Assembly: GCA_036655895.1 (NCBI GenBank)
Contig: JAVVPF010000001.1
Coordinates: 62,001 to 126,000 of the forward strand
Direction of reading: 5' to 3'
Length of the DNA stretch: 64,000 nucleotides
Source of the DNA: Cloacibacillus sp.
Lineage (GTDB): Bacteria > Synergistota > Synergistia > Synergistales > Synergistaceae
Under the pieces are notes generated by a model that ran no database searches, was not told the origin of the DNA, and was given only the letters and a program-made list of their open reading frames with translations. The position numbers were made by a program, and so were the translations under genes. The stretch's first letter is position 1. Every line of letters starts with the position of its first letter. Shown in pieces: positions 1 through 64,000 of this stretch.

Positions 1-948
1 CGCTATTATGGCGATGACTGCGAGGAAGAATATAGCAAAGGGAAGGTCTACGTAGGCGAATACGGTGGCGGAGGAGATGAAGCTGCGCACGCTTTCGAAG
101 CCCTGCACGCTGTGTATGAAGGAGCCGACGGAGGCGGGGCGCTCTTTTGTGCGGAGGCCGAGCACCTGCCGCATCATGTCCCCGGAGAGGCGTGAGTTTG
201 TGCGGGCCGCGGCTACGTCCACAAGATACCCGCGCGCCATGTGGAGCACGAAGTCGGCCGTCACCATTATGAAGACGCCGACCGCCATCACCCAGAGGGA
301 TTCTATGGCGTTGTTCGGCACGACGCGGTTGTAGACGTTCATTACAAAAAGCGGCATTGCAAAGGCAAAGAGGTTGCTGAGGACGGAGGCAAGGATGATG
401 TCGCGGTAGAGCGGCCTTTGAAGGGATATTTTCTCCCAGAACCAATGGCCCTTCTTCTCTTTTTCGTAGCTTGGCGCTCTTTCGTCAAATTTGAAAAGCG
501 GAGCCATGTAGACGGCGTAGCCGCTGAAGCGGGAGGCCAGCTCTTCAAGGCCGACTGAGACCTCTCCGTCTTCGACCTCTGGGAATACGACGCGGGCCGC
601 GCCGCGTTCGGTGTCTACGGAAAAAAGCACGCACGACGAATCTTCTTCGAGCAGCAGCACTGCGGGCATGAGCAGGGGGTTGAGCCGTTCTATCGGCCCC
701 TGGACGAAGCGCGCGGTCAGCCCCGCCTTTTCCGCGGCGCGGCAGAATGACGACGGCGTAAGCAGGCCGCCTTCAAGAGGGAGGCCCGCCAGCATCGCGT
801 CAAGCGATATGCGCCTGCCGTGAAAGCGCGCGACGGCCAGCAGCGAGGAGGCAAGCGGGCCGCCGTATTGCGTGCGGCACTTGCCTCCTTCTGCACAGCC
901 GCTGTTGCTCACTTCGGCCCCTGTGGTAGGAAGTTCTTCATTTGGCAT
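1..948 (-). CDS. Type I secretion ABC transporter, LapB/LssB-like, N-terminal part (runs off left edge)
   Basis: The first 316 residues are present; the ATPase domain lies beyond the window. Residues 1-150 resemble the C39-peptidase-like domain of type I secretion ATPases, but the position of the catalytic Cys reads YGGPLASS, so this is a degenerate, non-proteolytic domain that would only dock substrate. From about residue 190 hydrophobic segments begin with the family-typical stretch PLFVMNVYNRVVP, the start of the transmembrane domain. The ATG lies 3 bases after the stop of the TolC-like gene, so the two are co-transcribed and should form one exporter with a membrane-fusion protein presumably further left. 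LapB-type systems export large RTX adhesins; that substrate is inferred from family only. Confidence 0.85.
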   Translation of the reverse strand, partial: MPNEELPTTGAEVSNSGCAEGGKCRTQYGGPLASSLLAVARFHGRRISLDAMLAGLPLEGGLLTPSSFCRAAEKAGLTARFVQGPIERLNPLLMPAVLLLEEDSSCVLFSVDTERGAARVVFPEVEDGEVSVGLEELASRFSGYAVYMAPLFKFDERAPSYEKEKKGHWFWEKISLQRPLYRDIILASVLSNLFAFAMPLFVMNVYNRVVPNNAIESLWVMAVGVFIMVTADFVLHMARGYLVDVAAARTNSRLSGDMMRQVLGLRTKERPASVGSFIHSVQGFESVRSFISSATVFAYVDLPFAIFFLAVIAIIA

Positions 949-951
949 TAT

Positions 952-2340
952 TTAATCCTTGTTTCCCAGCTCTCTCACTATTCTGTCCATGTCTATGCCG
1001 GCCTTTTGCGGCTCTGGCATTTCGACTTTTTTGATGTCGTAATAGGAGAGGAGGCGGCCTACCGAAGTGAGATAGTCCGCCTTCATTGAGGAAAGGTTAT
1101 AGAGAGCGTTGACATAAGCCAGCTCCGATTGAAAGGACTCGTTTTCAGCGTCGAGGACGTCGAGCAGCGTGCGTCTGCCGGCCTCGAACTGTTTGACATA
1201 GGCTGTGCGCATTACCTGCGCCGCCTTTTTATGTTCCTCAAGGTTCGGGATCTGAAGTTCGATATTTTTCACGTCGTTATACGCTATCAGCACGGCCTGT
1301 CTGACGTCGCGCTCTATTTTTTTGAATACCTCTTCGGATTCCTGATACTGTTCCTCGGACTTTTTTATATTGGCTTTGTCTATGCCGCCGTTGTAGAGGT
1401 TGTAGCGGAACATGAGCTCCACCCATGATTTATCGCGGCGTCCCTTGTTGCCGTCTGTGTCGTGATCGAGATTCACTCCGGCGCGGAAATCAAGCTTCGG
1501 CCTCATGCGCGACGCCTGCTCCTGTATGGCGTGCCGCATTGAATTGGTGTTTTCTTTGTACGACGCGACCTGCGGGTTGCCGGTCAGCGCCTCTGTCACG
1601 CAGGCCTCTGGCTGCTCGGGCAGAGTCACTTCGATGACGGCCTCTTCCATCTGCTCTGCCGGCTCTATTCCCGTGACGCGCACATACTGCGTTATTGTGT
1701 CGTGCAGGTTGCTCTCCTCCGTCAGGCAGTTGACCTTTGCGAGCGCCAGACGTCCCATCGCGGTCTCAAGGTTGACCTTGCTGTCTACTCCGGCGATGGC
1801 TCTCTTTTTGACCTTTGCCAGCAGTTCTTCGTGGCGCGCGACGTTGTTTCTGGCCATAGCGACCGCCTTGCGGTATCTGATGACGTCCTGATGACAGCGG
1901 AAGCCGGCGTAGGCCACCTCTTCAAGCTTTGCCGAAAGGTCGAAGTAGCGCATGTTTTTAGCGTATTCGTAGCGCCGCACCTGGCTGCGCGTCAGATTGC
2001 CGTCGTAGATCGGCTGGGTGAGGATGAGCGAAGCGCCGTCTCTTGTATAGTCGAAAAGGTCGCTCCCGTTGTATCCCTCGCCGTCGAGGTTCTCTCTTCC
2101 GATGCCGGCGTAGGCGTCCAGCTTCGGCCTGTATCCGCCGAAGGCGGCCTGCCAGTCCCGCAGCGAGGCTCTAAAGGCGTGAAGCTTCGCCTGCGCCTCG
2201 GGATTTGTATCAACGGCCCTCTGTATAGATTCCTGCACGGAAAGGCCTTCCGCGGCGGCCGGAGCGGGGCAGCTCAGAACAAGAGCGGCGGCGCTAAAAA
2301 CGCCCAAGAACAACGCAATTTTTTTCACAGTGACAAACAT
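952..2340 (-). CDS. TolC-family outer membrane protein of a type I secretion system
   Basis: A 462-residue protein with a clear signal peptide (hydrophobic core about residues 7-25, then PAPAAAE) and the two-fold coiled-coil repeat pattern of TolC/OEP proteins, for example GLSVQESIQRAVDTNPE at the mature N-terminus and the second-repeat motif VQAFEAGRRTLLDVLDAE-like segment near residue 390. It would form the outer-membrane exit duct for the adjacent LapB-like ATPase. The start is supported by a GGGAGTG ribosome site 8 bases upstream. It is the first gene of a leftward operon; the region upstream (2341-2855) is shared with the divergent diguanylate cyclase gene. The length is normal for the type I secretion TolC subfamily. 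Confidence 0.85.
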   Translation of the reverse strand: MFVTVKKIALFLGVFSAAALVLSCPAPAAAEGLSVQESIQRAVDTNPEAQAKLHAFRASLRDWQAAFGGYRPKLDAYAGIGRENLDGEGYNGSDLFDYTRDGASLILTQPIYDGNLTRSQVRRYEYAKNMRYFDLSAKLEEVAYAGFRCHQDVIRYRKAVAMARNNVARHEELLAKVKKRAIAGVDSKVNLETAMGRLALAKVNCLTEESNLHDTITQYVRVTGIEPAEQMEEAVIEVTLPEQPEACVTEALTGNPQVASYKENTNSMRHAIQEQASRMRPKLDFRAGVNLDHDTDGNKGRRDKSWVELMFRYNLYNGGIDKANIKKSEEQYQESEEVFKKIERDVRQAVLIAYNDVKNIELQIPNLEEHKKAAQVMRTAYVKQFEAGRRTLLDVLDAENESFQSELAYVNALYNLSSMKADYLTSVGRLLSYYDIKKVEMPEPQKAGIDMDRIVRELGNKD

Positions 2341-2855
2341 ACGGCAACACTCCCACAGAATTAAATAGCACTATATAGATGCGGCGACGCCTCTAGCGGC
2401 GGCACCAAAATAACGTCTCGCGTAACGAGACATAAAAGACAATATAAACAACACTTCGCAGCGAACTGGGCAGATAACAAAAAAACAATGCCGCCACAGC
2501 CGCGCTGTGTCAGGGATACAATATGGGGTTTTTGGGGGGAAGGGCCGTCCTTATGAGGACTCCCTTAATTCAAACAACAGTTAAGCCTAACTATAACTAT
2601 CGTTAGTAAGGAAGTATATCACTTTAGGCACTGATAAACAAGATGATGTCTATAAAATAAATGTTATTTTATGTTCTGACGCACAGAAAACACGTTGTTT
2701 TTTAACTTAGGCGTCACCGACGCGCGCGAATGAAGTGCACGAAACTGATACGGATAAAATGAAGGATATTTTTTACAATTTTGCGCAAACAGTATATAAA
2801 AAACTAATTTATATGCTAAAATACCTGAAACATAAATTTACGGGGAGTGAAAATA
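2341..2855. other. AT-rich divergent intergenic region with hairpins
   Basis: No gene is seen in these 515 bases, which separate the leftward secretion operon from the rightward cyclase gene. Two stem-loops stand out: GTCTCG/CGAGAC at 2415-2431, in the leader of the secretion operon, and a longer one at 2540-2566 (AAGGG, GTCCT / AGGAC, CCCTT). CTAAC and GTTAG around 2589-2607 form a loose dyad that could be a protein site. GGGGAGTG at 2842-2849 is the ribosome site for the cyclase gene. I did not recognise a known c-di-GMP riboswitch fold. Confidence 0.4.
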
Positions 2856-4040
2856 TTGGAGAACAATAGCGTCAACGCGGTCTATGATTATGATGATTCG
2901 ATACTGAGACTGCCGTGCGCTATTGCCGTCGTCGCCATCGAACGCGGCGGCCCCGCGCTGCGCTCTGTAAGCGACGGCTTCTGCCGTATGTTTGGCTTGC
3001 CCAGGGACGCGATATTCGCGGCCTGTAAAACAGATTTTTTTGCGCTGCTGCATCCCAACGATAAAGAGGCCATCCGAAAAAAATTTACCCTGCACTGCCG
3101 CGCAAGGGAAGATTTCAGTATGCAGCACCGGATACTGGACGGGCGCGGCCGCTGCGTATGGCTTTTGGTGAGCGCTCAGATCCTCCCAAATGCTGACGGC
3201 GCGGTCTATTTTGTCAACTTCGCCGACATAACGTCCGACAAAGAGCAAGAGGACTCCACGCTGATGACCCAGAAAAAATACCGCACGGCGCTTCAAAAGG
3301 CGGAGGTAGATATCTGGGACTATGACATGGAGCATCGCAGCGTCACAAGAAAAAGTTATACGCAGGACGGCTCCTGCGTTGACAAAGTGATATGCGACGT
3401 GCCGGAATCCGTAATAGGATATGGGTGGGTTCATCCCGACAGCATCGAAAAATATCGAGGCCTCTACGCGAGGCTGCACCTCGGCGAAAAAGAGCCGTTT
3501 GTCGACATATTGGGTAAAAACGATGGAGGCGCCGGCTTGGAGTGGCGCTGGAAACGGCTCAGATACATGACCGTATCTGACGGCGGCCCTGTAAAGCACG
3601 CGATAGGCGTTGGGCTGGACATCACGGAGCAAAAGGCAGCGGAGGATCGCTTTCAGAGCGAACTTGCCTATCGCGAAGAAATGTTCAAGGATAAAAATAT
3701 CATGTCGATGAGGCTCAACCTTACGGCAGACGTCATAGAGCACGCCTCGCAGCAGTATCAGCCGATACTTAAAGGCAATTACAGCTACGACAACTTCATC
3801 AGCAACGTCATATCCAGTTCTATTCCCGAAGAGACGCAGAGAGAGCGTTTTATCGAGACCTTCGCCAGAGAAAATCTCCTTAACTCCTACAACGCGGGGG
3901 GGGGGGGGGGTATCCTCTCTTATTCAGTGCGAATATCAGAGATTCATGCCGGACGGCACGCTGAAATGGGTGACGACGGTCATCAAAATACTTACAAAAC
4001 CGTACACCAACGAGGTCATCGCGTTTACCACGACCGCTGA
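2856..4040 (+). CDS. PAS-type sensor part of a split diguanylate cyclase (out of frame with its GGDEF domain)
   Basis: This frame encodes two PAS-like sensory units (about residues 15-130 and 140-270, the second ending GVGLDITEQKAAEDR, a typical PAC end) and the start of a third domain (LLNSYNAG). It then enters a run of 15 G and continues out of frame for some 45 nonsense residues to a stop. The downstream frame picks up exactly the expected continuation (CEYQRFMPDGTLKWV), so this and the next entry are one gene in which loss of one G, or gain of two, restores a protein of about 715 residues. TTG at 2856 is preferred over GTG at 2847 because GGGGAGTG overlaps the GTG and lies 6 bases before the TTG. 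No transmembrane segment is seen, so the product is cytoplasmic. Confidence 0.75.
   Translation: MENNSVNAVYDYDDSILRLPCAIAVVAIERGGPALRSVSDGFCRMFGLPRDAIFAACKTDFFALLHPNDKEAIRKKFTLHCRAREDFSMQHRILDGRGRCVWLLVSAQILPNADGAVYFVNFADITSDKEQEDSTLMTQKKYRTALQKAEVDIWDYDMEHRSVTRKSYTQDGSCVDKVICDVPESVIGYGWVHPDSIEKYRGLYARLHLGEKEPFVDILGKNDGGAGLEWRWKRLRYMTVSDGGPVKHAIGVGLDITEQKAAEDRFQSELAYREEMFKDKNIMSMRLNLTADVIEHASQQYQPILKGNYSYDNFISNVISSSIPEETQRERFIETFARENLLNSYNAGGGGGILSYSVRISEIHAGRHAEMGDDGHQNTYKTVHQRGHRVYHDR
3896..3910 (+). repeat. Run of 15 G inside a coding sequence (putative phase-variation tract)
   Basis: Fifteen consecutive G on the coding strand, encoding Gly residues just after NA. Homopolymer runs of this length slip during replication and are the classic basis of on/off contingency genes. 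With 15 G the gene is off; 14 or 17 G would join the PAS frame to the GGDEF frame. It is by far the longest G run in the window. A miscounted homopolymer in the assembly would look the same. Confidence 0.85.
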
Positions 4041-5001
4041 CACAGACATGGAACATATCTCAAAGGAACTTCTTGAGAACGTGGCAAGCCATGATTATGA
4101 CTATGTGATATATCTTGACGCTAAAAACAACAGCTACCGCATGTTCGCCTCAGACAGCAAAAACACCCCGCTGCCGCCGCAAATATGTTATGACTACGAA
4201 AGCGCGCTGAAAGTCCACGCCTACAAGTACGTGATACCTGAAGACATTGAATATACCATCCAGTGTATGCTGCTGAAAAACCTCTTTGAACAGCTTGAAA
4301 AGAACGACGTCTACGAATTCACCGTGAGCTCGGTAGAAAAAGACGGCTCCGTGCGCATGAAAAAGGTCAAATATTCCTACCTCGACAAGAAAAACAAGAT
4401 AATGATCTTAAGCCGCACGGACGTCACCGATCTGTACCACCAGCTTCAGGAATACAACAAACTTAGGGAGCTGGCAAACAGAGACAGCCTGACCGGGCTT
4501 TACAACAAGAACTATTTTTACGCGAACCTTGCGCGTGAGGTCGGCACACCGGACGCCAAATGGATATTCTTCATCGACCTTGACGATTTCAAACGCGTGA
4601 ACGACAAACTTGGACATTTGATGGGCGACAGGATCATCAGGGGCGTTGCCAATATACTGCGCGGAATATTCGGCGAAGAGGCCGTCGTTGGACGCTTCGG
4701 CGGCGACGAGTTTTTCGTCCTCCTAAAAAATGTTTCAGAGAGGATCGTCAGAGAACGCGCGGAAGAAATTTGCAGCAGCCTGTGCTTCCGCTACGACAAT
4801 AACGCAAAACGCGTTGAAGTCCACGCAAGCGTCGGGGTATTCATGTTCAGCGAAAAAATGGAGGTCGAAGAGGTAATGCACTGCGCCGACGAGGCGCTCT
4901 ACCACGCCAAGGCCGAAGGAAAATCAAAATACGTCCTTTATCACGAAATAACGAACCACGTCCCAATAGGGAACGCCCCGCGCCTCTCCAGAGGACAATA
5001 A
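3946..5001 (+). CDS. GGDEF diguanylate cyclase domain, second half of the split gene
   Basis: The first ATG in this frame is internal to a PAS-like fold: codons from the G run onward give VSSLIQCEYQRF before MPDGTLKWV, so the ATG at 3946 is probably not a natural start. Residues about 185-345 form a complete GGDEF domain: DSLTGLYNKN, DLDDFKRVND for metal and GTP binding, and an intact GGDEF signature within GRFGGDEFF. No RxxD inhibitory site precedes it at the usual distance. The domain makes cyclic di-GMP from two GTP. Whether it is translated alone at 15 G is unclear, since no good ribosome site precedes 3946. The neighbouring LapB/TolC exporter is of a type often tied to c-di-GMP control of adhesion. 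Confidence 0.8.
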   Translation: MPDGTLKWVTTVIKILTKPYTNEVIAFTTTADTDMEHISKELLENVASHDYDYVIYLDAKNNSYRMFASDSKNTPLPPQICYDYESALKVHAYKYVIPEDIEYTIQCMLLKNLFEQLEKNDVYEFTVSSVEKDGSVRMKKVKYSYLDKKNKIMILSRTDVTDLYHQLQEYNKLRELANRDSLTGLYNKNYFYANLAREVGTPDAKWIFFIDLDDFKRVNDKLGHLMGDRIIRGVANILRGIFGEEAVVGRFGGDEFFVLLKNVSERIVRERAEEICSSLCFRYDNNAKRVEVHASVGVFMFSEKMEVEEVMHCADEALYHAKAEGKSKYVLYHEITNHVPIGNAPRLSRGQ

Positions 5002-5256
5002 CGGGCGTCACGCCAGCGCGCGTCTTGGCGAATACTGTCATGCGCCCGCGGCCCTTACGTACTGACGCAGTGATATTACTGATGACATTAACGATAAAAA
5101 TGTATAGTCATTTGAGAAATTAGCATAGCCGGTATGGAGGCAATAAAGTTAAAACTAATGTATAATCTATTTTAACGAGCATTGGTCATCATCGTATTGC
5201 GTGGGTTTAGCAATGTCGATATGATAGGTTTTTTTTAGATAAAGGGGTAGGATACG

Positions 5257-6705
5257 GTGATAAAAAAGTTTTTTTCGATAAATTTAATAATTTCCGTCAT
5301 TATTATAAGCGGCTTTCTGTTGTCGGGACTGTCGTCGTTTTTTTCGTTCCAGGAGCTTTTTAAAAAGGATATAGAGGCCGTCTCGGAGCTGACTTCCGAG
5401 AATATTTTTGTAAATATAAACAATCTGATGGACAGACCCATCAATGTCTCTACCGCCATGGCGCACGATACGTTCCTTCGCGACTTTGTCAAGAAGGAGC
5501 AGCCGGGAGGGCTTTCACGGGAGCATCTGCTGGAGATGAAGGATTATCTGGCCTCGTACCAGAAGAAGTATAATTTCGATTCTGTCTTTTTCATTTCCAC
5601 AAAGACGCACGCCTATTATCATTATAAAAACGGGCTGGACCGCCTGATGGGCAAGGGCAACCCGGAAAATATCTGGTATTACGCTTTTTTGAATGATCCC
5701 GCGGAAGTTTCTCTGAACGTGGACAATGACGAGTCGAAGAACGACGTTATTACGATTTTCGTCAATTATAAGCTCTACGACGAGGAGAAAAATCTGCTGG
5801 GCGTGGTGGGCGTCGGTATGGAGACGCCTTACATCCAGAAATTTTTGATGGAGAATGAAAACAAGTTCGGGGTGCACGCCTATCTGATAGACGCGGCGGG
5901 GAACGTGCAGCTTTCGTCGACGATTACGGAGTTTGAGGGCGTCAATCTTTTTAAAGACAAGGTGTACGCGCCTATGGCGGCGGCGATAAATACGCTCGGG
6001 GCTGGGAGCGATCATCGATGGTATCACACGAAGCAGTCTGACGGGTATATTATCACGCGCTATGTGCCCAATCTGAACTGGTATCTGGTAGTTGAGAAGA
6101 GCACGATGGAATTCCAGAGGAAGATGCTTACACAGTTTGCGGTGAGCCTTGCGTTTATGCTTTTCGTCATCTTGGTGGTCATAGGGATAACGACTGGGCT
6201 TATTAAAAAGTACAGCCTGAAGCTCTCGCATCTTGCTGAGATGGACCAGCTGACCGGCATAAAGAACCGCAGGAGTTATGAGAGCGAAACTGCGGCTTTT
6301 GCGGCGCATTTGGATAAGTTTAAAAGTTTTGGCATCGGTGTGCTGGACCTGAATAATCTAAAGGCGACGAACGACCTGTACGGCCATCAGGCGGGGGACG
6401 AATATCTTAAGATTTTTGCAGAGCTGCTTTGCGAGACTTTCCGCGGCTGTCCCGTTTACAGGATAGGCGGAGACGAGTTCGCGGTGGTTTTCCGCGATGT
6501 GCCGGAAGAGACGGTGCGAAGCGACTGGGACGCTCTGCGTCGCAGGATAGAAGTCATTAAGAGCGAGCAGGGACATTCTATAAGCGCGGCTTTTGGATAC
6601 GCTTTCTGGGACGCAAGCGGCCTTGATACGATAGAAAAGGTCTTTAAAGAGGCCGACGACAGGATGTATCTTCACAAGAAACAGATACGCGGCGAGGCGA
6701 AATAG
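5257..6705 (+). CDS. Membrane-bound diguanylate cyclase with extracytoplasmic sensor (dCache-like) and GGDEF domain
   Basis: A 482-residue protein with a first transmembrane helix at about residues 8-28, an extracytoplasmic region of about 260 residues resembling dCache sensor domains (YYALDD-like segment and VGVGMETPY), a second helix near 287-312, and a C-terminal GGDEF domain (DQLTGIKNRRS; DLNNLKATNDLYGHQAGDEYL; YRIGGDEF intact). It should sense an external ligand and make cyclic di-GMP. The GTG start follows AAGGGGTAGG. A TATAAT at 5161-5166 is a possible -10. It lies 255 bases after the split cyclase, so it probably has its own promoter. No RxxD inhibitory site is evident. Confidence 0.88.
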   Translation: MIKKFFSINLIISVIIISGFLLSGLSSFFSFQELFKKDIEAVSELTSENIFVNINNLMDRPINVSTAMAHDTFLRDFVKKEQPGGLSREHLLEMKDYLASYQKKYNFDSVFFISTKTHAYYHYKNGLDRLMGKGNPENIWYYAFLNDPAEVSLNVDNDESKNDVITIFVNYKLYDEEKNLLGVVGVGMETPYIQKFLMENENKFGVHAYLIDAAGNVQLSSTITEFEGVNLFKDKVYAPMAAAINTLGAGSDHRWYHTKQSDGYIITRYVPNLNWYLVVEKSTMEFQRKMLTQFAVSLAFMLFVILVVIGITTGLIKKYSLKLSHLAEMDQLTGIKNRRSYESETAAFAAHLDKFKSFGIGVLDLNNLKATNDLYGHQAGDEYLKIFAELLCETFRGCPVYRIGGDEFAVVFRDVPEETVRSDWDALRRRIEVIKSEQGHSISAAFGYAFWDASGLDTIEKVFKEADDRMYLHKKQIRGEAK

Positions 6706-7061
6706 CGAGCGCGCCCTATAGCCGCGCCCGCGGTTTTTGCGCGCGTGCGGTAAGAAGAATAAAAAACGGGTCCAAGACTTCACCGCCACGGTGCTCCGTC
6801 TTGAACCCTTATTGATTCTTCTCCTGCGCTGTTGTGAGTTGAGCCTCAAAATACTGGAAAGATTTAACTCTGAGCAGAGCCCAGCAGTGGAGGCTCTTTA
6901 CCGTCAAGACGTCTTTGTCTTTTAATAAAAGCGTCGGCTTCTAACCTAATAATCTGTTGTTGCAGTGGCAGCGTTATAGCTGCTCTCACCGACAAACAGG
7001 GCACGCCGTGTATTTCTTGGTCAGGCATATTGAAGCAGACAGCCCGAAGGCCGCTTAGTTG
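6706..7061. other. Intergenic region between the GGDEF gene and the toxin-antitoxin pair
   Basis: No convincing gene is seen. The left part holds the long inverted repeat listed separately. Further right, GAGCCTC (about 6840) and GAGGCTC (about 6891) with inner CTGG/CCAG could form another imperfect stem. Open frames here are short and have no ribosome sites. Base composition drops towards AT-rich, marking the start of the accessory patch. Confidence 0.4.
6753..6822. repeat. Imperfect inverted repeat, about 70 bases
   Basis: AGAAGAAT at 6753-6760 pairs with ATTCTTCT at 6815-6822. Inside, GGGTCCAAGAC at 6768-6778 pairs with GTCTTGAACCC at 6798-6808 apart from one mismatch, and CACC/GGTG closes the loop. 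It could be a terminator for the GGDEF gene or a small palindromic mobile repeat. There is no long T run directly after the stem. Confidence 0.55.
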
Positions 7062-7331
7062 TCATTCGTAATGTTCCCACAGGCTCAGTATCTTGACTGT
7101 TCGCTCCTTGGCGTAGACCTGATAGACAAGCCTGTGCTGGATGTTGATACGCCGTGAATAGCCGCCTTTAAGGTCGCCCACCAGCTTCTCGTAGGGCGGA
7201 TAAGGTTCAAATGGATCATGCTTCAATAAAGCGATAAGCTCTGATATTTTTTCACCGTACCCCGCCGCTGTCGCGGTCCTCTTGTCTTTTAGCCCTTGCT
7301 TAGTGTAGAGGATTTTCCAGGGCTCATTCAT
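7062..7331 (-). CDS. yoeB: YoeB/Txe-family mRNA interferase toxin
   Basis: An 89-residue protein of the RelE/YoeB fold. The family core is present: EKLVGDLKG, SRRINIQHRLVYQV and the C-terminal LWEHYE with the His expected at the active site. YoeB toxins cleave mRNA at ribosomes and are held inactive by a YefM-type antitoxin, encoded just upstream here. The ATG at 7329-7331 lies within the last codons of the antitoxin gene (ATGAATGA overlap). A longer frame begins upstream, but the overlapping start is typical of these operons and gives the normal toxin length. Confidence 0.88.
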   Translation of the reverse strand: MNEPWKILYTKQGLKDKRTATAAGYGEKISELIALLKHDPFEPYPPYEKLVGDLKGGYSRRINIQHRLVYQVYAKERTVKILSLWEHYE

Positions 7332-7584
7332 CGTCAGGGTCTTCCACGCACTCTTCAAGAGGAGTCTTCAAGCCTTCTATCAGCTTTTCTCTCATGCCCG
7401 GAATAGATAAAAGGAAGAGGGTTTCGTTTATTGCTTTATAGTCGCTCTCTGACAGCATGACGACGTTGCCTTTTTTTGTTGTGATGTACGCCGGTTCCTG
7501 CGTAGCTATAACATCGTCTATCACACTATAAAGATTCTGGCGTGCGTTGGTTGCGTTTAAGATCAAAAAATCATCCCCTTTCAC
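7324..7584 (-). CDS. yefM: YefM/Phd-family antitoxin
   Basis: An 86-residue protein with the Phd/YefM N-terminal DNA-binding fold (NATNARQNLYSVIDDV, then AYITTKKGNVVMLSESDY) and an acidic C-terminus ending EDPDDE that should wrap around the toxin. It neutralises YoeB and represses its own operon. The gene overlaps the toxin start by 8 bases. A perfect dyad of the YefM operator type lies just upstream. The pair sits beside an insertion element, so it may be mobile cargo. Confidence 0.88.
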   Translation of the reverse strand: MKGDDFLILNATNARQNLYSVIDDVIATQEPAYITTKKGNVVMLSESDYKAINETLFLLSIPGMREKLIEGLKTPLEECVEDPDDE

Positions 7585-7596
7585 TTATGGCATTAT

Positions 7597-7614
7597 CGTA
7601 CGCTATAACGTACG
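7597..7614 (-). promoter_or_regulatory. Putative YefM operator (CGTACG-N6-CGTACG)
   Basis: Two identical self-complementary hexamers CGTACG are separated by 6 bases, starting 13 bases upstream of the antitoxin ATG. Known YefM operators contain paired palindromic TGTACA-type hexamers, so this is a likely autoregulatory site. Confidence 0.6.
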
Positions 7615-7649
7615 TGTCAAGCGACTAGTAAGAGCACTTGAACCTGCTA

Positions 7650-7674
7650 TGTAGGTTTACCATACCTCTGTTAC
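7650..7674. repeat. IS481-like left terminal inverted repeat
   Basis: TGTAGGTTT at the outer end and ACCTCTGTTAC at the inner end are complementary to the right repeat at 8673-8697. Confidence 0.8.
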
Positions 7675-7759
7675 AGACTCAATAAAAAAGCAGCAGACCG
7701 TACAGCTAACTGTTAAGATTAAAGCGCTAACAATAATCGACAGGGGACTGCGGGTCTGC

Positions 7760-8676
7760 ATGAAGAAGTTAACACAGGATGTCAAGTTTAGGCAAGCACT
7801 GATTTTAACGCTCAAAAGCACGGAGTAACAAAGGCCGCTATACGCTATAAGACTAACAGGCAATACGTTTACCGGTGGAAAGGAAGGTACGACGGCACAT
7901 CTGAATCTCTAAGAGACAGGTCGAGCCGCCCCAGACATCACCCAAACGAGCATCAGGAGTCTGAATTGAAACTGATAAACGACATGTACAGACGGAATCA
8001 ACAATGCGGCCTTGTGGTCAAGCTGAGAAATCGCGGATACTCAAGAAGCATCTCTGCACTTTATCGTGTTCTGAGGAAAAGGGGACTGACAAGGAACAAA
8101 CCGGAGAATCCGAAATATATACCTAAGCCTTATCAAACTATGACGCATCCTGGAGAACGTATTCAGATAGACGTTAAATGCGTGCCAGCGGTATGTATGG
8201 CGACTGGCGTGTCTGACAAAAAGTTCTTCCAATATACGGCCATAGACGAGTGTACGAGGTTCCGGTATTTGGAGGGTTTTGATGAACAGAGCCAGTATAA
8301 TTCATCCGTTTTTATAAGTCATCTTATAAAGCGCTTCAAGTTCAGGATAGAGTGCGTACAGACGGACAACGGTGTTGAGTTCACTAACAGATTCACTTCA
8401 GACAAAGACAAGCAGAGCTTGTTTGATAAGACGCTTGAGGCCTTCGGCATAACCCACAAGCTGATAAAGCCCTTTACTCCGCGTCATAATGGCAAGGTAG
8501 AAAGATCTCATCGCAAGGACAATGAATATTTTTATGCAACGCATAAGTTTTACTCTTTAAGTGACTTTAATAAACAGCTGGCTGTCCACTGTGGTAAATA
8601 CAATAACTTCCCGATGAGACCTCTTAAATGGAAATCTCCACGGGAAAGCTTAAAAGCTTTTTTGGTTGCCGTGTAA
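7760..8676 (+). pseudogene. IS481-family transposase, frameshifted near its N-terminus
   Basis: The gene starts at the ATG at 7760 (MKKLTQDVKFRQALI) but the frame closes at a TAA 22 codons later. The expected continuation (AQKHGVTKAAIRYK, then the helix-turn-helix segment NRQYVYRWKGRYDG) is in the next frame from about 7801 and runs unbroken to 8676. The integrase core is complete: Asp in IQIDVKC, Asp in VQTDNGVEF and Glu in GKVERSHRKDNE. A net loss of one base, for example a 4-base deletion near 7800, explains the break. No standard slippery heptamer is at the junction, so programmed frameshifting is unlikely. A shortened product from the ATG/TTG near 7966 would lack the DNA-binding domain. 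Confidence 0.75.
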
Positions 8677-8697
8677 CAGAGGTTTGACAAACCTACA
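8673..8697. repeat. IS481-like right terminal inverted repeat
   Basis: Complement of the left end; it contains the last codon and TAA stop of the transposase gene. Confidence 0.8.
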
Positions 8698-8796
8698 AAC
8701 TTTTCTCAAATGGCCGCAGAGCCGTTCTCGTCTCTGCGTTCAATGAATTTTCTATATGGCAAAAATATATTTCGCAGCGGCGGTAGCGGCTATCTC

Positions 8797-8805
8797 TGTT
8801 ATAAT
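8797..8805 (+). promoter_or_regulatory. Extended -10 promoter element for the Synerg-CTERM gene
   Basis: TGTTATAAT fits an extended -10 (TG-n-TATAAT), 21 bases before the chosen ATG. No good -35 is seen at 17 bases. Confidence 0.5.
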
Positions 8806-8826
8806 TTTACAAGGGAGTGATTGTTT

Positions 8827-10395
8827 ATGAAAAATAAATCGTTGAGATACTTGCTTACTGCGGCTTTTTTGATCTCTTTATTTGGAGTGGCTGACGCGAT
8901 GTCGATTCGGATAACGGCGCCTGCACAGCAGCCTATTGCGCCTTTAAGAGATTTTTACGTCACGGGCGACATTGACAGAACAGGCGCGCCCGTATCATTT
9001 GACGTAAGCGTAAAGCTCTTTGACGTCGCTGGAAATCTGATACGCATTGCCAAGAGCCCCGGCGTCACTGACGCGGGCGTCACCGGCACGAACGCCGTTT
9101 CTATGGATTATCCCAATCACGGCTATTGGTTTGACTCGGTGGCGGGCAGCCGTGATTTGCTTGGAAAGAACCCTCCTCCGGATCTTATCTTTGACCCAAC
9201 CGACGCCTCCTCCTTTTATAAACAGGAATGCAAGGTGGCGGTGACGGATAAAACATTCGGCGCGCTCATCTTTGGCGGCGTTTCTAAAAGCTTTGACGTC
9301 GACTACGCAGCTCTTGCTCGCTCGGGCGATATCGGCGCGGGAAGCTATACAATAGTTGCAAGCGCACTGTCAGGCGGCGTGGTGCTTGCAAGCGACGACA
9401 AAAAACTTACCGTCGCGGTGGTGCAGGACAAAATGCTGACTCGCTTCTCCCCCGCCGCGCATACGCAGGCCTACACCGCATTTGCTGACGCACGCGGATA
9501 CAGGCTCTATATGGATTACTTTCCAGGCTACTGGCCTCTTGACGCAAAGACTAAATACGAGATACCGGCGCGATGGCGCCAGAATGACTCGCTGGAATAT
9601 GACGGCGGCAATGTGCATACGATCCTCTATAACATCGATAACAAACGCTGCGCTACGCAGAAGGTGGAGATTGGATATCTTGTAAAACGAGGCGACATAT
9701 ACGCAGAGCGCCTGCATTTTTACGTCTATGATATCGGAGAACCCTACGTTTGGTCGGGCGGAACGAAGCTTTCTGGGAAGCTCAAAGAGGTCGACAAAGA
9801 GAAAAAATTCGTCCTGCTGCGCGCAGAGACGCGCGAGCCTGGAATATCTACGGAGGACAATGTCTGTTATGTATACGACATGTCAAAAACTGTAATGCCC
9901 ATAGAGGGTGGGGTGATCCGCGCGAAGCCGGGAACGACTCTCTCTCTTTTTGGTGCTACAATGCCGCAGGCGGCCAATGTCACAGTAGGCTCTGTGCTTA
10001 GCGACGACGTAATGACCTATAATGTTGATAACCTTATAGAGACCGTCCGTTATGAACTATACGATGGTACAAAATTGATTGCGCGCGCGGAGAAAAGCGT
10101 TGGGCTTGACCGCTGGCTTTCTCCGCCCTCTGAGACTAATAAATGGCCCGAATATAGGTCAGTATACGAATACAAGCATGATTTTATAATTCCGGCGGAT
10201 ATGGCGGGCAAGAGGCTGACTATGACTATGGCCGCCTACGCCTCAAACGATAAAATAACGCCGGTCGCACTACGGCAGCTTGACATCAAGGTTGACGGAG
10301 CCTCTTCCTCGGGCGGCTGCAATGCCTCGGTACCTTCCGGTTTGGGCGCGGCTGTATTGCTTCTTGGATTTATGAAGAAAGTTGCGGCGAAGTAG
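8827..10395 (+). CDS. Secreted or surface protein with Synerg-CTERM-like C-terminal tail
   Basis: A 522-residue protein that I cannot assign to an enzyme family. The ATG at 8827 is chosen over the TTG at 8821 because AAGGGAGTG ends 7 bases before it. Residues 1-24 are a signal peptide (NKSLRYLLTAAFL, ADA cleavage site). The body appears beta-rich, with segments such as ITAPAQQPIAPLRDFYVTGD that resemble Ig-like surface domains. The end carries SSSGGCNASVPSGLG, a short hydrophobic helix and KK...AAK, which matches the architecture of the Synerg-CTERM sorting signal found in Synergistota. The protein is probably exported, then processed and anchored at the envelope. It stands alone beside the insertion sequence. 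Confidence 0.7.
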   Translation: MKNKSLRYLLTAAFLISLFGVADAMSIRITAPAQQPIAPLRDFYVTGDIDRTGAPVSFDVSVKLFDVAGNLIRIAKSPGVTDAGVTGTNAVSMDYPNHGYWFDSVAGSRDLLGKNPPPDLIFDPTDASSFYKQECKVAVTDKTFGALIFGGVSKSFDVDYAALARSGDIGAGSYTIVASALSGGVVLASDDKKLTVAVVQDKMLTRFSPAAHTQAYTAFADARGYRLYMDYFPGYWPLDAKTKYEIPARWRQNDSLEYDGGNVHTILYNIDNKRCATQKVEIGYLVKRGDIYAERLHFYVYDIGEPYVWSGGTKLSGKLKEVDKEKKFVLLRAETREPGISTEDNVCYVYDMSKTVMPIEGGVIRAKPGTTLSLFGATMPQAANVTVGSVLSDDVMTYNVDNLIETVRYELYDGTKLIARAEKSVGLDRWLSPPSETNKWPEYRSVYEYKHDFIIPADMAGKRLTMTMAAYASNDKITPVALRQLDIKVDGASSSGGCNASVPSGLGAAVLLLGFMKKVAAK

Positions 10396-10446
10396 AGACG
10401 CCGCACCGTCGTACCTTTGGACCGCATAAGTTCCATGACTATCGCG

Positions 10447-10452
10447 TATAAT
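10447..10452 (+). promoter_or_regulatory. -10 element upstream of rqcH
   Basis: A TATAAT hexamer lies 32 bases before the TTG start, in the short gap after the preceding gene. The -35 is not obvious. Confidence 0.4.
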
Positions 10453-10484
10453 GGGATGTAAACTGTTTATAGGGAGGCGGAATT

Positions 10485-12122
10485 TTGTCATTTGGACCGG
10501 AACTTATCTGGATTTGGACGCGCAGGCTGTCGTCGCTTGCAGGAAGGCGCGCCCAGCGCGTTGACGGCGTGAACAATTCCGCCCTTATCTCATTTGGGTC
10601 GAGCGATCTGCTTCTTTCATGGGGCGCGCAAAACTGCGGCGCCGCTTTGATCTCGCCGCGCGATAAAAAGGCGCTTATGGCCTCGTCCACGCAGACGCCG
10701 CCAATCACCAACGCAATAAAAAGCCACCTGACCGGCGCTCAGCTTTGCGCAGTAGAACAGCTTCGGCGCGACCGTGTGATGCGTTTTGCTTTTCAGAAGA
10801 CCGTAGGGGCGGGTTTTACAACGACGAGACATCTGATACTAGAGGTGATGGAGCGCTACAGCAACCTATTGCTGACGGACGAAGATGGCGTCATTATCGA
10901 AACGGCGAAGCACATCCACCCGGCGGACAACGCATTCCGCACAGTGCTTCCCGGCCTCTTGTATCATTTGCCGCCAGAGTTTGAGGGAGTTTCACTAGAG
11001 GAATGGCTTGCCGCGCCCTCTTCTGAAACGCTGCCAAAGGTGGCGGGCTTTGGCCGGCCGCTATTGAAGATGCTTTCCGCATGGGAACCGGAACGCGCCG
11101 CCGCTCTGCTTGCCGGTTTTTATAAAGACGGCGGTACGGAGGCCTATATAACGCAGAAGGTCGGCAAATACTTCACAGCGCTGCCGCTGCTGCTTGATGG
11201 GGCGGAGGCGGTGGACGAAGATTCAGGACGCGCCGCGGCGCTTGCGCCTCTGAAAGATTCCGCAATAGAAGCCAGGCTGAAAAAAATAAAACAGCATCTA
11301 AACAAAGAGATCGTTAGGCGGGAGCGTCAGTGCGCGGACATAAAGGAGCTGCTTTCCTCCGAAGGTGCGGAAAAATACAGGCGCTGGGGTGAACTGATCG
11401 TGGCGAACCTATGGCAGATCAAGCGCGCGGAGCCAGAGGTGCTGCTGGAAGGCTATGACTCGGAGGGCCGCAAGATTGAGGAGACGGTGCCGATAGAGGC
11501 AAGGTATTCAGTCGCCCAGAACGCGGAACGGTACTTCGCTAAGTATAAAAAAATGACCTCCGCCAAAGAGCACGCGGCAGAACTGCTCGTTGCGGTGGAG
11601 GCGGAGCTTGACGATTTAAACGAAGAGTACGAACTTGCCTGCTGCATGAACGAGGCGGCCGATATAGAAATGATGGAAGAGGAACTGGGGCTTGCGAAGC
11701 TAAAGCCGCAGAAACGCGGGGGTGCGAAGAAAAAAGAGACGCTGCCTCCGCACAAGCGGTTTGAGTTTGAGAATGCGATAGTATTCGCCGGCCTTTCCTC
11801 AAAGGGCAACAGATACGTTACCTTTAGGCTTGCGCAGCCCGACGACGTGTGGTTCCACGCACAGGGCGTACCGGGTTCGCACGTCATCCTGCGCCTTGCC
11901 GCAACCCCCTCCGATGAAGAAAGAGAACGTCTCTATCTGTTCTGTGCCTCTGTAGCCGCCTATTACAGCAAGGCGCGTGCAAACACGCGCCAGAGGGTAG
12001 ATCATACTCTTAGAAAACATGTGAGCGCTATACGCGGCGGAGAGGCCAATGTGACCTATAAGGAATTTTCCACGATAATTGCAGACCCTGACGAATGGAC
12101 TCGTGAAACCAAAGAGGAATAA
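10485..12122 (+). CDS. rqcH: RqcH / NFACT-family ribosome quality control factor
   Basis: A 545-residue homologue of RqcH (Rqc2/NEMF; formerly annotated fibronectin-binding protein A). The NFACT-N domain is recognisable from residue 4 (ELIWIWTRRLSSL) and around 95-135 (DRVMRFAFQK, LILEVMERYSNLLL). Coiled-coil segments follow at about 260-420. The C-terminal NFACT-R domain has DVWFHAQGVPGSHVIL and GEANVTYKEFS. RqcH binds obstructed 50S subunits and recruits tRNA-Ala to add C-terminal alanine tails that mark stalled peptides for degradation. The start is TTG, with AGGGAGG 7 bases upstream. The gene is monocistronic and ends at a strong terminator. Confidence 0.9.
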   Translation: MSFGPELIWIWTRRLSSLAGRRAQRVDGVNNSALISFGSSDLLLSWGAQNCGAALISPRDKKALMASSTQTPPITNAIKSHLTGAQLCAVEQLRRDRVMRFAFQKTVGAGFTTTRHLILEVMERYSNLLLTDEDGVIIETAKHIHPADNAFRTVLPGLLYHLPPEFEGVSLEEWLAAPSSETLPKVAGFGRPLLKMLSAWEPERAAALLAGFYKDGGTEAYITQKVGKYFTALPLLLDGAEAVDEDSGRAAALAPLKDSAIEARLKKIKQHLNKEIVRRERQCADIKELLSSEGAEKYRRWGELIVANLWQIKRAEPEVLLEGYDSEGRKIEETVPIEARYSVAQNAERYFAKYKKMTSAKEHAAELLVAVEAELDDLNEEYELACCMNEAADIEMMEEELGLAKLKPQKRGGAKKKETLPPHKRFEFENAIVFAGLSSKGNRYVTFRLAQPDDVWFHAQGVPGSHVILRLAATPSDEERERLYLFCASVAAYYSKARANTRQRVDHTLRKHVSAIRGGEANVTYKEFSTIIADPDEWTRETKEE

Positions 12123-12138
12123 AGATATAAAAAACTGC

Positions 12139-12171
12139 CCGCCGCCATATCAAGTATGGCGGCGGTTTGTT
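12139..12171. terminator. Intrinsic terminator between rqcH and rluD
   Basis: An 11-base perfect stem CCGCCGCCATA/TATGGCGGCGG with a 5-base loop (TCAAG), followed by TTTGTTATT on the + strand. A short A run on the other side could also let it work for rluD. Confidence 0.85.
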
Positions 12172-13156
12172 ATTTCCTTGCCTCTTGCAGGAAATCGCTC
12201 AGTTCCTTTGGCAGAGGCTGCGTAAAAAGCATCTGTTCTCTTGTGCGCGGATGAGTGAAGCCGAGCTTCCACGCGTGCAAAAAGAGCCTTTCCGGGCCGA
12301 ATGGCGACTGCCGGGACGGCACGTAGAGCCTATCGCCAACCAGAGGACATTTTATCGCCTGCATGTGTACGCGTATCTGATGCGTGCGTCCGCTGTGAAG
12401 GATACATTTGACGAAAGAATAGTTGTTTCTGCTCCATAACTGAACGTAGTCCGTCCAGGCCTCGCGGCCGTCCTCCACGCAGGCCATGCGCAGCCTGTTG
12501 TGCGGGTCGCGGTCTATCGGGTATGTTATCGAGCCCGCTGCGGCGGGCGTCTTGCCGTAGGCCAGCGCAAGATATTCTTTTCTTATGCGGCGCTCTTTAA
12601 AGTCGTTGAAAAGCCCCTCCTGCGCGAGGCCGTTTCTTGCGACGACCATCAGGCCTGAGGTCGTTGCGTCAAGCCTGTGTACGATGCCGGGGCGTTTTAC
12701 GCCGTTCAGCGTCCCCAGGTCGGGATACCTGAACAAGAGCCCGTGAACCAGCGTGCCGGTCCAGTGCCCGGGCGCGGGATGGACGACGAGGCCGGCTGGT
12801 TTGTTTATAACGATGAGGTCTTCGTCTTCGTAGACCGTTTCAAAGGCGACGTTCTGCGGCTCGAGATCCAGCGTCTCCGCTGGCGGAATTACTACTGTCA
12901 GAACGTCTCCTTCGTTCACCTTTATAGACGGTTTTATCCGGCGTTCTGGCGAAAGCAGCGCATGTCCCTCTTTGATAAGTTTTTGCGCAAATCCGCGGCT
13001 CAAACCCATAACGCGCGAGAGCGCGAAGTCAAGCCTGTGGCCCTGCATCTCCGCTCCCAGCTCAAAGCGCTGAGGCTCGGAAGAGGGGGCGGCGCAGAGC
13101 CCCTCCCCCTCTTCCGGAATAAATATACTGCCAGGATTACAGATTGTGGACGACAT
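12170..13156 (-). CDS. rluD: RluD-family large-subunit rRNA pseudouridine synthase
   Basis: Up to 328 residues: an S4-like RNA-binding domain (about 38-100; LDFALSRVMGLSRGFAQKLI) and the RluA-type catalytic domain with HRLDATTSG, which contains the catalytic Asp, then GRTHQIRVHM. It converts uridines in 23S rRNA to pseudouridine. The gene overlaps the end of ileS by 20 bases if the first ATG is used. That ATG lacks a ribosome site, whereas the ATG at 13046-13048 (MQGHRLDF) has GGAGCGGAG before it, so a start there (292 residues) is possible. The next gene downstream converges at a terminator. Confidence 0.88.
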   Translation of the reverse strand: MSSTICNPGSIFIPEEGEGLCAAPSSEPQRFELGAEMQGHRLDFALSRVMGLSRGFAQKLIKEGHALLSPERRIKPSIKVNEGDVLTVVIPPAETLDLEPQNVAFETVYEDEDLIVINKPAGLVVHPAPGHWTGTLVHGLLFRYPDLGTLNGVKRPGIVHRLDATTSGLMVVARNGLAQEGLFNDFKERRIRKEYLALAYGKTPAAAGSITYPIDRDPHNRLRMACVEDGREAWTDYVQLWSRNNYSFVKCILHSGRTHQIRVHMQAIKCPLVGDRLYVPSRQSPFGPERLFLHAWKLGFTHPRTREQMLFTQPLPKELSDFLQEARK

Positions 13157-15920
13157 CGGCGCAGCGGGCGCAGATACCTTTCTCAGCTACTTCGGGGCGT
13201 CTCTTCCAGCAGCGGGGGCACTTTTCCCACGCCGATTTAGAAACCCCGATGACAAGGCCGGTCGTCTCGTCGTTGTAGACGATCTCGGCGTCCTTCACCT
13301 CGTCGACCACTCTCGCCGACGAAACGATCAGTATCTCTTCCCATGTAGTGTCGCTGATTTTTCCGGCAAGCGGATTGTAGTATTCGCTAAGCTTGATCTG
13401 AACGTCCGCGTCAAGAGGATGTCCTATGATGCCCTTGCCACGCGCGGATTCCAGTCCGCGCTGGACGCCCTGACGCGCAAGCATCACCATGTCCCATTCG
13501 GTCTCTACGGCTGGGTCGATGCCCTCGCTGAGTTTTTCGGGCCATTCTGTCAGAAGCACGCTCTGGACCAGTGAATCGTCCATTTTGCGCATGTTCTGCC
13601 AAATCTCCTCGGCGGTGAATGAGAGTACCGGCGACATCATCTGCGTGACGGCTTCAAGCACCTGCCACATGACGGTGCGGATGGAGCGGCGGCTCTTGTC
13701 GTCCTTCGCGTCAGCGTAGAGCTTGTCTTTGCTTACGTCGATGTAGAATGACGACATTTCCGTATCGCAGAACTGATGGATGAGCGTCATCGGCTGATGG
13801 AATTCGTATTCGTCAAAGCCCGCCGTTACGCGCGCGCGCAGGCGTTCCAGCTTCAGCATGACATACTGGTCGACCGGTGCGAGCTGGTCGTGCGGCAGGA
13901 TGTCGTTCTTCGGGTCAAAGCCGTCAAGGTTGGCAAGAAGGAATCTCGCCGTGTTGCGGATACGTCTGTATGACTCTATGAGGTTGCGGAATATCTCTTC
14001 CGAGATGCGGACGTCGCCGCGGTAATCAGAGGAGGCTACCCAGAGGCGCAGGATGTCCGCGCCGTTTTTGTCGATTATTTTTTCGGGTTTCATGACGTTG
14101 CCGAGAGATTTTGACATTTTCTGACCGTCGGGGCCCATTATGAATCCGTGCGTCAGCACCGTTTTGTACGGGGCTGTGCCCTGCGTCGCCACGCTGTTTA
14201 GCAGCGACGTCTGGAACCATCCGCGGTGCTGGTCGCTGCCCTCAAGATAGAGGTCCGCGGGCCAGCTGAGGTCTTCCCAGTTGTTGAGGACGGCGGTATG
14301 GCTGGTGCCTGAGTCAAACCAGACGTCCATGATGTCCTCGTCCTTGCGGAGATGGCGTCCGCCGCATTTCGGGCAGACCGCGAGGTCGCCTACAAGCTCT
14401 TCCGGCGTGAGCTCCCACCAGCAGTTGCTGCCGTGTTCGCGGATCTTGTCCGCCACGCGGCGCACGCGGTCGCCGGTCAATATGACCTCGCCGCAGTCTT
14501 CGCAGTAGAAGGCGGGAATCGGCACGCCCCATGTGCGCTGACGGCTGATGCACCAGTCGGAGCGGTCTTTTACCATATTTGAGATGCGGTCCTTGCCCCA
14601 TTCCGGCACCCATTTCACTTCGTCGATGCATTTAAGCGCTTCGTCGCGGAAATTCGCCACTGCGATGAACCACTGGTCCGTCGCGCGGAAGATTACGGGC
14701 TTTTTGCAGCGCCAGCAGTGCGGGTAGGAGTGCGTTATTTTGAGCTTGCCGAGAAGCCTCTGTGATTCGCCAAGCAGCTCAAAGACCTTTTTCTCTCCGT
14801 CTGCAAGCGACATGCCGCCGAATATCGGCGTCTCTTTGTAATAATGGCCGGTCTCGTCGACGGGGTTGTATATTTCTATGCCGTAGCGAACGCCTGTTTC
14901 GTAGTCTTCCGTACCATGTCCGGGGGCGGTGTGTACGCAGCCGGTGCCCGCTTCGAGCGTGACATAGTCGGCAAGCACGAACGGAGTTTTGCGGTCGTAG
15001 AACGGGTGCTGCGCGTTTGTGCGCTCAAGCTGCGCGCCTTTGCAAGAGAGGATGGGGTCGCCGAAGGAAAGTCCAGTCGCCTTCTCCACTTCCGCCTTCA
15101 TGCCCTGCGCGATGAGGTAAATTTTTGCACCGACCTGATAGAAGCCGTAATCATAGCGCGGATGCACGGCTACGGCCATGGAGGCCGGCAGCGTCCATGG
15201 AGTGGTGGTCCAGATTATGACGTCTACGTCTTTTCCTGCAAGTTCGGGGAAGACCTTCGCCGCGTCCTCGTACTGGTAGGCTACGAAGATGGAGGGCGAA
15301 GTTTCGTCGCCGTATTCGATCTCCGCTGCGGCAAGCGCCGTCTGGCAGTCCGTGCACCAGTAGATAGCCTTGCGTCCTTTGTAGACCAGGTTCTTGTCTA
15401 CCATCTCGGCGAAGCCTTCAAGCTGCGTCGCCTCGTAGGCGGGAACGAGCGTCATGTATGGATGGTCCCAATCGCCGATGACGCCCAGACGCTTAAACTG
15501 CCCTGTCTGGATGTCCGCAAACGAGCGGGCGTAAGCGGCGCATTTTTCACGAAGTTCTACGGACGAGATCTGGTCTTTGTCGAGGTTCAGCTCTTTTAAG
15601 ACTTTGAGCTCGATAGGCAGACCGTGCGTGTCGTAGCCGGGAACGTATGGCGTGAAGTTGCCGCGCTGCCATTTATATTTGACGACGAAGTCCTTAAGGA
15701 TTTTATTGGTTGCGGTACCGATATGGATGCTGGCGTTTGCGTAGGGCGGACCGTCGTGAAGTATAAATGACGGTTTGTCTTTGTTTTTTTTCTTAAGCTC
15801 GCCGTATACGTCAATGTCATACCAGAATTTCAGAAATTCCGGCTCTCTCTGCGAGAGGTTCGCGCGCATCGGGAACTCTGTCTTGGGAAGGAACAGCGTA
15901 TCCTTGTAATCGTTGGCCAT
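13137..15920 (-). CDS. ileS: Isoleucyl-tRNA synthetase
   Basis: A 927-residue class I synthetase that attaches isoleucine to tRNA-Ile. The HIGH-type motif is in PPYANASIHIGTA (about residue 60), the KMSKS loop in GQKMSKSLGN (about 605), and the editing domain carries TTTPWTLPAS. The C-terminal zinc site is present as CPRC...CARC. Length and layout match the bacterial type. GGAGG lies 8 bases before the ATG. The leader has a hairpin but no T-box features that I can recognise. rluD follows with an overlap. Confidence 0.96.
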   Translation of the reverse strand: MANDYKDTLFLPKTEFPMRANLSQREPEFLKFWYDIDVYGELKKKNKDKPSFILHDGPPYANASIHIGTATNKILKDFVVKYKWQRGNFTPYVPGYDTHGLPIELKVLKELNLDKDQISSVELREKCAAYARSFADIQTGQFKRLGVIGDWDHPYMTLVPAYEATQLEGFAEMVDKNLVYKGRKAIYWCTDCQTALAAAEIEYGDETSPSIFVAYQYEDAAKVFPELAGKDVDVIIWTTTPWTLPASMAVAVHPRYDYGFYQVGAKIYLIAQGMKAEVEKATGLSFGDPILSCKGAQLERTNAQHPFYDRKTPFVLADYVTLEAGTGCVHTAPGHGTEDYETGVRYGIEIYNPVDETGHYYKETPIFGGMSLADGEKKVFELLGESQRLLGKLKITHSYPHCWRCKKPVIFRATDQWFIAVANFRDEALKCIDEVKWVPEWGKDRISNMVKDRSDWCISRQRTWGVPIPAFYCEDCGEVILTGDRVRRVADKIREHGSNCWWELTPEELVGDLAVCPKCGGRHLRKDEDIMDVWFDSGTSHTAVLNNWEDLSWPADLYLEGSDQHRGWFQTSLLNSVATQGTAPYKTVLTHGFIMGPDGQKMSKSLGNVMKPEKIIDKNGADILRLWVASSDYRGDVRISEEIFRNLIESYRRIRNTARFLLANLDGFDPKNDILPHDQLAPVDQYVMLKLERLRARVTAGFDEYEFHQPMTLIHQFCDTEMSSFYIDVSKDKLYADAKDDKSRRSIRTVMWQVLEAVTQMMSPVLSFTAEEIWQNMRKMDDSLVQSVLLTEWPEKLSEGIDPAVETEWDMVMLARQGVQRGLESARGKGIIGHPLDADVQIKLSEYYNPLAGKISDTTWEEILIVSSARVVDEVKDAEIVYNDETTGLVIGVSKSAWEKCPRCWKRRPEVAEKGICARCADVVHNL

Positions 15921-15945
15921 AAAAAAACCTCCATTTAAAATAAAC

Positions 15946-15965
15946 GGAATTCCGAAAAGAATTCC
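15946..15965 (-). promoter_or_regulatory. Leader hairpin of ileS
   Basis: GGAATTC and GAATTCC form a 7-base stem with a 6-base loop between the -10 and the ribosome site. No U run follows it, so its role is unknown. Confidence 0.35.
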
Positions 15966-15983
15966 ATAATGTACAACTTATGT

Positions 15984-15989
15984 ATTATA
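15984..15989 (-). promoter_or_regulatory. -10 element of the ileS promoter
   Basis: TATAAT on the minus strand, 63 bases upstream of the ileS ATG. The -35 region is AT-rich without a clear TTGACA. Confidence 0.45.
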
Positions 15990-16068
15990 GCAGAAAGCCA
16001 TAAAAAATGATATTTTCGCAAAAATGGGAGCTACGCGGCTTTCAAATTATACTATTTCGCCTCTCTGT

Positions 16069-16076
16069 TATATAAT
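16069..16076 (+). promoter_or_regulatory. -10 region upstream of dgkA
   Basis: TATATAAT preceded by TGT resembles an extended -10, about 35 bases before the chosen GTG start. Confidence 0.4.
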
Positions 16077-16111
16077 TAGGCCGAAACAAAAAACAGGTTA
16101 GGGTGAAACGC

Positions 16112-16468
16112 GTGGAACAGTGGAAAAACAGAGGACTTTTCGCAAAAACTCTCTATTCTTTGAACGGGCTTTACAAGGCCTTCGTCACAGAAAAGGCTAT
16201 ACGCCACGAATGCGTCGGCGTGGCTTTGGCTCTGGCGCTTGCCGTAACAAAGGGCTGTCCTCCCCGCGAAATATTCCTAGTGCTTTTTGCCTCCGCATTT
16301 CCCATCGTGGCGGAGCTTATAAACACCGCTATAGAACGCATGATAGATACGCACTGCGGCCCAACTTACCGCGAAGAGGTGCGTATCCAGAAAGATATTT
16401 TATCGGGCGCCGTGTTTATGAGCCTCATCATCGGCTACGGCTTTTGTTTGGTGATTATCTTTATGTAA
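16112..16468 (+). CDS. dgkA: Diacylglycerol kinase, DgkA family
   Basis: A 118-residue integral membrane kinase with three predicted helices: about 32-48, 53-68 (IFLVLFASAFPIVAEL) and 95-116. The catalytic signature ELINTAIERMID is intact. Family members phosphorylate diacylglycerol or undecaprenol, recycling membrane lipids. GTG at 16112 is preferred over GTG at 16103 because TTAGGGTG abuts the earlier codon and is well spaced for the later one. The gene is single and converges on the molybdenum hydroxylase operon. Confidence 0.88.
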   Translation: MEQWKNRGLFAKTLYSLNGLYKAFVTEKAIRHECVGVALALALAVTKGCPPREIFLVLFASAFPIVAELINTAIERMIDTHCGPTYREEVRIQKDILSGAVFMSLIIGYGFCLVIIFM

Positions 16469-16538
16469 ACGGCTCCATAAACGACGGGCGCCGGTCGCCG
16501 GCGTATCGGCCGGTAATCCGCGCCAGTCGTTCTTTGCG

Positions 16539-17489
16539 CTACGCTTTTGCCGCGAGCCTGTCCAGCAGCATTGCAATGAGCTTATAAGACATAACCTTCA
16601 CCTTTGGCGAGACCACAGATTCCCTTATCTGCCCCGCCTGCTTTTTGATTTCAGAAAACGCGGCTTCAGTCAGTCGTTCGACGTCAGAAATATTTTCGTC
16701 AAGCAGCGTCGCCGTCTCTTCAAGTTCTACCGGGACGGCGCCTACTGCTCCGGCTACGACCTTTGCGCACCTTTTTTCTGATGGGAGCCTCACCGCGAAG
16801 TTGACAAGCGGAAAATCTATAGAGGCGCGCACGCTGTATTTAAAAAAACAGCTTTTTTCATCAAGAGGCGCCTTTTTGACGCGTATCGCCGTGATGATAA
16901 AATCGCTGTTTTCCTCAACAAGTCCGTTTCTCTCACTGTGTCTTGCTATCAACTGCCCTATCGGAACGACAGAACATTTTCCATCTTCTATCATCTCAAC
17001 CTCAGCGTCGTACAAAAGAAGAGCCGTGGCAGTGTCGGAATAGTAGATGGCTTTACAGGTCTTTGAGTTGGGTATCTGGTGGCACTTGTCGCCGCCGGTT
17101 TTGAAACAGGGCGGAAACGAACTTCTCCACTCGCGTGACTGATTGAAATAGACGCACCTGCGGTCCTGCATTATGTTGCCGCCTATGGTCGCCGTGTTTC
17201 TTATCTGCGGGGACGCCGTCTCCTGCGCGCTTTCTGCAAGCGCCGGAAGATTTTTTCTGATGCCGTCGTTTTCCGCTATCTGTGCAAGAGTGACGCAGGC
17301 GCCTATCGTAAAGGCGGTTTCGTCGGACGTTATCGTTTTACATTCCGCAATGCCGCTTATGTCTATCATATCCGTCCGCGGTTTCACTCCGAGGTGCAAA
17401 AGCGGCATAAGGTCGGTGCCGCCCGCTATTACTCGGCCGTGATATTTTTCGTCTGTAATGTCCTTTAGCGAATCCACTTTGATATACAA
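16539..17489 (-). CDS. FAD-binding subunit of a molybdenum hydroxylase, with HcrB-type [4Fe-4S] insertion
   Basis: A 316-residue protein of the CoxM/XdhB family. FAD-binding motifs are VIAGGTDLMP (about 20) and TATIGGNIMQ (about 99). Directly after the second comes an insertion with four cysteines, 112, 128, 136 and 145 (C-x15-C-x7-C-x8-C; RRCVYFNQS, PPCFK, DKCHQ, KTCKA). This insertion is the hallmark of the beta subunit of 4-hydroxybenzoyl-CoA reductase, where it holds an extra [4Fe-4S] cluster used in reductive chemistry; ordinary xanthine dehydrogenases lack it. The gene is last in the operon, 12 bases after the molybdopterin subunit. Substrate is unknown; the context suggests an imidazole-type product of the lyase. 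Confidence 0.85.
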   Translation of the reverse strand: MYIKVDSLKDITDEKYHGRVIAGGTDLMPLLHLGVKPRTDMIDISGIAECKTITSDETAFTIGACVTLAQIAENDGIRKNLPALAESAQETASPQIRNTATIGGNIMQDRRCVYFNQSREWRSSFPPCFKTGGDKCHQIPNSKTCKAIYYSDTATALLLYDAEVEMIEDGKCSVVPIGQLIARHSERNGLVEENSDFIITAIRVKKAPLDEKSCFFKYSVRASIDFPLVNFAVRLPSEKRCAKVVAGAVGAVPVELEETATLLDENISDVERLTEAAFSEIKKQAGQIRESVVSPKVKVMSYKLIAMLLDRLAAKA

Positions 17490-17501
17490 AAAATCACCCC
17501 G

Positions 17502-19739
17502 CTATATTTTGTTGGGCAGCACGATGAACTGCTCGCAGAGAGGAAGGTTTGTGACCTCCTGCCCGCTGGCTCTTCTTACCGCGTTTACGATAGCTGGCGC
17601 AATTGGCACCGTGCTAAGTTCTCCTACGCTCTTTGCTCCGTAAGGGCCGTCCGGCTCCCAGCCTTCGGCAATGAGCGCGTGGATGCGCGGCATGTCGGCC
17701 ATCAGCGGGATCTTGTAATGCAGAAGGTCTGTTGACATAGGCTTTTTTGCGAAATTGTTTATCTGTATCTGCTCCGTGAGCGTGTATCCCACGCCCTGCG
17801 CCGCGCCGCCCTCTATCTGTCCCTCTACGGTGAGCGGGTTTATCGGCGTGCCTACGTCGACGGCCTCTATCAGGTGCAGGAGGCGTATCGCGTTGAGTTT
17901 TTTATGATATTCCGCCTTGACCATGCAGACAGAGAACGGATTGGGACAGGCCGCCGCTTTGTAGTCTCCCCTGCCGATTATCGTTCCGCCGCGCTGGTTG
18001 AAGAAGACCTCTTTTGCCGCCTCTTTTACGCTGAGATTTTTTTCGCCTGCTATGAACCGGCCCTCTTCAAAGAGCACGGGAGCGTTTGATATGCGCGAAA
18101 GCCTTTCCTGGATCGTGGCTATAAGATCCTGCCCCGCCCGGAGCACGGCGTTTCCGCATATAAAGGTCTGGCTGCTGCCGAATGTGCCGGTGTCGTACGG
18201 AGTGAATTTTGTATCCGCCGCGGTTACTGTGATATCCTCAAGCGGTATGTCCAGCGTCTCCGCCGCTATTTGCGCAAGCATAGTTTCGCTGCCCTGTCCG
18301 ATGTCGGAAGAGCCAACCTGGAGTTCCGCGCTGCCGTCGTCGTTCATTATGATAACAGCCGAGCTGAGTCCCTCTTTTGAGGACGGGCCTGATCCGTGGC
18401 AGGCGAAGGCGACGCCCCACGCCTGTTTTATATCGTCGTTTTCTATCGTAGCTTCGTTTTTTTCTATTTCATTTTTTTTATCAAGGCAGAGTTTGACGCA
18501 CTGCTCTATCTCGCAGCTAGTAAGCGTCAGCTCCGAGCCGGGGAAATGTCCGCCAACGCGGACGTGGTTTTTCAGCCGCAGTTCGATAGGGTCCATATCG
18601 AGCTTTTGCGCGAGCCTGTCTATTATCACCTCTCTGGCGAAGGCAAGCTGCATGTTTCCGTAGCCTCTGAACGCGCCGGCCGTCGCGTGGTTTGTAAGCA
18701 CGCACCGTCCGTCAAAGAAGTAATTTTTGATGCCGTATTGAAATTTTCTTGCGCCGGCGCACAGCACGGTCGGCCCGTGCGTCGTGTATGGGCCGGTGTT
18801 TAATTTATAGTCCGCGTAAAAGGCCTTTATCTCGCCGTCCGCGCCGGCGCCTATCCTCACACGCGCCCTTGCGCCGTGGCGCACTACCGTCGCGGTCAGC
18901 TCCTCTTCGCGTGTGTTCAATATCTTTACGGGTCTTTTGATCTTCTTTGAGAGAAAGACCGCAGCGGGCTGCGAGTGAAGTTGCTGACGCGCGCCGAAGC
19001 CTCCACCGACCGCGGGCTTTATTATTCTTATTTTATTTTCGCGAAGTCCGCAGAGTTCGCTTATAATTCGCCGCTCCTGAAAGATCGTCTGCGAATTGCT
19101 CCATATTGTGATCTCTTTTCCGCTGCTGAAGTCACAGATGCAGCAGGTCGGCTCAATGGCGGTGTGCTGCATAGGCGGGATGTTGAAGGTCTCTTCAAGG
19201 ATAATGTCAGATTCCAAAAAGCCATCCTCAACGCAGCCCTCCGTCACCTCTCTCTTCCAGATGACGTTGTCCTCTGAAAGATGCGGCTCAATAGTTTCCG
19301 CGCCCTCTTTAAGCGCCTCATCTATTGAAAAAAGCGGCTTTTTTTCCTGATATTCTATCTTTACTGCGCGGCAGGCCGCTTCGCAGGCCTCGGGCGAGTT
19401 CGCGGCGATGCACAGTATCCTGTCGCCCGCGCATTTCGGCTGCATAGTAAGTATCTTTTCATCTTTTAAGAGCAGCGCGGAGGGCGGGTTGCCGGAACAG
19501 TTGTACAGCGTCTGCGGCACCTCGTCGGGAAGCAGCGCCGCGATATATCCTGGCACCTTTTCAGCCTCTTTAAGGTCGATTGCGAGTACGAGGGCGTTTG
19601 CGTATTCGCTTCTTATCACCTTCGCGTAGGCCATGTTCGGAAGAGATATGTCGTCAGTGTATACTGCTTTGCCAGAAAGTTTATCGGCGGCTTCCAGCCT
19701 TACCGGCGAATGTTTTACAGTTTTAAAAACTTTTGTCAT
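17502..19739 (-). CDS. Molybdopterin-binding catalytic subunit of a molybdenum hydroxylase (set 1)
   Basis: A 745-residue XdhA/CoxL/HcrA-type subunit. Landmarks: GGGFGARQ in the first molybdopterin-binding region, GAFRGYGNMQ, and GPYGAKSVGE near the C-terminus carrying the Glu used as catalytic base. The ATG at 19737-19739 overlaps the stop of the iron-sulfur subunit gene (TGATG); an upstream in-frame extension is rejected because it lies inside that gene. With its small and flavin partners it forms a three-subunit enzyme that oxidises or reduces a heteroaromatic or aromatic substrate. The substrate cannot be read from sequence. Confidence 0.88.
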   Translation of the reverse strand: MTKVFKTVKHSPVRLEAADKLSGKAVYTDDISLPNMAYAKVIRSEYANALVLAIDLKEAEKVPGYIAALLPDEVPQTLYNCSGNPPSALLLKDEKILTMQPKCAGDRILCIAANSPEACEAACRAVKIEYQEKKPLFSIDEALKEGAETIEPHLSEDNVIWKREVTEGCVEDGFLESDIILEETFNIPPMQHTAIEPTCCICDFSSGKEITIWSNSQTIFQERRIISELCGLRENKIRIIKPAVGGGFGARQQLHSQPAAVFLSKKIKRPVKILNTREEELTATVVRHGARARVRIGAGADGEIKAFYADYKLNTGPYTTHGPTVLCAGARKFQYGIKNYFFDGRCVLTNHATAGAFRGYGNMQLAFAREVIIDRLAQKLDMDPIELRLKNHVRVGGHFPGSELTLTSCEIEQCVKLCLDKKNEIEKNEATIENDDIKQAWGVAFACHGSGPSSKEGLSSAVIIMNDDGSAELQVGSSDIGQGSETMLAQIAAETLDIPLEDITVTAADTKFTPYDTGTFGSSQTFICGNAVLRAGQDLIATIQERLSRISNAPVLFEEGRFIAGEKNLSVKEAAKEVFFNQRGGTIIGRGDYKAAACPNPFSVCMVKAEYHKKLNAIRLLHLIEAVDVGTPINPLTVEGQIEGGAAQGVGYTLTEQIQINNFAKKPMSTDLLHYKIPLMADMPRIHALIAEGWEPDGPYGAKSVGELSTVPIAPAIVNAVRRASGQEVTNLPLCEQFIVLPNKI

Positions 19740-20221
19740 CAAACGCACCTGCTCTCCTTGATTCTTTGAGCGGCAAGCATGACGGCGCTTTCGATTTTCG
19801 TATAGCCGGTGCATCTGCACAGATTTCCGGCCATAGCCGCTCGCACTTCAGAGGGGGACGGCTCCGGCCTCTTTTTCAGGAACGCGGCGGCGGTGAGCAC
19901 CATGCCCGGGATGCAGTATCCGCACTGTACGGCGCCCGCGTCGTAAAAGGCGCTCTGCACTATCTCAATTTCGCGAAAGGCGCCGGCTCCTTCGATCGTC
20001 CGTATGTTTGCGCCGTCTGCCTTAAGCGCCGGCATGATGCACGACAAAACTGGCTGGCCGTCTAGCAGCACGGTGCACGCGCCGCATTCGCCGCTGTCGC
20101 AGCCTCTTTTGCAGCCTTTAAGGCCGGCCTTTTCTCTTATCATATCCAATAGCGTCATATCTTCGGGGACTTCAAATGTAAGCGGCTTGTCGTTGAGGGT
20201 TACGCATATCTTATAATTCAT
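19739..20221 (-). CDS. [2Fe-2S] subunit of a molybdenum hydroxylase (set 1)
   Basis: A 160-residue protein with two [2Fe-2S] domains: a ferredoxin-like one (GCKRGCDSGECGACTVL, fourth Cys in VLSC) and a helical one (CGYCIPGM and CRCTGY). It passes electrons between the molybdenum and flavin subunits. It opens the second half of the operon, after a strong hairpin, and is coupled to the catalytic subunit by a one-base overlap. Confidence 0.9.
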   Translation of the reverse strand: MNYKICVTLNDKPLTFEVPEDMTLLDMIREKAGLKGCKRGCDSGECGACTVLLDGQPVLSCIMPALKADGANIRTIEGAGAFREIEIVQSAFYDAGAVQCGYCIPGMVLTAAAFLKKRPEPSPSEVRAAMAGNLCRCTGYTKIESAVMLAAQRIKESRCV

Positions 20222-20238
20222 ATCAATGACCTCGAAAT

Positions 20239-20267
20239 TAAAGAGGGCTGGGAGGCAGCCCTCTTTA
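20239..20267 (-). terminator. Hairpin between the lyase gene and hydroxylase set 1
   Basis: A perfect 12-base stem TAAAGAGGGCTG/CAGCCCTCTTTA with a 5-base loop. On the minus strand it is followed by ATTTCGAGG, with only short T runs, so it may be a leaky terminator or an mRNA processing/stability element that lowers expression of the downstream hydroxylase genes. Confidence 0.6.
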
Positions 20268-20287
20268 AATGGATTTGGTGGCTCCTG

Positions 20288-21811
20288 CTACTTGATGATT
20301 TTCTCTTTGACCTCTTTGATAAGTTTGCCGCTTTTTACAAATTCGAACGCCTTCTGGATGTCGGGCGATATCGGCCTGTCATTCGTGTAAAGCGGTATCT
20401 CTTTTCTAAAGGCTTGATAGGCCAGTTCCGTGCCTTTGCCAAGCGTAAATTCTTCCTGCATCTTTCTCAGGTCTATCGCCTGACAGGCGTGGATCGTCTC
20501 CATGCCGTAGATGTACTGAAGATTTTCTACGATCTGACGCAGATGCTGCGCCACTATCGAGATGTTGTTGGCGTGGTCCTCGATTGAGCCGGAGAGCGAG
20601 AGATAGTCGACGCTGCACGGGTTGGAGAGGTGTCTGATCTCCGTGTCGAGAGAGGCGAATGTCTTCTGGAATGTGCCGAAGCAATGCGATTCCCCACCGT
20701 CATGGCTGAGGAAGCGCGGCAGTTTTGTGAGCACCGGGTTTGCCAGCCTGATCATACGGTAGCAGGACATGCGCGAGACGTGGGTCAGCACTATCGAGAG
20801 CATCTCCATCGCTGTGGCGAGCGTCGTCGTCTCAAAGTTTGAATTTGAGATGATACGCCTTTCGTCTAAAAGAACGCATGGATTGTCGTCTGTCGAGTTC
20901 ATCTGGATGTATAGATATTTTTCAACGTAGGCGAGAGCGTCTCTCAGCGAACCGTTTACGTACGCGGCGCCGCGGAAACAGAGTGCGTCCTGTACCGGCT
21001 TGCCGGGGTAGGTTTTGTAAATGTCGCTGCCTTCGATGTATTTGCTGACGTTGGCAGCGCTCTCCGTCTGTCCGTCAAGTTTTCTGGCGGCCATAACGGC
21101 TGGGTCGAGCGGCGAGGTGTTGCCGTGCAGACCTTCGAGCGAGAGCGCGGAGATGATGTCTCCCATGTCCGCGAGCTCTCTCAGTTCTTTGATCGCAAGG
21201 GCCGCTTCGCCGGCAGAGAAGGAGCTTGAACTGACGATTGCAAGTCCGTCTTTCGGGCCGAGCGTCACCGGTTCCAGACCGGCAAGCTTGTGAGCCTCGG
21301 CTGACGGCATTCTGACGCCGTTGTAATTTACAAAGCCCTCGCCTATCATTGCAAGGCCGATATGGGAAAGCAGCGTGATGTCCCCTTCTCCGACGGAGCC
21401 TCTTTCCGGCATGACTGGGTGTATTCCGCAGTTCAGCAGCTCCGCGTAGCGTATCGCGATGGCGGGCTGAATGCCGGTGTAACCCTGCAGCAGGCAGTTG
21501 AGGCGTATCGCCATGATGGCGCGCACCTCTTTTTCAGAGGCTTCCGGCTTGATGCCGAGAGAATGCGAATATATGAGCTTGCGGTTGAAGGACTCAAAAA
21601 ATCCCTTCGCAATCGTGTGGTCTTTGTTCCAGCCGACGCCGGTGTTGAATCCGTATACGGGAACGTCCGAGTCGACGAGATCGTAAACGAGCTGTCTGGA
21701 TTTTATAAGTCTTTCCTCCGCGTCGGCGCTTACTTCAACTTTAGCTCCGTTTACAGCAATTTCCCATACTTTTTCGATTGTAAGGCCGTCGCCTGTAAGT
21801 GTAATAGTCAT
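20288..21811 (-). CDS. MIO-less aromatic amino acid lyase homologue, candidate ergothionase
   Basis: A 507-residue member of the histidine/phenylalanine ammonia-lyase fold: YGFNTGVGW with the conserved Tyr53, PERGSVG (135-141), VDYLSLSGSIEDH near the C-terminus. Histidine ammonia-lyases read GSVGASGDL here; this protein reads GSVGEGDIT, so the Ala-Ser-Gly that cyclises to the MIO electrophile is missing. The NGTQ motif that supports MIO is also replaced, by SSSS at 194-197. Known members without MIO include ergothionase, which eliminates trimethylamine from ergothioneine to give thiourocanate; a trimethylammonium group leaves without MIO help. The betaine-type transporter next door supports a betaine substrate. 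Hercynine or another betaine are alternatives. hutU and hutI are not nearby, arguing against ordinary histidine breakdown. Confidence 0.7.
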   Translation of the reverse strand: MTITLTGDGLTIEKVWEIAVNGAKVEVSADAEERLIKSRQLVYDLVDSDVPVYGFNTGVGWNKDHTIAKGFFESFNRKLIYSHSLGIKPEASEKEVRAIMAIRLNCLLQGYTGIQPAIAIRYAELLNCGIHPVMPERGSVGEGDITLLSHIGLAMIGEGFVNYNGVRMPSAEAHKLAGLEPVTLGPKDGLAIVSSSSFSAGEAALAIKELRELADMGDIISALSLEGLHGNTSPLDPAVMAARKLDGQTESAANVSKYIEGSDIYKTYPGKPVQDALCFRGAAYVNGSLRDALAYVEKYLYIQMNSTDDNPCVLLDERRIISNSNFETTTLATAMEMLSIVLTHVSRMSCYRMIRLANPVLTKLPRFLSHDGGESHCFGTFQKTFASLDTEIRHLSNPCSVDYLSLSGSIEDHANNISIVAQHLRQIVENLQYIYGMETIHACQAIDLRKMQEEFTLGKGTELAYQAFRKEIPLYTNDRPISPDIQKAFEFVKSGKLIKEVKEKIIK

Positions 21812-21855
21812 TTAATTATCTCCAATCATTTTTCAATGCGTTTTTTGATAAAGAA

Positions 21856-23421
21856 TTATTCAGAGACCTTATCAAAAAAGAATACTTTGACGAACGATAT
21901 GACTTGCAGCACAAATATGAAGAGCACTACGAAGCCGGCTGCCGCGGCAAGCGCCTTGACGCCGTCCACGCCCTGCGCGCCTCCGCCGAAGGCCGCCATG
22001 ATGATTGCGACTATGCCGACAGATACGCCCCAGACAACCTTGACCTTCGCGGGAGGCTCTGTGCCTATCGGAACGTTTCTCATGCACATTGAACCGATGT
22101 TGGTGAGTGTCGCGTCAGCGCAGGTGATGAAGGAGGCGAGTATTACGAGGATGTTGATAGGCAGTACGATGTAGCCGAGTCCGAACGGAAGGTGCTTGAG
22201 GAACTCCCAGAGCGCCATTATAGCGCCGCCGCTGTTGATGGCGCCCACAAGGTCCGCGCCGCCGGTCATCTGCATGTGCATCGCGCTGCCGCCCCAGATG
22301 GCGAACCAGAATATGCCAAATACGGAGGGAAGGATCCAGTTTACGACCATGTATTCGCGGACGGTCCTGCCGTATGAGAGCATGGCGAGGAATATCCCTG
22401 TGACGGGAGCGTAGCCGACCCAGAAGGCCCAGTCAAAGAGCGTCCATGAACGTGTAAGCGCGGGGCCGCCGATGTCGATCGGGTCAAGTCCCCAGAGCCA
22501 GAAGTTGTGGAACCATTCCGCAAGCCCAGCGGTGCCGATGCGGACTATGAAGAGCGTAGGCCCAGTTACCAGAAGAAGGATGAGCAGTCCGTAGTAGAAC
22601 CACGCGTTGAGCGAGCCTACGATTTTAAGTCCCTTGTCAAGCCCGACATAGGTCGAGAAGGTGAAGGCGCAGATTATAGCGGCGCCGATGCCGATGAAAA
22701 GAGGCAGGCTTTCGGCGATGCCGTATCCGCTTTTGAGGCCCGTGACGGTGAGGGTGATGCACATCGTAAGTCCGGTGGCGAGGCCTATCGTGAGGGCGAG
22801 CATTGAAAGCGTGTCGATTATAGCGGAGGCAAACGGCGTTGTGATACGGTCGCCGAAGAGGGGCTTCAGTGTAGCGGTTACGGTGAGGCTGTCCTTCTTA
22901 TGGTAATAGATATAGGCGACGAGCAGTCCGCACATCGCGTATATGGCGTAGGGTACGAAGGTCCAGTTGTAGTAGGTACGGGCCATGGCGAAGATGGCGG
23001 CCTGTGTTGTGCCGGGCTTTATGCCAAGTGTGTTGAGCTCGCCCCAGACGTTGCCGTAGTAGATGAGCGGTTCATTGACGCCCCATGTTACGATGCCCGT
23101 CGCTATGCCGCCGGTGAGCGTCATTGCGAACCATGTCCAGAAGCCGTATTTAGGCTTCGCGTCTTTGCCGCCGATGCGCATCTTGCCGAGTTTGGTAAAT
23201 GTGGCTACAACTACGAGGACGAAGCTTGCCATGATGGCGAGCTGGTAGAGCCATCCAAAGCTGTCGAGCGACCAGAAGAAAAACAAATTGCTTGCCTTTG
23301 TCAGCGCGTCCTTATCAACGATGCCGACTATTGCCGCGAGCGCCACCACTATGTAGGCGGGAATAAAAACCTCCCAGCGGATGGACTTTTTCAGGTCTGT
23401 TTCTTTCTTGCTTGGATCCAT
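21856..23421 (-). CDS. BCCT-family betaine/carnitine/choline-type transporter
   Basis: A 521-residue membrane protein with about 12 helices. The family core is around residues 325-355: WTLFDWAFWVGYAPVTGIFL followed by SYGRTVREY, and an earlier helix contains GIATGIVTWGVNEPL. BCCT carriers move quaternary ammonium compounds such as glycine betaine, carnitine and choline, either with Na+ or as exchangers. Its place between a molybdenum hydroxylase and the MIO-less lyase suggests uptake of a betainised amino acid such as ergothioneine, or exchange for trimethylamine or another product. An AAGGAGG site precedes the ATG. It is 44 bases from the lyase and 47 from the upstream gene, within one operon. 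Confidence 0.9.
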   Translation of the reverse strand: MDPSKKETDLKKSIRWEVFIPAYIVVALAAIVGIVDKDALTKASNLFFFWSLDSFGWLYQLAIMASFVLVVVATFTKLGKMRIGGKDAKPKYGFWTWFAMTLTGGIATGIVTWGVNEPLIYYGNVWGELNTLGIKPGTTQAAIFAMARTYYNWTFVPYAIYAMCGLLVAYIYYHKKDSLTVTATLKPLFGDRITTPFASAIIDTLSMLALTIGLATGLTMCITLTVTGLKSGYGIAESLPLFIGIGAAIICAFTFSTYVGLDKGLKIVGSLNAWFYYGLLILLLVTGPTLFIVRIGTAGLAEWFHNFWLWGLDPIDIGGPALTRSWTLFDWAFWVGYAPVTGIFLAMLSYGRTVREYMVVNWILPSVFGIFWFAIWGGSAMHMQMTGGADLVGAINSGGAIMALWEFLKHLPFGLGYIVLPINILVILASFITCADATLTNIGSMCMRNVPIGTEPPAKVKVVWGVSVGIVAIIMAAFGGGAQGVDGVKALAAAAGFVVLFIFVLQVISFVKVFFFDKVSE

Positions 23422-23468
23422 AAAAACAACCTCCTTAAGGCTTTATTGGATTATGAGGCTCTCGCCTC

Positions 23469-25694
23469 TTAACGCCTGGTTGATGCCGCTATCTTTGCCG
23501 GTGTGAGCGGAAGCTCCGTAAGCTCCGTACCGAGCGCTCTGTTTACCGCGTTTACGATGGCCGCAGATACCGGTACAGTGCTTATTTCGCCGATGCTCTT
23601 TCCTCCGTAGGGGCCGCCCGGCTCGCCGTCTTCAATGAGCATGATCTCCACATCCGGCATGTCCGGCGCGTTTATCATGTGGTATTTATCGAAGTTGCCC
23701 GCCTTCGGCATTCCATTTTTATCAAAGGCGAGCTCCTCGCAGAGCGCCATGCCTATGCCCATCTGGACGCCGCCGTATATCTGGCCGTCTACGAAATTTC
23801 TGTTGATGCTCTGTCCTACGTCGTGGACGGCGAGGTATTTGTCTATCTTCACCAGTCCAGTAAGTTTGTCCACCGTCACCTGTGCGAAGTGCACGCCAAA
23901 CGACGCGGGGTTGCTTTCGGGCGCGTGTTCGTAATGCGCCTCGATGGAGCGGCGGCTTTTGAGCATTATCTGACGCACCGCCTCTCCTATCTCAATGGTT
24001 TTGCCGTCTATCAGCAGTTTTCCGTCAACAAGTTTCGCTGGCGCGTCGTATATCTTTGAAGCCTCGGAGCAGAGCAGCTTTACGGCTTCTTCGGAAACGA
24101 GACGTGCGCACTCGCCGCAGACGTAGATGACGCGGCTTGCCTGACAGCCTGCGTCGTACGAGCTGTAGTTTGTATCTCCCTCTGTCACCGTTATCTTTGA
24201 AAGCTCTATGCCTGTGGCCTCCGCCGCTATCTGCGCGATCGCCGTCAGCGTGCCGTTGCCCAGCTCGTGCAGCGCGGTGCGCAGTATCGCGGAACCGTCC
24301 TCCAGTATGCGCATGGACATCTGTGTGACGTCATGATAGATGGTTTTATAATAGCCGTTGCCGTGCGTGCAGCAGGCAAATCCGGCGGCTGTGGCAAAAC
24401 GCCCGTCGGCGCTTACGATCGGCTTTTGCAGGTTCTCCCAGTCAAAGCGCCGCGCTCCGCGTTCGAGGCATTCGATGACGCGCGCTTTGCCTATATTGGA
24501 GGCGCCGCTTGGGTCGTTCTCCCATTCGTGAAGGAGGTTTTTCAGGCGGAACTCTACTGGGTCAAGGCCAAGCCTCGTACACATGAGGTCGGTGTGGATC
24601 TCGGTTATCGTATGTATCTGCGGCGAGCCGTATCCGCGGCACGCGCCTGCGGGCGTAGTCGATGTCCTGACGGTGCGCCCATGGTAGCTTAACGCCGGCA
24701 CGCGGTAGAGGCGCGAGGCCTTTTTGCCCATCGCCATCATCACTTTTTTTGTTCCGGAGAGGTAGGCTCCCGCATCTGCCGTTATCTCAAATTTGCGGCC
24801 CGTTATTACGCCGTCTGCGTCAAGCGCCGTTGAGACAGTGCCCAGCACGGCGGCGCGCGTCCTTGTGGAATGCATTGTTTCCGTTCTGTTCGTCGTTATG
24901 AAGACCGGACGCTTCAGCCTCCACGCGGCCCACGCGCAGAGCGGTTCAAAGACGCTCTCCTGTTTTCCGCCGAATGTGCCGCCCATGTTTGCCTTTATGA
25001 CGCGTATCTTTGAAAGAGGTATAGGAAGCACCTGCGCTATGGCGTGCTGTACTCCGAAAAGTATCTGACACGGCGTATGCACCTCTATCGCGTTTGCAGG
25101 ACGCGGCATCGCCAGGACGCAGTGCGTCTCCATCGCCGCGTGATGTATTTTTGGAGTGTATATGGTGTCTGTTTCAACGTGGGCTGCCGATGCGAACGCT
25201 GCCTCTGCGTCTCCGTAGCCGAGCGCGCCTTCAAAATCATCCATGCCGTCTTCGTGCAGCCTATCTGCGTTTTTGCCGGCCTCTTTTATGTCGACGACGG
25301 CAGCCAGCGGTTCGTATTCTACCTTGACCAGTTTGAGCGCGCGGCGGGCTTTTTCTTCCGAATCTGCCAGCACAAGCGCTATCCGGTCGCCGACGTGTCT
25401 TGCGTGGCGAGTGAGGATGGTTTCGTCGGGAAAGTCGTTCTGCCCCGGAAACCATTCGCCGCTGTTGTATTTATTCTGCGGCGCGTCAAGAAAGGTGAGG
25501 ACGATAGCACCCTCTTCTTGTGCAGAAGAGGCGTCTATTGATTTGACGATAGCGTTTGGATATTCTGAAAGCAGCGGAACGCCTACGAGCGTTCCCGCCG
25601 GCAGTTCGTCCGCAAGATAGGTATAGCTGCCGCGCGCCTTTTCCTGCGCGTCGTCGCGCAATATTCTTTTTCCGATATATTTATAATCAGCCAT
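23469..25694 (-). CDS. Molybdopterin-binding catalytic subunit of a molybdenum hydroxylase (set 2)
   Basis: A 741-residue XdhA-type subunit with MGGTFGGKQE, ACRGYGSPQ and the C-terminal GGPYGGKSIGE carrying the catalytic Glu. The start at 25692-25694 (MADYKYIGK) overlaps the FAD gene by 8 bases; the longer upstream frame lies inside that gene and is rejected. It is clearly divergent from set 1 in sequence, so the two sets are not a recent duplication and probably act on different substrates. Closest in style to xanthine dehydrogenase or purine hydroxylase D-type subunits; the true substrate is unknown. Confidence 0.88.
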   Translation of the reverse strand: MADYKYIGKRILRDDAQEKARGSYTYLADELPAGTLVGVPLLSEYPNAIVKSIDASSAQEEGAIVLTFLDAPQNKYNSGEWFPGQNDFPDETILTRHARHVGDRIALVLADSEEKARRALKLVKVEYEPLAAVVDIKEAGKNADRLHEDGMDDFEGALGYGDAEAAFASAAHVETDTIYTPKIHHAAMETHCVLAMPRPANAIEVHTPCQILFGVQHAIAQVLPIPLSKIRVIKANMGGTFGGKQESVFEPLCAWAAWRLKRPVFITTNRTETMHSTRTRAAVLGTVSTALDADGVITGRKFEITADAGAYLSGTKKVMMAMGKKASRLYRVPALSYHGRTVRTSTTPAGACRGYGSPQIHTITEIHTDLMCTRLGLDPVEFRLKNLLHEWENDPSGASNIGKARVIECLERGARRFDWENLQKPIVSADGRFATAAGFACCTHGNGYYKTIYHDVTQMSMRILEDGSAILRTALHELGNGTLTAIAQIAAEATGIELSKITVTEGDTNYSSYDAGCQASRVIYVCGECARLVSEEAVKLLCSEASKIYDAPAKLVDGKLLIDGKTIEIGEAVRQIMLKSRRSIEAHYEHAPESNPASFGVHFAQVTVDKLTGLVKIDKYLAVHDVGQSINRNFVDGQIYGGVQMGIGMALCEELAFDKNGMPKAGNFDKYHMINAPDMPDVEIMLIEDGEPGGPYGGKSIGEISTVPVSAAIVNAVNRALGTELTELPLTPAKIAASTRR

Positions 25695-26529
25695 TGTTTT
25701 CAGCCTCCTCCGCCCTTTTGAGCAGTTCGGCGTAAATATCCATTGCGAGCGCGCGAAGGGCAGACTGTTTGTAGGCGAGCGTCGGGCGTCCAGGTATCTG
25801 ACGCGCCGCAAATGAGGCAAGGGCGTCGGCAAGTTCCGTATGCGCGCCGCGGCAAAGCGCCTCTGAGGCCTCTTCGCTGAATCTGGCGGCGGCGCCAAGC
25901 GTGCCGACAAATACTTTTGCCTGCGTGAATTTGCCGCGCGAGCATACGGCGCAAGCCGCCATGTTTACGCGGGAGATGCTTACCTGTCTCCTGCTGCCTA
26001 TTTTCATAAAGGCGGAAATTGATTTTTGGTCTATTTCGATGAGAAATTCTTTTATCACTTCGCCTGGCGCAAGCGGAGCTTTTCCGCTGCTGGCAAGTTC
26101 TGATACGGGCGCGCGGCGCGCGCCGTTCTTTGATACTATGACGGCGTATGCGTTAAGCGCGCAGAGCGCGGCGGGAGTATCGGCCGCGGGAGAGCCGTTT
26201 GCCACGTTTCCGCCTACTGTGGCTCTTGCGCGTATCTGCTCTGAGCCCATCACGTAGGCGGCGTCAGAAAGCGCTGAGGCGTATCTTCTGACGAGCGGGC
26301 TTTTGTGGAGCGCCGTCATTGTCTCCGAGGCGCCTATTCTGAGTTCTCCGTTTATTATTTCTATTCCTTTAAGTTCGTTTACGCAAGAGATGTCGGCGCA
26401 GAGCGTATCCTGCGTCAAATTTGAGCGGCGGGCTATCATCCAGTCCGTGCCTCCGGCTATAAGTTCCGGCGCATCATATTCGTATGAAAAAAGTTCTGTG
26501 AGCGACGAGGGGCGTACCAGTATGCTCAT
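25687..26529 (-). CDS. FAD-binding subunit of a molybdenum hydroxylase (set 2)
   Basis: A 280-residue protein of the CoxM/XdhB family with LIAGGTDWMI (about 20) and ATVGGNVANGSPAADT (about 101). Unlike its counterpart at the operon end it lacks the four-cysteine insertion, so it should carry FAD only. It transfers electrons from the iron-sulfur subunit to an acceptor such as NAD+ or a ferredoxin. Its start shares a base with the stop of the iron-sulfur gene, and its end overlaps the catalytic subunit. Confidence 0.88.
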   Translation of the reverse strand: MSILVRPSSLTELFSYEYDAPELIAGGTDWMIARRSNLTQDTLCADISCVNELKGIEIINGELRIGASETMTALHKSPLVRRYASALSDAAYVMGSEQIRARATVGGNVANGSPAADTPAALCALNAYAVIVSKNGARRAPVSELASSGKAPLAPGEVIKEFLIEIDQKSISAFMKIGSRRQVSISRVNMAACAVCSRGKFTQAKVFVGTLGAAARFSEEASEALCRGAHTELADALASFAARQIPGRPTLAYKQSALRALAMDIYAELLKRAEEAENNG

Positions 26530-26999
26530 CAGTTTTTCGCCTCAAGGCGGTTTGCCGCCTCTGTTACCGCGTTTATGATGGGGACGTATCCGGTGCAGCG
26601 GCAGATGTTGCCGGCCAGCGCGCGTTTTATTTCGTCTTTTGAAGGATGTGGGTTTTTCAGCAGCAGCGCCTTCGCCGACATTATCATCCCTGGAGTGCAG
26701 AATCCGCACTGGATCGCGTCACAGTCGATAAAGGCCTGTTGGATGACGTCAAGCTCGCCGCTTTTCGCAAGTCCCTCTATTGTTGTGACGGAGGCTCCGT
26801 CCGTCTGGACGGCCGGTACAACGCAGGAGCATACCGCCTCGTCGTTGAGCAGCACGGTGCACGCGCCGCATTCTCCGGCTCCGCAGCCCTCTTTTACGCC
26901 TGTGAGTCCGAAGTCGTTTCTTAACATATCTATGAGGCGTGTATCGGCCTGCACTTCGGCGCTTCGCAGTTCTCCGTTGAGTGTCAAAGAAATAAGCAT
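26529..26999 (-). CDS. [2Fe-2S] subunit of a molybdenum hydroxylase (set 2)
   Basis: A 156-residue protein with two [2Fe-2S] domains: GCGAGECGACTVL with a fourth Cys in CSCVV, and CGFCTPGM with CRCTGY. First gene of the whole leftward operon, with a GGGGGGAA ribosome site and a good promoter just upstream, facing the divergent regulator gene. It links molybdenum and flavin centres in set 2. Confidence 0.9.
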   Translation of the reverse strand: MLISLTLNGELRSAEVQADTRLIDMLRNDFGLTGVKEGCGAGECGACTVLLNDEAVCSCVVPAVQTDGASVTTIEGLAKSGELDVIQQAFIDCDAIQCGFCTPGMIMSAKALLLKNPHPSKDEIKRALAGNICRCTGYVPIINAVTEAANRLEAKN

Positions 27000-27020
27000 A
27001 ACATTCCCCCCTGCCCCAAT

Positions 27021-27050
27021 TTTATATTATGGCCGTCTATCCATCGTCAA
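27021..27050 (-). promoter_or_regulatory. Promoter of the hydroxylase-transporter-lyase operon
   Basis: TTGACG (-35, 27045-27050) and TATAAA (-10, 27021-27026) on the minus strand, 18 bases apart, 22 bases before the first ATG. It sits in the 137-base divergent gap, where the adjacent regulator could bind. Confidence 0.6.
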
Positions 27051-27097
27051 ATTTTTATGAACTGTTTTATTATTGTGGTGTGAGATAGAAAAAGTAT

Positions 27098-27106
27098 TGT
27101 TATAAT
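27098..27106 (+). promoter_or_regulatory. Extended -10 promoter of the regulator gene
   Basis: TGTTATAAT fits TG-n-TATAAT and lies 30 bases before the regulator ATG. No convincing -35 is seen. Confidence 0.5.
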
Positions 27107-27136
27107 TGACAAAGAATTTAGTACGGAGGAATAGGC

Positions 27137-30118
27137 ATGAAACTAGAACTCGCGCTCTTTGGCGAATGCGAAATAATATATGAAGGCAAAAGGGTTCAGT
27201 TTAAATTCCGTAAGGCGGAGGCTCTTTTTTACTATATCGCCTTAAACGGCGGCGCTTCCCGAGACGAACTTAAGACGCTCTTCTGGCCTGAGATGAGCGA
27301 ATCGCAGGCCTCGTCAAATCTGCGCAACGCGCTCTATCTGATAAAATCCCAGATGCCGGAGGCGCTTTTCGCGGACCGTCAAAATGTTCGTGCCGCTGCG
27401 TTCGACGACGGTCTTTTTGCGCTCCAAAGGCTGTGCAGCCCAAAGACGCCGCTACCGGAGATGATATTTTCCACTCCGCTTCGAGACTACTGCGCAAATT
27501 CCGAGCCGCTCAGCGAATGGCTTGAAGGCCGCCGCGCCAAAATAAACGCGGATATCGTAGAGATCATAAAAAAACGCGCCGATGCAGCATACGAGAGCGG
27601 AGAGACTGAAGCTGTGCGCACCGCGCTGGAAGCAGAGAGAAGGCTTGACCCGTTCGACGAATGCTCGATGCTGGAGCTCATGGAGCTGTACCTCAAGAGC
27701 GGAGAGCGCGGCAAGGCGGTTTTAGTTTATAAAAACTTCGCGGCGGCGCTTAAGGAAAAACTTTCTCTTGAACCCTCCGACCGAGCGCAGAAATATTACG
27801 CCTCTATAGTGAACCCCGAGCCCGCGCCAAACGAACTGCTGCGCTTCAGGTGCAGAAAGCGCGAGCTTGCGCTGCTTACCGACGGACTTTCAAAGGACAG
27901 AAGAGAAAAAAATATATTTCTTATAGAGGGAGAGGCCGGCATCGGAAAATCAGCCCTCGTAGACGAAGCGTTAAGGACCTTGCAGCATGACGCGACGCTT
28001 GTACTGGCTACTAAGGCCACTCCGATAGGCGAAGGATGCGGCTATTCCGCGTGGAATAATTTCATGACGGAGGCGCTCTCCGCCTGCGCGGAGCGAGGCG
28101 TCGTGCCTGAAACAGGCGCGCTTGCGGTGCTTGGCGCCATCTTCCCGTGCATCCTTCAAAACGGCGGCGCCAGCTTCAACGCGGACATCATGCGTGCCGC
28201 TGAAATAAACCCCGTCACCGTGGCGTCGCTCATCGCGGAACTTTTAAGGCCGCTTTCTTCTCTCTCTCAAATAGTCTTTATCTTTGAAGACGTGCACTGG
28301 TTTGACGACGAATCGTTCAAATTGATGGGCGCGCTGCTTTCCGCCGCGAAATATCCGTATAAGGCGCTCATCACGGCGAGGCCTGAGGCGGCGGCCGGCG
28401 CTTCGTCTCTTCTGCGGCAGCTGAACGCCGGAGCAAGGATCCACGAATTAAAACTGCGCCCGTTCAGGGACGACGAGATACTTTTTATAAGCCGTTCGCT
28501 TCTTCCTAAAAGCACAATGGAACAAAAGGGCGACGCCTACTTTATACGCGAGAGCGAAGGGCTTCCGCTAATGCTCTTTGAGATGCTGCGAGCGCTGCGC
28601 GAGGACCCGCGTTCTGAATGCGAAAAAGGACTGGGCGTCATGGTTTGGAACAGGATAGGGACGCTCGGCGCCGCGGAAAAAAAGATACTGTCGGCCGCCG
28701 CCGTCTGCATCAGCGGCACTCCGGCCGTTATTTCAGAGATGACCGGCATGACTCAACAGCGCGTCATATATTCGGCAAACGCCCTCATTGCGAGGGGCCT
28801 GCTCTGCGAAAGGCAGGAGGGACGGCAGACCGTATGGGGATTTTTACACCAGAAGCTCCGTGAATGCGTCTACGCCGCGATACCGTATGAGAACCGCAGG
28901 GAGCTTCACGCAAAGGCCGCGGCCGCGCTCAGCGCGCGCTACGCCCCGCAGCGCTGGGACCCGGCGCTTGGCGCTATGCTCTGTCATCATTACATCGAGG
29001 CCGGAGACCGCGTCTCCGAACTGAAACAATATCTTAGCGAATTGATATTTGAGATAACGCTGAACCACGACATTTTCCCGACGCTCTCCGACAGGCTTTT
29101 CCTCTCATGCTCCACGCCGTACAGCAGCCGCGAGGAGACTGAAAAAAAGATAGGGCGCGTCATTGACATACTGGACGAGCTGCGCTGCGAGAACTCAATG
29201 AAGGAAGAGGACTTCGCCCGTCTGGAAGCCACCTCCTATGAGCTGGCCGGCGGCTTTCATATCTTTTGGGGCGAATATGAAAAGGGCAAGGTCTTCACTA
29301 GAGAGGCGCTTTCAATCACAAAGAGATACTGCCTCGACGAGACCTCCGTCTACTGCCTCAAACATTACTGCTACATGTATATCCAGATAGCGGACACAAA
29401 GAACCTGCGCCGCGCGGCGCGCGAGCTGCTACGGCAGTCAAAAAAGGCGGGGCTTGGGCAGTATTTCGCGACTGCGATAAGGTTCATCGGAATGGCCGCC
29501 TTTATGGAATCGGACTACGACCTGGCTGAAAAGATATTCAGGCACTCAATAAAAAAGTTTGACGAACTTCGACTCATTGGACGGCGCTACACTCTCGGCA
29601 TACTCGTCGCAAAATGCTACCTAGGAGAGATAGCGCAAAGACGCGGCCTCTTTGAAGAGGGTGCCGCCTTCTTTGCTGAATGCGCCGCGAAGTGCGAAGA
29701 GATGAAGCTTTTCTGGGGCAGGAGTTATTTTCATATGGCCGCAGCGAACATAGCCGTCGATATGAACGACATGCCGGAATTTTTCCGTCAGATAGACGAC
29801 GCGGTCTCGCTCTTTGAAAGCTGCCGCGGAGGACGTTGCGGCTCGATACTTTACAGCCTGAAGGCGATCGCAGACGCCGAAAGGCTCGATTTTGCCGGCG
29901 CAAAACGCGCCTACGAAAAGGCGGAGCTGCTGATAAAGCATGTACCGAGAATAGAGTGGATGGCGGCGCAGCACTTGGCCGCCGCGTGGATCGCAAGGCT
30001 TTCAGGGTACGATGCTTCGGACGACGCGGCGATGGCCGTGAAGCTGTATGAAAAAATAGGCTTTACGCTGAGGGCGCGCGCGATACGCGAAAAGTTCGCG
30101 CTGGCGCAGGAGCGCTGA
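27137..30118 (+). CDS. Large BTAD/AAA-type transcriptional activator (SARP- or MalT-like), divergent from the catabolic operon
   Basis: A 993-residue regulator. Residues 1-90 form an OmpR-like winged helix (FRKAEALFYYIAL, FWPEMSESQASSNLRNALYLIK). About 95-235 is a bacterial transcriptional activator (BTAD) domain (RRLDPFDECSMLELMELYLKSG-type repeat). An AAA/NTPase module follows with Walker A GEAGIGKS near 268 and Walker B IFEDVHWFDD near 385. The remaining 500 residues are helical, TPR-like repeats that probably sense a ligand or partner. Such proteins are ATP-dependent activators. Position and divergent promoters make it the likely regulator of the leftward operon. GGAGGA precedes the ATG. 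A strong terminator closes the gene. Confidence 0.82.
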   Translation: MKLELALFGECEIIYEGKRVQFKFRKAEALFYYIALNGGASRDELKTLFWPEMSESQASSNLRNALYLIKSQMPEALFADRQNVRAAAFDDGLFALQRLCSPKTPLPEMIFSTPLRDYCANSEPLSEWLEGRRAKINADIVEIIKKRADAAYESGETEAVRTALEAERRLDPFDECSMLELMELYLKSGERGKAVLVYKNFAAALKEKLSLEPSDRAQKYYASIVNPEPAPNELLRFRCRKRELALLTDGLSKDRREKNIFLIEGEAGIGKSALVDEALRTLQHDATLVLATKATPIGEGCGYSAWNNFMTEALSACAERGVVPETGALAVLGAIFPCILQNGGASFNADIMRAAEINPVTVASLIAELLRPLSSLSQIVFIFEDVHWFDDESFKLMGALLSAAKYPYKALITARPEAAAGASSLLRQLNAGARIHELKLRPFRDDEILFISRSLLPKSTMEQKGDAYFIRESEGLPLMLFEMLRALREDPRSECEKGLGVMVWNRIGTLGAAEKKILSAAAVCISGTPAVISEMTGMTQQRVIYSANALIARGLLCERQEGRQTVWGFLHQKLRECVYAAIPYENRRELHAKAAAALSARYAPQRWDPALGAMLCHHYIEAGDRVSELKQYLSELIFEITLNHDIFPTLSDRLFLSCSTPYSSREETEKKIGRVIDILDELRCENSMKEEDFARLEATSYELAGGFHIFWGEYEKGKVFTREALSITKRYCLDETSVYCLKHYCYMYIQIADTKNLRRAARELLRQSKKAGLGQYFATAIRFIGMAAFMESDYDLAEKIFRHSIKKFDELRLIGRRYTLGILVAKCYLGEIAQRRGLFEEGAAFFAECAAKCEEMKLFWGRSYFHMAAANIAVDMNDMPEFFRQIDDAVSLFESCRGGRCGSILYSLKAIADAERLDFAGAKRAYEKAELLIKHVPRIEWMAAQHLAAAWIARLSGYDASDDAAMAVKLYEKIGFTLRARAIREKFALAQER

Positions 30119-30151
30119 GACGGCCTTTTTATAAACAAAAAAATCAACGCA

Positions 30152-30200
30152 AAAGCGGCGGGCCGGAAAGAAAAACTTCTTCCGGCCCGCCGCTTTATTT
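30152..30200. terminator. Bidirectional intrinsic terminator between the regulator and guaB
   Basis: A perfect 17-base stem AAAGCGGCGGGCCGGAA/TTCCGGCCCGCCGCTTT with an 11-base loop. The last T residues and ATTTG follow on +; an A-rich stretch on the other side gives U-rich RNA for guaB on the minus strand. Confidence 0.88.
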
Positions 30201-30209
30201 GTTATGGAA

Positions 30210-31694
<1,485 letters not shown>

Positions 31695-31736
31695 TCAAAA
31701 GGCCTCCAGAATGAATTATATGTGTAAACCGCGTCT

Positions 31737-32900
31737 TTAACAGGCTGACGTTCGTGATATGGTGGCCACTGCGTGGCATATCATACACTCGCTCCGGCCT
31801 GCGCTTCCGCAGTGTTCTGCCGATTTTACCTTGATGTTGAATAATCTCTCCCCGGGACCTGCGCCCAGCTCTTTGTCCATTTTTTCTATAAAGGCCGGCA
31901 CAAGCGCGCCGAGCTTTGGTATTTGCGCGTTCAGCGTGGCGTCTATCCATTCCGGCCGCCAGCCTTTTGCTGCAAGCCGTTCCAGAACGAGGCGCAGAAG
32001 CTCTATGCTGTCGGCGCCTCGGAATTTCTCCGAAGACGCGGGAAAAAGCGTACCGATGTCCGGTTCGCCCGCCGCGCCGAGCATCGCGTCCATGACCGTA
32101 TGTGCTACGATATCCGCGTCCGAGTGGCCCAAAAGTCCGTATCCGGTATCTTTTATCTCTACGCCAGCTATTATGAGCGGACGCCCAGCCGCGAGTTGGT
32201 GAATATCATACCCGTGTCCCGTTCTTTTTTCAACAAGTTTTTCGGTCAAAGATTTTGCCATCTCCCAGTCAAACGGAGTCGTTACTTTGAAATTGTGGTC
32301 CAGCCCCGCTACGTGCGCTAATTTTCTTCCGGCGGCAAGCCACGCGGAGGCTTCGTCTGTTACGCCGGCGCCGGCATCGTCCAACGCCGCAGAAAGCAGC
32401 GCTTTATCGAAGGCCTGAGGCGTCTGCGTCCTGAAATAGAGGCTCCGATCCTCCTGTGTCATTGTTCCGTTTTCGATTTTTTTTAGTGAATCGGTCGAAG
32501 GAAGAAGAGGGACGGCGCCGCCTGTCTTCTCCGCCGCCGTCATAAGTTCTTCGCAGAGCCCTTCGGTTATAAAAGGGCGGGCCCCATCGTGAACAAGCAC
32601 GTGCGACCCGCTGCATTTCTTTAAACCGTTTTGGACAGACTCCGCGCGCGACGCTCCGCCCTGAGTGATCGTAAGCGTCAGCTCTTTTGCGGCCTGCGCG
32701 TACTGCTCTTCGTATCCGCGCGGGACGACGAGCACAATGTCCCATATGAGTCCCCTTTTGCGCAAGCTGTCCGCTATGTCAAAAGACCAACGCCACAGCG
32801 GCCTGCCCAGAAGGCTGCGAAATTGTTTCGGCTCGCCTCCGATACGGCTGCCGGAGCCGCCCGCTGCTATTAAAAAGGACCACGCGGCGCCGGTCGTCAT
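31737..32900 (-). CDS. ispDF: Bifunctional IspD/IspF isoprenoid biosynthesis enzyme
   Basis: A 387-residue fusion for two non-consecutive steps of the MEP pathway. Residues 1-225 are IspD (AAGGSGSRIG nucleotide loop, VHDGARPFI), which makes CDP-methylerythritol. Residues 228-385 are IspF (GHGYDIHQL, GHSDADIVAHTVMDA), which makes the cyclodiphosphate. The fusion is known in several bacterial groups. It lies 2 bases after the YacL-like gene. IspH of the same pathway is encoded further right in the window. Confidence 0.93.
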   Translation of the reverse strand: MTTGAAWSFLIAAGGSGSRIGGEPKQFRSLLGRPLWRWSFDIADSLRKRGLIWDIVLVVPRGYEEQYAQAAKELTLTITQGGASRAESVQNGLKKCSGSHVLVHDGARPFITEGLCEELMTAAEKTGGAVPLLPSTDSLKKIENGTMTQEDRSLYFRTQTPQAFDKALLSAALDDAGAGVTDEASAWLAAGRKLAHVAGLDHNFKVTTPFDWEMAKSLTEKLVEKRTGHGYDIHQLAAGRPLIIAGVEIKDTGYGLLGHSDADIVAHTVMDAMLGAAGEPDIGTLFPASSEKFRGADSIELLRLVLERLAAKGWRPEWIDATLNAQIPKLGALVPAFIEKMDKELGAGPGERLFNIKVKSAEHCGSAGRSECMICHAVATISRTSAC

Positions 32901-32902
32901 AT

Positions 32903-34048
32903 TTACGGATGTATCCTTGCGAAGACCATTCTGCCGGCGGAGGTCTGCAGCATGGAGGTCACCGTAACCTTTACCCTTTCGCCGACGTGGCGGTAGCCGT
33001 CTTCGACTACGAGCATCGTGCCGTCGTCAAGGTAGCCTATGCCCTGGTGGTTTTCACGTCCTAGGCGGATTATGTCTATCTCGACCTTTTCGCCGGGAAG
33101 GAGCATCGGCTTAAGTGAGTTTGCCAGGTCGTTTACGTTCAGCACGTCGACGCCCTCTATCTGAGCCACCTGATTCAGGTTGTAATCGGTTGTTATTACC
33201 TTGCCGTTGAGCTGCCTCGCAAGCACGACGAGCGCCTCGTCCACCTTTTCTCTTTCAAGTTCGCGCAGCGTCACCTCTGGTATCTCGATGGTGAGGCCCT
33301 TGACCTTCTGGAGCTCCGTCACCACGGAAAGTCCGCGGCGGCCGCGCGTGCGGCGCAGCGAGTCTGTCGAGTCGGCGACGCCCTGAAGCTCAGCCAGGAT
33401 GAAGCGCGGCAGCACTATTATTCCCTCAAGGAATCCAGTCTGCGCGACGTCCAGTATCCTGCCGTCGATAATTGCGCTCGTGTCCAGTATCTTCGGGAAC
33501 GAAAGCTCCGTGTGGGCGCTTGCTATCATCTCGACCTCGCCGTTTTCGCCCTTTTTCTTTCGCGTCAGCTTTGATTTAAGATCCATGTTCATTATCATGC
33601 TCCAGAAATCGTCGCCGCGTTTAGCGAAGAAGCGCAGCCCCCAGTAGCCGAGCGCTACGTTGAGCAGCACCGCTATATATACCCCTATGCCTCCGGGGAT
33701 CTTTGAGAGCGGTATCGCTATGAGGTTTGCAAGCAGAAGGCCCAGTATGAGGCCGACCATGCTTACGATCAAATCCGCCACGCTTACGTTTTGAATCCTG
33801 GATTCGAAAAACTGTCCAAATTTAATAAGCGCCCACCAGAATAAAGGTGCGAGGATAAAGCCGCATGCTGCTGCAAGAGCCACTACAAAAATGCTTGTGC
33901 CGATGGGATGGATGCTTGACATCGAAGGGAACCAGTTCTCGGTCAGCATAAGCAGTGAAAACTGATAGCCCGCTGCGCCGCAGATGAATACCATGACGGC
34001 GGTTACAAGTCTTTTCATAACTTTCGATAGTTCTATATCATGACGCAT
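32903..34048 (-). CDS. PIN-TRAM domain membrane protein (YacL-like)
   Basis: A 381-residue protein with four N-terminal transmembrane helices (about residues 10-130), a PIN nuclease-like domain (about 190-305; LDTSAIIDGRILD and ITTDYNLNQVAQIEGV with the acidic residues expected for metal binding) and a C-terminal TRAM domain (GIGYLDDGTMLVVEDGYRHV) that may bind RNA. The family is widespread and usually encoded next to ispD or ispF, as here; the molecular role is not settled. GGAGG precedes the ATG. Confidence 0.88.
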   Translation of the reverse strand: MRHDIELSKVMKRLVTAVMVFICGAAGYQFSLLMLTENWFPSMSSIHPIGTSIFVVALAAACGFILAPLFWWALIKFGQFFESRIQNVSVADLIVSMVGLILGLLLANLIAIPLSKIPGGIGVYIAVLLNVALGYWGLRFFAKRGDDFWSMIMNMDLKSKLTRKKKGENGEVEMIASAHTELSFPKILDTSAIIDGRILDVAQTGFLEGIIVLPRFILAELQGVADSTDSLRRTRGRRGLSVVTELQKVKGLTIEIPEVTLRELEREKVDEALVVLARQLNGKVITTDYNLNQVAQIEGVDVLNVNDLANSLKPMLLPGEKVEIDIIRLGRENHQGIGYLDDGTMLVVEDGYRHVGERVKVTVTSMLQTSAGRMVFARIHP

Positions 34049-34157
34049 CTTAAGTTCCTCCTTTCTTGATTGTCCTATTTATATTTCACCGTTGCCGCAA
34101 ATCTTCCGCTGTTATCTTTTGGCCGTCCCGCTAATTTGGCGAGGCGAGCCTTGCCTT

Positions 34158-34757
34158 TTATTCCATCTCCTTTCTGGCGTCCATTGCCATGTGAAGCGTC
34201 ACTCTGTCGGCAAAGCCGATGCTCCCGCCTACTGGCAGGCCGTAGGAGAGCCTGGAAATTTTGACCTCAATGTCTCTTAATGCGTCCTGAACTGAGTACG
34301 CGGTCAAATCTCCCTCTATGCGCGGCGCCGTGGCCAGGATGATTTCTTTTATTTTTTCATCCTCTACGCGCTCGCGAAGCCTCTCAATGCTTTCTGTCGG
34401 TATTTCTTCGTCATCAAGCGGTGAGAGCCTTCCGCCAAGCACATGATAGAGGCCGTTGTATATTCCCGCCTGTTCTATCGCGACGCAGTCCTCTTCGCTT
34501 TCGACCACGCAGAGCATCTCTCTGCTGCGCGTCATGTCGGTGCAAATCGGACACGGATCCACATCTGTGAAGGCTCCGCATACGGAGCAGCGTCTGATGT
34601 TTTCCGTAAGCGCGATGACGGCCTCTCCGAAGTCCCGTATCCTCTGCCTGTCTTCTTTAAGAAGATAAAAAACCATCCTCCGGGCGGTTTTTTCACCTAT
34701 GCCCGGAAGGCGGCTCCACTCTTTTATTAATTTTTGAACTGGCCCCGGAAGTGACAC
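34158..34757 (-). CDS. recR: Recombination protein RecR
   Basis: A 199-residue protein with the helix-hairpin-helix (LPGIGEKTARRMVFYL), a four-Cys zinc finger (CSVCG...CPIC), and a Toprim domain (LCVVESEEDC, YHVLGGRLSPLD). With RecO and RecF it loads RecA onto gapped DNA. It follows the YbaB gene with a 9-base gap, the conserved bacterial order. Confidence 0.95.
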   Translation of the reverse strand: MSLPGPVQKLIKEWSRLPGIGEKTARRMVFYLLKEDRQRIRDFGEAVIALTENIRRCSVCGAFTDVDPCPICTDMTRSREMLCVVESEEDCVAIEQAGIYNGLYHVLGGRLSPLDDEEIPTESIERLRERVEDEKIKEIILATAPRIEGDLTAYSVQDALRDIEVKISRLSYGLPVGGSIGFADRVTLHMAMDARKEME

Positions 34758-34766
34758 GAGGAGCCT

Positions 34767-35078
34767 CTACATAAGCCCTGGGAATCCGCCCATGCCGCCG
34801 GTAAGCGCGTTCATTTTGTCGTTTGACAGAGCCTTAGCCTTGTCGATAGCGTCTTTTACGGCGCCAAGCACGAGGTCTTCTAGCATCTCGGCCTCTTCGG
34901 GATTTATTACGTCCTTTGAGATGCTGATAGCTGTGATGTCGCCATGCCCGTTTGCGGTGGCCTTCACCGCGCCGCCGCCAGCAGTTCCCTCAACGACGGT
35001 GGTTCCAAGCTCCTCCTGCGCAAGCGTCATCTGTGCCTGCATCCTCTGGGCCTGTTTTAAGATTTTATCCATTTTCAT
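34767..35078 (-). CDS. YbaB/EbfC nucleoid-associated protein
   Basis: A 103-residue YbaB/EbfC protein (MKMDKILKQAQRMQAQMTLAQEEL, Gly-rich centre GTAGGGAVKATANG). A small DNA-binding dimer, conserved upstream of recR. The C-terminus is Gly/Met-rich (TGGMGGFPGLM). A good ribosome site (AAAGGATGAAG) precedes the start. Confidence 0.92.
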   Translation of the reverse strand: MKMDKILKQAQRMQAQMTLAQEELGTTVVEGTAGGGAVKATANGHGDITAISISKDVINPEEAEMLEDLVLGAVKDAIDKAKALSNDKMNALTGGMGGFPGLM

Positions 35079-35150
35079 AATTCTTCATCCTTTCACTTTT
35101 ATCAAATGTTCATTAAATTATCACGTAAGAGCGTTAATTTCAACTGTTTT

Positions 35151-36902
35151 CTACTTATCTACACTTATATCTTCGTCTTTGTAGTTGTCAATGTGAAAAT
35201 ATGTCGCAGCAAGACGCAATACAAAGACGGGCAGTTTCGTCAGTCTCTTCCAGCGCCACGGCTCCTGTATGACTCTGTATAGCCATTCCATGCCGACCTT
35301 CTGCCACATTTTGGGCGCACGCGTCAGCTTGCCGGAGATTACGTCCATGCTGCCGCCTATGCCCATTCCTATGACCGCGCCTGTCGCCGGCAGATATTTT
35401 TCAAGCCAGTACTCCTGTTTGGGCACCCCAAGGCCGACAAATAAAATATTTGTACCAGCATCCTTTATGCGCGCGCAGATGTTTTCGGTCTCCTCCTGCT
35501 TGAAAAAACCGTCGCAAGTGCCTGCGATTGTAAGGCCTGGATATTTCTGCACGAGCTTTTCGGCGGCGCAGGCGGCGACGGTCGGCGCGCCTCCCAGCAT
35601 CCAGACGCGCCAGCCTTCGTATGCGGCGCGTTTGCAAAGATGTTCCGTGAATTCTACTCCCGGTATGCGTTCCTGAATGGGCGTGCCTATTAGTTTCAGC
35701 GCGCCTATCAGTCCCGCTCCGTCAGGAAGCACGAGCGAGGCGTTTTTGACTATTCTGCGGTAGTCTTTGTCGGTGCGGCTTCTGAGCGCGGCGAGCGCGT
35801 CGGGCGTTACGATTATATGCGAGCCGCCTTCGGTGTTTATCCAGTGCTGTACTTTGGCAAGCGCGTAGTTGAGCGAGATGTTGTCCACTTTGACGCCCCA
35901 GAGGACGGGATTGCGGCATTCCTCAGCCATGACGACCCGTTTGTATTTAAAGGTGTAGAATAGCCACACCACGCCAAATATCGCGGCGACCGCGGCAAGC
36001 AGATAGAAGAAATCCGGTACGCCAAGCTGTATCGCTGAGACCAGGCAGCCGGTGAAGGCGCATATTGTGACTACGAGATATATTGCGACCGGGTGCGTGA
36101 ATCCGCGTGTGATAAGTTTTCTGTAGAGCATCAGATTGCCGGCAGGCTTCGGCGAAAAGGCGGCGCTGATTACGCCCATCGAGGTTTCCGTTATGGGCAG
36201 GGCAAAGAATCCGAGCGGAAGCAGCGCCAGCGTGTAGAAGGTGATCCCCTTGCTGACGCCTAGTATCGAAAGCCCGGCAAAGAGAGTGCCCCACAAGGCG
36301 GTCAGCGGCTCCGTGAGCCGCCGGTAGGCGTACATGTGCCGGCTCCAGAAGACGAGCAGGAAGATGAGGCCGATTATGCAGACCTGAGAGGCGTCGTGCA
36401 GGCTTTGCGACGACGAAAGTATGACGACTGAGATCATCGTCCAGCTTACGGTAAGAAGCAGGCCGCACAGCCCCGGTATCTCGTCGATCTCCTGAAAGAA
36501 TATTGGAAATATCCCGACCCAGAGAGTGCTTAAGACGATCGAGGCGAAATAGGAGAGATAATAATATTCTCCGTCGGTAAATTCAATGAAGGCGATGCGT
36601 GGGCCGAAGAGCGAAAAGACGAGCCCGACGAGAAAATATAGGAAACGGAGGTTTTTGCCCTTTGTCGCCTTCTGACAGAAGCCGATACAGGCGGCGGCTA
36701 CGCCGGCTGCGATGGTGATGCGCAAAGGACCATCCGGCATCCAGATGCCGCACAGGGCCCAGGCGCCTATGAGTGTTATATCCTTTAAATAATAATACTG
36801 GTCGCTCTCGAGGTACTTTTTAAAAAATTTCTGGATGACTATACATATTAGAGCCACCATCGTTATCATTATTACAGTTGTTCCGTATGAGCTGCTGAAC
36901 AT
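35151..36902 (-). CDS. Polytopic membrane protein fused to a WecG/TagA/CpsF glycosyltransferase
   Basis: A 583-residue protein. The first 330 residues hold about ten hydrophobic helices without a family I can name. The C-terminal 240 residues are a WecG/TagA/CpsF (GT26) domain: HIIVTPDALAAL, the catalytic-region LPDGAGLI, RIPGVEFTEHL, VGLGVPKQEYW and GGSMDVISGK. GT26 enzymes add ManNAc or similar sugars to undecaprenyl-diphosphate-linked GlcNAc during surface polymer synthesis. Most family members are about 240 residues and soluble, so this fusion ties the transferase to the membrane and may add flippase-like or lipid-handling functions. It is a single gene; no other sugar-polymer genes are adjacent. 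Confidence 0.8.
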   Translation of the reverse strand: MFSSSYGTTVIMITMVALICIVIQKFFKKYLESDQYYYLKDITLIGAWALCGIWMPDGPLRITIAAGVAAACIGFCQKATKGKNLRFLYFLVGLVFSLFGPRIAFIEFTDGEYYYLSYFASIVLSTLWVGIFPIFFQEIDEIPGLCGLLLTVSWTMISVVILSSSQSLHDASQVCIIGLIFLLVFWSRHMYAYRRLTEPLTALWGTLFAGLSILGVSKGITFYTLALLPLGFFALPITETSMGVISAAFSPKPAGNLMLYRKLITRGFTHPVAIYLVVTICAFTGCLVSAIQLGVPDFFYLLAAVAAIFGVVWLFYTFKYKRVVMAEECRNPVLWGVKVDNISLNYALAKVQHWINTEGGSHIIVTPDALAALRSRTDKDYRRIVKNASLVLPDGAGLIGALKLIGTPIQERIPGVEFTEHLCKRAAYEGWRVWMLGGAPTVAACAAEKLVQKYPGLTIAGTCDGFFKQEETENICARIKDAGTNILFVGLGVPKQEYWLEKYLPATGAVIGMGIGGSMDVISGKLTRAPKMWQKVGMEWLYRVIQEPWRWKRLTKLPVFVLRLAATYFHIDNYKDEDISVDK

Positions 36903-36960
36903 ATAAGGCCAAACTCCAATCTGAAAAATAACGCCATAATATATTCTTTATATCCTATCA

Positions 36961-37004
36961 TAAAAAGCGGAAGCCGCAAGTGAAATCTCACTTTTGGCCT
37001 CCGC
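36961..37004 (-). terminator. Intrinsic terminator after serS
   Basis: On the minus strand GCGGAGGCC pairs with GGCTTCCGC (one mismatch) around an inner AAGTGA/TCACTT stem, followed by TTTTTAT. It ends the uvrC-rib-serS transcript. Confidence 0.8.
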
Positions 37005-37047
37005 CGGTATCAAACTATCATAAATAATTTTAGCCGCGCCGCGCGCT

Positions 37048-38829
<1,782 letters not shown>

Positions 38830-38834
38830 CTAAA

Positions 38835-40076
38835 TTAATGTTTATGCCCGCACTCTTTGCAGGAATAAACTTTTTCATTAAGGATGTGCCCCATTTTGCA
38901 CAGCTTCGTGTTCATGTATTTTTCGTTATAGATGTTGGGCGGTATCTCTATCGGCACGCGCTCAGTTATTTCCAGCCCGTAGCCGGCGAGTCCGGTTATT
39001 TTGACGGGGTTGTTCGTCATGAGGCGCAGTTTTTTCAGGCCGAGGTCGGCCAGTATCTGCGCGCCGATGCCGTAGTCGCGCTGGTCCGGCGCAAAGCCTA
39101 GCGCTAGATTTGCCTCAACTGTGTCCATGCCGCTGTCTTGCAGGTCGTAGGCTTTGAGCTTTGCAAGAAGCCCGATGCCGCGTCCCTCCTGTCTTAAGTA
39201 TAGCAGCACGCCCCTGCCCTCTTTTTCTATCATGGACATAGCCGTGTGGAGCTGCGGGCCGCAGTCGCAGCGCAAGGAGCCGAGCAGGTCGCCCGTGAAG
39301 CATTCGGAATGAACGCGCGTCAGCACAGGCTCGTCGCCCGACAGGTCGCCCTTTACGAGCGCCAGATGGACTGCACCAGGGTTGTCGCCGTACGGGCTGG
39401 TGTATACGTAGCACGAGAAGTCTCCCCACATTGTCGGCATGTGGACGACGACCTCTTTTTTGACGAATTTTTCACGGATGACGCGATAGCGGATGAGGTC
39501 CTCTACAGTGATTATTTTAAGTCCGTGATTTTTTGCGAAATCAATTAGCTGCGGCAGTCTCGCCATGCTTCCGTCGCAGTTCATTATCTCGCATATCACG
39601 CCCGCCGCATTGAGGCCGGCAAGACGCGTAAGATCCACCGCGGCCTCCGTGTGTCCGGCCCTCTGTAGTACGCCGCCGGGACGCGCGATGAGCGGGAAGA
39701 TGTGCCCCGGCTTTCTGAAATCGCCGGGCTTTGAGGCTGGGTCCGCGAGCGCGCGCGCCGTGAAGGCGCGTTCTGCCGCCGATATGCCGGTGGTCGTTCC
39801 TTCAAGGTGGTCGACTGAGACCGTGAACGCGGTGCCGTGAGCGTCCGTGTTGTGTTCCACCATCGGCGAAAGTTCAAGCCGCTGCGCCTGAGCGCAGGAT
39901 ACGGGCACGCAGACAAGTCCGCGCGCGTTTGTCACCATGAAATTGAGGTCTTCTGTGCGGCAGAGATCGGCCGCCATTATGAGGTCTCCCTCGTTTTCAC
40001 GGTTTTCGTCGTCTACGACGACGACCATTTTGCCCAGTTTTATATCTTCTATTGCCTCTTCAATTTTATTGAACAA
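38835..40076 (-). CDS. ribBA: Bifunctional DHBP synthase / GTP cyclohydrolase II with Cys/His-rich tail
   Basis: About 413 residues. The N-terminal half is RibB ([17 protein letters not shown]), making the four-carbon butanone phosphate from ribulose 5-phosphate. The C-terminal half is RibA ([20 protein letters not shown] with three zinc Cys, [10 protein letters not shown]), opening GTP. The last 25 residues after NEKYMNTK read LCKMGHILN then SCKECGHKH, an extra possible metal site not needed by either enzyme. The TTG at 40074-40076 fits the AGGGGTG site best; GTG at 40085 is possible. Confidence 0.92.
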
Positions 40077-40093
40077 ACATTTCACCCCTAACG

Positions 40094-40768
40094 TTAATTC
40101 CAGCCATACTCAGATAGTTTATCCCAAGTGAGCGTATTTTTCACCTTATCTTCATCGTTTTGTGCAATATTTCCTGAAAATCGCGCGTCGAGATATTTTT
40201 TTATATATTTGCCCATCATGTCGGTCTCGATATTGACCGTATCTCCCGTGCGCAGAAAGCCGAGCGTCGTGTCGGCGAGCGTAGTGGGGATGATGCCGAC
40301 AGAAAAGCCCTCTGGTTTCGCGTCAATGACGGTGAGGCTAACGCCGTCGATGGTTATAGAGCCTTTCGGCACTATGCCCTCCGCCGTCTCTTTCGACGTT
40401 TTAAAAAAAAGCTGGCGCGTTTTGCCGGCGTTTTCCACTTTTTCAAGCACCGCCATACCGTCGACGTGCCCCGCCACGAGGTGTCCGTCGAGGCGTGAGT
40501 CAAGGCGCATCGCCCGTTCAAGGTTGACAGAGCCGCCTGGCCTGAGGCCGCCCAGCTTTGTTCGTTTTAATGTTTCGGGCATCATTTCGACGCTGAATGT
40601 GCCGGCGCCGCACGCCGTTACGGTGCTGCACGCGCCCGATATGGCGACGGAGTCGCCGATTTTCAGCTCGTGAGCAATTTTGGGAGCGCTTATCGTAAGT
40701 TCCGTCACGTCGCCTTTTTTCTGCAAATTCGAGACTGTGCCTACGGTTTCTATAAGTCCGGTGAACAT
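40094..40768 (-). CDS. ribE: Riboflavin synthase alpha chain
   Basis: A 224-residue enzyme with two similar lumazine-binding domains ([10 protein letters not shown]...; [10 protein letters not shown]...; the second with [12 protein letters not shown]). It dismutates two lumazines to riboflavin. The start lies within the end of ribD (19-base overlap), indicating translational coupling. The C-terminal 25 residues after KKYLDARF extend slightly past the common end. Confidence 0.94.
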
Positions 40769-41844
40769 TTAAAAACACCTCTTGTCAAAAGGTCGCAGCC
40801 GACCTTTGTGTATTTTATATCTTTGAGAGCAGGCGCGTCGGATATCGCGCCGCTTTCAAAAAAGTCAGAAAACGAGGGCCCTGCGCCCAGTATCTTTGGC
40901 GCGGTAAAGAGCGCGAGCTCGTCCGCAAGCCCCGAGGCTATAAAGGCGGAGGTGACGCGCGGGCCGGCCTCCACCATAAGGTAATTGACTCCCTCGCGGC
41001 AGAGTTTTTTCAAAACGGCGGGAAGATAGTCCTCCGCTGCCTCTATTCGTTCTATCTGAGCGCCCGCCATTCGCAGATGTTCCTCGCGCCACTCCTCCGC
41101 GCCGCTTTGCGCGAAAATGAGCGCGCCGCCGCGCAGTATCTTTGCGCAGGTGGGCGTGCGCAGTTTTCTGTCCACGATGACGCGCAGCGGATTTTTACCT
41201 GGCGCGCTGCGGACTGTAAGCTCAGGGTCGTCGCTTAAAACTGTGCCTACTCCAGTGAGCACCGCGCCGTTTTCCGCGCGCATCGCGTGTACCCGTTCGC
41301 GGCTTTCCTCGCTCGTTATCCATTTGCTTTCGCCGTTTGCAAGCGCGATGCGCCCGTCAAGCGACGCGGCGCATTTTATCGTCACCCACGGACGCGAGAG
41401 CGTCATGCGCCTGATGAAGCCTCGGTTCATATATCTGCATTCGGCCTCAAGCACTCCGTTTTTTACCTCAATGCCAGCGTCGCGCAGTTTTAGAAGTCCC
41501 GCGCCCGCCACCTTGGGGTTTGGGTCCGTCATAGCGGTTATGACGCGCGCAGGGCGCTTTTCCAAAAGCATGTCCGCGCAGGGCGGCGTCTTGCCGTAAT
41601 GCGAACATGGTTCAAGCGTCACATAGACGTCGGCGCCTTCAATGTCGCCGCAAGCGTCCGCTACTGCGTTTACCTCCGCGTGCGGGCCGCCGCATTTTTT
41701 GTGCCACCCTCTGCCGATTATCTGGCCGTCGCGCACTATGACGCAGCCGACGCGTGGGTTCGGGCTGCATTCAGCACCCTGCGCCGCAAGTTCGAGCGCG
41801 CAGCTCATATAATATTCGTCTATTTTACTCTTCGGAAGATTCAT
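40750..41844 (-). CDS. ribD: Bifunctional pyrimidine deaminase/reductase
   Basis: A 364-residue protein. Residues 1-150 are the deaminase (GGPHAEVNAV and PCSHYGKTPPCAD supply the zinc His and two Cys). Residues 152-355 are the reductase (KCAASLDGRIA, VEAGPRVTSAFI). It carries out two middle steps of riboflavin synthesis. It overlaps uvrC by 20 bases, so the rib genes appear to have no separate promoter, and no FMN riboswitch precedes them. Confidence 0.94.
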   Translation of the reverse strand: MNLPKSKIDEYYMSCALELAAQGAECSPNPRVGCVIVRDGQIIGRGWHKKCGGPHAEVNAVADACGDIEGADVYVTLEPCSHYGKTPPCADMLLEKRPARVITAMTDPNPKVAGAGLLKLRDAGIEVKNGVLEAECRYMNRGFIRRMTLSRPWVTIKCAASLDGRIALANGESKWITSEESRERVHAMRAENGAVLTGVGTVLSDDPELTVRSAPGKNPLRVIVDRKLRTPTCAKILRGGALIFAQSGAEEWREEHLRMAGAQIERIEAAEDYLPAVLKKLCREGVNYLMVEAGPRVTSAFIASGLADELALFTAPKILGAGPSFSDFFESGAISDAPALKDIKYTKVGCDLLTRGVFKCSPDL

Positions 41845-43348
41845 TGCCGGCCTCCTCGTAATTTTCGGCGCCGCTTGGCGCGTCGTCCTCTACCTCGTTA
41901 AATTCCTTTAATTTCGCAAGTATCCGCTTTGCAAGCGCGCGCCCTATGCCGGGAGCCGCCGCAAGCTCCTCTTCCGGCACGTCGAGCAGCGCACGCACGC
42001 TGCCGAATTTTGTGATGAGCATGGCCGCCTTCGCGCGTCCGATGCCCGGAACCTCTTCTATCTTGCTGCGTTTGAAACTCTTTCCGCGGCGCGTCCTGTG
42101 CGACGTGATGGCAAAACGGTGAGACTCGTCGCGCACATGCTGGAGCAGCCGAAGCACCGGGTCGGTGTGGTCGAGGCGTATCGGCTCTTTTCTGTTGGGA
42201 AGATAGACCTCTTCAAATTCCTTGGCAAGGGAGATTATCGGGATGTTGTGGATGTTCAACTCGTCCAGCGCCTGAATGGCGAATTCAAGCTGCACAGGGC
42301 CGCCGTCTATCAAGATGAGCTGCGGAAGAGGCTCCTGCCCTTCAAGGCAACGGCTATAGCGGCGCGTAAGCGTCTCCTTCATCGAACGGAAGTCGTCTAT
42401 GCCCTCCACTGTCTTTATGTTGAACTTTCTGTACAGCGACGGGTTTGGATAGCCCTGTTCAAAGACGACCGCAACGCCTACCGTGAAATTTCCCGCGCTG
42501 TGCGAGATGTCGAAGCCGTCTATGCGCCACGGCAGTATGGGCAGTTCAAATGCTCTTTGCATCGAGTTTAGTATCTCAAAAAAGTTTTCTTCGCCGGATG
42601 GGATGTCCGGCATTGTGTGCTGCTGGCGGCTGACGCGCCATATCGCGCGTATGGTGTCGCGAAGGCGCGCCGCCTCCTCAAAGAGCATCTCGCGTGCCGC
42701 GCTGTCCATGCGCTTGCGCAGACGCTCGATAAGCTCCGCTCCGTGTCCCTGCAAAAGCAGTGCCACGTCCGCCGCGCGGTCTCGGTATTCGTTTTCGGTG
42801 CAGAGTCCGCAGCACGGCGCGAGGCAGCGGCCCAGCGAATGTTTCATGCAGGGGCGTCCGCCCTGCGCCTTGGGCTCTTCACCGCCGCATGAACGCAGCG
42901 GAAGATAGCGCTCGACGAGCCGCAGCAGCGCCCGCACCTCCTGCACGCGGACGTACGGGCCTATGTAGCGCGCTCCGTCGTCCATCTTGACGCGCGTCAC
43001 TATGATGCGCGGATATTTTTCCGCTGTGATTTTTATGTAGGCGTAGCGTTCGTTCATTTTAAGGTCAACGTTGAAGAAGGGCTGATAGAGCTTTATCAGC
43101 CTGTTTTCGAGGATGAGCGCCTCTATTTCGCTTTCCGTCCGCATAGTGGAGATGTCGCGTATCGTGTCCACAAGTTTTTCAAGGCGCGGCGAGGCAAAAT
43201 GCTCATGCCTGAAGTACGACGAGACGCGTTTTTTCAAAGACTTCGCCTTGCCGATATATATTATCTCCCCGTTTTCATCGCGCATGAGGTATACGCCTGG
43301 CTTGTCGGGAAAACCCTTTACAAATTTTATCAATTCTGCCTTGTTCAA
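41825..43348 (-). CDS. uvrC: UvrABC excinuclease subunit C, shortened form
   Basis: A 507-residue UvrC: GIY-YIG nuclease (PGVYLMRDENGEIIYIGKAK, 16-35), Cys-rich segment (CMKHSLGRCLAPCCGLC, about 175-192), UVR motif (about 215-240), RNase H-like nuclease (IDGFDISHSAG, ILIDGGPVQL) and tandem helix-hairpin-helix (VPGIGRAKAAML, APGIGRALAKRI). UvrC is usually about 600 residues; here only about 45 residues separate the UVR motif from FDISH, so the intervening domain of about 90 residues is absent. Catalytic motifs look intact. It makes both incisions in nucleotide excision repair. First gene of the rib operon. Confidence 0.93.
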   Translation of the reverse strand: MNKAELIKFVKGFPDKPGVYLMRDENGEIIYIGKAKSLKKRVSSYFRHEHFASPRLEKLVDTIRDISTMRTESEIEALILENRLIKLYQPFFNVDLKMNERYAYIKITAEKYPRIIVTRVKMDDGARYIGPYVRVQEVRALLRLVERYLPLRSCGGEEPKAQGGRPCMKHSLGRCLAPCCGLCTENEYRDRAADVALLLQGHGAELIERLRKRMDSAAREMLFEEAARLRDTIRAIWRVSRQQHTMPDIPSGEENFFEILNSMQRAFELPILPWRIDGFDISHSAGNFTVGVAVVFEQGYPNPSLYRKFNIKTVEGIDDFRSMKETLTRRYSRCLEGQEPLPQLILIDGGPVQLEFAIQALDELNIHNIPIISLAKEFEEVYLPNRKEPIRLDHTDPVLRLLQHVRDESHRFAITSHRTRRGKSFKRSKIEEVPGIGRAKAAMLITKFGSVRALLDVPEEELAAAPGIGRALAKRILAKLKEFNEVEDDAPSGAENYEEAGNESSEE

Positions 43349-43468
43349 ATAAATTTACCCTTTCTGTCATTGCGGTCAGGCTTCACTTGGTATAGGATAG
43401 CATAAATATGTATATTAGCCGCATCGCCTTTTTCAAGGTTTTGCGGCATTACCGCGGAGGTGCGAAAT

Positions 43469-44875
43469 ATGTCATTAGCAGTATATAACGATCTGACAAG
43501 GACAAAAGAAAAATTTGTCCCCATCGAAGAGGGAAAGGTGCGTTTTTACGTATGCGGCCCAACCGTCTACAATTTTTTCCACATCGGCAACGCGAGGCCC
43601 TTCGTCCTTTTTGACGTATTCAGACGTTATCTTGAAAGCATAGGATATAAGGTCTTCTACGTCCAGAACTTTACCGACATAGACGACAAAATGATAAAGC
43701 GCGCAAACGAAATGGGCATCACCGTTGCGGAACTGGCTGACGAATACATCAAAGAATATTTCGACGACGCGGACGCGCTCGGCGTTCGCCGCGCCACGGT
43801 CAACCCCCGCGCTACGCACGAGATGCAGCCGATCATTGAGATAGTGGAAACGCTCATCAAAAAGGGACACGCCTATGAGGTAGAAGGCGACGTTTATTTT
43901 AACGTGGCAAGCTTCGGCGAATACGGCAAGCTCTCAAAGCAGAGCATAGACGAACTGCTCTCGGGCGCGCGCATCGACGTTGACGAACGCAAGCAGAGGC
44001 CGCTTGACTTCGCGCTGTGGAAGGCGGCGAAGCCCGGAGAACCCGCGTGGGAGAGCCCGTGGGGCCCGGGGCGCCCCGGCTGGCACATCGAGTGCAGCGC
44101 GATGTCTACAAAATATCTCGGCAAGACGATAGACATCCACGGCGGCGGAAGCGACCTCATTTTCCCGCACCACGAAAACGAGATAGCTCAGTCTGAGTGC
44201 GCAAATGAGATGCAGTTTGTAAAATACTGGCTGCACAACGCCTATCTGCTCATCGACAAGGAAAAAATGTCAAAGTCGCTGGGCAACTTCCTCACAGTCC
44301 GCGACATCCGCCAGAAGGTGAACCCGCTGGTGCTGCGTTTCTTCCTGATGAGCTCGCACTACCGTTCGCCGCTCAACTTCTCGCAGGAGGGCCTTGAACA
44401 GTCGAAGGCGGCGCTTGAGCGTCTGCACAACTGCTGGGGCGATCTTAACTTTGCGATGGAAAACCGCGACGCCGGCGCGGCGGACGAAGCACTGGCAGAG
44501 GCCGCAACGCGCGCATGGGAGGGCTTCACGGAGTCAATGGACGACGATTTCAATACCGCTGGCGCTATTGGAAATATTTTCGACCTTGTGAGGGCCGTCA
44601 ACGTCCACCTTACTGAGCACGCGCAGATAGACGAAAAGGGCATAGCCCGCGCCAAAGAAATATTTGAAAAGACAAACGCCGTGCTGGGCTATCTGCCGGA
44701 AGATAAAAAGGCCGACGCGGATGACGCGGATATTGACGCGTTGGTAGCGGAGCGCACGGAGGCAAGAAAAAGCAAGAATTTCAAACGTTCCGACGAGATA
44801 CGCGATCTGCTTGCGGCAAAGGGCGTCGTCATCGAAGACACGCCTCAGGGCCCGCGCTGGAAGAAAACGCTGTAG
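43469..44875 (+). CDS. cysS: Cysteinyl-tRNA synthetase
   Basis: A 468-residue class I synthetase. The N-terminal zinc Cys is in VCGPTVYN, HIGH is FFHIGNARP, the Cys/His zinc set includes WHIECSAM and HHENEIAQSE, and KMSKS is EKMSKSLGN. The ATG at 43469 is chosen because GGAGGTG ends 6 bases before it; the frame also opens at a GTG inside that site. It is transcribed alone, divergent from uvrC, and ends at a terminator. Confidence 0.96.
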   Translation: MSLAVYNDLTRTKEKFVPIEEGKVRFYVCGPTVYNFFHIGNARPFVLFDVFRRYLESIGYKVFYVQNFTDIDDKMIKRANEMGITVAELADEYIKEYFDDADALGVRRATVNPRATHEMQPIIEIVETLIKKGHAYEVEGDVYFNVASFGEYGKLSKQSIDELLSGARIDVDERKQRPLDFALWKAAKPGEPAWESPWGPGRPGWHIECSAMSTKYLGKTIDIHGGGSDLIFPHHENEIAQSECANEMQFVKYWLHNAYLLIDKEKMSKSLGNFLTVRDIRQKVNPLVLRFFLMSSHYRSPLNFSQEGLEQSKAALERLHNCWGDLNFAMENRDAGAADEALAEAATRAWEGFTESMDDDFNTAGAIGNIFDLVRAVNVHLTEHAQIDEKGIARAKEIFEKTNAVLGYLPEDKKADADDADIDALVAERTEARKSKNFKRSDEIRDLLAAKGVVIEDTPQGPRWKKTL

Positions 44876-44934
44876 ATATTTACGAAAAAACAGGGGCCTT
44901 TCGGCATCTCGAAACGTCCCGCGGCAAAAAAAAA

Positions 44935-44966
44935 GCGGAACCCTTTGAGGGTCCCGCCTTTTTGTT
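44935..44966. terminator. Bidirectional terminator between cysS and glpX
   Basis: Stem GCGG-ACCC/GGGT-CCGC with a short TTTGA loop, followed by CTTTTTGTT on + and preceded by nine A, which give a U run for the minus-strand glpX transcript. Confidence 0.88.
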
Positions 44967-44991
44967 AGATTAAAGTCAGATAAAAGATGAT

Positions 44992-46002
44992 TTACAGGAA
45001 CGAGCAGGATGAAGAGGGAGCGCCGTATTTGATGCCGCTGATCTCGTCAAGCTTCTGTACGTTGTGGACCGCGTCGATGTAGCGGATGGTGCCGCTTTTC
45101 GCGCGCATTACCAACGACGATGTGTGGATGCCGTCTCCTGAGTAGCGAACGCCCTTCAGCCAGTCGCCGTCGGTTACGCCCGTTGCTGCGAAGTAGACGT
45201 TTTCGCATGAGACGAGGTCGTTCAGGTTCAGCACCTTATTGACGTCCATGCCCTTATCCTTGCACTTTTCGCGCTCTTCGTCGTTGCGCGGCCAAAGTTT
45301 GCACTGCATGTTGCCGCCTACACATTTTACGGCGCAGGCTGTGATGACGGCTTCAGGCGAGCCGCCGATGCCCATCAGGAGGTCAATGCCGGCGTTCGGC
45401 TTGCATGTCGAAAGCGCGCCCGCTACGTCTCCGTCGGGGATGAGGTGGATACGCGCATGGATGGAGCGTATCTCTTTGATGAGCTCTTCGTGACGCGGCC
45501 TGTCAAGGACTACGACGGTGACGTCTTCGACCGATTTTCTGAGAGCGCGCGCTACTGCCCTGATGTTGTCCGTGGGGCTTGCGTCGATGTTGATTGCGTG
45601 CGCGGCGTACGGGCCGGTTGCAATTTTGTCCATGTAGAAGATATGCTGAGGATCAAACATAGACCCTCTTTCAGCGAATGCCACGACGCTCACCGCGTTG
45701 GGAAGTCCAAGCGCTGTCAGGCGCGTTCCGTCGATCGGGTCTACTGCTATGTCTACCTGCGGATCTGTCCCGTATCCCAGCTTCTCCCCGTTGAAGAGCA
45801 TAGGAGCTTCGTCCTTTTCGCCCTCTCCGATAACAACAACTCCGTCCATAGCGACATTGTTGAGTATGAAGCGCATTGCGTTTACAGCAGCTCCGTCAAC
45901 GCCATTCTTGTCACCGCGTCCCATCCAGCGGCCTGCGGACATCGCCGCGGCTTCTGTCGCTCGTACCATTTCAAGCGCCATATTCCTGTCCGGTGCAGAC
46001 AT
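44992..46002 (-). CDS. glpX: Class II fructose-1,6-bisphosphatase
   Basis: A 336-residue GlpX-type phosphatase removing the 1-phosphate from fructose 1,6-bisphosphate in gluconeogenesis. Motifs: GEGEKDEAPML and DPIDGTRLTAL (metal binding), IGGSPEAVI. A TTG start six bases upstream touches the GGAGGGG site, so the ATG at 46000-46002 is preferred. It follows purB closely. Gluconeogenesis fits an amino-acid-fermenting lifestyle. Confidence 0.94.
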   Translation of the reverse strand: MSAPDRNMALEMVRATEAAAMSAGRWMGRGDKNGVDGAAVNAMRFILNNVAMDGVVVIGEGEKDEAPMLFNGEKLGYGTDPQVDIAVDPIDGTRLTALGLPNAVSVVAFAERGSMFDPQHIFYMDKIATGPYAAHAINIDASPTDNIRAVARALRKSVEDVTVVVLDRPRHEELIKEIRSIHARIHLIPDGDVAGALSTCKPNAGIDLLMGIGGSPEAVITACAVKCVGGNMQCKLWPRNDEEREKCKDKGMDVNKVLNLNDLVSCENVYFAATGVTDGDWLKGVRYSGDGIHTSSLVMRAKSGTIRYIDAVHNVQKLDEISGIKYGAPSSSCSFL

Positions 46003-46021
46003 GTGCAACCCCTCCGTGTTT

Positions 46022-47338
46022 TTATTTTGAGGCGGCAGAGGCTTTCAGTTCGGGAAAGCGTGCGAATACCTCGTCGATATGTTTAAGATAATACCCCAAA
46101 TCAAATAAAGATTCCAGCTCGGAAGAGGACATTTTTGTGATTCTTGCGTCCGATTTCAAAAGATCGAGCAGCGGCTTCTTTTCATCCCAGCAGCGCATCG
46201 CGTTGCTTTGCGCGATAGCGTAAGCATCCTCGCGGCTGACGCCCTCGCGCTCTACGAGTTCGATGAGCACGCGGCCGGAGAAAAGCAGCCCTTTCGTGAT
46301 GTCGATGTCTTCAAGCATTTTATCTTCGTTGACGACGAGGCCACCCATCACCTTTATCATGATTTTAGTCATGTAGTGCGCAAGGTGAAAGACGTCCGGC
46401 CACATGACGCGTTCAACCGATGAGTGGCTGATGTCGCGCTCGTGCCAAAGCGCGATGTCTTCAAGCGCGGGCACCGCGTATCCGCGAAGAAGGCGGGACA
46501 TCCCGCAGACTCTCTCGCAGAGGATGGGGTTCTTTTTATGGGGCATCGCGGAGGAGCCTTTTTGTCCCTTTTTGAACGGCTCAAGCGCTTCAAGCACCTC
46601 CGTGCGCTGAAGGTGGCGTATCTCAAGCGCCGTGCGTTCCAGAGTCCCTCCGCAGACGGCAAGGTCTGTCACGACGCGCGCGTGTCTGTCGCGCTGGATT
46701 ACCTGAGTTGATACAGGGTCGACAGAAAGGCCCAGCAGTTCGCAGACTCTCGCCTCAACGTCCGGCGGGCAGTTCGCGTAAGTGCCGACTGCGCCGGAAA
46801 GCTTGCCGACCATCATCTCGGCCTTTGTGCGAGTCAGGCGTTCGATGTCGCGTCCTAGCTCCGCGTAGTGGTTCAGCAGCTTGAGGCCGAAGGTCGTGGG
46901 TTCGGCGTGGATGCCGTGCGTCCGTCCGGGGCACGGCGTCTTTTTGTATTTGACGGCCATTTCGCCAAGAAGCTTGTGGAGCTTTTTCAGCTCGCAGAGA
47001 ACGACGTCGAGGCTTTCACCAAGAAGCAGGGAGGAGGCGGTGTCGATAACGTCGCTGCTCGTAAGTCCCAGGTGGACGAAGCGGCCCGACTCGCCTATCG
47101 TCTCTGCCACGCTTGATACGAAGGCTATGACGTCGTGCTGAGTCACCTCTTCTATCTCGTGGATGCGCTGCACCGTGAACCCGGCCTTGTCCCTGATGTT
47201 CTTGAAATCTTCGTCGGGCACGACGCCTTTTTCATTCCATGCCTGAGTCGCGGCAAGCTCGACGTCAAGCCATCTTCCAAAACGGTTCTCGTCTGTCCAT
47301 ATCTTTTTTATTTCCTGTGTCTCATAACGCGGTATCAT
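46022..47338 (-). CDS. purB: Adenylosuccinate lyase
   Basis: A 438-residue fumarase/aspartase-superfamily enzyme acting twice in purine synthesis (SAICAR to AICAR, adenylosuccinate to AMP). The signature GSSAMPHKKNPI is intact, with the flexible-loop Ser, and HLGLTSSDVIDT is seen near residue 88. GGAGG lies 7 bases before the ATG. First gene of a pair with glpX. Confidence 0.95.
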   Translation of the reverse strand: MIPRYETQEIKKIWTDENRFGRWLDVELAATQAWNEKGVVPDEDFKNIRDKAGFTVQRIHEIEEVTQHDVIAFVSSVAETIGESGRFVHLGLTSSDVIDTASSLLLGESLDVVLCELKKLHKLLGEMAVKYKKTPCPGRTHGIHAEPTTFGLKLLNHYAELGRDIERLTRTKAEMMVGKLSGAVGTYANCPPDVEARVCELLGLSVDPVSTQVIQRDRHARVVTDLAVCGGTLERTALEIRHLQRTEVLEALEPFKKGQKGSSAMPHKKNPILCERVCGMSRLLRGYAVPALEDIALWHERDISHSSVERVMWPDVFHLAHYMTKIMIKVMGGLVVNEDKMLEDIDITKGLLFSGRVLIELVEREGVSREDAYAIAQSNAMRCWDEKKPLLDLLKSDARITKMSSSELESLFDLGYYLKHIDEVFARFPELKASAASK

Positions 47339-47403
47339 CTATAGGCCTCCATATTGCAAAATATTTTCATTTTCAAATGATATGACGATGCGGCGCAAAA
47401 GCC

Positions 47404-47945
47404 TCAGCGGGCCAGCTGCGCCTCTTTTTTCCAGTCCTCGCGGACCAGCTCGAGCCAATCGTCGTACACGCCGCTTTTGAAATCCGGGAAGGTGTAAAAA
47501 AAGCTCTCCCAGCGTCCTTTTCTTCGGCATAGCGTCACTTCGCAGAAGATGCCGCGGCGCAGATAAACTCTGTGCGCCTGTCCCTTCGTTGAGGCGAGTA
47601 AAAGCCGCGCTCCGTCCACCGTGCCAGGGTCCAGGTTTACGCGGCGGCTTTCTCCTGTAAGTTTTTCTATCTCACAACTTTCGATTTTCCAATCGGGCAG
47701 TTTTGACATAGGGTAAAGCCAGGGTATGAGAAAAATATTCTATCGAGCTTTGGAGAGATATTTTCGTAATAATTTGTCCAGTCAAATGCAAAGGGGCGGC
47801 TCACACGCTCAGGGCTCCCCCATCGCGCCTTTAGCAGCTCCATTGCGTTTTGACATATATCTGGAGCGTCGTGAGGGACAAGCAGCGCGAGAATCTTTTT
47901 GACCAGCGGGTCTCGCGGATGCTTTGCTTCACACTCTTGCTGCAT
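47404..47945 (-). pseudogene. DUF4416-family protein, frameshifted
   Basis: Two overlapping frames together make one DUF4416 protein of about 180 residues. The N-terminal frame (from MQQECEAKHP) has the family segment FAFDWTNYYE and reaches LDRIFF. It then meets a T5 run (minus strand, 47731-47735) and goes out of frame. The other frame, in phase if there were one more T, continues IPWLYPMSKLPDWK, RRVNLDPGTVDG, LLASTKGQAHRVYLRRGIF and FFYTFPDF, the family's C-terminal half. Function of DUF4416 is unknown. The gene starts 2 bases after ftsY ends. The break may be a real mutation or a sequencing slip; the rest is undamaged. Confidence 0.7.
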
Positions 47946-47946
47946 T

Positions 47947-48882
47947 TTATTTATTTTCTCCCGACGGCGCGCCAAGCAGCGTTTCTACAAAGGTGCGCGG
48001 CTCGAAGAGCTGAAGGTCGTCGATGCCTTCGCCGAGGCCGACATACCGTATCGGCATTTTGAGCTTGTCCGCAATGGCGATGACGATGCCGCCTTTTGAG
48101 GTGTTGTCGAATTTCGTGAGGACGACGCCCGTTATCGGCATTATTTTGCTGAAGGTCTCCGCCTGGATGAAGCCGTTCTGTCCCGTTACAGCGTCAAGCA
48201 CTATAAGAACCTCCGCCGGGCCTTCCGGTATCTCGCGCTTTATAACGCGCGTCACCTTTGAAAGTTCCTCCATGAGGTTCGATTTCGTGTGCAGGCGTCC
48301 CGCCGTGTCCGCTATTATCACATCCGCGTCTGATGCCTTTGCCGCCATGATGGAATCAAAGACCACCGCCGCGGGATCGCTGTCCTGAGACTGCGCTATG
48401 ACGCGAACTCCTGCGCGTTCCCCCCAGGCTTTGAGCTGTTCTATAGCGGCCGCTCTGAATGTGTCGGCCGCCGCAAGAATGACACGTCTGCCTTCTGCTT
48501 TGAGCTGCGAGGCAAGTTTGCCAGAGGTGGTCGTTTTGCCGCTGCCGTTTACGCCTATCATGATGACGACGGACGGTTTGTTTGCCAGCGAAAGCGGCTT
48601 GCCCATCCCGGGGACGGCTTCAAGGCGCGATATGAGCAGCTCCGCAAAGGCAGAGCGAAGCTCCTGCTTTTTGGTTATCCTGCGGTCTATGAGGACCTGT
48701 TTCAGCTCTGTGATGAGCGATTCCGAGGTGTCGATGCCTACGTCGCCGAGTATTAGGTTCTCCTCTAGCTCATCCCAGAAATCATCCGTCACAGGGTCGT
48801 CTGAAAAAAGGTTTGAGACGCTCTGAGTCCATTTATTTCCGGTATTTTTAAGCTTTTCTGCAAAACTTTTAAATATGCCCAT
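47947..48882 (-). CDS. ftsY: Signal recognition particle receptor FtsY
   Basis: A 311-residue SRP GTPase: N domain (1-90), G1 GVNGSGKTTTSGKLA, DTFRAAAIEQLKAW, DTAGRLHTK and TKFDNTSKGG. It docks ribosome-SRP complexes at the membrane. The N-terminal acidic A domain is missing, as in many short bacterial forms. Located downstream of ricT within the tmk-holB-ricT group. Confidence 0.95.
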   Translation of the reverse strand: MGIFKSFAEKLKNTGNKWTQSVSNLFSDDPVTDDFWDELEENLILGDVGIDTSESLITELKQVLIDRRITKKQELRSAFAELLISRLEAVPGMGKPLSLANKPSVVIMIGVNGSGKTTTSGKLASQLKAEGRRVILAAADTFRAAAIEQLKAWGERAGVRVIAQSQDSDPAAVVFDSIMAAKASDADVIIADTAGRLHTKSNLMEELSKVTRVIKREIPEGPAEVLIVLDAVTGQNGFIQAETFSKIMPITGVVLTKFDNTSKGGIVIAIADKLKMPIRYVGLGEGIDDLQLFEPRTFVETLLGAPSGENK

Positions 48883-48900
48883 CCCCTGCGCCTCCGTTCT

Positions 48901-50208
48901 TTATGCTTCCGTTGCCGCCGCCGGTTTCTGCTGGCTCGGTTTTCTTCTTCGCTGGAAGGTACGCTTTTGCTTCTCCGGCGCGTTTTTAGTTTCCTTCGGC
49001 GGCCGGTTCTCCTCCTGTGCGGGCTGCTGCTGCTGTTTTTGACGCGGAGGCTGCGCTTCGGCCGCCTGCGTCTGTGTCTGAGCCTGCGCTCCGTCGCGGT
49101 GTTCGTGCTTGCCCGTGTGCTTCCTGCGCTTTTTCTGCTGATGGTCGCGGCCGTCCTCGCGGCGTTGGTTTTGGCGCGGCGCGTCGTTATTCTTTGCGCC
49201 CTTTTCTTCCGACTGCGCCTGCTTCGCCTCGCAGCAGCATTTTCTTCCGTCGCCAGGCGTCCGCTGCATACACTTCGGGAAGATGTCGTCCATTTTGAGG
49301 CCCTGTTCTTCGACGGCCTCTTCCGGAACTATCCATTCTCCGCCGCTTGTCATCGTCGCTTTGAACTCTTCAAACCTGTCCTTTGGCACAATTACCTCGC
49401 CTTTGCCCGGTATATAGCAGCGCAGACTCTTTGTGGGCAGTTCTATGCCGGATACGATGACGTTTCCCGTTGGAGTTTTTATCTTTGAACCGGGGTTAGG
49501 GAAGCCTTCCCACGCCTCGTGATAGACCTCGTATTCGTAGCACATGCAGCACATGAGCCTTCCGCAGATACCGGATATTTTAGCTGGGTTGAGCGCAAGG
49601 TTCTGTTCCTTCACCATCTTTATGCAGATGGGCGCGAACTGATTGAGCCAGTAGCTGCAGCAGCACGGCTGTCCGCAGGGGCCTACTCCCTTTATGATTT
49701 TTGCCTCGTCGCGCACTCCGACCTGACGCAGCTCTATGCGCGTTTTAAATTCACGCGCGAGGTCCCTTACGTAGGCGCGGAAATCAACGCGCTGTTCCGA
49801 CGAAAAATAGAAGAAGAGCTTGCGCTTCGCGCGCAGGAACTCAACGTCTATCAGCTTCATGTCAAGATTGTGCGGCTTTAATATCTTCTTGGCCTCAAGC
49901 AGTATATCCTTCTCTTCGTCGCGGTAGTCGTCGGCCATCTTTGAATCTTCGTCTGTCGCAAAGGAGATAAAAGCGAGGTCCGTCACCACCGGCTCCGAAT
50001 TTTTAACCATTCCGTCCCCATGTTCCGAGGCGTTGCGCAGGAGCCTGTATTCCGTCTCCTGACGCGTGTCCACCTGACCTACAACTACGGCCAGCTCTTC
50101 TCCGCGCACCGACTCTACGATTATGCTGGAACCTTTTTTTATATCTCCGTCATACTCGACAAGCCCGATATATCGCGGCTTACCATAAATTGCCAAGTAT
50201 TTGTTCAT
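48901..50208 (-). CDS. ricT: PSP1-domain protein RicT/YaaT with a long charged tail
   Basis: About 435 residues. The conserved PSP1 core has its cysteine-rich segment GVGPCGQPCCCSYWL and CGRLMCCMCYEYE, which in RicT homologues helps hold iron-sulfur clusters in the Ric complex that promotes RNase Y mRNA processing. From about residue 330 the protein becomes low-complexity, rich in Gln, Lys, Arg, Glu and Pro, about 110 residues long. The ATG at 50206-50208 is supported by AGGAGG; the longer frame lacks a site. The gene overlaps the end of holB by 29 bases, the usual tmk-holB-ricT order. Confidence 0.88.
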   Translation of the reverse strand: MNKYLAIYGKPRYIGLVEYDGDIKKGSSIIVESVRGEELAVVVGQVDTRQETEYRLLRNASEHGDGMVKNSEPVVTDLAFISFATDEDSKMADDYRDEEKDILLEAKKILKPHNLDMKLIDVEFLRAKRKLFFYFSSEQRVDFRAYVRDLAREFKTRIELRQVGVRDEAKIIKGVGPCGQPCCCSYWLNQFAPICIKMVKEQNLALNPAKISGICGRLMCCMCYEYEVYHEAWEGFPNPGSKIKTPTGNVIVSGIELPTKSLRCYIPGKGEVIVPKDRFEEFKATMTSGGEWIVPEEAVEEQGLKMDDIFPKCMQRTPGDGRKCCCEAKQAQSEEKGAKNNDAPRQNQRREDGRDHQQKKRRKHTGKHEHRDGAQAQTQTQAAEAQPPRQKQQQQPAQEENRPPKETKNAPEKQKRTFQRRRKPSQQKPAAATEA

Positions 50209-50923
50209 CCGAAACTTCCTCCTTGAATAGGGCAAACACCAAATCTTCTATTACAGCGACAGATAATCTGCGCTGCTGCATAACGCGAATAAACGAATCA
50301 AGAGCCGCAGCCCTTTCGTAATCTTTATGGTCGGCGAGGTGCCTTATCCATCCCTGCATCTCCAGATAGAGAAGCTCGGGAGTAGGCTTTCTTCCCGCGT
50401 CCATCCACTTTGCCCATTCAGCCGCGCTTTGCGGCACTGGGCGAGGCTCCGTCACATCCGCAGGAAGGTCTATATGCACCGACCAGACGCGGCTTTTTAT
50501 CGTCGGAATGAGAGAATCCTCCTCCGACATGAAGAGGACGCTGCCGTGAGCCGGCGGCTCCTCTGTAATTTTCAAAAGGCAGTTTGAAGCCTCTATAGAT
50601 AATTTATCCGCCATCCAAATGACGGCGAGGCGTTTTTCCGAAGCCACAGGATGCAGCGCAAGCTCCCCCTGAAGCCTCCGGCACTCGTCTATCGAAGGAG
50701 GCGCCTGCTGCGAACCGGCGCAGATGAGGTCGGGATGCTCACAGCCGTTCCACAGGCTGCTGTCGCCAAGGATGAGCCGTCCGTATGCCTCGGTAAAACA
50801 TTCCTGCATGACGGAGGGGATGATCACCCCAACCGACTGCGGCAGCCGTGAGGAGCGCGCCGCGTCGCAAAGCTCGCGCCAGCCTTTTGCGGCCTCAATA
50901 AGCTGCATCGCCTCAGGCGTCAA
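50180..50923 (-). CDS. holB: DNA polymerase III delta-prime-like subunit, degenerate
   Basis: A 247-residue protein in the usual position between tmk and ricT. It retains the clamp-loader segment RLAVIWMADKLSIEASNCLLKITEEPP followed by IPTIKSRVW, typical of delta-prime. There is no Walker A motif and no zinc finger, and the protein is about 80 residues shorter than the common form. Delta-prime is naturally non-catalytic, so it may still act as the clamp-loader stator. The start overlaps the tmk stop by 4 bases. Confidence 0.8.
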   Translation of the reverse strand: MTPEAMQLIEAAKGWRELCDAARSSRLPQSVGVIIPSVMQECFTEAYGRLILGDSSLWNGCEHPDLICAGSQQAPPSIDECRRLQGELALHPVASEKRLAVIWMADKLSIEASNCLLKITEEPPAHGSVLFMSEEDSLIPTIKSRVWSVHIDLPADVTEPRPVPQSAAEWAKWMDAGRKPTPELLYLEMQGWIRHLADHKDYERAAALDSFIRVMQQRRLSVAVIEDLVFALFKEEVSDEQILGNLW

Positions 50924-51525
50924 GCCAGCAGGCCCCTTTCACAAAGCGCCCCTTTGAGCCTTTTAAAAATTTCATCCGGCCCGTCTTCGCGGCAGTCGAT
51001 GACGAGCCACCGGTCAGGCTCCTTCGCGGCAAGAGCGGCGTAGCCCGCGTCTATTTTTTTCATGAAGGCAAGGCCCTCTTTTTCAAAGGCGTCGGGCCTT
51101 CCTCTTTTATTTACACGCGACAGCGCAAGTTCAGGCTCTATCTTAAAATAGACCGTGCAGTCCGGCGCGGGCAGCGCAAGCGTCGACGAAATGTCGAGCA
51201 CGCGTGCAAGCTCCATGCCTCTTCCCCAGCACTGATAAGCAATGGTCGAATCCTGGTAGCGCTCGCATATTACGGGGCGTCCCTGCGCAAGCGCCGGCTC
51301 AATGAGCCTGGCGCAGTGCTCCGCGCGATCCAGCAAAAACAGGAAAAGCTCGCTCCACGGATGCTTGAGCCCTTTCTCCAGCACAAGCTCGCGCAACGCC
51401 GCGGCGCCGTCCCAACCGCCCGGTTCCCGCGTTAGGAGCGCTCCTTTATGCGCGAAAAGCTCATAAAGCATCTTTGCCTGTGTAGATTTGCCGCAGCCGT
51501 CAATGCCCTCAAGGGTAATGAACAT
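50920..51525 (-). CDS. tmk: Thymidylate kinase
   Basis: A 201-residue P-loop kinase converting dTMP to dTDP. Walker A is EGIDGCGKST, then TREPGG and the DR(A/S)-type segment ERYQDSTIAYQ. ATG at 51523-51525 follows GGCGGGGA at 6 bases; the 10-residue upstream extension has no site. First gene of the tmk-holB-ricT-ftsY operon. Confidence 0.94.
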   Translation of the reverse strand: MFITLEGIDGCGKSTQAKMLYELFAHKGALLTREPGGWDGAAALRELVLEKGLKHPWSELFLFLLDRAEHCARLIEPALAQGRPVICERYQDSTIAYQCWGRGMELARVLDISSTLALPAPDCTVYFKIEPELALSRVNKRGRPDAFEKEGLAFMKKIDAGYAALAAKEPDRWLVIDCREDGPDEIFKRLKGALCERGLLA

Positions 51526-51619
51526 CGTATCCCCGCCTTTACAATAGATAATCATAACATATAATTGAGAATGATACTTAATCTAAGAGTTCTTATTTTT
51601 ATTGATTGGGGTGTAAAAA

Positions 51620-52510
51620 ATGTACGAACTTATCCAATTGACCGAAAAAAGCTGGTATATAAAAAATCCCGCAAACGTAGGGCTGTACAGACTCGACGAT
51701 AATAGCGTCTGCCTAATAGATTCCGGCAACGACAAAGAGGCCGCGCGCAAGATTTTAAGAAAGGTTACTGAGTCCGGCTGGACGGTAAAATATATCATCA
51801 ATACGCACTCAAACGCCGACCATATAGGCGGCAACCAGTTCATACAAAGCCGCACCGACTGTTGCGTGCTCTCTACGGAGATTGAAAACGTCTTTGCTAA
51901 AAACACCATGATGGAGGCCTCTTTCCTGTGGGGCGGCTATCCCATAGACGAGCTGCAAAATAAATTTCTCATGGCCAAACCTACGGAAGATACGAAAAAT
52001 ATTGAGGAGAACCTACCTGGCGGCCTTGAAACAATAAAACTGCCCGGACATTATTTCGATATGATCGGTATCAAAACCGACGACGGAGTCTGTTTTCTTG
52101 CCGACTGCCTGTTCAGCGAAGATATAATAAATAAATACCATATATTTTTCATCTATGACGCCGCGGCCTTCCTTGAAACTCTTGATATGCTTGAGACGCT
52201 CGAGGCTAAAATTTTCGTTCCGTCGCACGCCGAACCTACAGAAAACATTGCGCCGCTCATCGCGGCAAACCGCGCCAAAATTTTAGAGATAGCCGCTCTT
52301 ATATGCGATATATGCGAAAGACCGCGCGGCTTTGAAGAAATTTTAAAAGAGGTCTTTGCGCATTACGGCCTGTCTATGGACGCAAACCAGTACGTGCTGG
52401 TAGGGAGCACCGTCCGTTCCTACCTCGCATACCTTCATAAAATCGGCAAACTTGCCTTCTACTTTGAAGACAATCGTATGCTATGGCGCAAAGAAGAAAG
52501 AACGGAATAA
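51620..52510 (+). CDS. Metallo-beta-lactamase-fold hydrolase
   Basis: A 296-residue protein. The first metal motif reads THSNADHIGG: the usual HxHxDH has Asn instead of the second His. Further ligands are PGHYFDM, LADCLF and PSHAEP. A C-terminal helical part of about 90 residues (from IAALICDICERPRGF) resembles winged-helix or dimerisation tails seen in some subfamilies. The substrate is unknown; glyoxalase-II-like or thioesterase activity is possible. GGGGTG precedes the ATG. It is divergent from tmk and alone. Confidence 0.75.
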   Translation: MYELIQLTEKSWYIKNPANVGLYRLDDNSVCLIDSGNDKEAARKILRKVTESGWTVKYIINTHSNADHIGGNQFIQSRTDCCVLSTEIENVFAKNTMMEASFLWGGYPIDELQNKFLMAKPTEDTKNIEENLPGGLETIKLPGHYFDMIGIKTDDGVCFLADCLFSEDIINKYHIFFIYDAAAFLETLDMLETLEAKIFVPSHAEPTENIAPLIAANRAKILEIAALICDICERPRGFEEILKEVFAHYGLSMDANQYVLVGSTVRSYLAYLHKIGKLAFYFEDNRMLWRKEERTE

Positions 52511-52621
52511 TTTTTGCGTAACTACATACAGACGGCAACTATTTAACGAAGCAGCGCCTCCGCCTGAACGCGCTGCGCCAGAGTCGTCATGAGGCGCGAG
52601 ATCTTCTGCATGGACGATGAT

Positions 52622-52652
52622 TTGAAACTACAGGATCGACATTCGCTATAAT
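52622..52652 (+). promoter_or_regulatory. Possible promoter of the Bro-N gene
   Basis: TTGAAA (52622-52627) and TATAAT (52647-52652) are 19 bases apart, rather long, about 57 bases before the gene. Confidence 0.4.
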
Positions 52653-52708
52653 CATAGTTAATATTATTGACGTTACATCATTTTTCTTTCTTTTGGGGGC
52701 GGCGCTTA

Positions 52709-53551
52709 ATGTCAAATAAAATAGCTTTGTTTGAAAATAAAAAGATACGTTCCGTCTGGGTAGAGGCTGAGGAAGAGTGGTATTTTTCCGTTGTGGATGT
52801 CGTTGAAGCGTTGACCGACAGCGCAGATCCTAAGCAATATATCAAAAAGATGCGCAGCCGAGATTCGGAGCTTAATGGCAACTGGGGTACAATTTGTACC
52901 CCAGTTGAGATGATCGCAGCTGACGGAAAACGAAGAAAAGTGCAGGCCGCAGATACACGTGGTATACTCCGCCTGATTCAATCAATACCCTCCCCCAAGG
53001 CAGAACCCTTCAAGCTGTGGCTCGCGCGCGTCGGCGCGGAGCGTATCGAAGAAACGGCGGACCCTGAGCTGGCAATCGACCGCGCCTTTGAAACGTATCT
53101 TAAAAAAGGTTACACAAAAGAATGGATTCATCAGCGGCTGCTTTCGATACGCATCAGAAACGACCTCACGGCTGAATGGGATACACGCGGTGTTACGAGG
53201 GGCATGGAATACGCCATACTCACCGACGAAATAACGAAGGCGTGGACTGGGATGACGACACGGCAATATAAAAGCCTTAAAGGACTCAAGAAAGAGAATC
53301 TTCGCGACAACATGAGCGACCTAGAGCTTGTGCTGAATATGCTCGCCGAAGCAACGACGACTGAGATATCAAAGACCGTGAAGCCGGAAACGTTCGATGA
53401 AAATGCCACTGTCGCACGCCAAGGCGGGCAGGTGGCGGGAAACGCGAGAAAAGAGATAGAGGCAAAGTCCGGCCGCCCTGTAATTACCAAGCAAAACGCA
53501 ATAGATTTTACCAATATTATTGAGCTGATTGCAGAAATAGATCAAGAGTAA
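52709..53551 (+). CDS. Bro-N-domain antirepressor-like protein
   Basis: A 280-residue protein. Residues 1-110 are a Bro-N domain (IALFENKKIRSVWVEAEEEW, FSVVDVVEALT, then DTRGILRLIQSIPSPKAE), shared with phage antirepressors. The C-terminal part (LAIDRAFETYLKKGYTKEWI, ILTDEITKAWTGMTTRQYK) is the conserved extension of a chromosomal Bro-N group, of unknown function. The ATG at 52709 is taken because the upstream part of the frame has no ribosome site. The gene contains a perfect 29-base palindrome. It sits directly upstream of tRNA-Sec, a site type that mobile elements favour, so it may be a relic of an integrated element. Confidence 0.75.
   Translation: MSNKIALFENKKIRSVWVEAEEEWYFSVVDVVEALTDSADPKQYIKKMRSRDSELNGNWGTICTPVEMIAADGKRRKVQAADTRGILRLIQSIPSPKAEPFKLWLARVGAERIEETADPELAIDRAFETYLKKGYTKEWIHQRLLSIRIRNDLTAEWDTRGVTRGMEYAILTDEITKAWTGMTTRQYKSLKGLKKENLRDNMSDLELVLNMLAEATTTEISKTVKPETFDENATVARQGGQVAGNARKEIEAKSGRPVITKQNAIDFTNIIELIAEIDQE
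52879..52907 (+). repeat. 29-base perfect palindrome inside the Bro-N gene
   Basis: CAACTGGGGTACAA and its exact complement flank one central T. It encodes NWGTICTPVE of the conserved Bro-N region. In RNA it would form a 14-base stem early in the message; in DNA it would suit a dimeric repressor. Confidence 0.85.
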
Positions 53552-53638
53552 AAAGATAACGCGAGCTGAAACAGTCATATCCGAGTGGATCAGCATCAGT
53601 GAAATTTGAGAGAATGTAAAAGAACATAAAAGAATAAG

Positions 53639-53735
53639 TGGCGGAGGCGTGTAGGAATCGAACCTACCGAGACGGGCGTTACCCACCTCCACCGGATTTG
53701 AAGTCCGGGCCCAGCACCAGCTGAAACTCACCTCC
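53639..53735 (-). tRNA. selC: Selenocysteine tRNA (anticodon TCA)
   Basis: Folds as bacterial tRNA-Sec: acceptor GGAGGTG/CGCCTCC (with G-T), a six-base D stem TTCAGC/GCTGGG with a four-base loop, anticodon stem CCGGA/TCCGG with loop CTTCAAA (anticodon at 53699-53701), an eight-base variable arm GAGGTGGG/CCCGTCTC, T arm GTAGG-TTCGATT-CCTAC, discriminator G and encoded CCA. The long acceptor and D stems and UCA anticodon distinguish it from tRNA-Ser and from suppressors. It implies that the organism uses UGA for selenocysteine in some proteins; selA, selB and selD are outside the window. Confidence 0.96.
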
Positions 53736-53751
53736 GAATGCAACGCGGTAA

Positions 53752-53780
53752 AGTTTAGCAGAAAGACGGCCTTACCGCAA
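53752..53780 (-). promoter_or_regulatory. Promoter of the tRNA-Sec gene
   Basis: TTGCGG (-35, 53775-53780) and TAAACT (-10, 53752-53757) on the minus strand, 17 bases apart, 16 bases before the tRNA 5' end. Confidence 0.5.
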
Positions 53781-53809
53781 TGAGCATTTGAACAATTTTT
53801 AGCAAAAAA

Positions 53810-55117
53810 TCAAAGCACGCGGCCCATGATCAATGTGCGTTTGCTCTGTTTTTCACCGGTCTCCCAGCAGTTGCTGAGGTACTCCATGCAGAGCTTTAGT
53901 TTTTCGTCGGAATTGTAGTAGATTTCCAGTACAGCCTCGCCCGCGGATACTTTATCGCCGATTTTCTTGTTAACGCGTATCGCCACGGCTGGGTCTATCT
54001 TATCATCCATCTTCTGGCGTCCTCCGCCAAGCGCGCGTAGCGCTTCGCCTATGGAGAGCGCGTCCATTTTTGTGATGAAGCCGTCGCTTGCGGCTGTTAT
54101 TTTGAAGACTTTTTCAGCCTTTGGCAGCAGTTCCAGCGGTCTTTTCGTCACATTTGCGTCGCCGCCCTGCTCGGAAATGAGCTGCGCGAATTTCTCCAGC
54201 GCGGAGCCGTCGGCTATGGCGCGTTCGGCGAGTTGTACGCCCTCTTCGGGGGTCGGCGCTATTTTTGAAAGGCAAAGCATCTGTCCGCAGAGCGACAGGC
54301 AGAGTTCCCTTGTGTCGGAAGGCCCGCGGCCGTTCAGCACTTCTATTGATTCATAGACTTCCATAGCGTTTCCAACCCATTCGCCGAGCGGCTGTTCCAT
54401 GTCGGTGATGAGGGCGGAACATCTTTTGCCCAGTTTTTTTGAGGTGGAGACGAGCATCTCCGCAAGCTCGCGCGCGTGATCGTAATCTTTTTCAAAGGCG
54501 CCGTTGCCGCATTTTACGTCAAATACGAAGGAAGAGGCGCCTCCGGCTAGTTTCTTGCTGACGATGCTCGTAGTGATGAGCGCGTTTGACGGGACTGTTC
54601 CGGTGACGTCCCGCAGCGTGTAGAATATTCCCTCTGCTGGAGCCAGTTTCGGTGAATGGCCTGAGATGGCGCATCCTATTTTCCCCATCTGCGATAAAAA
54701 TTCTTCGTTTGTAAGGTGCATCCTCATGCCTGGTATCGCTTCAAGCTTGTCAACGGTGCCTCCGGTGAAGCCAAGGCCGGGGCCTGATAATTTTGAGATT
54801 GAGGCGCCGCACGCGGCGGCAAGGGGAATGAGCACGAGGGAGGTTTTGTCGCCTACGCCGCCTGTGCTGTGTTTGTCTACGACGCTGTGTTCGGCTGGAA
54901 ATTTGTAGGTGACGCCGGAGGCCGCAAGTTCCTGCGTCAGCGCCATTATCTCGTTGTCGTCGAGGCCGTTGAAGTATACGGCCATGAGCCAGGCTGCAAG
55001 CTGATACGACGGTATTGTTTTATCCATGAGGCCCGTTATCAGCGCATGGAATTCCAGCGGCCCGTGGCCTCCTTTGTCGCGTTTTTTTTCAATAAAATCT
55101 ATCATCGAAAAACTCAC
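53810..55117 (-). CDS. pdp: Pyrimidine-nucleoside phosphorylase
   Basis: A 435-residue member of the thymidine/pyrimidine nucleoside phosphorylase family. The phosphate-binding loop and signature KHSTGGVGDKTSLVLIPL is intact, with SGPGLGFTGGTVDKLEAIPG following. It splits uridine or (deoxy)thymidine with phosphate. Sequence does not settle deoA versus pdp specificity. It overlaps pnp by 4 bases, forming a nucleoside salvage pair. Confidence 0.93.
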   Translation of the reverse strand: MSFSMIDFIEKKRDKGGHGPLEFHALITGLMDKTIPSYQLAAWLMAVYFNGLDDNEIMALTQELAASGVTYKFPAEHSVVDKHSTGGVGDKTSLVLIPLAAACGASISKLSGPGLGFTGGTVDKLEAIPGMRMHLTNEEFLSQMGKIGCAISGHSPKLAPAEGIFYTLRDVTGTVPSNALITTSIVSKKLAGGASSFVFDVKCGNGAFEKDYDHARELAEMLVSTSKKLGKRCSALITDMEQPLGEWVGNAMEVYESIEVLNGRGPSDTRELCLSLCGQMLCLSKIAPTPEEGVQLAERAIADGSALEKFAQLISEQGGDANVTKRPLELLPKAEKVFKITAASDGFITKMDALSIGEALRALGGGRQKMDDKIDPAVAIRVNKKIGDKVSAGEAVLEIYYNSDEKLKLCMEYLSNCWETGEKQSKRTLIMGRVL

Positions 55118-55938
55118 AGCGTTACCTCCTCAAAAAAGCGCTCTATGAGGCGCGAAAGTTCGCCCGCTGATGCGGACATTACCTGAAGCACGTCCTGATG
55201 CGTCAATTTTTGGTCTGTGATGCCGGCTGCGTAGTTTGCGGCGCAGGAGAGCCCCAACACTTTGATGCCCATGTGCGCGGCCGTTATCACCTCCGGCACT
55301 GTGGACATGCCGACAATATCGGCGCCCAGCGTGCGCGCCATTTTGATTTCCGCCGGAGTCTCAAACGACGGCCCGCTGAAGGCTATGTAGACGCCCTCTT
55401 TTAACGCGATATTTTCTTTTACGGCTATATCTTTGACGCGCTTTGTGTAGTCTTTATCGTAGGCAGAGCCCATGTCGGGAAAGCGAACGCCCCAGTGGTC
55501 GTTGTTGACGCCTATCAGCGGGTTCGTGCCCATGTAATTGATGTGGTCGGTTATTGCGACTACAGTGCCGGGCGGTATCTCAAGGTTTATGCCTCCCGAG
55601 GCGTTTGTGACGACGAGGCACTTGATGCCCAGCTCGCCGAGCACACGGACGGGAAAGGTCACCTCCGGCATCGTGTAGCCTTCGTAGTAATGCACGCGGC
55701 CCTGCATGACGGCCACGGGAACTCCGCGGAACCAGCCGAAAATCAGCCTGCCCTCGTGCCCTGGAGCGGTTGAACGCGGCCAATAGGGGATCTCCTCGTA
55801 TGGTATTACCTCCGGGCGTTCTATCTGCTCCGCGATACGGCCAAGCCCGGAGCCGAGAATGAGCGCGGCCTTGGGCGTTATTTCAGTTCTTTTTCTGATG
55901 TATGCGGCGGCTTCGTTTACTTTGTCCCAATAGTACAT
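55114..55938 (-). CDS. Purine-nucleoside phosphorylase
   Basis: A 274-residue trimeric-type PNP: LILGSGLGRIAEQI, GHEGRLIFGW, MQGRVHYYEGYTM, TNASGGINLEIPPG and AFSGPSFETPAEIKM. It releases purine bases from inosine and guanosine with phosphate. Likely co-transcribed with the pyrimidine enzyme downstream, and 12 bases from xerD upstream. Confidence 0.94.
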   Translation of the reverse strand: MYYWDKVNEAAAYIRKRTEITPKAALILGSGLGRIAEQIERPEVIPYEEIPYWPRSTAPGHEGRLIFGWFRGVPVAVMQGRVHYYEGYTMPEVTFPVRVLGELGIKCLVVTNASGGINLEIPPGTVVAITDHINYMGTNPLIGVNNDHWGVRFPDMGSAYDKDYTKRVKDIAVKENIALKEGVYIAFSGPSFETPAEIKMARTLGADIVGMSTVPEVITAAHMGIKVLGLSCAANYAAGITDQKLTHQDVLQVMSASAGELSRLIERFFEEVTL

Positions 55939-55950
55939 TGCAGCATCTCC

Positions 55951-56856
55951 TTAGTGGGCGCGCGGGTGATATTTATCGTAACAGTCGCGCAGTTCCGTGT
56001 CTAGATGAGTATATTTTTCCGTCGTCAGTATAGAGTTGTGTCCAAGTATCTCCTGAAGCGTGCGCTGGTCCATGCCGCCTCGCAAAAGATGCGTTGCGAA
56101 GGTGTGGCGCAGGACGTGAGGGTGGAGCCGTTTGCGTTCGACCTTCGCCATTGCGCCGCGCTTGTGCATTATTATCCACAGAGATTCACGGTGCAGCTGG
56201 CGTCCGTTTCGTGAAAGAAAAAGCCACTCGGCGGAGTGTTTGTCAAGTTTTGGCCTGTACTCGCCGATATATTCTTTTATGATGCGGCAGATGGCTCCAA
56301 CAAAGGGTATGGTGCGGTCCTTATCGCCTTTGCCGCGCGCATACAGTATCCCGCTTTCCGCGTCGAGGTCCCTTAATTTTATACTGCAAAGCTCGGAGGC
56401 GCGCATTCCGGCAGCGTACGCGAGTTCTATAAAGGCGCGGTCACGCTTGCCTAACGCGGTCCCGTCCTCGCAGGCGTTCAATATCCTCTGTATCTCGCCT
56501 TCACTTAAAATTTGGGGCAGTTTTTCCTCTTTTGAGGAAAGCGGTGCAAGCCTAGGTAGGTTGTCGGTCACTCCGTCAAACTGCAAAAACTTTGCAAACG
56601 AGCGCATTACCGCGCCCATTCGCTGCACTGTGCTCTTTTTTTTGCCGCAGCTTTGCTGAACGAGCAGAAAACGCGACACGGCGTCGGCGTTTATGTCAAG
56701 TGGGTCGCGGCACCCGGATTTACAGTATTCAAGCCATATAGCGAGATCCGAGGCGTAGGCTCTTTTTGTGTTCTCGCTGCATCCGCGTTCCAGCCTTATG
56801 TAGTCTGAAAAGCGCCCTAATATTTTTTCAAGTTCTATCTGGTCTGAACGGTTCAT
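55951..56856 (-). CDS. xerD: Tyrosine recombinase XerC/XerD
   Basis: A 301-residue recombinase with a SAM-like N-terminal core-binding domain (SDYIRLERGCSENTKRAYASD) and full catalytic set: Arg in GMRASEL, Lys in RGKGDKDR, HVLRHTFATHLL, LGHNSILTTEKYTH with the nucleophilic Tyr. Its housekeeping neighbourhood suggests chromosome-dimer resolution rather than an element integrase. It overlaps the nudix gene by 4 bases. Confidence 0.9.
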   Translation of the reverse strand: MNRSDQIELEKILGRFSDYIRLERGCSENTKRAYASDLAIWLEYCKSGCRDPLDINADAVSRFLLVQQSCGKKKSTVQRMGAVMRSFAKFLQFDGVTDNLPRLAPLSSKEEKLPQILSEGEIQRILNACEDGTALGKRDRAFIELAYAAGMRASELCSIKLRDLDAESGILYARGKGDKDRTIPFVGAICRIIKEYIGEYRPKLDKHSAEWLFLSRNGRQLHRESLWIIMHKRGAMAKVERKRLHPHVLRHTFATHLLRGGMDQRTLQEILGHNSILTTEKYTHLDTELRDCYDKYHPRAH

Positions 56857-57398
56857 TTCCCGAACTTTTCGGCCATATACCAGTAATAGGCCATGAGGGT
56901 CTTTCCGTCGATTATTTTATTGTCCGCGATGAGCTGCCTTACCTCGCCGGTCGTGAAACGGCAGACCTTTATATATTCGTCGTCGTCCTCCTGGAGCTTG
57001 GAGCTTTCAAGCTGCGTCGCGTAGAAGAGCGTTATCATCTCCGTGCAGTAGCCGGGCGAGGTGTAAAATTCCGCGACCCTTTCAATGCGGCCCGGTCTGT
57101 AGCCGATCTCCTCCTGAAGTTCACGGACCGCCGTCTCTTCCGCGTCTTCTCCCGGCTCTACGAGGCCCGCCGGTATCTCGTATATATCTTCGTCGATGGC
57201 GTGGCGGTATTGTCTTACAAAAATGATCTCCCCGCGCTCGTTTACCGGCAGCATCGCAACGGCGGATTTATGGAGCACCACCTCGCGTATCTTTTCGGAG
57301 CCTGACGGGAACTTTACGGTGTCTATCCTGAGGTCCAGGATGCGGCCGTTGTATTTGTTTTCTGAACGGATGATGTTTCTCAGATCATTTTGCTCCAC
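56853..57398 (-). CDS. Nudix hydrolase, ADP-ribose pyrophosphatase type
   Basis: A 181-residue protein with the Nudix box GLVEPGEDAEETAVRELQEEIGY matching G-x5-E-x7-REUxEExGU, preceded by VRQYRHAIDEDIYEIPAG, the pattern of ADP-ribose pyrophosphatases, and SPGYCTEM after it. It hydrolyses ADP-ribose or related sugars. Located 12 bases downstream of fmt, then xerD. Confidence 0.88.
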   Translation of the reverse strand: MEQNDLRNIIRSENKYNGRILDLRIDTVKFPSGSEKIREVVLHKSAVAMLPVNERGEIIFVRQYRHAIDEDIYEIPAGLVEPGEDAEETAVRELQEEIGYRPGRIERVAEFYTSPGYCTEMITLFYATQLESSKLQEDDDEYIKVCRFTTGEVRQLIADNKIIDGKTLMAYYWYMAEKFGK

Positions 57399-57410
57399 CG
57401 CGAAAGCCTC

Positions 57411-58346
57411 CTATTCTATTGCTTCGCCCTCTGCAAGCCGTGCGCCGCGCGCCCAGTCTGAGGCTGGCTGCGTTTTTTTGCCCTCCGGCTGCACCTCCTT
57501 CAAAAGAAGCGCGCCCTCTTTGCATCCGACGACAGGGCCGTTTTCCGTGATTCGCAGCGCGCCGCACGCAAGCGCTGCGGCTGGTACGGCCTCCGCTTTG
57601 TGTACGCGAAGCCTTTTGCCGCGCGCCATACAGAAGACGCCGGGCGCTGTCCCTATTCCCCTTATTTTATTGACTATCTCGAAGGCTGTTGCGTTCCAGT
57701 CTATCCGGCCCTCGTTTTTATCTATCTTCGGCGCGCAGGTAGCCTTTGTTTCGTCCTGCTCAGTGAAGCGCCAGCTTTCTGGAGGCGTGCCGCACAGCAG
57801 CGATAAAAGCGCCTCAGTGCCAGAGGCGGCCGCCTTTTCAAAGAGGCTGTTCACGTCGTCCGACGCCTCTATCACAAGCGGAGGCTGCGCCAATATCGGG
57901 CCGGAGTCCATGCCGGCGTCGAGCCTGAATATAGAGACCGCGCTTTCCGTCACTCCGTCCATCAAAGCGCGCTGTATTGGAGCGGAGCCGCGGTATTGCG
58001 GCAGCTTTGACGGATGGATGTTTATGCAGCCGTAGCGCGGGAGCGAAAGCAGCGGCTCTTTGACTAGGTGGCCGAAGTCTATGACGAGTATGACGTCGGG
58101 GCGCGCCGCCTTTATCCACTCTATGCGCTCGTCGTCGCGCGATAGCCTCTCCGTCGTAAAGGTTGGAAGCCCAAGCGCAAGCGCCGTATCCCATACTGGG
58201 GTATTTTGGAGCTTGAGGCCCCGTCCTGACGGTTTTGGCGCGTTTGTGACGACCCATGAAGGGCGCAGCCCGCCCGACAGCAGTTCGAGGCAGCGCGCGG
58301 CAAACCGTCCAGAACCCATGAAGCCTACGGAAAGCTCGTTTTGCAT
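57411..58346 (-). CDS. fmt: Methionyl-tRNA formyltransferase
   Basis: A 311-residue enzyme that formylates the initiator Met-tRNA. Motifs: MGSGRFAARCLELL, INIHPSKLPQYRGSAPIQRAL, and SIFRLDAGMDSGPIL. The C-terminal OB-like domain is present. One-base overlap (TAATG) with def, the enzyme that removes the formyl group. Confidence 0.94.
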   Translation of the reverse strand: MQNELSVGFMGSGRFAARCLELLSGGLRPSWVVTNAPKPSGRGLKLQNTPVWDTALALGLPTFTTERLSRDDERIEWIKAARPDVILVIDFGHLVKEPLLSLPRYGCINIHPSKLPQYRGSAPIQRALMDGVTESAVSIFRLDAGMDSGPILAQPPLVIEASDDVNSLFEKAAASGTEALLSLLCGTPPESWRFTEQDETKATCAPKIDKNEGRIDWNATAFEIVNKIRGIGTAPGVFCMARGKRLRVHKAEAVPAAALACGALRITENGPVVGCKEGALLLKEVQPEGKKTQPASDWARGARLAEGEAIE

Positions 58347-58837
58347 TATCTCTCCGCCGCCTTTTTAGCGATCCTTTTTTTGAGGAACTGACGCTTCAGC
58401 GGAGATACCCGGTCTATGAGCAAACGCCCGTTTAAGTGGTCTATCTCGTGATGAAAGACGCAGGCGAGAAAACCGTCAAGCTCTTTTAGGAAGAGTTTTC
58501 CGTTTTCATCGTAATAGCGGACGTTTAGTTTTTCAGGCGAATCTACCTTTTCAAATATCCCTGGAAAGCTGAGGCATCCTTCTTCTCTGCGCACGGAGCC
58601 TTCTTCGTTTGTTATCTCTGGGTTTACGAGCACGAACTTTTCTCCGTTATAGTCGATCACTATAACTTTTTTTGCCTCGCCCACCTGTGGCGCGGCAAGC
58701 CCAAGGCCGTCGCTTGCGTACATCGTCTCCCACATGTCGGCGACCAGCGTTTTTAATTCTTCGTCGAAAACCTTTATCTCCCGCGTCTCTTCCCGAAGGA
58801 CGGGATCGGGGTAAACGCATATTTGTCTAAGGGCCAT
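58346..58837 (-). CDS. def: Peptide deformylase
   Basis: A 163-residue metalloenzyme with all three motifs: GLGLAAPQVG, EGCLSFPG and HHEIDHLNG (Cys plus two His bind Fe2+; Glu is catalytic). The ATG at 58835-58837 follows AGGAGG; an eight-residue upstream extension is rejected. First gene of the def-fmt-nudix-xerD-pnp-pdp run. Confidence 0.95.
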   Translation of the reverse strand: MALRQICVYPDPVLREETREIKVFDEELKTLVADMWETMYASDGLGLAAPQVGEAKKVIVIDYNGEKFVLVNPEITNEEGSVRREEGCLSFPGIFEKVDSPEKLNVRYYDENGKLFLKELDGFLACVFHHEIDHLNGRLLIDRVSPLKRQFLKKRIAKKAAER

Positions 58838-58889
58838 ATTGGACCTCCTGTCATAAAACATATACTATCCTGTGTGGATATTGTAACGT

Positions 58890-58929
58890 AAAACGCCCCT
58901 CCGCTCAACATAAAATGAGCGGAGGGGCG
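58890..58929 (-). terminator. Intrinsic terminator after rpsA
   Basis: A perfect 14-base stem CGCCCCTCCGCTCA/TGAGCGGAGGGGCG with an eight-base loop; on the minus strand it is followed by TTTTA. It separates the mutL-rpsA operon from def. Confidence 0.9.
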
Positions 58930-58957
58930 CGTCTGTTTATTTATTTGCGGTCAGAGC

Positions 58958-60583
58958 CTATTCAGCCTCTTCCTTCTCCTGATGCTTGAGGAGGTCGCCT
59001 ATCGAGAAATTCATCTCTTCCTGCGGGAGCTGGCTGTTTGAGGTCTCGCGGCCTCTGCGGTCGCCGTCGGGACGGCGGCGGCGCGGACGCTCTTCGCGTC
59101 TGTCGCCCTGATTCTGCTGGGGCTGACGCTGCTCGCGGGGCTCACGCTGTTCGCGCGGCGCGCTTGCTGCGGGAGCTCCCTCTTCACGGGGCGCGCGTTT
59201 TGCGTGCTCTTCATGCGCGGGGCGCAGTGAGAGACGGATGCGGCGCTCTGTGGGGTTCACTTCGAGTACGCGGGCTGTGACTTCCTGACCCTCCTGAAGC
59301 ACCTCTTTGGGGTTCTCGACTCTCTGAGTTGAGAGCTGGGAGATATGGATGAGGCCTTCTACGCCCTCTTCAAGCTCTACAAAAGCTCCGAAGTCGGCAA
59401 GTCTCACTACCTTTACGGGAACTTCCATATCTTTGAGGTACTTTTCGGCGGCATCCTTCCACGGATCGTTGAGCTGCTTGTATCCGAGGCTGATGCGCTT
59501 GCGGTCTGTGTCGACTTCGATAATCGAAACTTCGACCTTCTGGCCCTTTTTAAGAACTTCCTTCGGGTGCTTGATGCGCGTCCAGCTGAGGTCGCCTATG
59601 TGGATGAGGCCTTCTACGCCGGGCTCTATTTCAACAAAAGCTCCGAATTCTGTCAGGTTCGTGACTGTACCGTCTGTGAGCTTGCCGGTCGTCCAGCGCT
59701 CTGTCACGGTCGTCCACGGATCGTCAAGCGTCTGACGGATCGAGAGAGAGATTCTGTTGTTCTCTTTGTCGATGCCGATGACCCTAACCTTGACGTGGTC
59801 GCCCTTGGCTACGATATCCTTGGCCTTCGCGTTGCGCTGCCAGGAAAGTTCGCTGATATGTACAAGGCCTTCCATTGCTCCGAGGTTGACGAACACACCG
59901 AATGAAGTGATGCTGCTGACGTCGCCTTCGAGAGTGTCTCCTTCGTGGACTTCATCGTAGAAGGTCTGGCGCACGCCCTGAAGCTCCTCTTCGATGAGGC
60001 TGCGGCGTGAAAAGACCAGACGGCGCTTTCTGCGGTCCTTTTCGATAAGTTTGACGGGGAATTCCTGATCGAGGAGTTTTCCGGGGTTTACGCCATGTCC
60101 CTCCTGGGTCAGATGCGAAATGGGGATGAATCCTTCGATGCCGCAGCAGCTTACGATGAGGCCGCCCTTTACCTTACGGATACCCTTGACGTTGACCATT
60201 TCGTTTTTCTCAGACTCTTCTTCGAGCCTGTTCCAGCGATCGTCAAACTCGCAGCGCCAGCGCGAAAGACTGAGCTGTGCATCCTCGCCCTGATTGATGT
60301 TCGTGACCTGCACTCTCACCTTGTCGCCGTTCTGCGGTTCGGGAGTCTCTTCAACGAGGACTCTGTGAGTCCATTCCTTGCGGGGAAGGAAACCTTCGCA
60401 CTTGTAGCCTACGTCCACAAGCCAGCCGTCCTCGCGCGCGTCAACAACAGTACCGTCTACTACCTTGCCGCGATGGAAATCACCCATCACGTCGTACTGC
60501 TGCATCATTTCTTCCATTGTTTCTTCTTTTTCCTGTGTTTCCGGTGTTTCAATGCCGTCTTCTGTATGAAGCTCGTCAACCAT
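58958..60583 (-). CDS. rpsA: Ribosomal protein S1-like protein, five S1 domains
   Basis: About 541 residues. Five S1 RNA-binding repeats run from about 35 to 440, the last three well conserved (SFGVFVNLG...GLVHISELS, EFGAFVEIEPGVEGLIHIGDLS, DFGAFVELEEGVEGLIHISQLS). The tail is rich in Arg, Glu, Gln and Pro and ends in a short helix (FSIGDLLKHQ). S1 helps mRNAs bind the 30S subunit. AGGAGG abuts the first ATG of the frame, so the ATG at 60581-60583 (MVDELHTE) is preferred. It lies right after ispH, an arrangement seen fused in some Firmicutes. Confidence 0.9.
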   Translation of the reverse strand: MVDELHTEDGIETPETQEKEETMEEMMQQYDVMGDFHRGKVVDGTVVDAREDGWLVDVGYKCEGFLPRKEWTHRVLVEETPEPQNGDKVRVQVTNINQGEDAQLSLSRWRCEFDDRWNRLEEESEKNEMVNVKGIRKVKGGLIVSCCGIEGFIPISHLTQEGHGVNPGKLLDQEFPVKLIEKDRRKRRLVFSRRSLIEEELQGVRQTFYDEVHEGDTLEGDVSSITSFGVFVNLGAMEGLVHISELSWQRNAKAKDIVAKGDHVKVRVIGIDKENNRISLSIRQTLDDPWTTVTERWTTGKLTDGTVTNLTEFGAFVEIEPGVEGLIHIGDLSWTRIKHPKEVLKKGQKVEVSIIEVDTDRKRISLGYKQLNDPWKDAAEKYLKDMEVPVKVVRLADFGAFVELEEGVEGLIHISQLSTQRVENPKEVLQEGQEVTARVLEVNPTERRIRLSLRPAHEEHAKRAPREEGAPAASAPREQREPREQRQPQQNQGDRREERPRRRRPDGDRRGRETSNSQLPQEEMNFSIGDLLKHQEKEEAE

Positions 60584-60600
60584 ACCCAACATCCTCCTGC

Positions 60601-61434
60601 TTACATCATCTTTAATTTTTGGATCAGTTCTTTTATCAGCCAGTCAGGCGTGCTTCCGCCTGCGGCTATTCCTATTGTGCTCTTTTTTTCCAACCAGCTC
60701 CTCTCAAGTTCTCCTGAATGTTCTATCCACAAAGTCGGCACTCCGGAACCGAAGGCTATCTCTGCCAGTTTTCTTGTATTGGCGCTGTTTTTGCCGCCCA
60801 GAACTATTATGCCGTCCGCCTCTTCCGCAAGTCTGCATACAGACTGCTGACGGGCGAGCGTAGCCCTACAGATAGTATTATATACCTTTATCTCTGGAGA
60901 TACAGCGGCAAATCCACCAACTAACGCAGAAAACGTTTCGACTCTCTGCGTAGTCTGGCTCAAAATGCCGCATCTCTTGCCGTAGACGTCGGCTGGTATC
61001 TCCGACGGGTCGGCTAGCACATGCACCTCGCCCGAAACGTATCCCATGATTGCCTTGACCTCGGGATGCGTCGCGTCTCCTAATATTATCACGATATAGC
61101 CATCTTGGGAAAGTTTTTTTGCTCTTTCCTGCGCTGTTTTTACGAAAGGACATGTCCCGTCGACTATTCTTTTGCTTCTCGCGCGCAAAACCTCAAAAAC
61201 TTCGGGCGTAACTCCGTGCGCGCGAACAAAACAAGTGGCGCCGTGCGGCGCCTCTTCGGGGCTGTCGACGACGACAAGACCCAGCGCTTCGAGCCTTTTT
61301 ATCTCCTGCGGATTGTGTATAGGGCTTCCCAGCGCGTATACGTGAGCCTGCGTTTTCAATTCCTCTTCAAGCGTGGTGATGGCGCGCTTCACTCCGAAGC
61401 ACAGCCCCGTAGGGTCGGCGATGATTATCTTCAT
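60601..61434 (-). CDS. ispH: 4-hydroxy-3-methylbut-2-enyl diphosphate reductase
   Basis: A 277-residue iron-sulfur enzyme for the last MEP-pathway step, forming IPP and DMAPP. The three cluster cysteines are in GLCFGVKRA, GTCPFVK and NTICRATLARQ. HNPQEIKRL and the Ser-x-Asn segment KNSANT are present. The start overlaps the miaA stop by 4 bases. Confidence 0.95.
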   Translation of the reverse strand: MKIIIADPTGLCFGVKRAITTLEEELKTQAHVYALGSPIHNPQEIKRLEALGLVVVDSPEEAPHGATCFVRAHGVTPEVFEVLRARSKRIVDGTCPFVKTAQERAKKLSQDGYIVIILGDATHPEVKAIMGYVSGEVHVLADPSEIPADVYGKRCGILSQTTQRVETFSALVGGFAAVSPEIKVYNTICRATLARQQSVCRLAEEADGIIVLGGKNSANTRKLAEIAFGSGVPTLWIEHSGELERSWLEKKSTIGIAAGGSTPDWLIKELIQKLKMM

Positions 61435-62399
61435 AGCGCGCGGCCGCCGTCAAGGAAATTTTTGCAAAGAGGAACGGCGCAGCGCAGCGCCTCCGTCCGT
61501 GATATTTGATCGAAGTCAAACCAGCGCGCCGGCGTAAAATGCTGGAACCACGTCATCTGACGGCGCGAGAAGGCCTTTGTCGAGCGTATGTCTCCCTCAA
61601 TGGCCTGCGCGAAGCTGCACTTGCCTGCGAGATACCAGACCAGCTCACGGTAGCCGAAACCCTGGAGCGCCGGCAGCTCAGGCGAGTAGCCGTTGTCGAG
61701 CAGCCATTTTACCTCTTCCGGGTAGCCGCTTGCGAACTGCTCCTTTACGCGTCGTTCTATGTTTGTAAAAAGGTTCGCGCGCAGCCGCGTGAGCCCTATA
61801 TAGAAAAAGGAAAACGGGGATTCGATCCTGCGCTGATGTTCGTAGTGCCATGTGACGCCGCGCCCCGTTATCCTGTATATCTCAAGCGCGCGCATGGTGC
61901 GCACAGGGTCGTTCTGATGTATACGAGCGCCGGCCTCTGGGTCGGCCGCAGCAAGTTCGTTGTGGAGCGCGGAGAGGCCGCGTTCTTTTATCTCTTCTTC
62001 AAGCGCCGCCCGCACCGCGTCGTCCTTCGGCAGTTCGTCCGAAAGCATCCCTTCAAGCGCTCTGTAGTAAAACGGAGTGCCGCCGATAAAAAGCGGCGCG
62101 CGTCCACGTTTTATTATGCGCGCAGCGGCAGCGGCAGCCTCCTGCGCGAAGTCCGCCGCGGAGAATATTTGATCCGGGTCGGCCACGTCTATCAGATGAT
62201 GGACGACCTCGCGGCGCACCTCGCGCGAGACTTTGTCCGTGCCTACGTCAAGATAACGGTAGACCTGACGCGAATCGACGGAGATGACCTCGGCGTTCAG
62301 CTCCTTCGCAAGCGAGAGGCTGAACTCAGTCTTTCCGACCGCTGTAGGCCCGATTATTGCTATGACCGGAATTTTTTCTTGTTTTTTTTCTTCCTGCAT
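61431..62399 (-). CDS. miaA: tRNA dimethylallyltransferase
   Basis: A 322-residue enzyme adding dimethylallyl to A37 of UNN-reading tRNAs. P-loop GPTAVGKTEFSL, DSRQVYRYLDVGTDK, and GGTPFYYRAL are typical, and the C-terminal FSRRQMTWFQ matches the family. It directly abuts mutL, a common bacterial order, and uses DMAPP supplied by the ispH pathway. Confidence 0.95.
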   Translation of the reverse strand: MQEEKKQEKIPVIAIIGPTAVGKTEFSLSLAKELNAEVISVDSRQVYRYLDVGTDKVSREVRREVVHHLIDVADPDQIFSAADFAQEAAAAAARIIKRGRAPLFIGGTPFYYRALEGMLSDELPKDDAVRAALEEEIKERGLSALHNELAAADPEAGARIHQNDPVRTMRALEIYRITGRGVTWHYEHQRRIESPFSFFYIGLTRLRANLFTNIERRVKEQFASGYPEEVKWLLDNGYSPELPALQGFGYRELVWYLAGKCSFAQAIEGDIRSTKAFSRRQMTWFQHFTPARWFDFDQISRTEALRCAVPLCKNFLDGGRAL

Positions 62400-64000
62400 C
62401 TATCTCTCAAACCATTCAAATAGTTTTTTGTTTTCAATGATGAAGACCGTAGGCCGTCCGTGCGGGCAGGTGTACGGCGACTCGCAGCGTTCAAGGCGTT
62501 CAAGCAGCGCGCGTGCCTCCTCCGGCTCAAAGCGTCTGCCAAGCTTCACGGCGTCGCGGCAGGCAAGGCGCGCCATGCGCCACCACACCTCACGGTCGCG
62601 CTTCGCCGGGTCGCTTTCTGTCTCTATCCCGCGCAGGGCGGAGCGCAGCATATCTATAGGTGAAAGATGCCCTTTGCCTTTAAGCGCCGGGACAGCCGTC
62701 ACCTTTTTGGCCTCCGTGCGAAAGCCGAGCGCCTTCAGTTCGTTTTCGTAGAGCGCGGCGTCGGCGGCTACGCCCTCCGGTATGTCCATCGGCAGAGTGA
62801 GCCACTGCACCGCGACGCTGCCCTTGAAGCTTTCACATATCTCTTCAAAGAGTATCCTCTCGTGCGCCGCATGCGGGTCCATTATTGCAAGCGCCTCAGG
62901 GAAGTCGAATATAAGAAATCCGTCCGCGCTCTGGCCTATGTAATGTTTTTCCTGGGCAGTTTCGTTGTTTTGTTCCGGTAAAATCATGCCGTTTTCGTCA
63001 GTCTGTGCCTCCGCCGGGAAAAATATGTTCTGCACTGGGGAGGAGGCGCGCTGCGGCATCGGCTCGTATTTCGGCTTGCTTGTCAAGCTCCACGCGTTTG
63101 GGTTGCAGAGCGCACCATTTTCAAAGTTCCGCGGAGCGGGCGCCGAAAGCGGCGCGTCAAATGCCTGGTGCGTCAAGCCGTCCGGTGAAAGCGAAGGAGG
63201 TGCGCCGAATGAATGACGCTGCGAGCAGACGGATTTTGCGTTTTCGTAGATTATCCTGAAAATGTCCTGCCCCCTGCGAAAGCGTATCTCCTCTTTCGTC
63301 GGGTGGATGTTTACGTCCACATCCTGCGGCGGCAGCTCGATCGTCACCATCCACTCGCCGTAGGCCGCGGCATCCGCCGCGCATATCGCCGCCTTAACAG
63401 CCGCGTCCTGCACACGTCTGCCGTTTACAAAAAGCATTACCAAAACGCGGCGTGAATCTGGAAGAGGGTTCCACCACACCCGCGCGGCAAGCGCGCCGTT
63501 TTGCGACGACGACGCGTATATTTTCGTCTGCTTGCCCCATCGGCGAAGAAGAGCCTCAGAGGTAGAGGCAAGCGTGTTATATTCAAGTATTTTTTTTGTG
63601 TTTTCGTAGAGCCGGAAGGTTATCTCCGGGTGCATCAGCGCGTAGTCGTTGACAATCTGCACGATGCGGCGCAGCTCCGCCGACGAGGTCTTCAAAAATT
63701 TCCGGCGCGCCGGCAGGTTGAAGAAAAGATCGTCTATCTGTATCCGTGTGCCCGGCTTTGCCGGGGTGTCGGTGTGCAGCGTTATTTCTCCCGCGTCGCA
63801 CCGAATGAGGCCGCCAGTTTCCGACTGATGCGTCTTGCTGCGTATCTCCATGCGCGAGACGGCGGCTACGCTTGCGAGCGCCTCGCCCCTGTACCCGAGC
63901 GTGGTGATATTTTCAAGGTCGTCTATGCTGCTTATCTTGCTTGTCGCGTAACGTTCTATGGCAAGCGGCAGCTCGTCAAACGCTATGCCGCAGCCGTCGT
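62400..64000 (-). CDS. mutL: DNA mismatch repair protein MutL (N-terminus beyond right edge)
   Basis: About 533 residues are present. The frame enters from the right edge with DDGCGIAFDELPLAIERYATSK and TLGYRGEAL, ATP-lid motifs of the GHKL ATPase; only about the first 50 residues are missing. The ATG at 63851 is internal. A linker of about 100 residues is followed by the C-terminal dimerisation domain with DPHAAHERILFE, matching the DQHAx2Ex4E nuclease motif apart from Gln to Pro. Downstream Cys/His elements of the endonuclease site also appear (SPYTCPHGRP). It coordinates strand removal after MutS finds a mismatch. It should suppress slippage in the poly-G tract. Confidence 0.95.
   Translation of the reverse strand, partial: DGCGIAFDELPLAIERYATSKISSIDDLENITTLGYRGEALASVAAVSRMEIRSKTHQSETGGLIRCDAGEITLHTDTPAKPGTRIQIDDLFFNLPARRKFLKTSSAELRRIVQIVNDYALMHPEITFRLYENTKKILEYNTLASTSEALLRRWGKQTKIYASSSQNGALAARVWWNPLPDSRRVLVMLFVNGRRVQDAAVKAAICAADAAAYGEWMVTIELPPQDVDVNIHPTKEEIRFRRGQDIFRIIYENAKSVCSQRHSFGAPPSLSPDGLTHQAFDAPLSAPAPRNFENGALCNPNAWSLTSKPKYEPMPQRASSPVQNIFFPAEAQTDENGMILPEQNNETAQEKHYIGQSADGFLIFDFPEALAIMDPHAAHERILFEEICESFKGSVAVQWLTLPMDIPEGVAADAALYENELKALGFRTEAKKVTAVPALKGKGHLSPIDMLRSALRGIETESDPAKRDREVWWRMARLACRDAVKLGRRFEPEEARALLERLERCESPYTCPHGRPTVFIIENKKLFEWFER

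Follow-up and report, generated by a model that had tools for sequence, protein, structure and literature searches.

What does a run of fifteen G residues do in the middle of a bacterial sensor gene, at the very point where a frame encoding PAS domains gives out and a GGDEF domain continues in another frame? Such a locus could be a switch, a sequencing error or a gene at the outset of decay. The enzyme concerned would make c-di-GMP, the bacterial "settle down" signal. We examined this Cloacibacillus locus within a window of 64,000 nucleotides (64 kb), the whole stretch of DNA analysed here, together with the rest of the genome and related genomes. The gene is probably a diguanylate cyclase rendered phase variable by slipped-strand mispairing and assembled in its OFF state.

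A single gene interrupted at the tract

The features of the locus and its immediate neighbors are as follows.

952..2340, minus strand: neighboring gene for a TolC/OEP outer-membrane exporter, heading a type I secretion cluster (Pfam)
2842..2847, plus strand: Shine-Dalgarno-like GGGGAG, 8 nt before TTG 2856 (direct reading)
2856..4040, plus strand: OFF product, with TTG start, PAS-PAS and a ~42-residue out-of-frame tail past the tract, ~394 aa in total (ORF reading)
2964..3215, plus strand: PAS_3 domain (Pfam, E 4e-11)
3896..3910, plus strand: 15-G homopolymer, proposed slipped-strand switch, frame restored at 3k+2 G (11, 14, 17) (frame re-reading, run statistics)
3910..5001, plus strand: +1 frame past the tract, with what remains of the PAS-like segment, one more such segment and GGDEF (ORF, codon score, paralogue)
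4474..4926, plus strand: GGDEF domain (Pfam PF00990, E 9e-37)
5257..6705, plus strand: neighboring dCache-GGDEF gene, separate, intact and tract-free (ORF, Pfam)

With 15 G, the frame entered at 2847 or 2856, of which TTG 2856 is the best start, stops at 4040, before the GGDEF domain. A codon-usage score trained on the 29 other genes of the window and applied in 90-nt steps was best for the first frame in each step before the tract and for the +1 frame in each step after it. Coding potential thus changes frame exactly where a sequence-only reading had placed the loss of GGDEF from the PAS frame. GC3 is 65.3% before the tract and 65.5% after it (66.1% in the 29 other genes), and neither half contains a stop, a second frameshift or a lost key motif. 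The two halves flanking the tract are intact and free of decay, in line with the earlier remark on their good preservation.

An unbroken paralogue of 872 aa is encoded on contig 41 of the same genome. Its residues 186-525 match the upstream half (33% identity) and its residues 529-872 the downstream half (49% identity), which leaves three paralogue residues, RGD, between the aligned parts; the paralogue DNA has no run longer than 6, at this place or elsewhere. Since the halves align end to end with this protein, only a three-residue loop is absent. These alignments are the strongest support for the view that the locus represents one ancestral gene, specifying a multi-PAS sensor diguanylate cyclase, that appears split exactly at the tract. 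Pfam support for the third PAS-like segment is weak (E 0.19), and placement of the tract in the glycine loop of a PAS domain therefore relies on the paralogue alignment.

Tract length and its predicted effect

Direct reading of the plus strand gave exactly 15 G at 3896-3910, the number first reported, as a homopolymer inside the coding frame. This is the sole G or C run of at least 7 in the window, all others being 6 or shorter. A first-order model built on the G-to-G and C-to-C frequencies of the window itself predicts ~2e-5 runs of at least 15 per window and ~1e-3 per 2.9-Mb genome, which puts this tract inside an ORF far above chance length. The whole genome has eight G/C runs of at least 8; those of at least 11 are the 15-G tract, a 36-G run (contig 4), a 13-C run (contig 23) and an 11-G run (contig 27). 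All glycines of the tract are specified by GGG, which accounts for 9.6% of Gly codons in the 29 other window genes and never occurs there as a GGG GGG pair. The exclusive use of a codon that is minor and never doubled elsewhere marks the 15-G run as a DNA-level feature that fits expansion by slippage; the tract is more than a mere glycine linker. Contingency tracts mostly sit near the gene start, and the mid-gene position of this one was counted against its assignment to that class. The length of 15 is that of a draft assembly of 160 contigs, a kind of assembly in which homopolymer length is uncertain.

When the frames were re-read with altered tract lengths, a single long protein emerged only at 5, 8, 11, 14, 17 or 20 G. 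With 14 G it comprises 717 codons from GTG 2847 or 714 from TTG 2856, and the proposal that 14 or 17 G would yield one protein is borne out, with ~714 aa at 3k+2 lengths. Changes in length therefore restore or break one long frame, which is contiguous in the paralogue. In the proposed mechanism, the reading frame would pass through the G tract in the glycine loop of a PAS-like domain, and the tract would gain or lose G residues by slipped-strand mispairing during replication. Lengths of 11, 14 or 17 G would give the whole ~714-aa enzyme including GGDEF (ON), and 15 or 16 G would lead to a stop within ~20-45 codons and a PAS-only stub devoid of cyclase (OFF), the state predicted for the assembled length of 15. 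Tract length presumably varies in the population.

The downstream half carries what a diguanylate cyclase requires, i.e., a GGDEF domain, also recognized by TIGR00254 (E 4e-35), in whose translation both the signature RFGGDEF and the metal-binding motif FIDLDDF are intact. Inspection of this domain by eye revealed no RxxD inhibitory (product-inhibition) site. The domain is predicted to be active, and c-di-GMP levels would then change with tract length. We also considered whether the GGDEF frame could be translated on its own in the OFF state, which is unlikely because ATG 3946, its candidate start, has no ribosome site before it and lies within the frame being translated. A promoter scan returned sites no more numerous than in shuffles.

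Companion tracts in the genome and in relatives

The 11-G run on contig 27 (40737-40747; L040 3238-3248) lies in a GLUG/Big_2 surface-protein gene, 24 codons past an ATG with a good ribosome site (TTGGAGGAATAACGATG) and just before the signal sequence. A tract of 9 or 12 G would keep the frame open, which the assembled 11 closes. At the matching place, a contig 3 paralogue carries a short GGAGGA and is in frame. As judged from these frames, this gene is a putative second contingency-type locus, likewise assembled OFF. The switch count omits the intergenic tracts on contigs 23 and 26. That of contig 23, the 13-C run (L010 1957-1969), separates folD from a CGGC-domain-like gene, has a hairpin next to it and is possibly a promoter-type tract. 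The 36 G of contig 4 (L009 2270-2413) are followed by an N block and a poly-A run; this run was rejected as a switch locus since it adjoins the N gap, and such a scar means that this draft does contain homopolymer artefacts.

G/C runs of at least 11 were found in 24 of the 60 relatives searched, the genome under study included. Poly-C runs of 11-12 occur in homologous GLUG-type surface genes from two further genera of the family, three in genome G020 and one in G013 (L074, L086, L088 and L089), placed after the start and ahead of the signal sequence as in the contig 27 gene. Three of these four genes match the Synerg-CTERM model, and two are in frame and two out. Further tracts in relatives split or lie in MBOAT, acyltransferase-3, family-2 glycosyltransferase and AlgX-like genes. 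The family-specific proteins met in these comparisons point to a Synergistaceae host. Such surface and glycan genes are classical phase-variation targets. Loci of the same type are thus found elsewhere in the lineage, on contig 27 and in relatives, each read from a single assembly, and poly-G/C switches of this type accordingly seem to be in use in the lineage. Among its tract genes, the present one is unusual in specifying a signaling enzyme. With slightly less assurance than for the switch itself, we favor the view that a c-di-GMP synthase is here a simple-sequence contingency gene in its own right, within a so-far undescribed Synergistota poly-G/C set that takes in Synerg-CTERM proteins, acyltransferases and glycosyltransferases.

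Some relatives are richer in tracts: G046 and G054 have 8 and 14 runs of at least 11 (L111-L127) and G016 has 9 (L091-L096), many of them within or beside glycan and surface genes. Going by these positions, the three genomes probably hold larger phase-variable gene sets. The complete relative genome G028 contains a repeated intergenic element with a run of 10-11 G and near-identical flanks, GTAATGT... and CGCTCCTAGGTA (L076 2743-2752 and 3712-3722; L078 3667-3677). The tract gene itself, its genus being represented by this genome only, had no orthologue in 52 family genomes beyond its own paralogues and no match in viral contigs, and a scan of GTDB contigs returned one weak, distant match.

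Alternative explanations

Homopolymers this long are hard to call. The dominant tract might truly have 14 (or 17) G, with the gene ON and the break a sequencing or assembly error, as could happen in a draft of 160 contigs with a poly-G/N scar on contig 4. We deem this unlikely. The join across the tract is right, since both halves match one paralogue, and the 11-G surface gene on contig 27 is likewise off-frame. Moreover, a run of 14 G is about equally improbable and slip-prone, and such a correction would alter the state, not the mechanism: were the true length 14, the gene would be ON and the switch kept. An early pseudogene, in which chance expansion broke the gene permanently and decay has yet to come, has a marginally smaller chance of being right. 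The 30 GGDEF domains of the genome could make the loss of one cheap, and the 52 family genomes provide no orthologue to support selection on the gene. Against this stand the absence of any stop, second frameshift or lost motif and the intact codon bias on both sides. A plain frameshift, furthermore, needs no fifteen identical bases, and similar tracts recur in unrelated surface genes of this genome and its relatives.

The third alternative leaves the DNA unchanged and has the polymerase (or the ribosome) slip on the G run to generate a fixed mix of short and full-length products. Homopolymers of at least 8 can cause transcriptional slippage (PMC3711429), and the downstream frame has been kept intact. 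Known transcriptional sites are, however, usually A or T runs (PMC3711429), and fifteen G go far beyond what RNA slippage needs and would be expected to be unstable as DNA. We regard this explanation as very improbable. A slipped-strand switch at the DNA level is thus the reading we retain.

Genomic context and possible output

The secretion cluster next to the tract gene is divergent from it. Downstream of TolC and on the same strand follow LssB-type ABC, HlyD and VCBS adhesin genes, which run past the left end of the window, so the adhesin-type exporter noted in the sequence-only reading does adjoin the cyclase, on the opposite strand and with a giant adhesin in its cluster. This VCBS/tandem-95 adhesin lies left of the window start (contig 1; L011 1-4326), and by eye its N terminus looks like LapA-type retention modules. 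Pseudomonas adhesins of such a type answer to c-di-GMP via LapD and LapG. A search for the LapG protease (PF06035) gave no match in the genome and a match in a control genome; LapG-mediated adhesin control was set aside on this ground. Adjacency by itself is no proof that the cyclase controls the adhesin. The genome encodes 30 GGDEF and 11 EAL domains, and the effect of the switch may therefore be local or signal specific. Because LapG was not found and 30 GGDEF domains are present, the population split into attached and free cells originally envisaged is an outcome that we infer and that the switch might have. Elsewhere in the window, a YoeB-like toxin and a Phd/YefM antitoxin (7062-7584) are located beside an IS integrase-core fragment (7966-8673).

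Comparison with known systems

Homopolymer contingency loci are well known, and most of them act on surface proteins, glycan enzymes or restriction genes. With the poly-G/C loci of Neisseria, Campylobacter, Helicobacter and Bordetella (e.g., PMC5084427, PMC2823697, PMC1891110) the present locus has in common a G/C run within a coding frame, on/off states set by length modulo 3 and a truncated OFF product. It departs from them in its target, a sensor cyclase, in its mid-gene tract and in its host of the Synergistaceae type. The poly-A tract of Listeria inlA, where slippage was measured at ~1000-fold over point mutation (PMC2831843), is also a homopolymer within a coding gene but differs in being poly-A and in lying at the internalin gene's 5' end.

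Phase variation is already known to reach c-di-GMP by other routes. The C. difficile phosphodiesterase genes pdcB/pdcC are phase variable through promoter inversion by site-specific recombination (PMC9286219; reviewed in PMC11868660). Clostridioides difficile thereby offers the precedent of a c-di-GMP turnover gene that switches reversibly and at random, which leads to population heterogeneity; the present gene differs in being a cyclase with a homopolymer within its reading frame. The phosphodiesterase of the E. coli sfa operon, subject to an epigenetic operon switch (Zlatkov et al., as described in PMC11868660), is, on that description, another case in which phase variation extends to c-di-GMP, again through a phosphodiesterase and not through a cyclase with a coding homopolymer. 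A review of c-di-GMP evolution, where it treats phase variation, mentions nothing beyond point mutations and the phosphodiesterase of C. difficile (PMC10333796). According to a 2025 review, the link between phase variation and c-di-GMP signaling is a novel insight, and its cases are phosphodiesterases controlled by inversion or epigenetics (PMC11868660). The literature searched, where subscription journals are largely absent, yielded no report of a repeat-switched diguanylate cyclase (GGDEF) or of repeat-based phase variation in Synergistota. If our reading is true, homopolymer phase variation would extend to the phylum Synergistota, and a single slip could shift many traits together. A coding homopolymer would then join promoter inversion and epigenetic switching as a third mechanism of c-di-GMP phase variation, acting on the opposite arm, synthesis.

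Follow-up and report, generated by a model that had tools for sequence, protein, structure and literature searches.

Ergothioneine is a dietary antioxidant, and its loss, together with the trimethylamine that arises from it, has been attributed to a few gut bacteria. One route of breakdown reportedly runs through ergothionase, thiourocanate hydratase, and thiohydantoin desulfurase to a final hydrolysis. An in vitro reconstitution of this pathway, in five steps, is reported (Beliaeva et al. 2021, as cited in PMC9732360). Another is described for the gut: after ergothionase, a homologue of xanthine oxidase takes off the sulfur reductively (Feng et al. 2025, 10.1021/jacs.4c09350, as cited in PMC12771579 and PMC13405746); the H2S is released by thiourocanate desulfhydrase (PMC13405746).

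The window considered here, 64,000 nucleotides of a Cloacibacillus genome, contains an operon that, judged from its genes and their surroundings, probably constitutes an anaerobic unit of ergothioneine catabolism (a probability of about 0.78 for uptake, cleavage, desulfuration, and entry into histidine degradation as a whole). The proposed pathway follows the same order as that of Feng et al., so far as the citing papers present it, the comparison being one of described reaction and gene context. The window differs in belonging to the phylum Synergistota and in adding to the operon a second, distinct enzyme of the xanthine oxidase family. With the five-step pathway, as cited, it would share the first step, but the genome lacks a thiohydantoin desulfurase, and one of the two molybdenum enzymes (set 2) may replace both hydratase and desulfurase. 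The features are as follows:

26529..26999, minus strand: set 2 2Fe-2S subunit, 156 aa (NCBIfam xanthine-oxidase-family small subunits)
25687..26529, minus strand: set 2 FAD subunit, 280 aa, without a four-cysteine insertion (NCBIfam XdhB-type)
23469..25694, minus strand: set 2 Mo subunit, 741 aa, candidate thiourocanate desulfhydrase (profile search, lyase-linked clade, Synergistota neighbourhoods); the start is taken at 25694, as the mechanical ORF start at 25910 lies too far upstream
21856..23421, minus strand: BCCT carrier, 521 aa (NCBIfam BCCT; best solved relative 8zw8)
20288..21811, minus strand: MIO-less lyase, ergothionase-like, 507 aa (PDB scores, trees, residues)
21380..21400, minus strand: lyase segment GSVGEGD, at the site of Ala-Ser-Gly in MIO enzymes
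19739..20221, minus strand: set 1 2Fe-2S subunit, 160 aa (profile search)
17502..19739, minus strand: set 1 Mo subunit, 745 aa (profile search; separate clade)
16539..17489, minus strand: set 1 FAD subunit, 316 aa (TIGR03195 match; 1rm6_B best in PDB)
17055..17156, minus strand: four-cysteine segment of the set 1 FAD subunit, C112, C128, C136, C145 (alignment with 1rm6_B)
27137..30118, plus strand: divergent SARP-like regulator with BTAD and AAA_16 domains, 993 aa (Pfam)
27000..27136, no strand: intergenic region between regulator and operon, expected to hold both promoters (sequence read)

The operon has eight genes on the minus strand, each an uninterrupted open frame. From the promoter side they run: 2Fe-2S, FAD, and Mo subunits of set 2, BCCT carrier, lyase, and 2Fe-2S, Mo, and FAD subunits of set 1. 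Since neighbors overlap slightly or are separated by no more than 66 bases, the eight are likely to be transcribed together. Open reading frames and profile searches thus bear out the operon, gene families, order, and overlaps given in the initial annotation. The two Mo subunits are only 29% identical and fall in separate clades, so the two sets did not arise by recent duplication. Neither reaches the curated cut-off for XdhA (780), the scores being 544.9 for set 1 and 503.3 for set 2.

The lyase matches the aromatic amino acid lyase family (PF00221), and its best solved relative is the ergothionase of Treponema denticola (6S7J, 6S7Q; 497 bits, as against at most 243 for HALs), with which it shares 48% identity. 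Like that enzyme, it has no MIO triad, as had been noticed at the outset: in the alignment, Glu-Gly stands where MIO enzymes have Ala-Ser-Gly, one residue being lost (GSVG-E-GDI). It keeps N62, K63, D389, R366, N416, and K383, residues common to ergothionase-like enzymes and absent from HALs, a set defined by this conservation; N62, K63, K383, and D389 are held in common with the T. denticola enzyme. N62 occurs in 102 of 102 ergothionase-like sequences and K63 in 101, both in none of 22 HALs; K383 occurs in 95 of the 102, and HALs have Tyr at that site. In a tree drawn, as were those of the Mo subunits, mostly from loci found by way of the lyase, the protein does not group with MIO enzymes, the outcome that would have told against the initial annotation, but lies with the characterised ergothionase in a fully supported clade apart from HALs. 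The missing triad and the separate clade rule out an ordinary histidine ammonia-lyase.

Is ergothioneine the substrate? A lyase from Peptoniphilus with 87% identity to that of T. denticola shares its operon with set 2 and a BCCT carrier, and lyases of another branch, from Paenibacillus, adjoin genes specific to thiourocanate: a thiourocanate hydratase (1020.8 bits, cut-off 930) and a thiohydantoin desulfurase (601.5, cut-off 440). The window lyase is bracketed by these two lineages, each with independent evidence of ergothioneine breakdown, which supports the same substrate here. The enzyme could nonetheless favor a different histidine betaine, hercynine for instance. If so, perhaps ergothioneine is not the main substrate at all, and the molybdenum enzymes modify the acrylate released from a different aromatic-amino-acid betaine. 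An identity of only 48% speaks for this, hercynine would need no desulfurisation, and several lyase paralogues may share a single genome (four in G036), so that the substrates of these lyases have probably diversified. Still, the conserved residues are kept, and the bracketing lineages carry either the same set 2 partner or the thiourocanate genes, which makes so complete a change of substrate improbable. Ergothioneine, then, is the substrate favored in what follows.

The lyase, set 2, and BCCT carrier form a core that recurs in Synergistota, in spirochaetes, and in many Firmicutes, including Clostridium symbiosum, and so the conserved neighbourhood for which the initial annotation proposed a search does exist, within the phylum and beyond it. 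At 101 loci with ergothionase-like lyases, the set 2 Mo gene was found within 7.5 kb in 67 and a BCCT gene in 64, while neither turned up at any of 20 loci with MIO histidine lyases from within the same phylum, an association beyond chance (though the loci are not phylogenetically independent). The set 2 Mo subunit belongs to a clade of 65 lyase-linked homologues. The pairing is not an artefact of searching with the lyase, for a search with the set 2 Mo subunit, made independently of it, found a MIO-less lyase adjoining 30 of 34 Synergistota homologues (at least 45% identity), and two of the four exceptions are cut by contig ends. The distribution is wider than the few genera obtained by a BLAST search in PMC13405746.

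According to the proposed pathway, ergothioneine would be taken up by the BCCT carrier, and the lyase would eliminate trimethylamine to give thiourocanate, as homology to a structurally characterised ergothionase, the residues, and the phylogenetic bracketing all suggest. Set 2 would then remove the ring sulfur reductively, yielding urocanate and sulfide. This third step draws on gene neighbourhood, on published precedent, and on the absence of genes for an alternative. The window genome, 99% complete, gave no match to the thiohydantoin desulfurase profile (NF058529), which rules out the route found in Paenibacillus; both of its urocanases lie far under the cut-off for thiourocanate hydratase (NF058530). 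HutU, HutI, and FtcD, in contrast, exceed their cut-offs at two places in the genome, and the sulfur must therefore leave before urocanase acts. Urocanate could enter either of these two sets of histidine-degradation genes, and in loci L088, L102, L103, and L136, hut genes adjoin the core itself. Also, set 2 (67 loci) and a hydratase-type gene (13 loci) never occur together, the latter standing in place of set 2 in Paenibacillus. This mutual exclusion, together with the two hut sets of the window genome and its lack of a thiohydantoin desulfurase, makes set 2 the best candidate for the thiourocanate desulfhydrase.

Perhaps, though, the roles are reversed, set 1 being the desulfhydrase and set 2 carrying out some other step, such as the ring hydroxylation of urocanate or thiourocanate. 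It is set 1 that has the reductase-type FAD subunit, while the published reaction is reductive, and homologues of set 1 in gut Firmicutes adjoin ergothionase-like lyases. However, most ergothionase loci lack set 1, as does the genome of C. symbiosum, whereas set 2 is nearly universal, and reductive chemistry does not require electrons from ferredoxin: urolithin C dehydroxylase draws them from NADH (PMC12771579). An exchange of roles is accordingly unlikely, and set 2 is retained as the probable desulfhydrase.

The core of lyase, set 2, and carrier is thus very probably, on its sequence features, a further member of the gut-bacterial pathway already known. The initial annotation had the operon import a betaine, cleave off trimethylamine, and alter the ring with molybdenum enzymes. 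Trees, active-site residues, gene neighbourhoods, and bracketing give good support to the catabolism of ergothioneine, a betaine; oxidation of the ring gives way to the likely reductive removal of sulfur from thiourocanate. The initial annotation also gave the combination with two hydroxylase sets as one not known to it from described pathways. That ergothionase goes together with an enzyme of the xanthine oxidase family has already been described (Feng et al. 2025, as cited in PMC12771579 and PMC13405746) and is widespread, so the novelty does not lie there. Such a pairing is seen for set 2 and, in four Synergistota genomes, for set 1 as well. As far as could be found, the new part is set 1, along with its association with other lyases; the papers searched contained no description of two hydroxylase sets.

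The set 1 Mo subunit falls in a clade of nine. At 70% identity or more, four of 188 Synergistota genomes have it, and these belong to one family (the window's, G137, G138, and G170); in each of them set 1 shares an operon with the lyase and set 2. It resembles 4-hydroxybenzoyl-CoA reductase (1RM6) in having three subunits and a four-cysteine segment in the FAD subunit: in the alignment, C112, C128, C136, and C145 each have a counterpart in the four-cysteine region of the beta subunit (1rm6_B), and the motif is present in nine of ten set 1 FAD subunits scanned, the exception being L044. The segment is expected to bind a [4Fe-4S] cluster. Unlike the reductase, set 1 has no CoA-thioester context, and all three of its subunits score well below the cut-offs (beta, TIGR03195, 193.9 against 404.55; alpha, 390.2 against 994.55; gamma, 163.2 against 257.8). 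Set 1 was therefore not accepted as a true 4-hydroxybenzoyl-CoA reductase.

What, then, does set 1 do? The fifth and least certain step of the proposal, offered tentatively, is that it acts as an accessory enzyme with an electron path of the 4-hydroxybenzoyl-CoA reductase type, most likely reducing the imidazole-acrylate from a MIO-less lyase, perhaps from the two-subunit MIO-less lyase also encoded in the genome, at 8107-10544 of locus L012. This would be a new reductive reaction for the xanthine oxidase family and would hint at further betaine substrates. Set 1 might instead be a second, redundant desulfhydrase or an unrelated passenger, compatible with the first four steps. Its narrow distribution in Synergistota fits such a reading, but homologues are independently linked to HAL-family lyases (loci L152, L170, L171, L172, and L207) in Blautia, Lawsonibacter, Cuneatibacter, and Dethiosulfatibacter, even if, of 392 genomes sampled from the Blautia order, only one has it; on balance a redundant enzyme or passenger seems somewhat unlikely, and the accessory role a little less so.

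Two set 1 homologues adjoin a two-subunit MIO-less lyase, and another, at L163, lies beside a MIO lyase, so the substrate of set 1 need not derive from ergothioneine. Possibly, though this is as doubtful as the fifth step, set 1 and the two-subunit lyase make up a second, undescribed branch, in which a HAL-fold lyase of two partial subunits cleaves a different betaine of the histidine type, or something related to one, and the product is processed by a molybdenum enzyme like 4-hydroxybenzoyl-CoA reductase. Anaerobes would then hold a family of modules that join MIO-less lyases to xanthine-oxidase-family enzymes, each with its own transporter, and ergothioneine breakdown would be one of them.

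The carrier of the operon is closest, among solved structures, to the trimethylamine transporter 8zw8 (192 bits) and then to BetP (172). It probably belongs to the same family as these and CaiT, is similar over its full length to several kinds of solved BCCT carriers, and scores 276.2 bits with TIGR00842, under the cut-off of 407.55; its substrate is not readable from the sequence. The BetP pocket motif WAWWISWSP reads WAFWVGYAP here.

Upstream, a sigma-70-like match (9 of 12 positions, 27044-27073, plus strand) came from a promoter scan and is by itself no evidence of a promoter; a terminator scan was likewise uninformative. Homologues of the regulator (42-53%) stand divergently beside the same operon in loci L046, L047, L049, L050, and L052, and the BTAD-type protein probably senses a compound of the pathway.

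The eight-gene operon was correctly observed in the initial annotation: all genes are intact, lie in the order first given on the minus strand, and run inward from a divergent regulator, and the family assigned to every subunit was confirmed with NCBIfam and Pfam. In what follows, set 2 denotes the promoter-proximal hydroxylase genes and set 1 the distal ones.

26999-26529, minus, set 2 2Fe-2S subunit
26529-25687, minus, set 2 FAD subunit
25694-23469, minus, set 2 Mo subunit
23421-21856, minus, BCCT carrier
21811-20288, minus, lyase
20221-19739, minus, set 1 2Fe-2S subunit
19739-17502, minus, set 1 Mo subunit
17489-16539, minus, set 1 FAD subunit
27137-30118, plus, divergent regulator (BTAD and AAA_16 protein)

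Since neighboring genes of the operon overlap or are separated by gaps of at most 66 bases, the eight are suggested to form one transcript. Homologues of the regulator (42-53%) are placed divergently next to the same operon in relatives.

The lyase does lack the MIO triad, as first noted. Its top match among solved structures is the T. denticola ergothionase (6S7J, 497 bits), compared with 243 bits for the best histidine ammonia-lyase. In a comparison of 102 ergothionase-like with 22 histidine-lyase sequences, 15 positions (N62, K63, and thirteen more) tell one group from the other nearly without exception; at all of them, the window lyase carries the ergothionase residue. In a careful maximum-likelihood tree, it forms a fully supported clade with the characterized ergothionase, histidine lyases falling outside, and a larger FastTree (support values local) concurs. 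Near relatives are Synergistaceae records with 70-72% lyase identity, from which the phylum, Synergistota, is taken. The lyase is bracketed by two independent pointers to ergothioneine: a lyase from Peptoniphilus that shares 87% identity with T. denticola ergothionase, and Paenibacillus lyases that adjoin genes scoring above the curated thiourocanate hydratase and thiohydantoin desulfurase cut-offs. The proposal of ergothioneine catabolism is well supported. The BCCT carrier, closest among solved structures to a bacterial trimethylamine transporter (192 bits), with BetP, which carries glycine betaine, next at 172 bits, would fit ergothioneine uptake, possibly with trimethylamine export.

Set 2 is the core partner of the MIO-less lyase. 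Within 7.5 kb of ergothionase-like genes, a set-2 Mo gene was found in 67 of 101 cases and a BCCT gene in 64 of 101, but neither was found near any of the 20 histidine lyases from this phylum that served as controls (the locus sample is skewed towards genomes found via the lyase, and the counts ignore relatedness). To guard against circularity, the set-2 Mo subunit was also used by itself as the query across the phylum. An MIO-less lyase adjoins 30 of the 34 homologues with at least 45% identity, and two of the other four reach a contig end. The neighborhood is conserved in other Synergistota. The pairing extends to spirochaetes, Clostridium, Sporomusa, Peptoniphilus, Acidaminococcus, Blautia, and Clostridium symbiosum ATCC 14940, and a single clade holds all these lyase-linked Mo subunits. 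Ergothionase activity is reported for C. symbiosum in PMC13405746.

According to PMC12771579, citing Feng et al., an aromatic C-S bond in ergothioneine catabolism is cleaved reductively by a gut bacterial xanthine oxidase homologue, an enzyme that PMC13405746 names thiourocanate desulfhydrase and describes as releasing H2S. Set 2 is the best candidate for this enzyme, for three reasons. Among lyase loci, set 2 occurs at 67 and a thiourocanate-hydratase-type gene at 13, but the two never occur together. The thiohydantoin desulfurase of the alternative route was not found in the window genome, which carries HutU, HutI, and FtcD in duplicate sets, all above cut-offs; urocanate should therefore be usable, and the thiohydantoin not. 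Finally, Hut genes immediately adjoin the lyase and set 2 in Sporomusa, a spirochaete, and Acidaminococcus. At the Mo-subunit motif G-Q-G, which is usually conserved, set 2 has G-N-G, G-C-G, or similar; set 1 retains G-Q-G.

The core of ergothionase-like lyase and molybdenum enzyme adds a new member to a known pathway; what is new and unexplained is that set 1 has joined it and is linked to two-subunit MIO-less lyases. The Mo subunits of the two sets share 29% identity, and that of set 1 forms a clade of its own. The FAD subunit of set 1 has the four cysteines also found in the beta subunit of 4-hydroxybenzoyl-CoA reductase, an enzyme for which one more [4Fe-4S] cluster and an inverted flow of electrons are described (in the title of Unciuleac et al. 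2004, which PMC12771579 cites). The extra cluster expected from these cysteines suggests that set 1 may catalyze a reductive reaction.

At 70% identity or more, set 1 is present in 4 of the 188 Synergistota genomes, every time inside this operon. More distant homologues occur in one genome among 392 sampled from the Blautia order; such homologues adjoin ergothionase-like paralogues in one Lawsonibacter genome and two from Blautia, a two-subunit MIO-less lyase in Cuneatibacter (locus L170) and, in an apparent operon, in Dethiosulfatibacter (L207), and an MIO lyase in genome G143. Set 1 therefore recurs with HAL-family lyases, though the type of lyase varies, and the common theme is most likely an aryl- or imidazole-acrylate substrate. 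Two-subunit lyases, in which either subunit contains just part of the HAL fold, were found in three of the 188 Synergistota genomes, and all three have set 1. The window-type operon starts with such a lyase in both G137 and G138; the window genome has two elsewhere (L012 8107-10544 and L013 9413-11756), and further MIO-less examples are at L044, L045, L094, L170, L206, and L207. Next after one such pair at L206 come an S-Me-THD-family gene (a weak thiohydantoin desulfurase match) and a beta-Ala-His dipeptidase gene.

MIO-less lyases also adjoin a set-2 enzyme at L194 (11470-13155), L196 (11871-13547), and L198 (11884-13698), and a signal-peptide-like N-terminal stretch on at least two of them (L194, L196) suggests an exported ergothionase. 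A parallel module (L201 5189-11828 and L202 8173-15045) combines another type of MIO-less lyase, a sodium:neurotransmitter-type transporter, and a molybdenum enzyme 40% like set 2; the triad of its lyase is deleted, and the window genome's copy reads GSVGY. Transporters of sister modules vary: DcuC-like at L194 (with the putatively exported lyase), sodium:neurotransmitter-type at L201, and a sodium:solute symporter at L170. The fourth ergothionase-like paralogue of one genome (L064 9642-11141, G036 contig C13) has motifs close to those of the T. denticola enzyme, with one stop counted inside the matched stretch in the genome search.

The window genome has a second complete hut set (L010 9118-10662 and neighbors) with an adjoining BTAD-type regulator; the MIO site of its histidine lyase is Ser-Ser-Gly in place of Ala-Ser-Gly. 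Near the G137 operon (L205 11571-20000) lie genes for a CoA-transferase of family III (top match L-carnitine CoA-transferase, under cut-off), a hydroxyacyl-CoA dehydrogenase, and related proteins, suggestive of a wider betaine-metabolism region. The window organism may also demethylate other quaternary amines, because its genome encodes five MttB-family methyltransferases, none of them with an in-frame stop in the gene (L209-L213, on contigs C4, C11, C25, and C38).

Follow-up and report, generated by a model that had tools for sequence, protein, structure and literature searches.

The 64,000-nucleotide stretch of Cloacibacillus DNA analysed here (the window) encodes a homologue of histidine ammonia-lyase (HAL) that lacks the Ala-Ser-Gly (ASG) triad and is very probably an ergothionase, that is, an MIO-free lyase predicted to convert ergothioneine to trimethylamine and thiourocanate, with the BCCT transporter and the first molybdoenzyme (trio A) of its operon probably serving the same pathway. 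We infer substrate and product from the sequence, loop, residues, fold, clade and synteny of the lyase, all of which were established directly in this analysis. The MIO-free ergothionase family is known, and it explains the missing triad, which is not novel in kind; the window lyase is a further member, located in a BCCT/molybdoenzyme operon. Ergothionase sets the share of ergothioneine, an antioxidant from the diet, that gut microbes destroy and turn into trimethylamine. According to a BLAST-based study from 2026, the enzyme occurs in only a few genera, with the concession that divergent homologues were not counted (PMC13405746). The operon in the window is conserved, serves uptake and breakdown in an anaerobe of the gut type, and contains the probable ergothionase hidden by automatic labels; a simple sequence rule (G-x-x-D loop without the triad, plus Lys63/Lys383) could serve to re-annotate this hidden gut pathway.

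The lyase ORF starts with ATG, contains no internal stops and matched PF00221 over its full length with 484 bits, which assigns it to the aromatic amino acid lyase fold. The first-pass annotation had reported a loop GSVG-EG-DI, one residue short of GSVG-ASG-DL, together with SSSS in place of NGTQ and a retained Tyr53, and the translated ORF agreed with this description in every detail checked. The ASG-type lyases encoded elsewhere in the same genome (on C10 and C21) have the loops GSVGASGDL or GSVGSSGDL and an NGT motif downstream, whereas the window lyase has a loop shorter by one residue without a Ser at the triad position, so that MIO cannot be built. The short loop was also present in all 83 aligned relatives, which come from many genomes, and in PDB entry 6s7j, and is therefore neither chance nor a sequencing slip. 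Asn195 and Tyr280 of HAL (P. putida numbering) corresponded to Ser194 and Leu277 in the window lyase. These positions are mostly Ser and Leu throughout the MIO-less family (Leu277 in 79/83), and SSSS is a minor variant of the consensus S-S-N-A of the 83 relatives. A sequencing error or pseudogene, considered as an explanation, was ruled out by the loop comparison within the genome, the 83 relatives and the dN/dS value given below. The features of the locus are listed in Table 1.

Table 1. Coordinates of the lyase gene, its diagnostic codons and the surrounding operon in the window.
Feature	Position	Strand	Remarks
MIO-less lyase, probable ergothionase (ergothioneine trimethylamine-lyase)	20288..21811	-	507 aa; PF00221, 6s7j identity, fold, clade
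Loop codons, residues 138-145 (GSVG-EG-DI in place of GSVG-ASG-DL)	21377..21400	-	
SSSS codons, residues 194-197, in place of NGTQ	21221..21232	-	HAL Asn195 replaced by Ser
Lys63 codon, candidate catalytic residue	21623..21625	-	83/83 of MIO-less family, absent in HALs
Lys383 codon, candidate catalytic residue	20663..20665	-	77/83 of MIO-less family, Tyr in HAL
Glu411 codon	20579..20581	-	HAL Glu414; invariant in MIO-less family
BCCT transporter, probable ergothioneine importer	21856..23421	-	PF02028; identity to T. denticola BCCT
Trio A Mo-binding subunit, xanthine-oxidase type, candidate thiourocanate desulfhydrase	23469..25694	-	start ATG 25694 rather than TTG 25910
Trio A FAD subunit	25687..26529	-	
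Trio A 2Fe-2S subunit	26529..26999	-	
Trio B 2Fe-2S subunit	19739..20221	-	
Trio B Mo-binding subunit	17502..19739	-	best PDB match 4-hydroxybenzoyl-CoA reductase alpha; start ATG 19739
Trio B FAD subunit, four-Cys insert (C-X15-C-X7-C-X8-C)	16539..17489	-	aligned to 1rm6_B (4-hydroxybenzoyl-CoA reductase beta)
Hairpin between lyase and trio B, terminator- or attenuator-like	20238..20268	-	short U run
Large regulator, BTAD + AAA domains, candidate operon regulator	27137..30118	+	divergent from operon

The best match of the lyase in a sequence search of the PDB was the Treponema denticola ergothionase 6s7j (497 bits, E 7e-148; 48% identity over the full length), compared to 244 bits (E 4e-71) for the best HAL. 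The loop of 6s7j reads SSIGEGDIT and its NGT site VSCNA. An AlphaFold model of the lyase, built from a 12-sequence alignment (pLDDT 82.8, pTM 0.86), also retrieved 6s7j first in a structure search (Z 45.8, rmsd 2.2 over 490 residues; HALs at most 43.0), and Foldseek gave E 1e-39 for 6s7j versus 6e-31 for HALs. The lowest pLDDT values (<50) were found at residues 56-67, 140-143 and 409-413, that is, in the active-site loops, as one would expect when a single chain of a tetramer is modelled; since these are the least confident parts of the model, we make no claim on residue geometry.

HutH (P. putida 1b8f; T. acidophilum 7tqr) shares with the window lyase the overall fold (Z ~40-43), Tyr53, His83 and the active-site Arg and Glu, but the window lyase lacks the MIO triad, has lost the equivalents of Asn195 and Tyr280 and has gained Lys63 and Lys383. 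His83 and Glu414 of P. putida HAL bind the imidazole, and their equivalents His83 and Glu411 are consistent with a histidine-derived substrate. The T. denticola enzyme is said, in the work of Maurer and co-workers, to have four essential residues and to operate by substrate activation and acid/base catalysis. It has the same fold, a short G-E-G-D loop, no triad and the residues Y53, K63, H83, R280, K383 and E411 in common with the window lyase, as well as a neighbouring BCCT gene and a xanthine-oxidase-type trio (PDB 6s7j, 6s7q; Maurer et al., 2019). It differs in belonging to another subclade, in Arg57 (Thr57 in the window lyase) and in SCNA instead of SSSS, and trio B was not seen in the T. 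denticola stretch examined (L138). The absence of MIO from ergothionase is stated in PMC13405746, which cites Maurer et al. (2019). Ergothionase had been proposed as a yardstick for the window protein, an apt choice; the earlier note left open that the missing triad is the known hallmark of ergothionase itself.

A scan of genome contigs yielded 75 related loci. They were chosen by peptides including N-x-G-V-G-W-N, so that invariance at positions 55-62 is partly a selection effect; these peptides do not cover Lys63, the loop, Lys383 or Glu411. In the 83 aligned full-length relatives without the triad, the loop follows the pattern G-[E/A/Q/D/M/V]-[A/G/S/D]-D, the residues Y53, K63, D64, H83, D144, R280 and E411 are invariant, all of which the window lyase has, and K383 varies only in six rows, all from one subclade. 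In a tree of 111 lyases, 86 MIO-less proteins formed a single clade with an SH-aLRT of 100; it includes the window lyase, 6s7j and a homologue from Clostridium symbiosum and is separate from the ASG-type HALs and from a group with the loop motif GSVGY. Comparison of the window lyase with its 78%-identical orthologue in G015 gave a dN of 0.16 and a dS of ~1.9, i.e., a dN/dS of ~0.08. The lyase is under strong selection against amino acid change and decay is ruled out; together with the family-invariant residues and the single supported clade, this upholds the earlier judgement of functional divergence rather than decay.

Relatives with the G-x-x-D loop, no triad and Lys63/Lys383 occur in Synergistota, Spirochaetota, many Bacillota (including Clostridium symbiosum, Blautia and Peptoniphilus) and Pseudomonadota, and most of the anaerobes among them have a transporter and a molybdoenzyme of the same kind. 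A plasmid search returned only relatives of at most 41% identity, and those checked, from Polaromonas, Sinorhizobium, Paracoccus and Burkholderia, have the short loop. A role in mimosine/dihydroxypyridine breakdown by rumen Synergistota, an idea prompted by the molybdoenzymes, was dropped because the passages found in PMC12366334 name no such lyase and because members of the family occur in phyla that are not related to each other.

In the order of transcription, the operon comprises trio A (2Fe-2S, FAD and Mo subunits), the BCCT gene, the lyase gene and trio B, separated by gaps of 12-66 bases or overlapping. The hairpin between the lyase gene and trio B had a centroid energy of -20.1 kcal/mol (z -3.05) and was not among the structures listed by the consensus scan; given its strength of about -20 kcal/mol, trio B may be expressed on its own or when transcription reads through. 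In G015 a divergent ORF of 989 aa occupies the same place as the BTAD/AAA regulator, the likeness being one of size and position.

The gene neighbourhood offers the strongest functional evidence for the probable identity as ergothionase. The genome G043 encodes a lyase that matches the 6s7j sequence with 100% identity across 493 residues, and the genes there are arranged in the order lyase, BCCT, XdhC-like, an ORF called MobA-like from its resemblance, 2Fe-2S, FAD and Mo subunit. The BCCT of the window shows 65% identity to the BCCT encoded beside the T. denticola ergothionase gene and 59-70% to those of the T. denticola enzyme's subclade, compared to 38% for the next BCCT of its own genome. 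That both loci have this specific transporter speaks for a common substrate. The Mo subunits of trio A and of the T. denticola locus are 41% identical. Across 61 named loci outside a Paenibacillus group, a trio-A-like Mo subunit was found in 55, a BCCT in 49 and both in 47. A urocanase gene was present within ~10 kb of the lyase gene in 18 of 74 loci; the window genome encodes three urocanases, all away from the operon.

The loci of Paenibacillus, Neobacillus and Cohnella (L044-L049, L053, L054, L057, L058, L067, L090, L092, L093) have kept the lyase without the molybdoenzyme and have instead a glycine-betaine-type ABC importer, an NtaA/DmoA-type flavin monooxygenase and an S-Me-THD-like protein. 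They plausibly represent the aerobic form of the pathway, in which sulfur may be removed by an oxidative route.

In HAL and PAL, MIO is the electrophile that enables removal of NH3, a poor leaving group. Ergothioneine is the betaine of 2-thiohistidine, and its quaternary trimethylammonium group is already a good leaving group. Because it leaves easily, acid/base and lysine residues would suffice and the MIO-forming loop could be lost; elimination would require no more than ring activation and assistance by acid/base groups, for which Y53, K63, K383 and E411 are candidates. The BCCT carrier would import the betaine, the lyase would split off trimethylamine to form thiourocanate, trio A would most likely reduce thiourocanate to urocanate and sulfide, and urocanate would then enter histidine breakdown via the urocanases of the genome. 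We infer the transporter specificity and the role of trio A from the conserved neighbourhood, as it is this position beside the lyase that makes trio A the natural candidate for desulfuration. A gut xanthine oxidase homologue is described as reductively cleaving the aromatic C-S bond in ergothioneine catabolism (Feng et al., JACS 2024/2025, as cited in PMC12771579). As in that gut pathway, a lyase and a xanthine-oxidase-type trio lie in one operon in the window; we liken trio A to the characterised desulfhydrase by gene position alone. Ergothionase activity is reported for C. symbiosum in PMC13405746. C. symbiosum ATCC 14940 (G041) encodes two MIO-less paralogues (C148 and C266), so that the activity cannot be tied to one gene and could belong to either. 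One paralogue is accompanied by a xanthine-oxidase-type trio, the other lies beside a GSVGY-type lyase gene and two BCCT genes.

The alternative that survives best is an MIO-free trimethylamine-lyase that uses the same mechanism on another aromatic betaine, such as hercynine, S-methylergothioneine, ergothioneine sulfonate or another methylated amino acid. With 48% identity only to the characterised enzyme, a separate subclade and the exchange at position 57, a substrate shift within the betaine class is possible, and NCBIfam has a separate S-methyl thiourocanate hydratase, indicating that related substrates are degraded in nature. The second trio of the window, which resembles 4-hydroxybenzoyl-CoA reductase and is absent from most ergothionase loci, points in the same direction. 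We nevertheless consider this reading unlikely, as the BCCT is so much closer to those of the T. denticola locus and subclade than to its nearest counterpart in the genome; for hercynine in particular, a C-S-cleaving molybdoenzyme, as the shared trio A is proposed to be, would find no sulfur to remove.

The Mo and FAD subunits of trio B had 4-hydroxybenzoyl-CoA reductase (1rm6) as best PDB match, at low identity, and all four Cys of the insert in its beta subunit, which bind a 4Fe-4S cluster in that enzyme, are aligned in the FAD subunit of trio B. A CoA pathway was not seen near trio B. Relatives of trio B (50-74%) adjoin genes of aromatic lyases in G015, in G017, where the lyase is of the ASG type, and on a Lawsonibacter contig, which suggests that trio B may act on an aryl-acrylate made by such lyases. 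An extension of this idea is an enlarged anaerobic betaine-degradation operon, in which trio B with its extra iron-sulfur cluster would reduce the aryl-acrylate product of the lyase by a new reaction and the lyase subclade would have shifted off ergothioneine; we regard this combination as quite doubtful.

A label as histidine ammonia-lyase would be wrong, as had been cautioned. The best named NCBIfam model for the lyase was hutH (TIGR01225), at 418.4 bits and thus far below its cut-off of 539.15, and the search matched no ergothionase model, while models for thiourocanate hydratase exist in NCBIfam; a member of the family on a Sinorhizobium plasmid carries the label hutH. An ammonia-lyase for histidine or another aromatic amino acid that works without MIO, or with another electrophile derived from the loop, would account for the common fold and for the retention of H83, R280 and E411. 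It is highly improbable in view of the score, of a triad position without ASG or any Ser, of the changes at Asn195 and Tyr280, and of the separate ASG-type lyases of the genome, the one on C10 lying ~0.2 kb from a urocanase ORF. That the protein is a decayed or non-catalytic HAL paralogue (a pseudoenzyme or structural partner) would fit the loss of the classical catalytic triad but is scarcely credible for a full-length ORF with this dN/dS, family-specific invariant residues and an operon conserved over several phyla.

Other lyases without the triad were met among the relatives. A second HAL-like lineage, which forms a clade of its own (support 100), has a loop shorter by three residues (GSVGY-L.PEAH) without ASG and is often encoded beside an ergothionase-type lyase (G000 C60:4293-5825, i.e., L108 4293-5825; L029, L030, L032, L033, L059, L063, L071, L081, L084, L087, L089, L105). 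In one subclade of the MIO-less family, Lys383 is replaced by Asp or Asn and GPKDG by xxKDAH (L081 790-2310; L082 8408-9952 and 9995-11509; L083, L086, L087), and these residue changes make a different substrate likely. Finally, a HAL-like lyase with the loop GSTGLSDL, also without ASG, is split into two adjacent genes that carry complementary parts of the active site (G000 C3, L106 ~10200-12500, and C12, L107 10414-12757; G015 L101 4888-7245 and L102 5462-7861; L038 8662-11460). Strong matches to it, among 60 relatives, were found only in its own genome and in one other genus, and in G015 the ergothionase operon begins with such a split pair.
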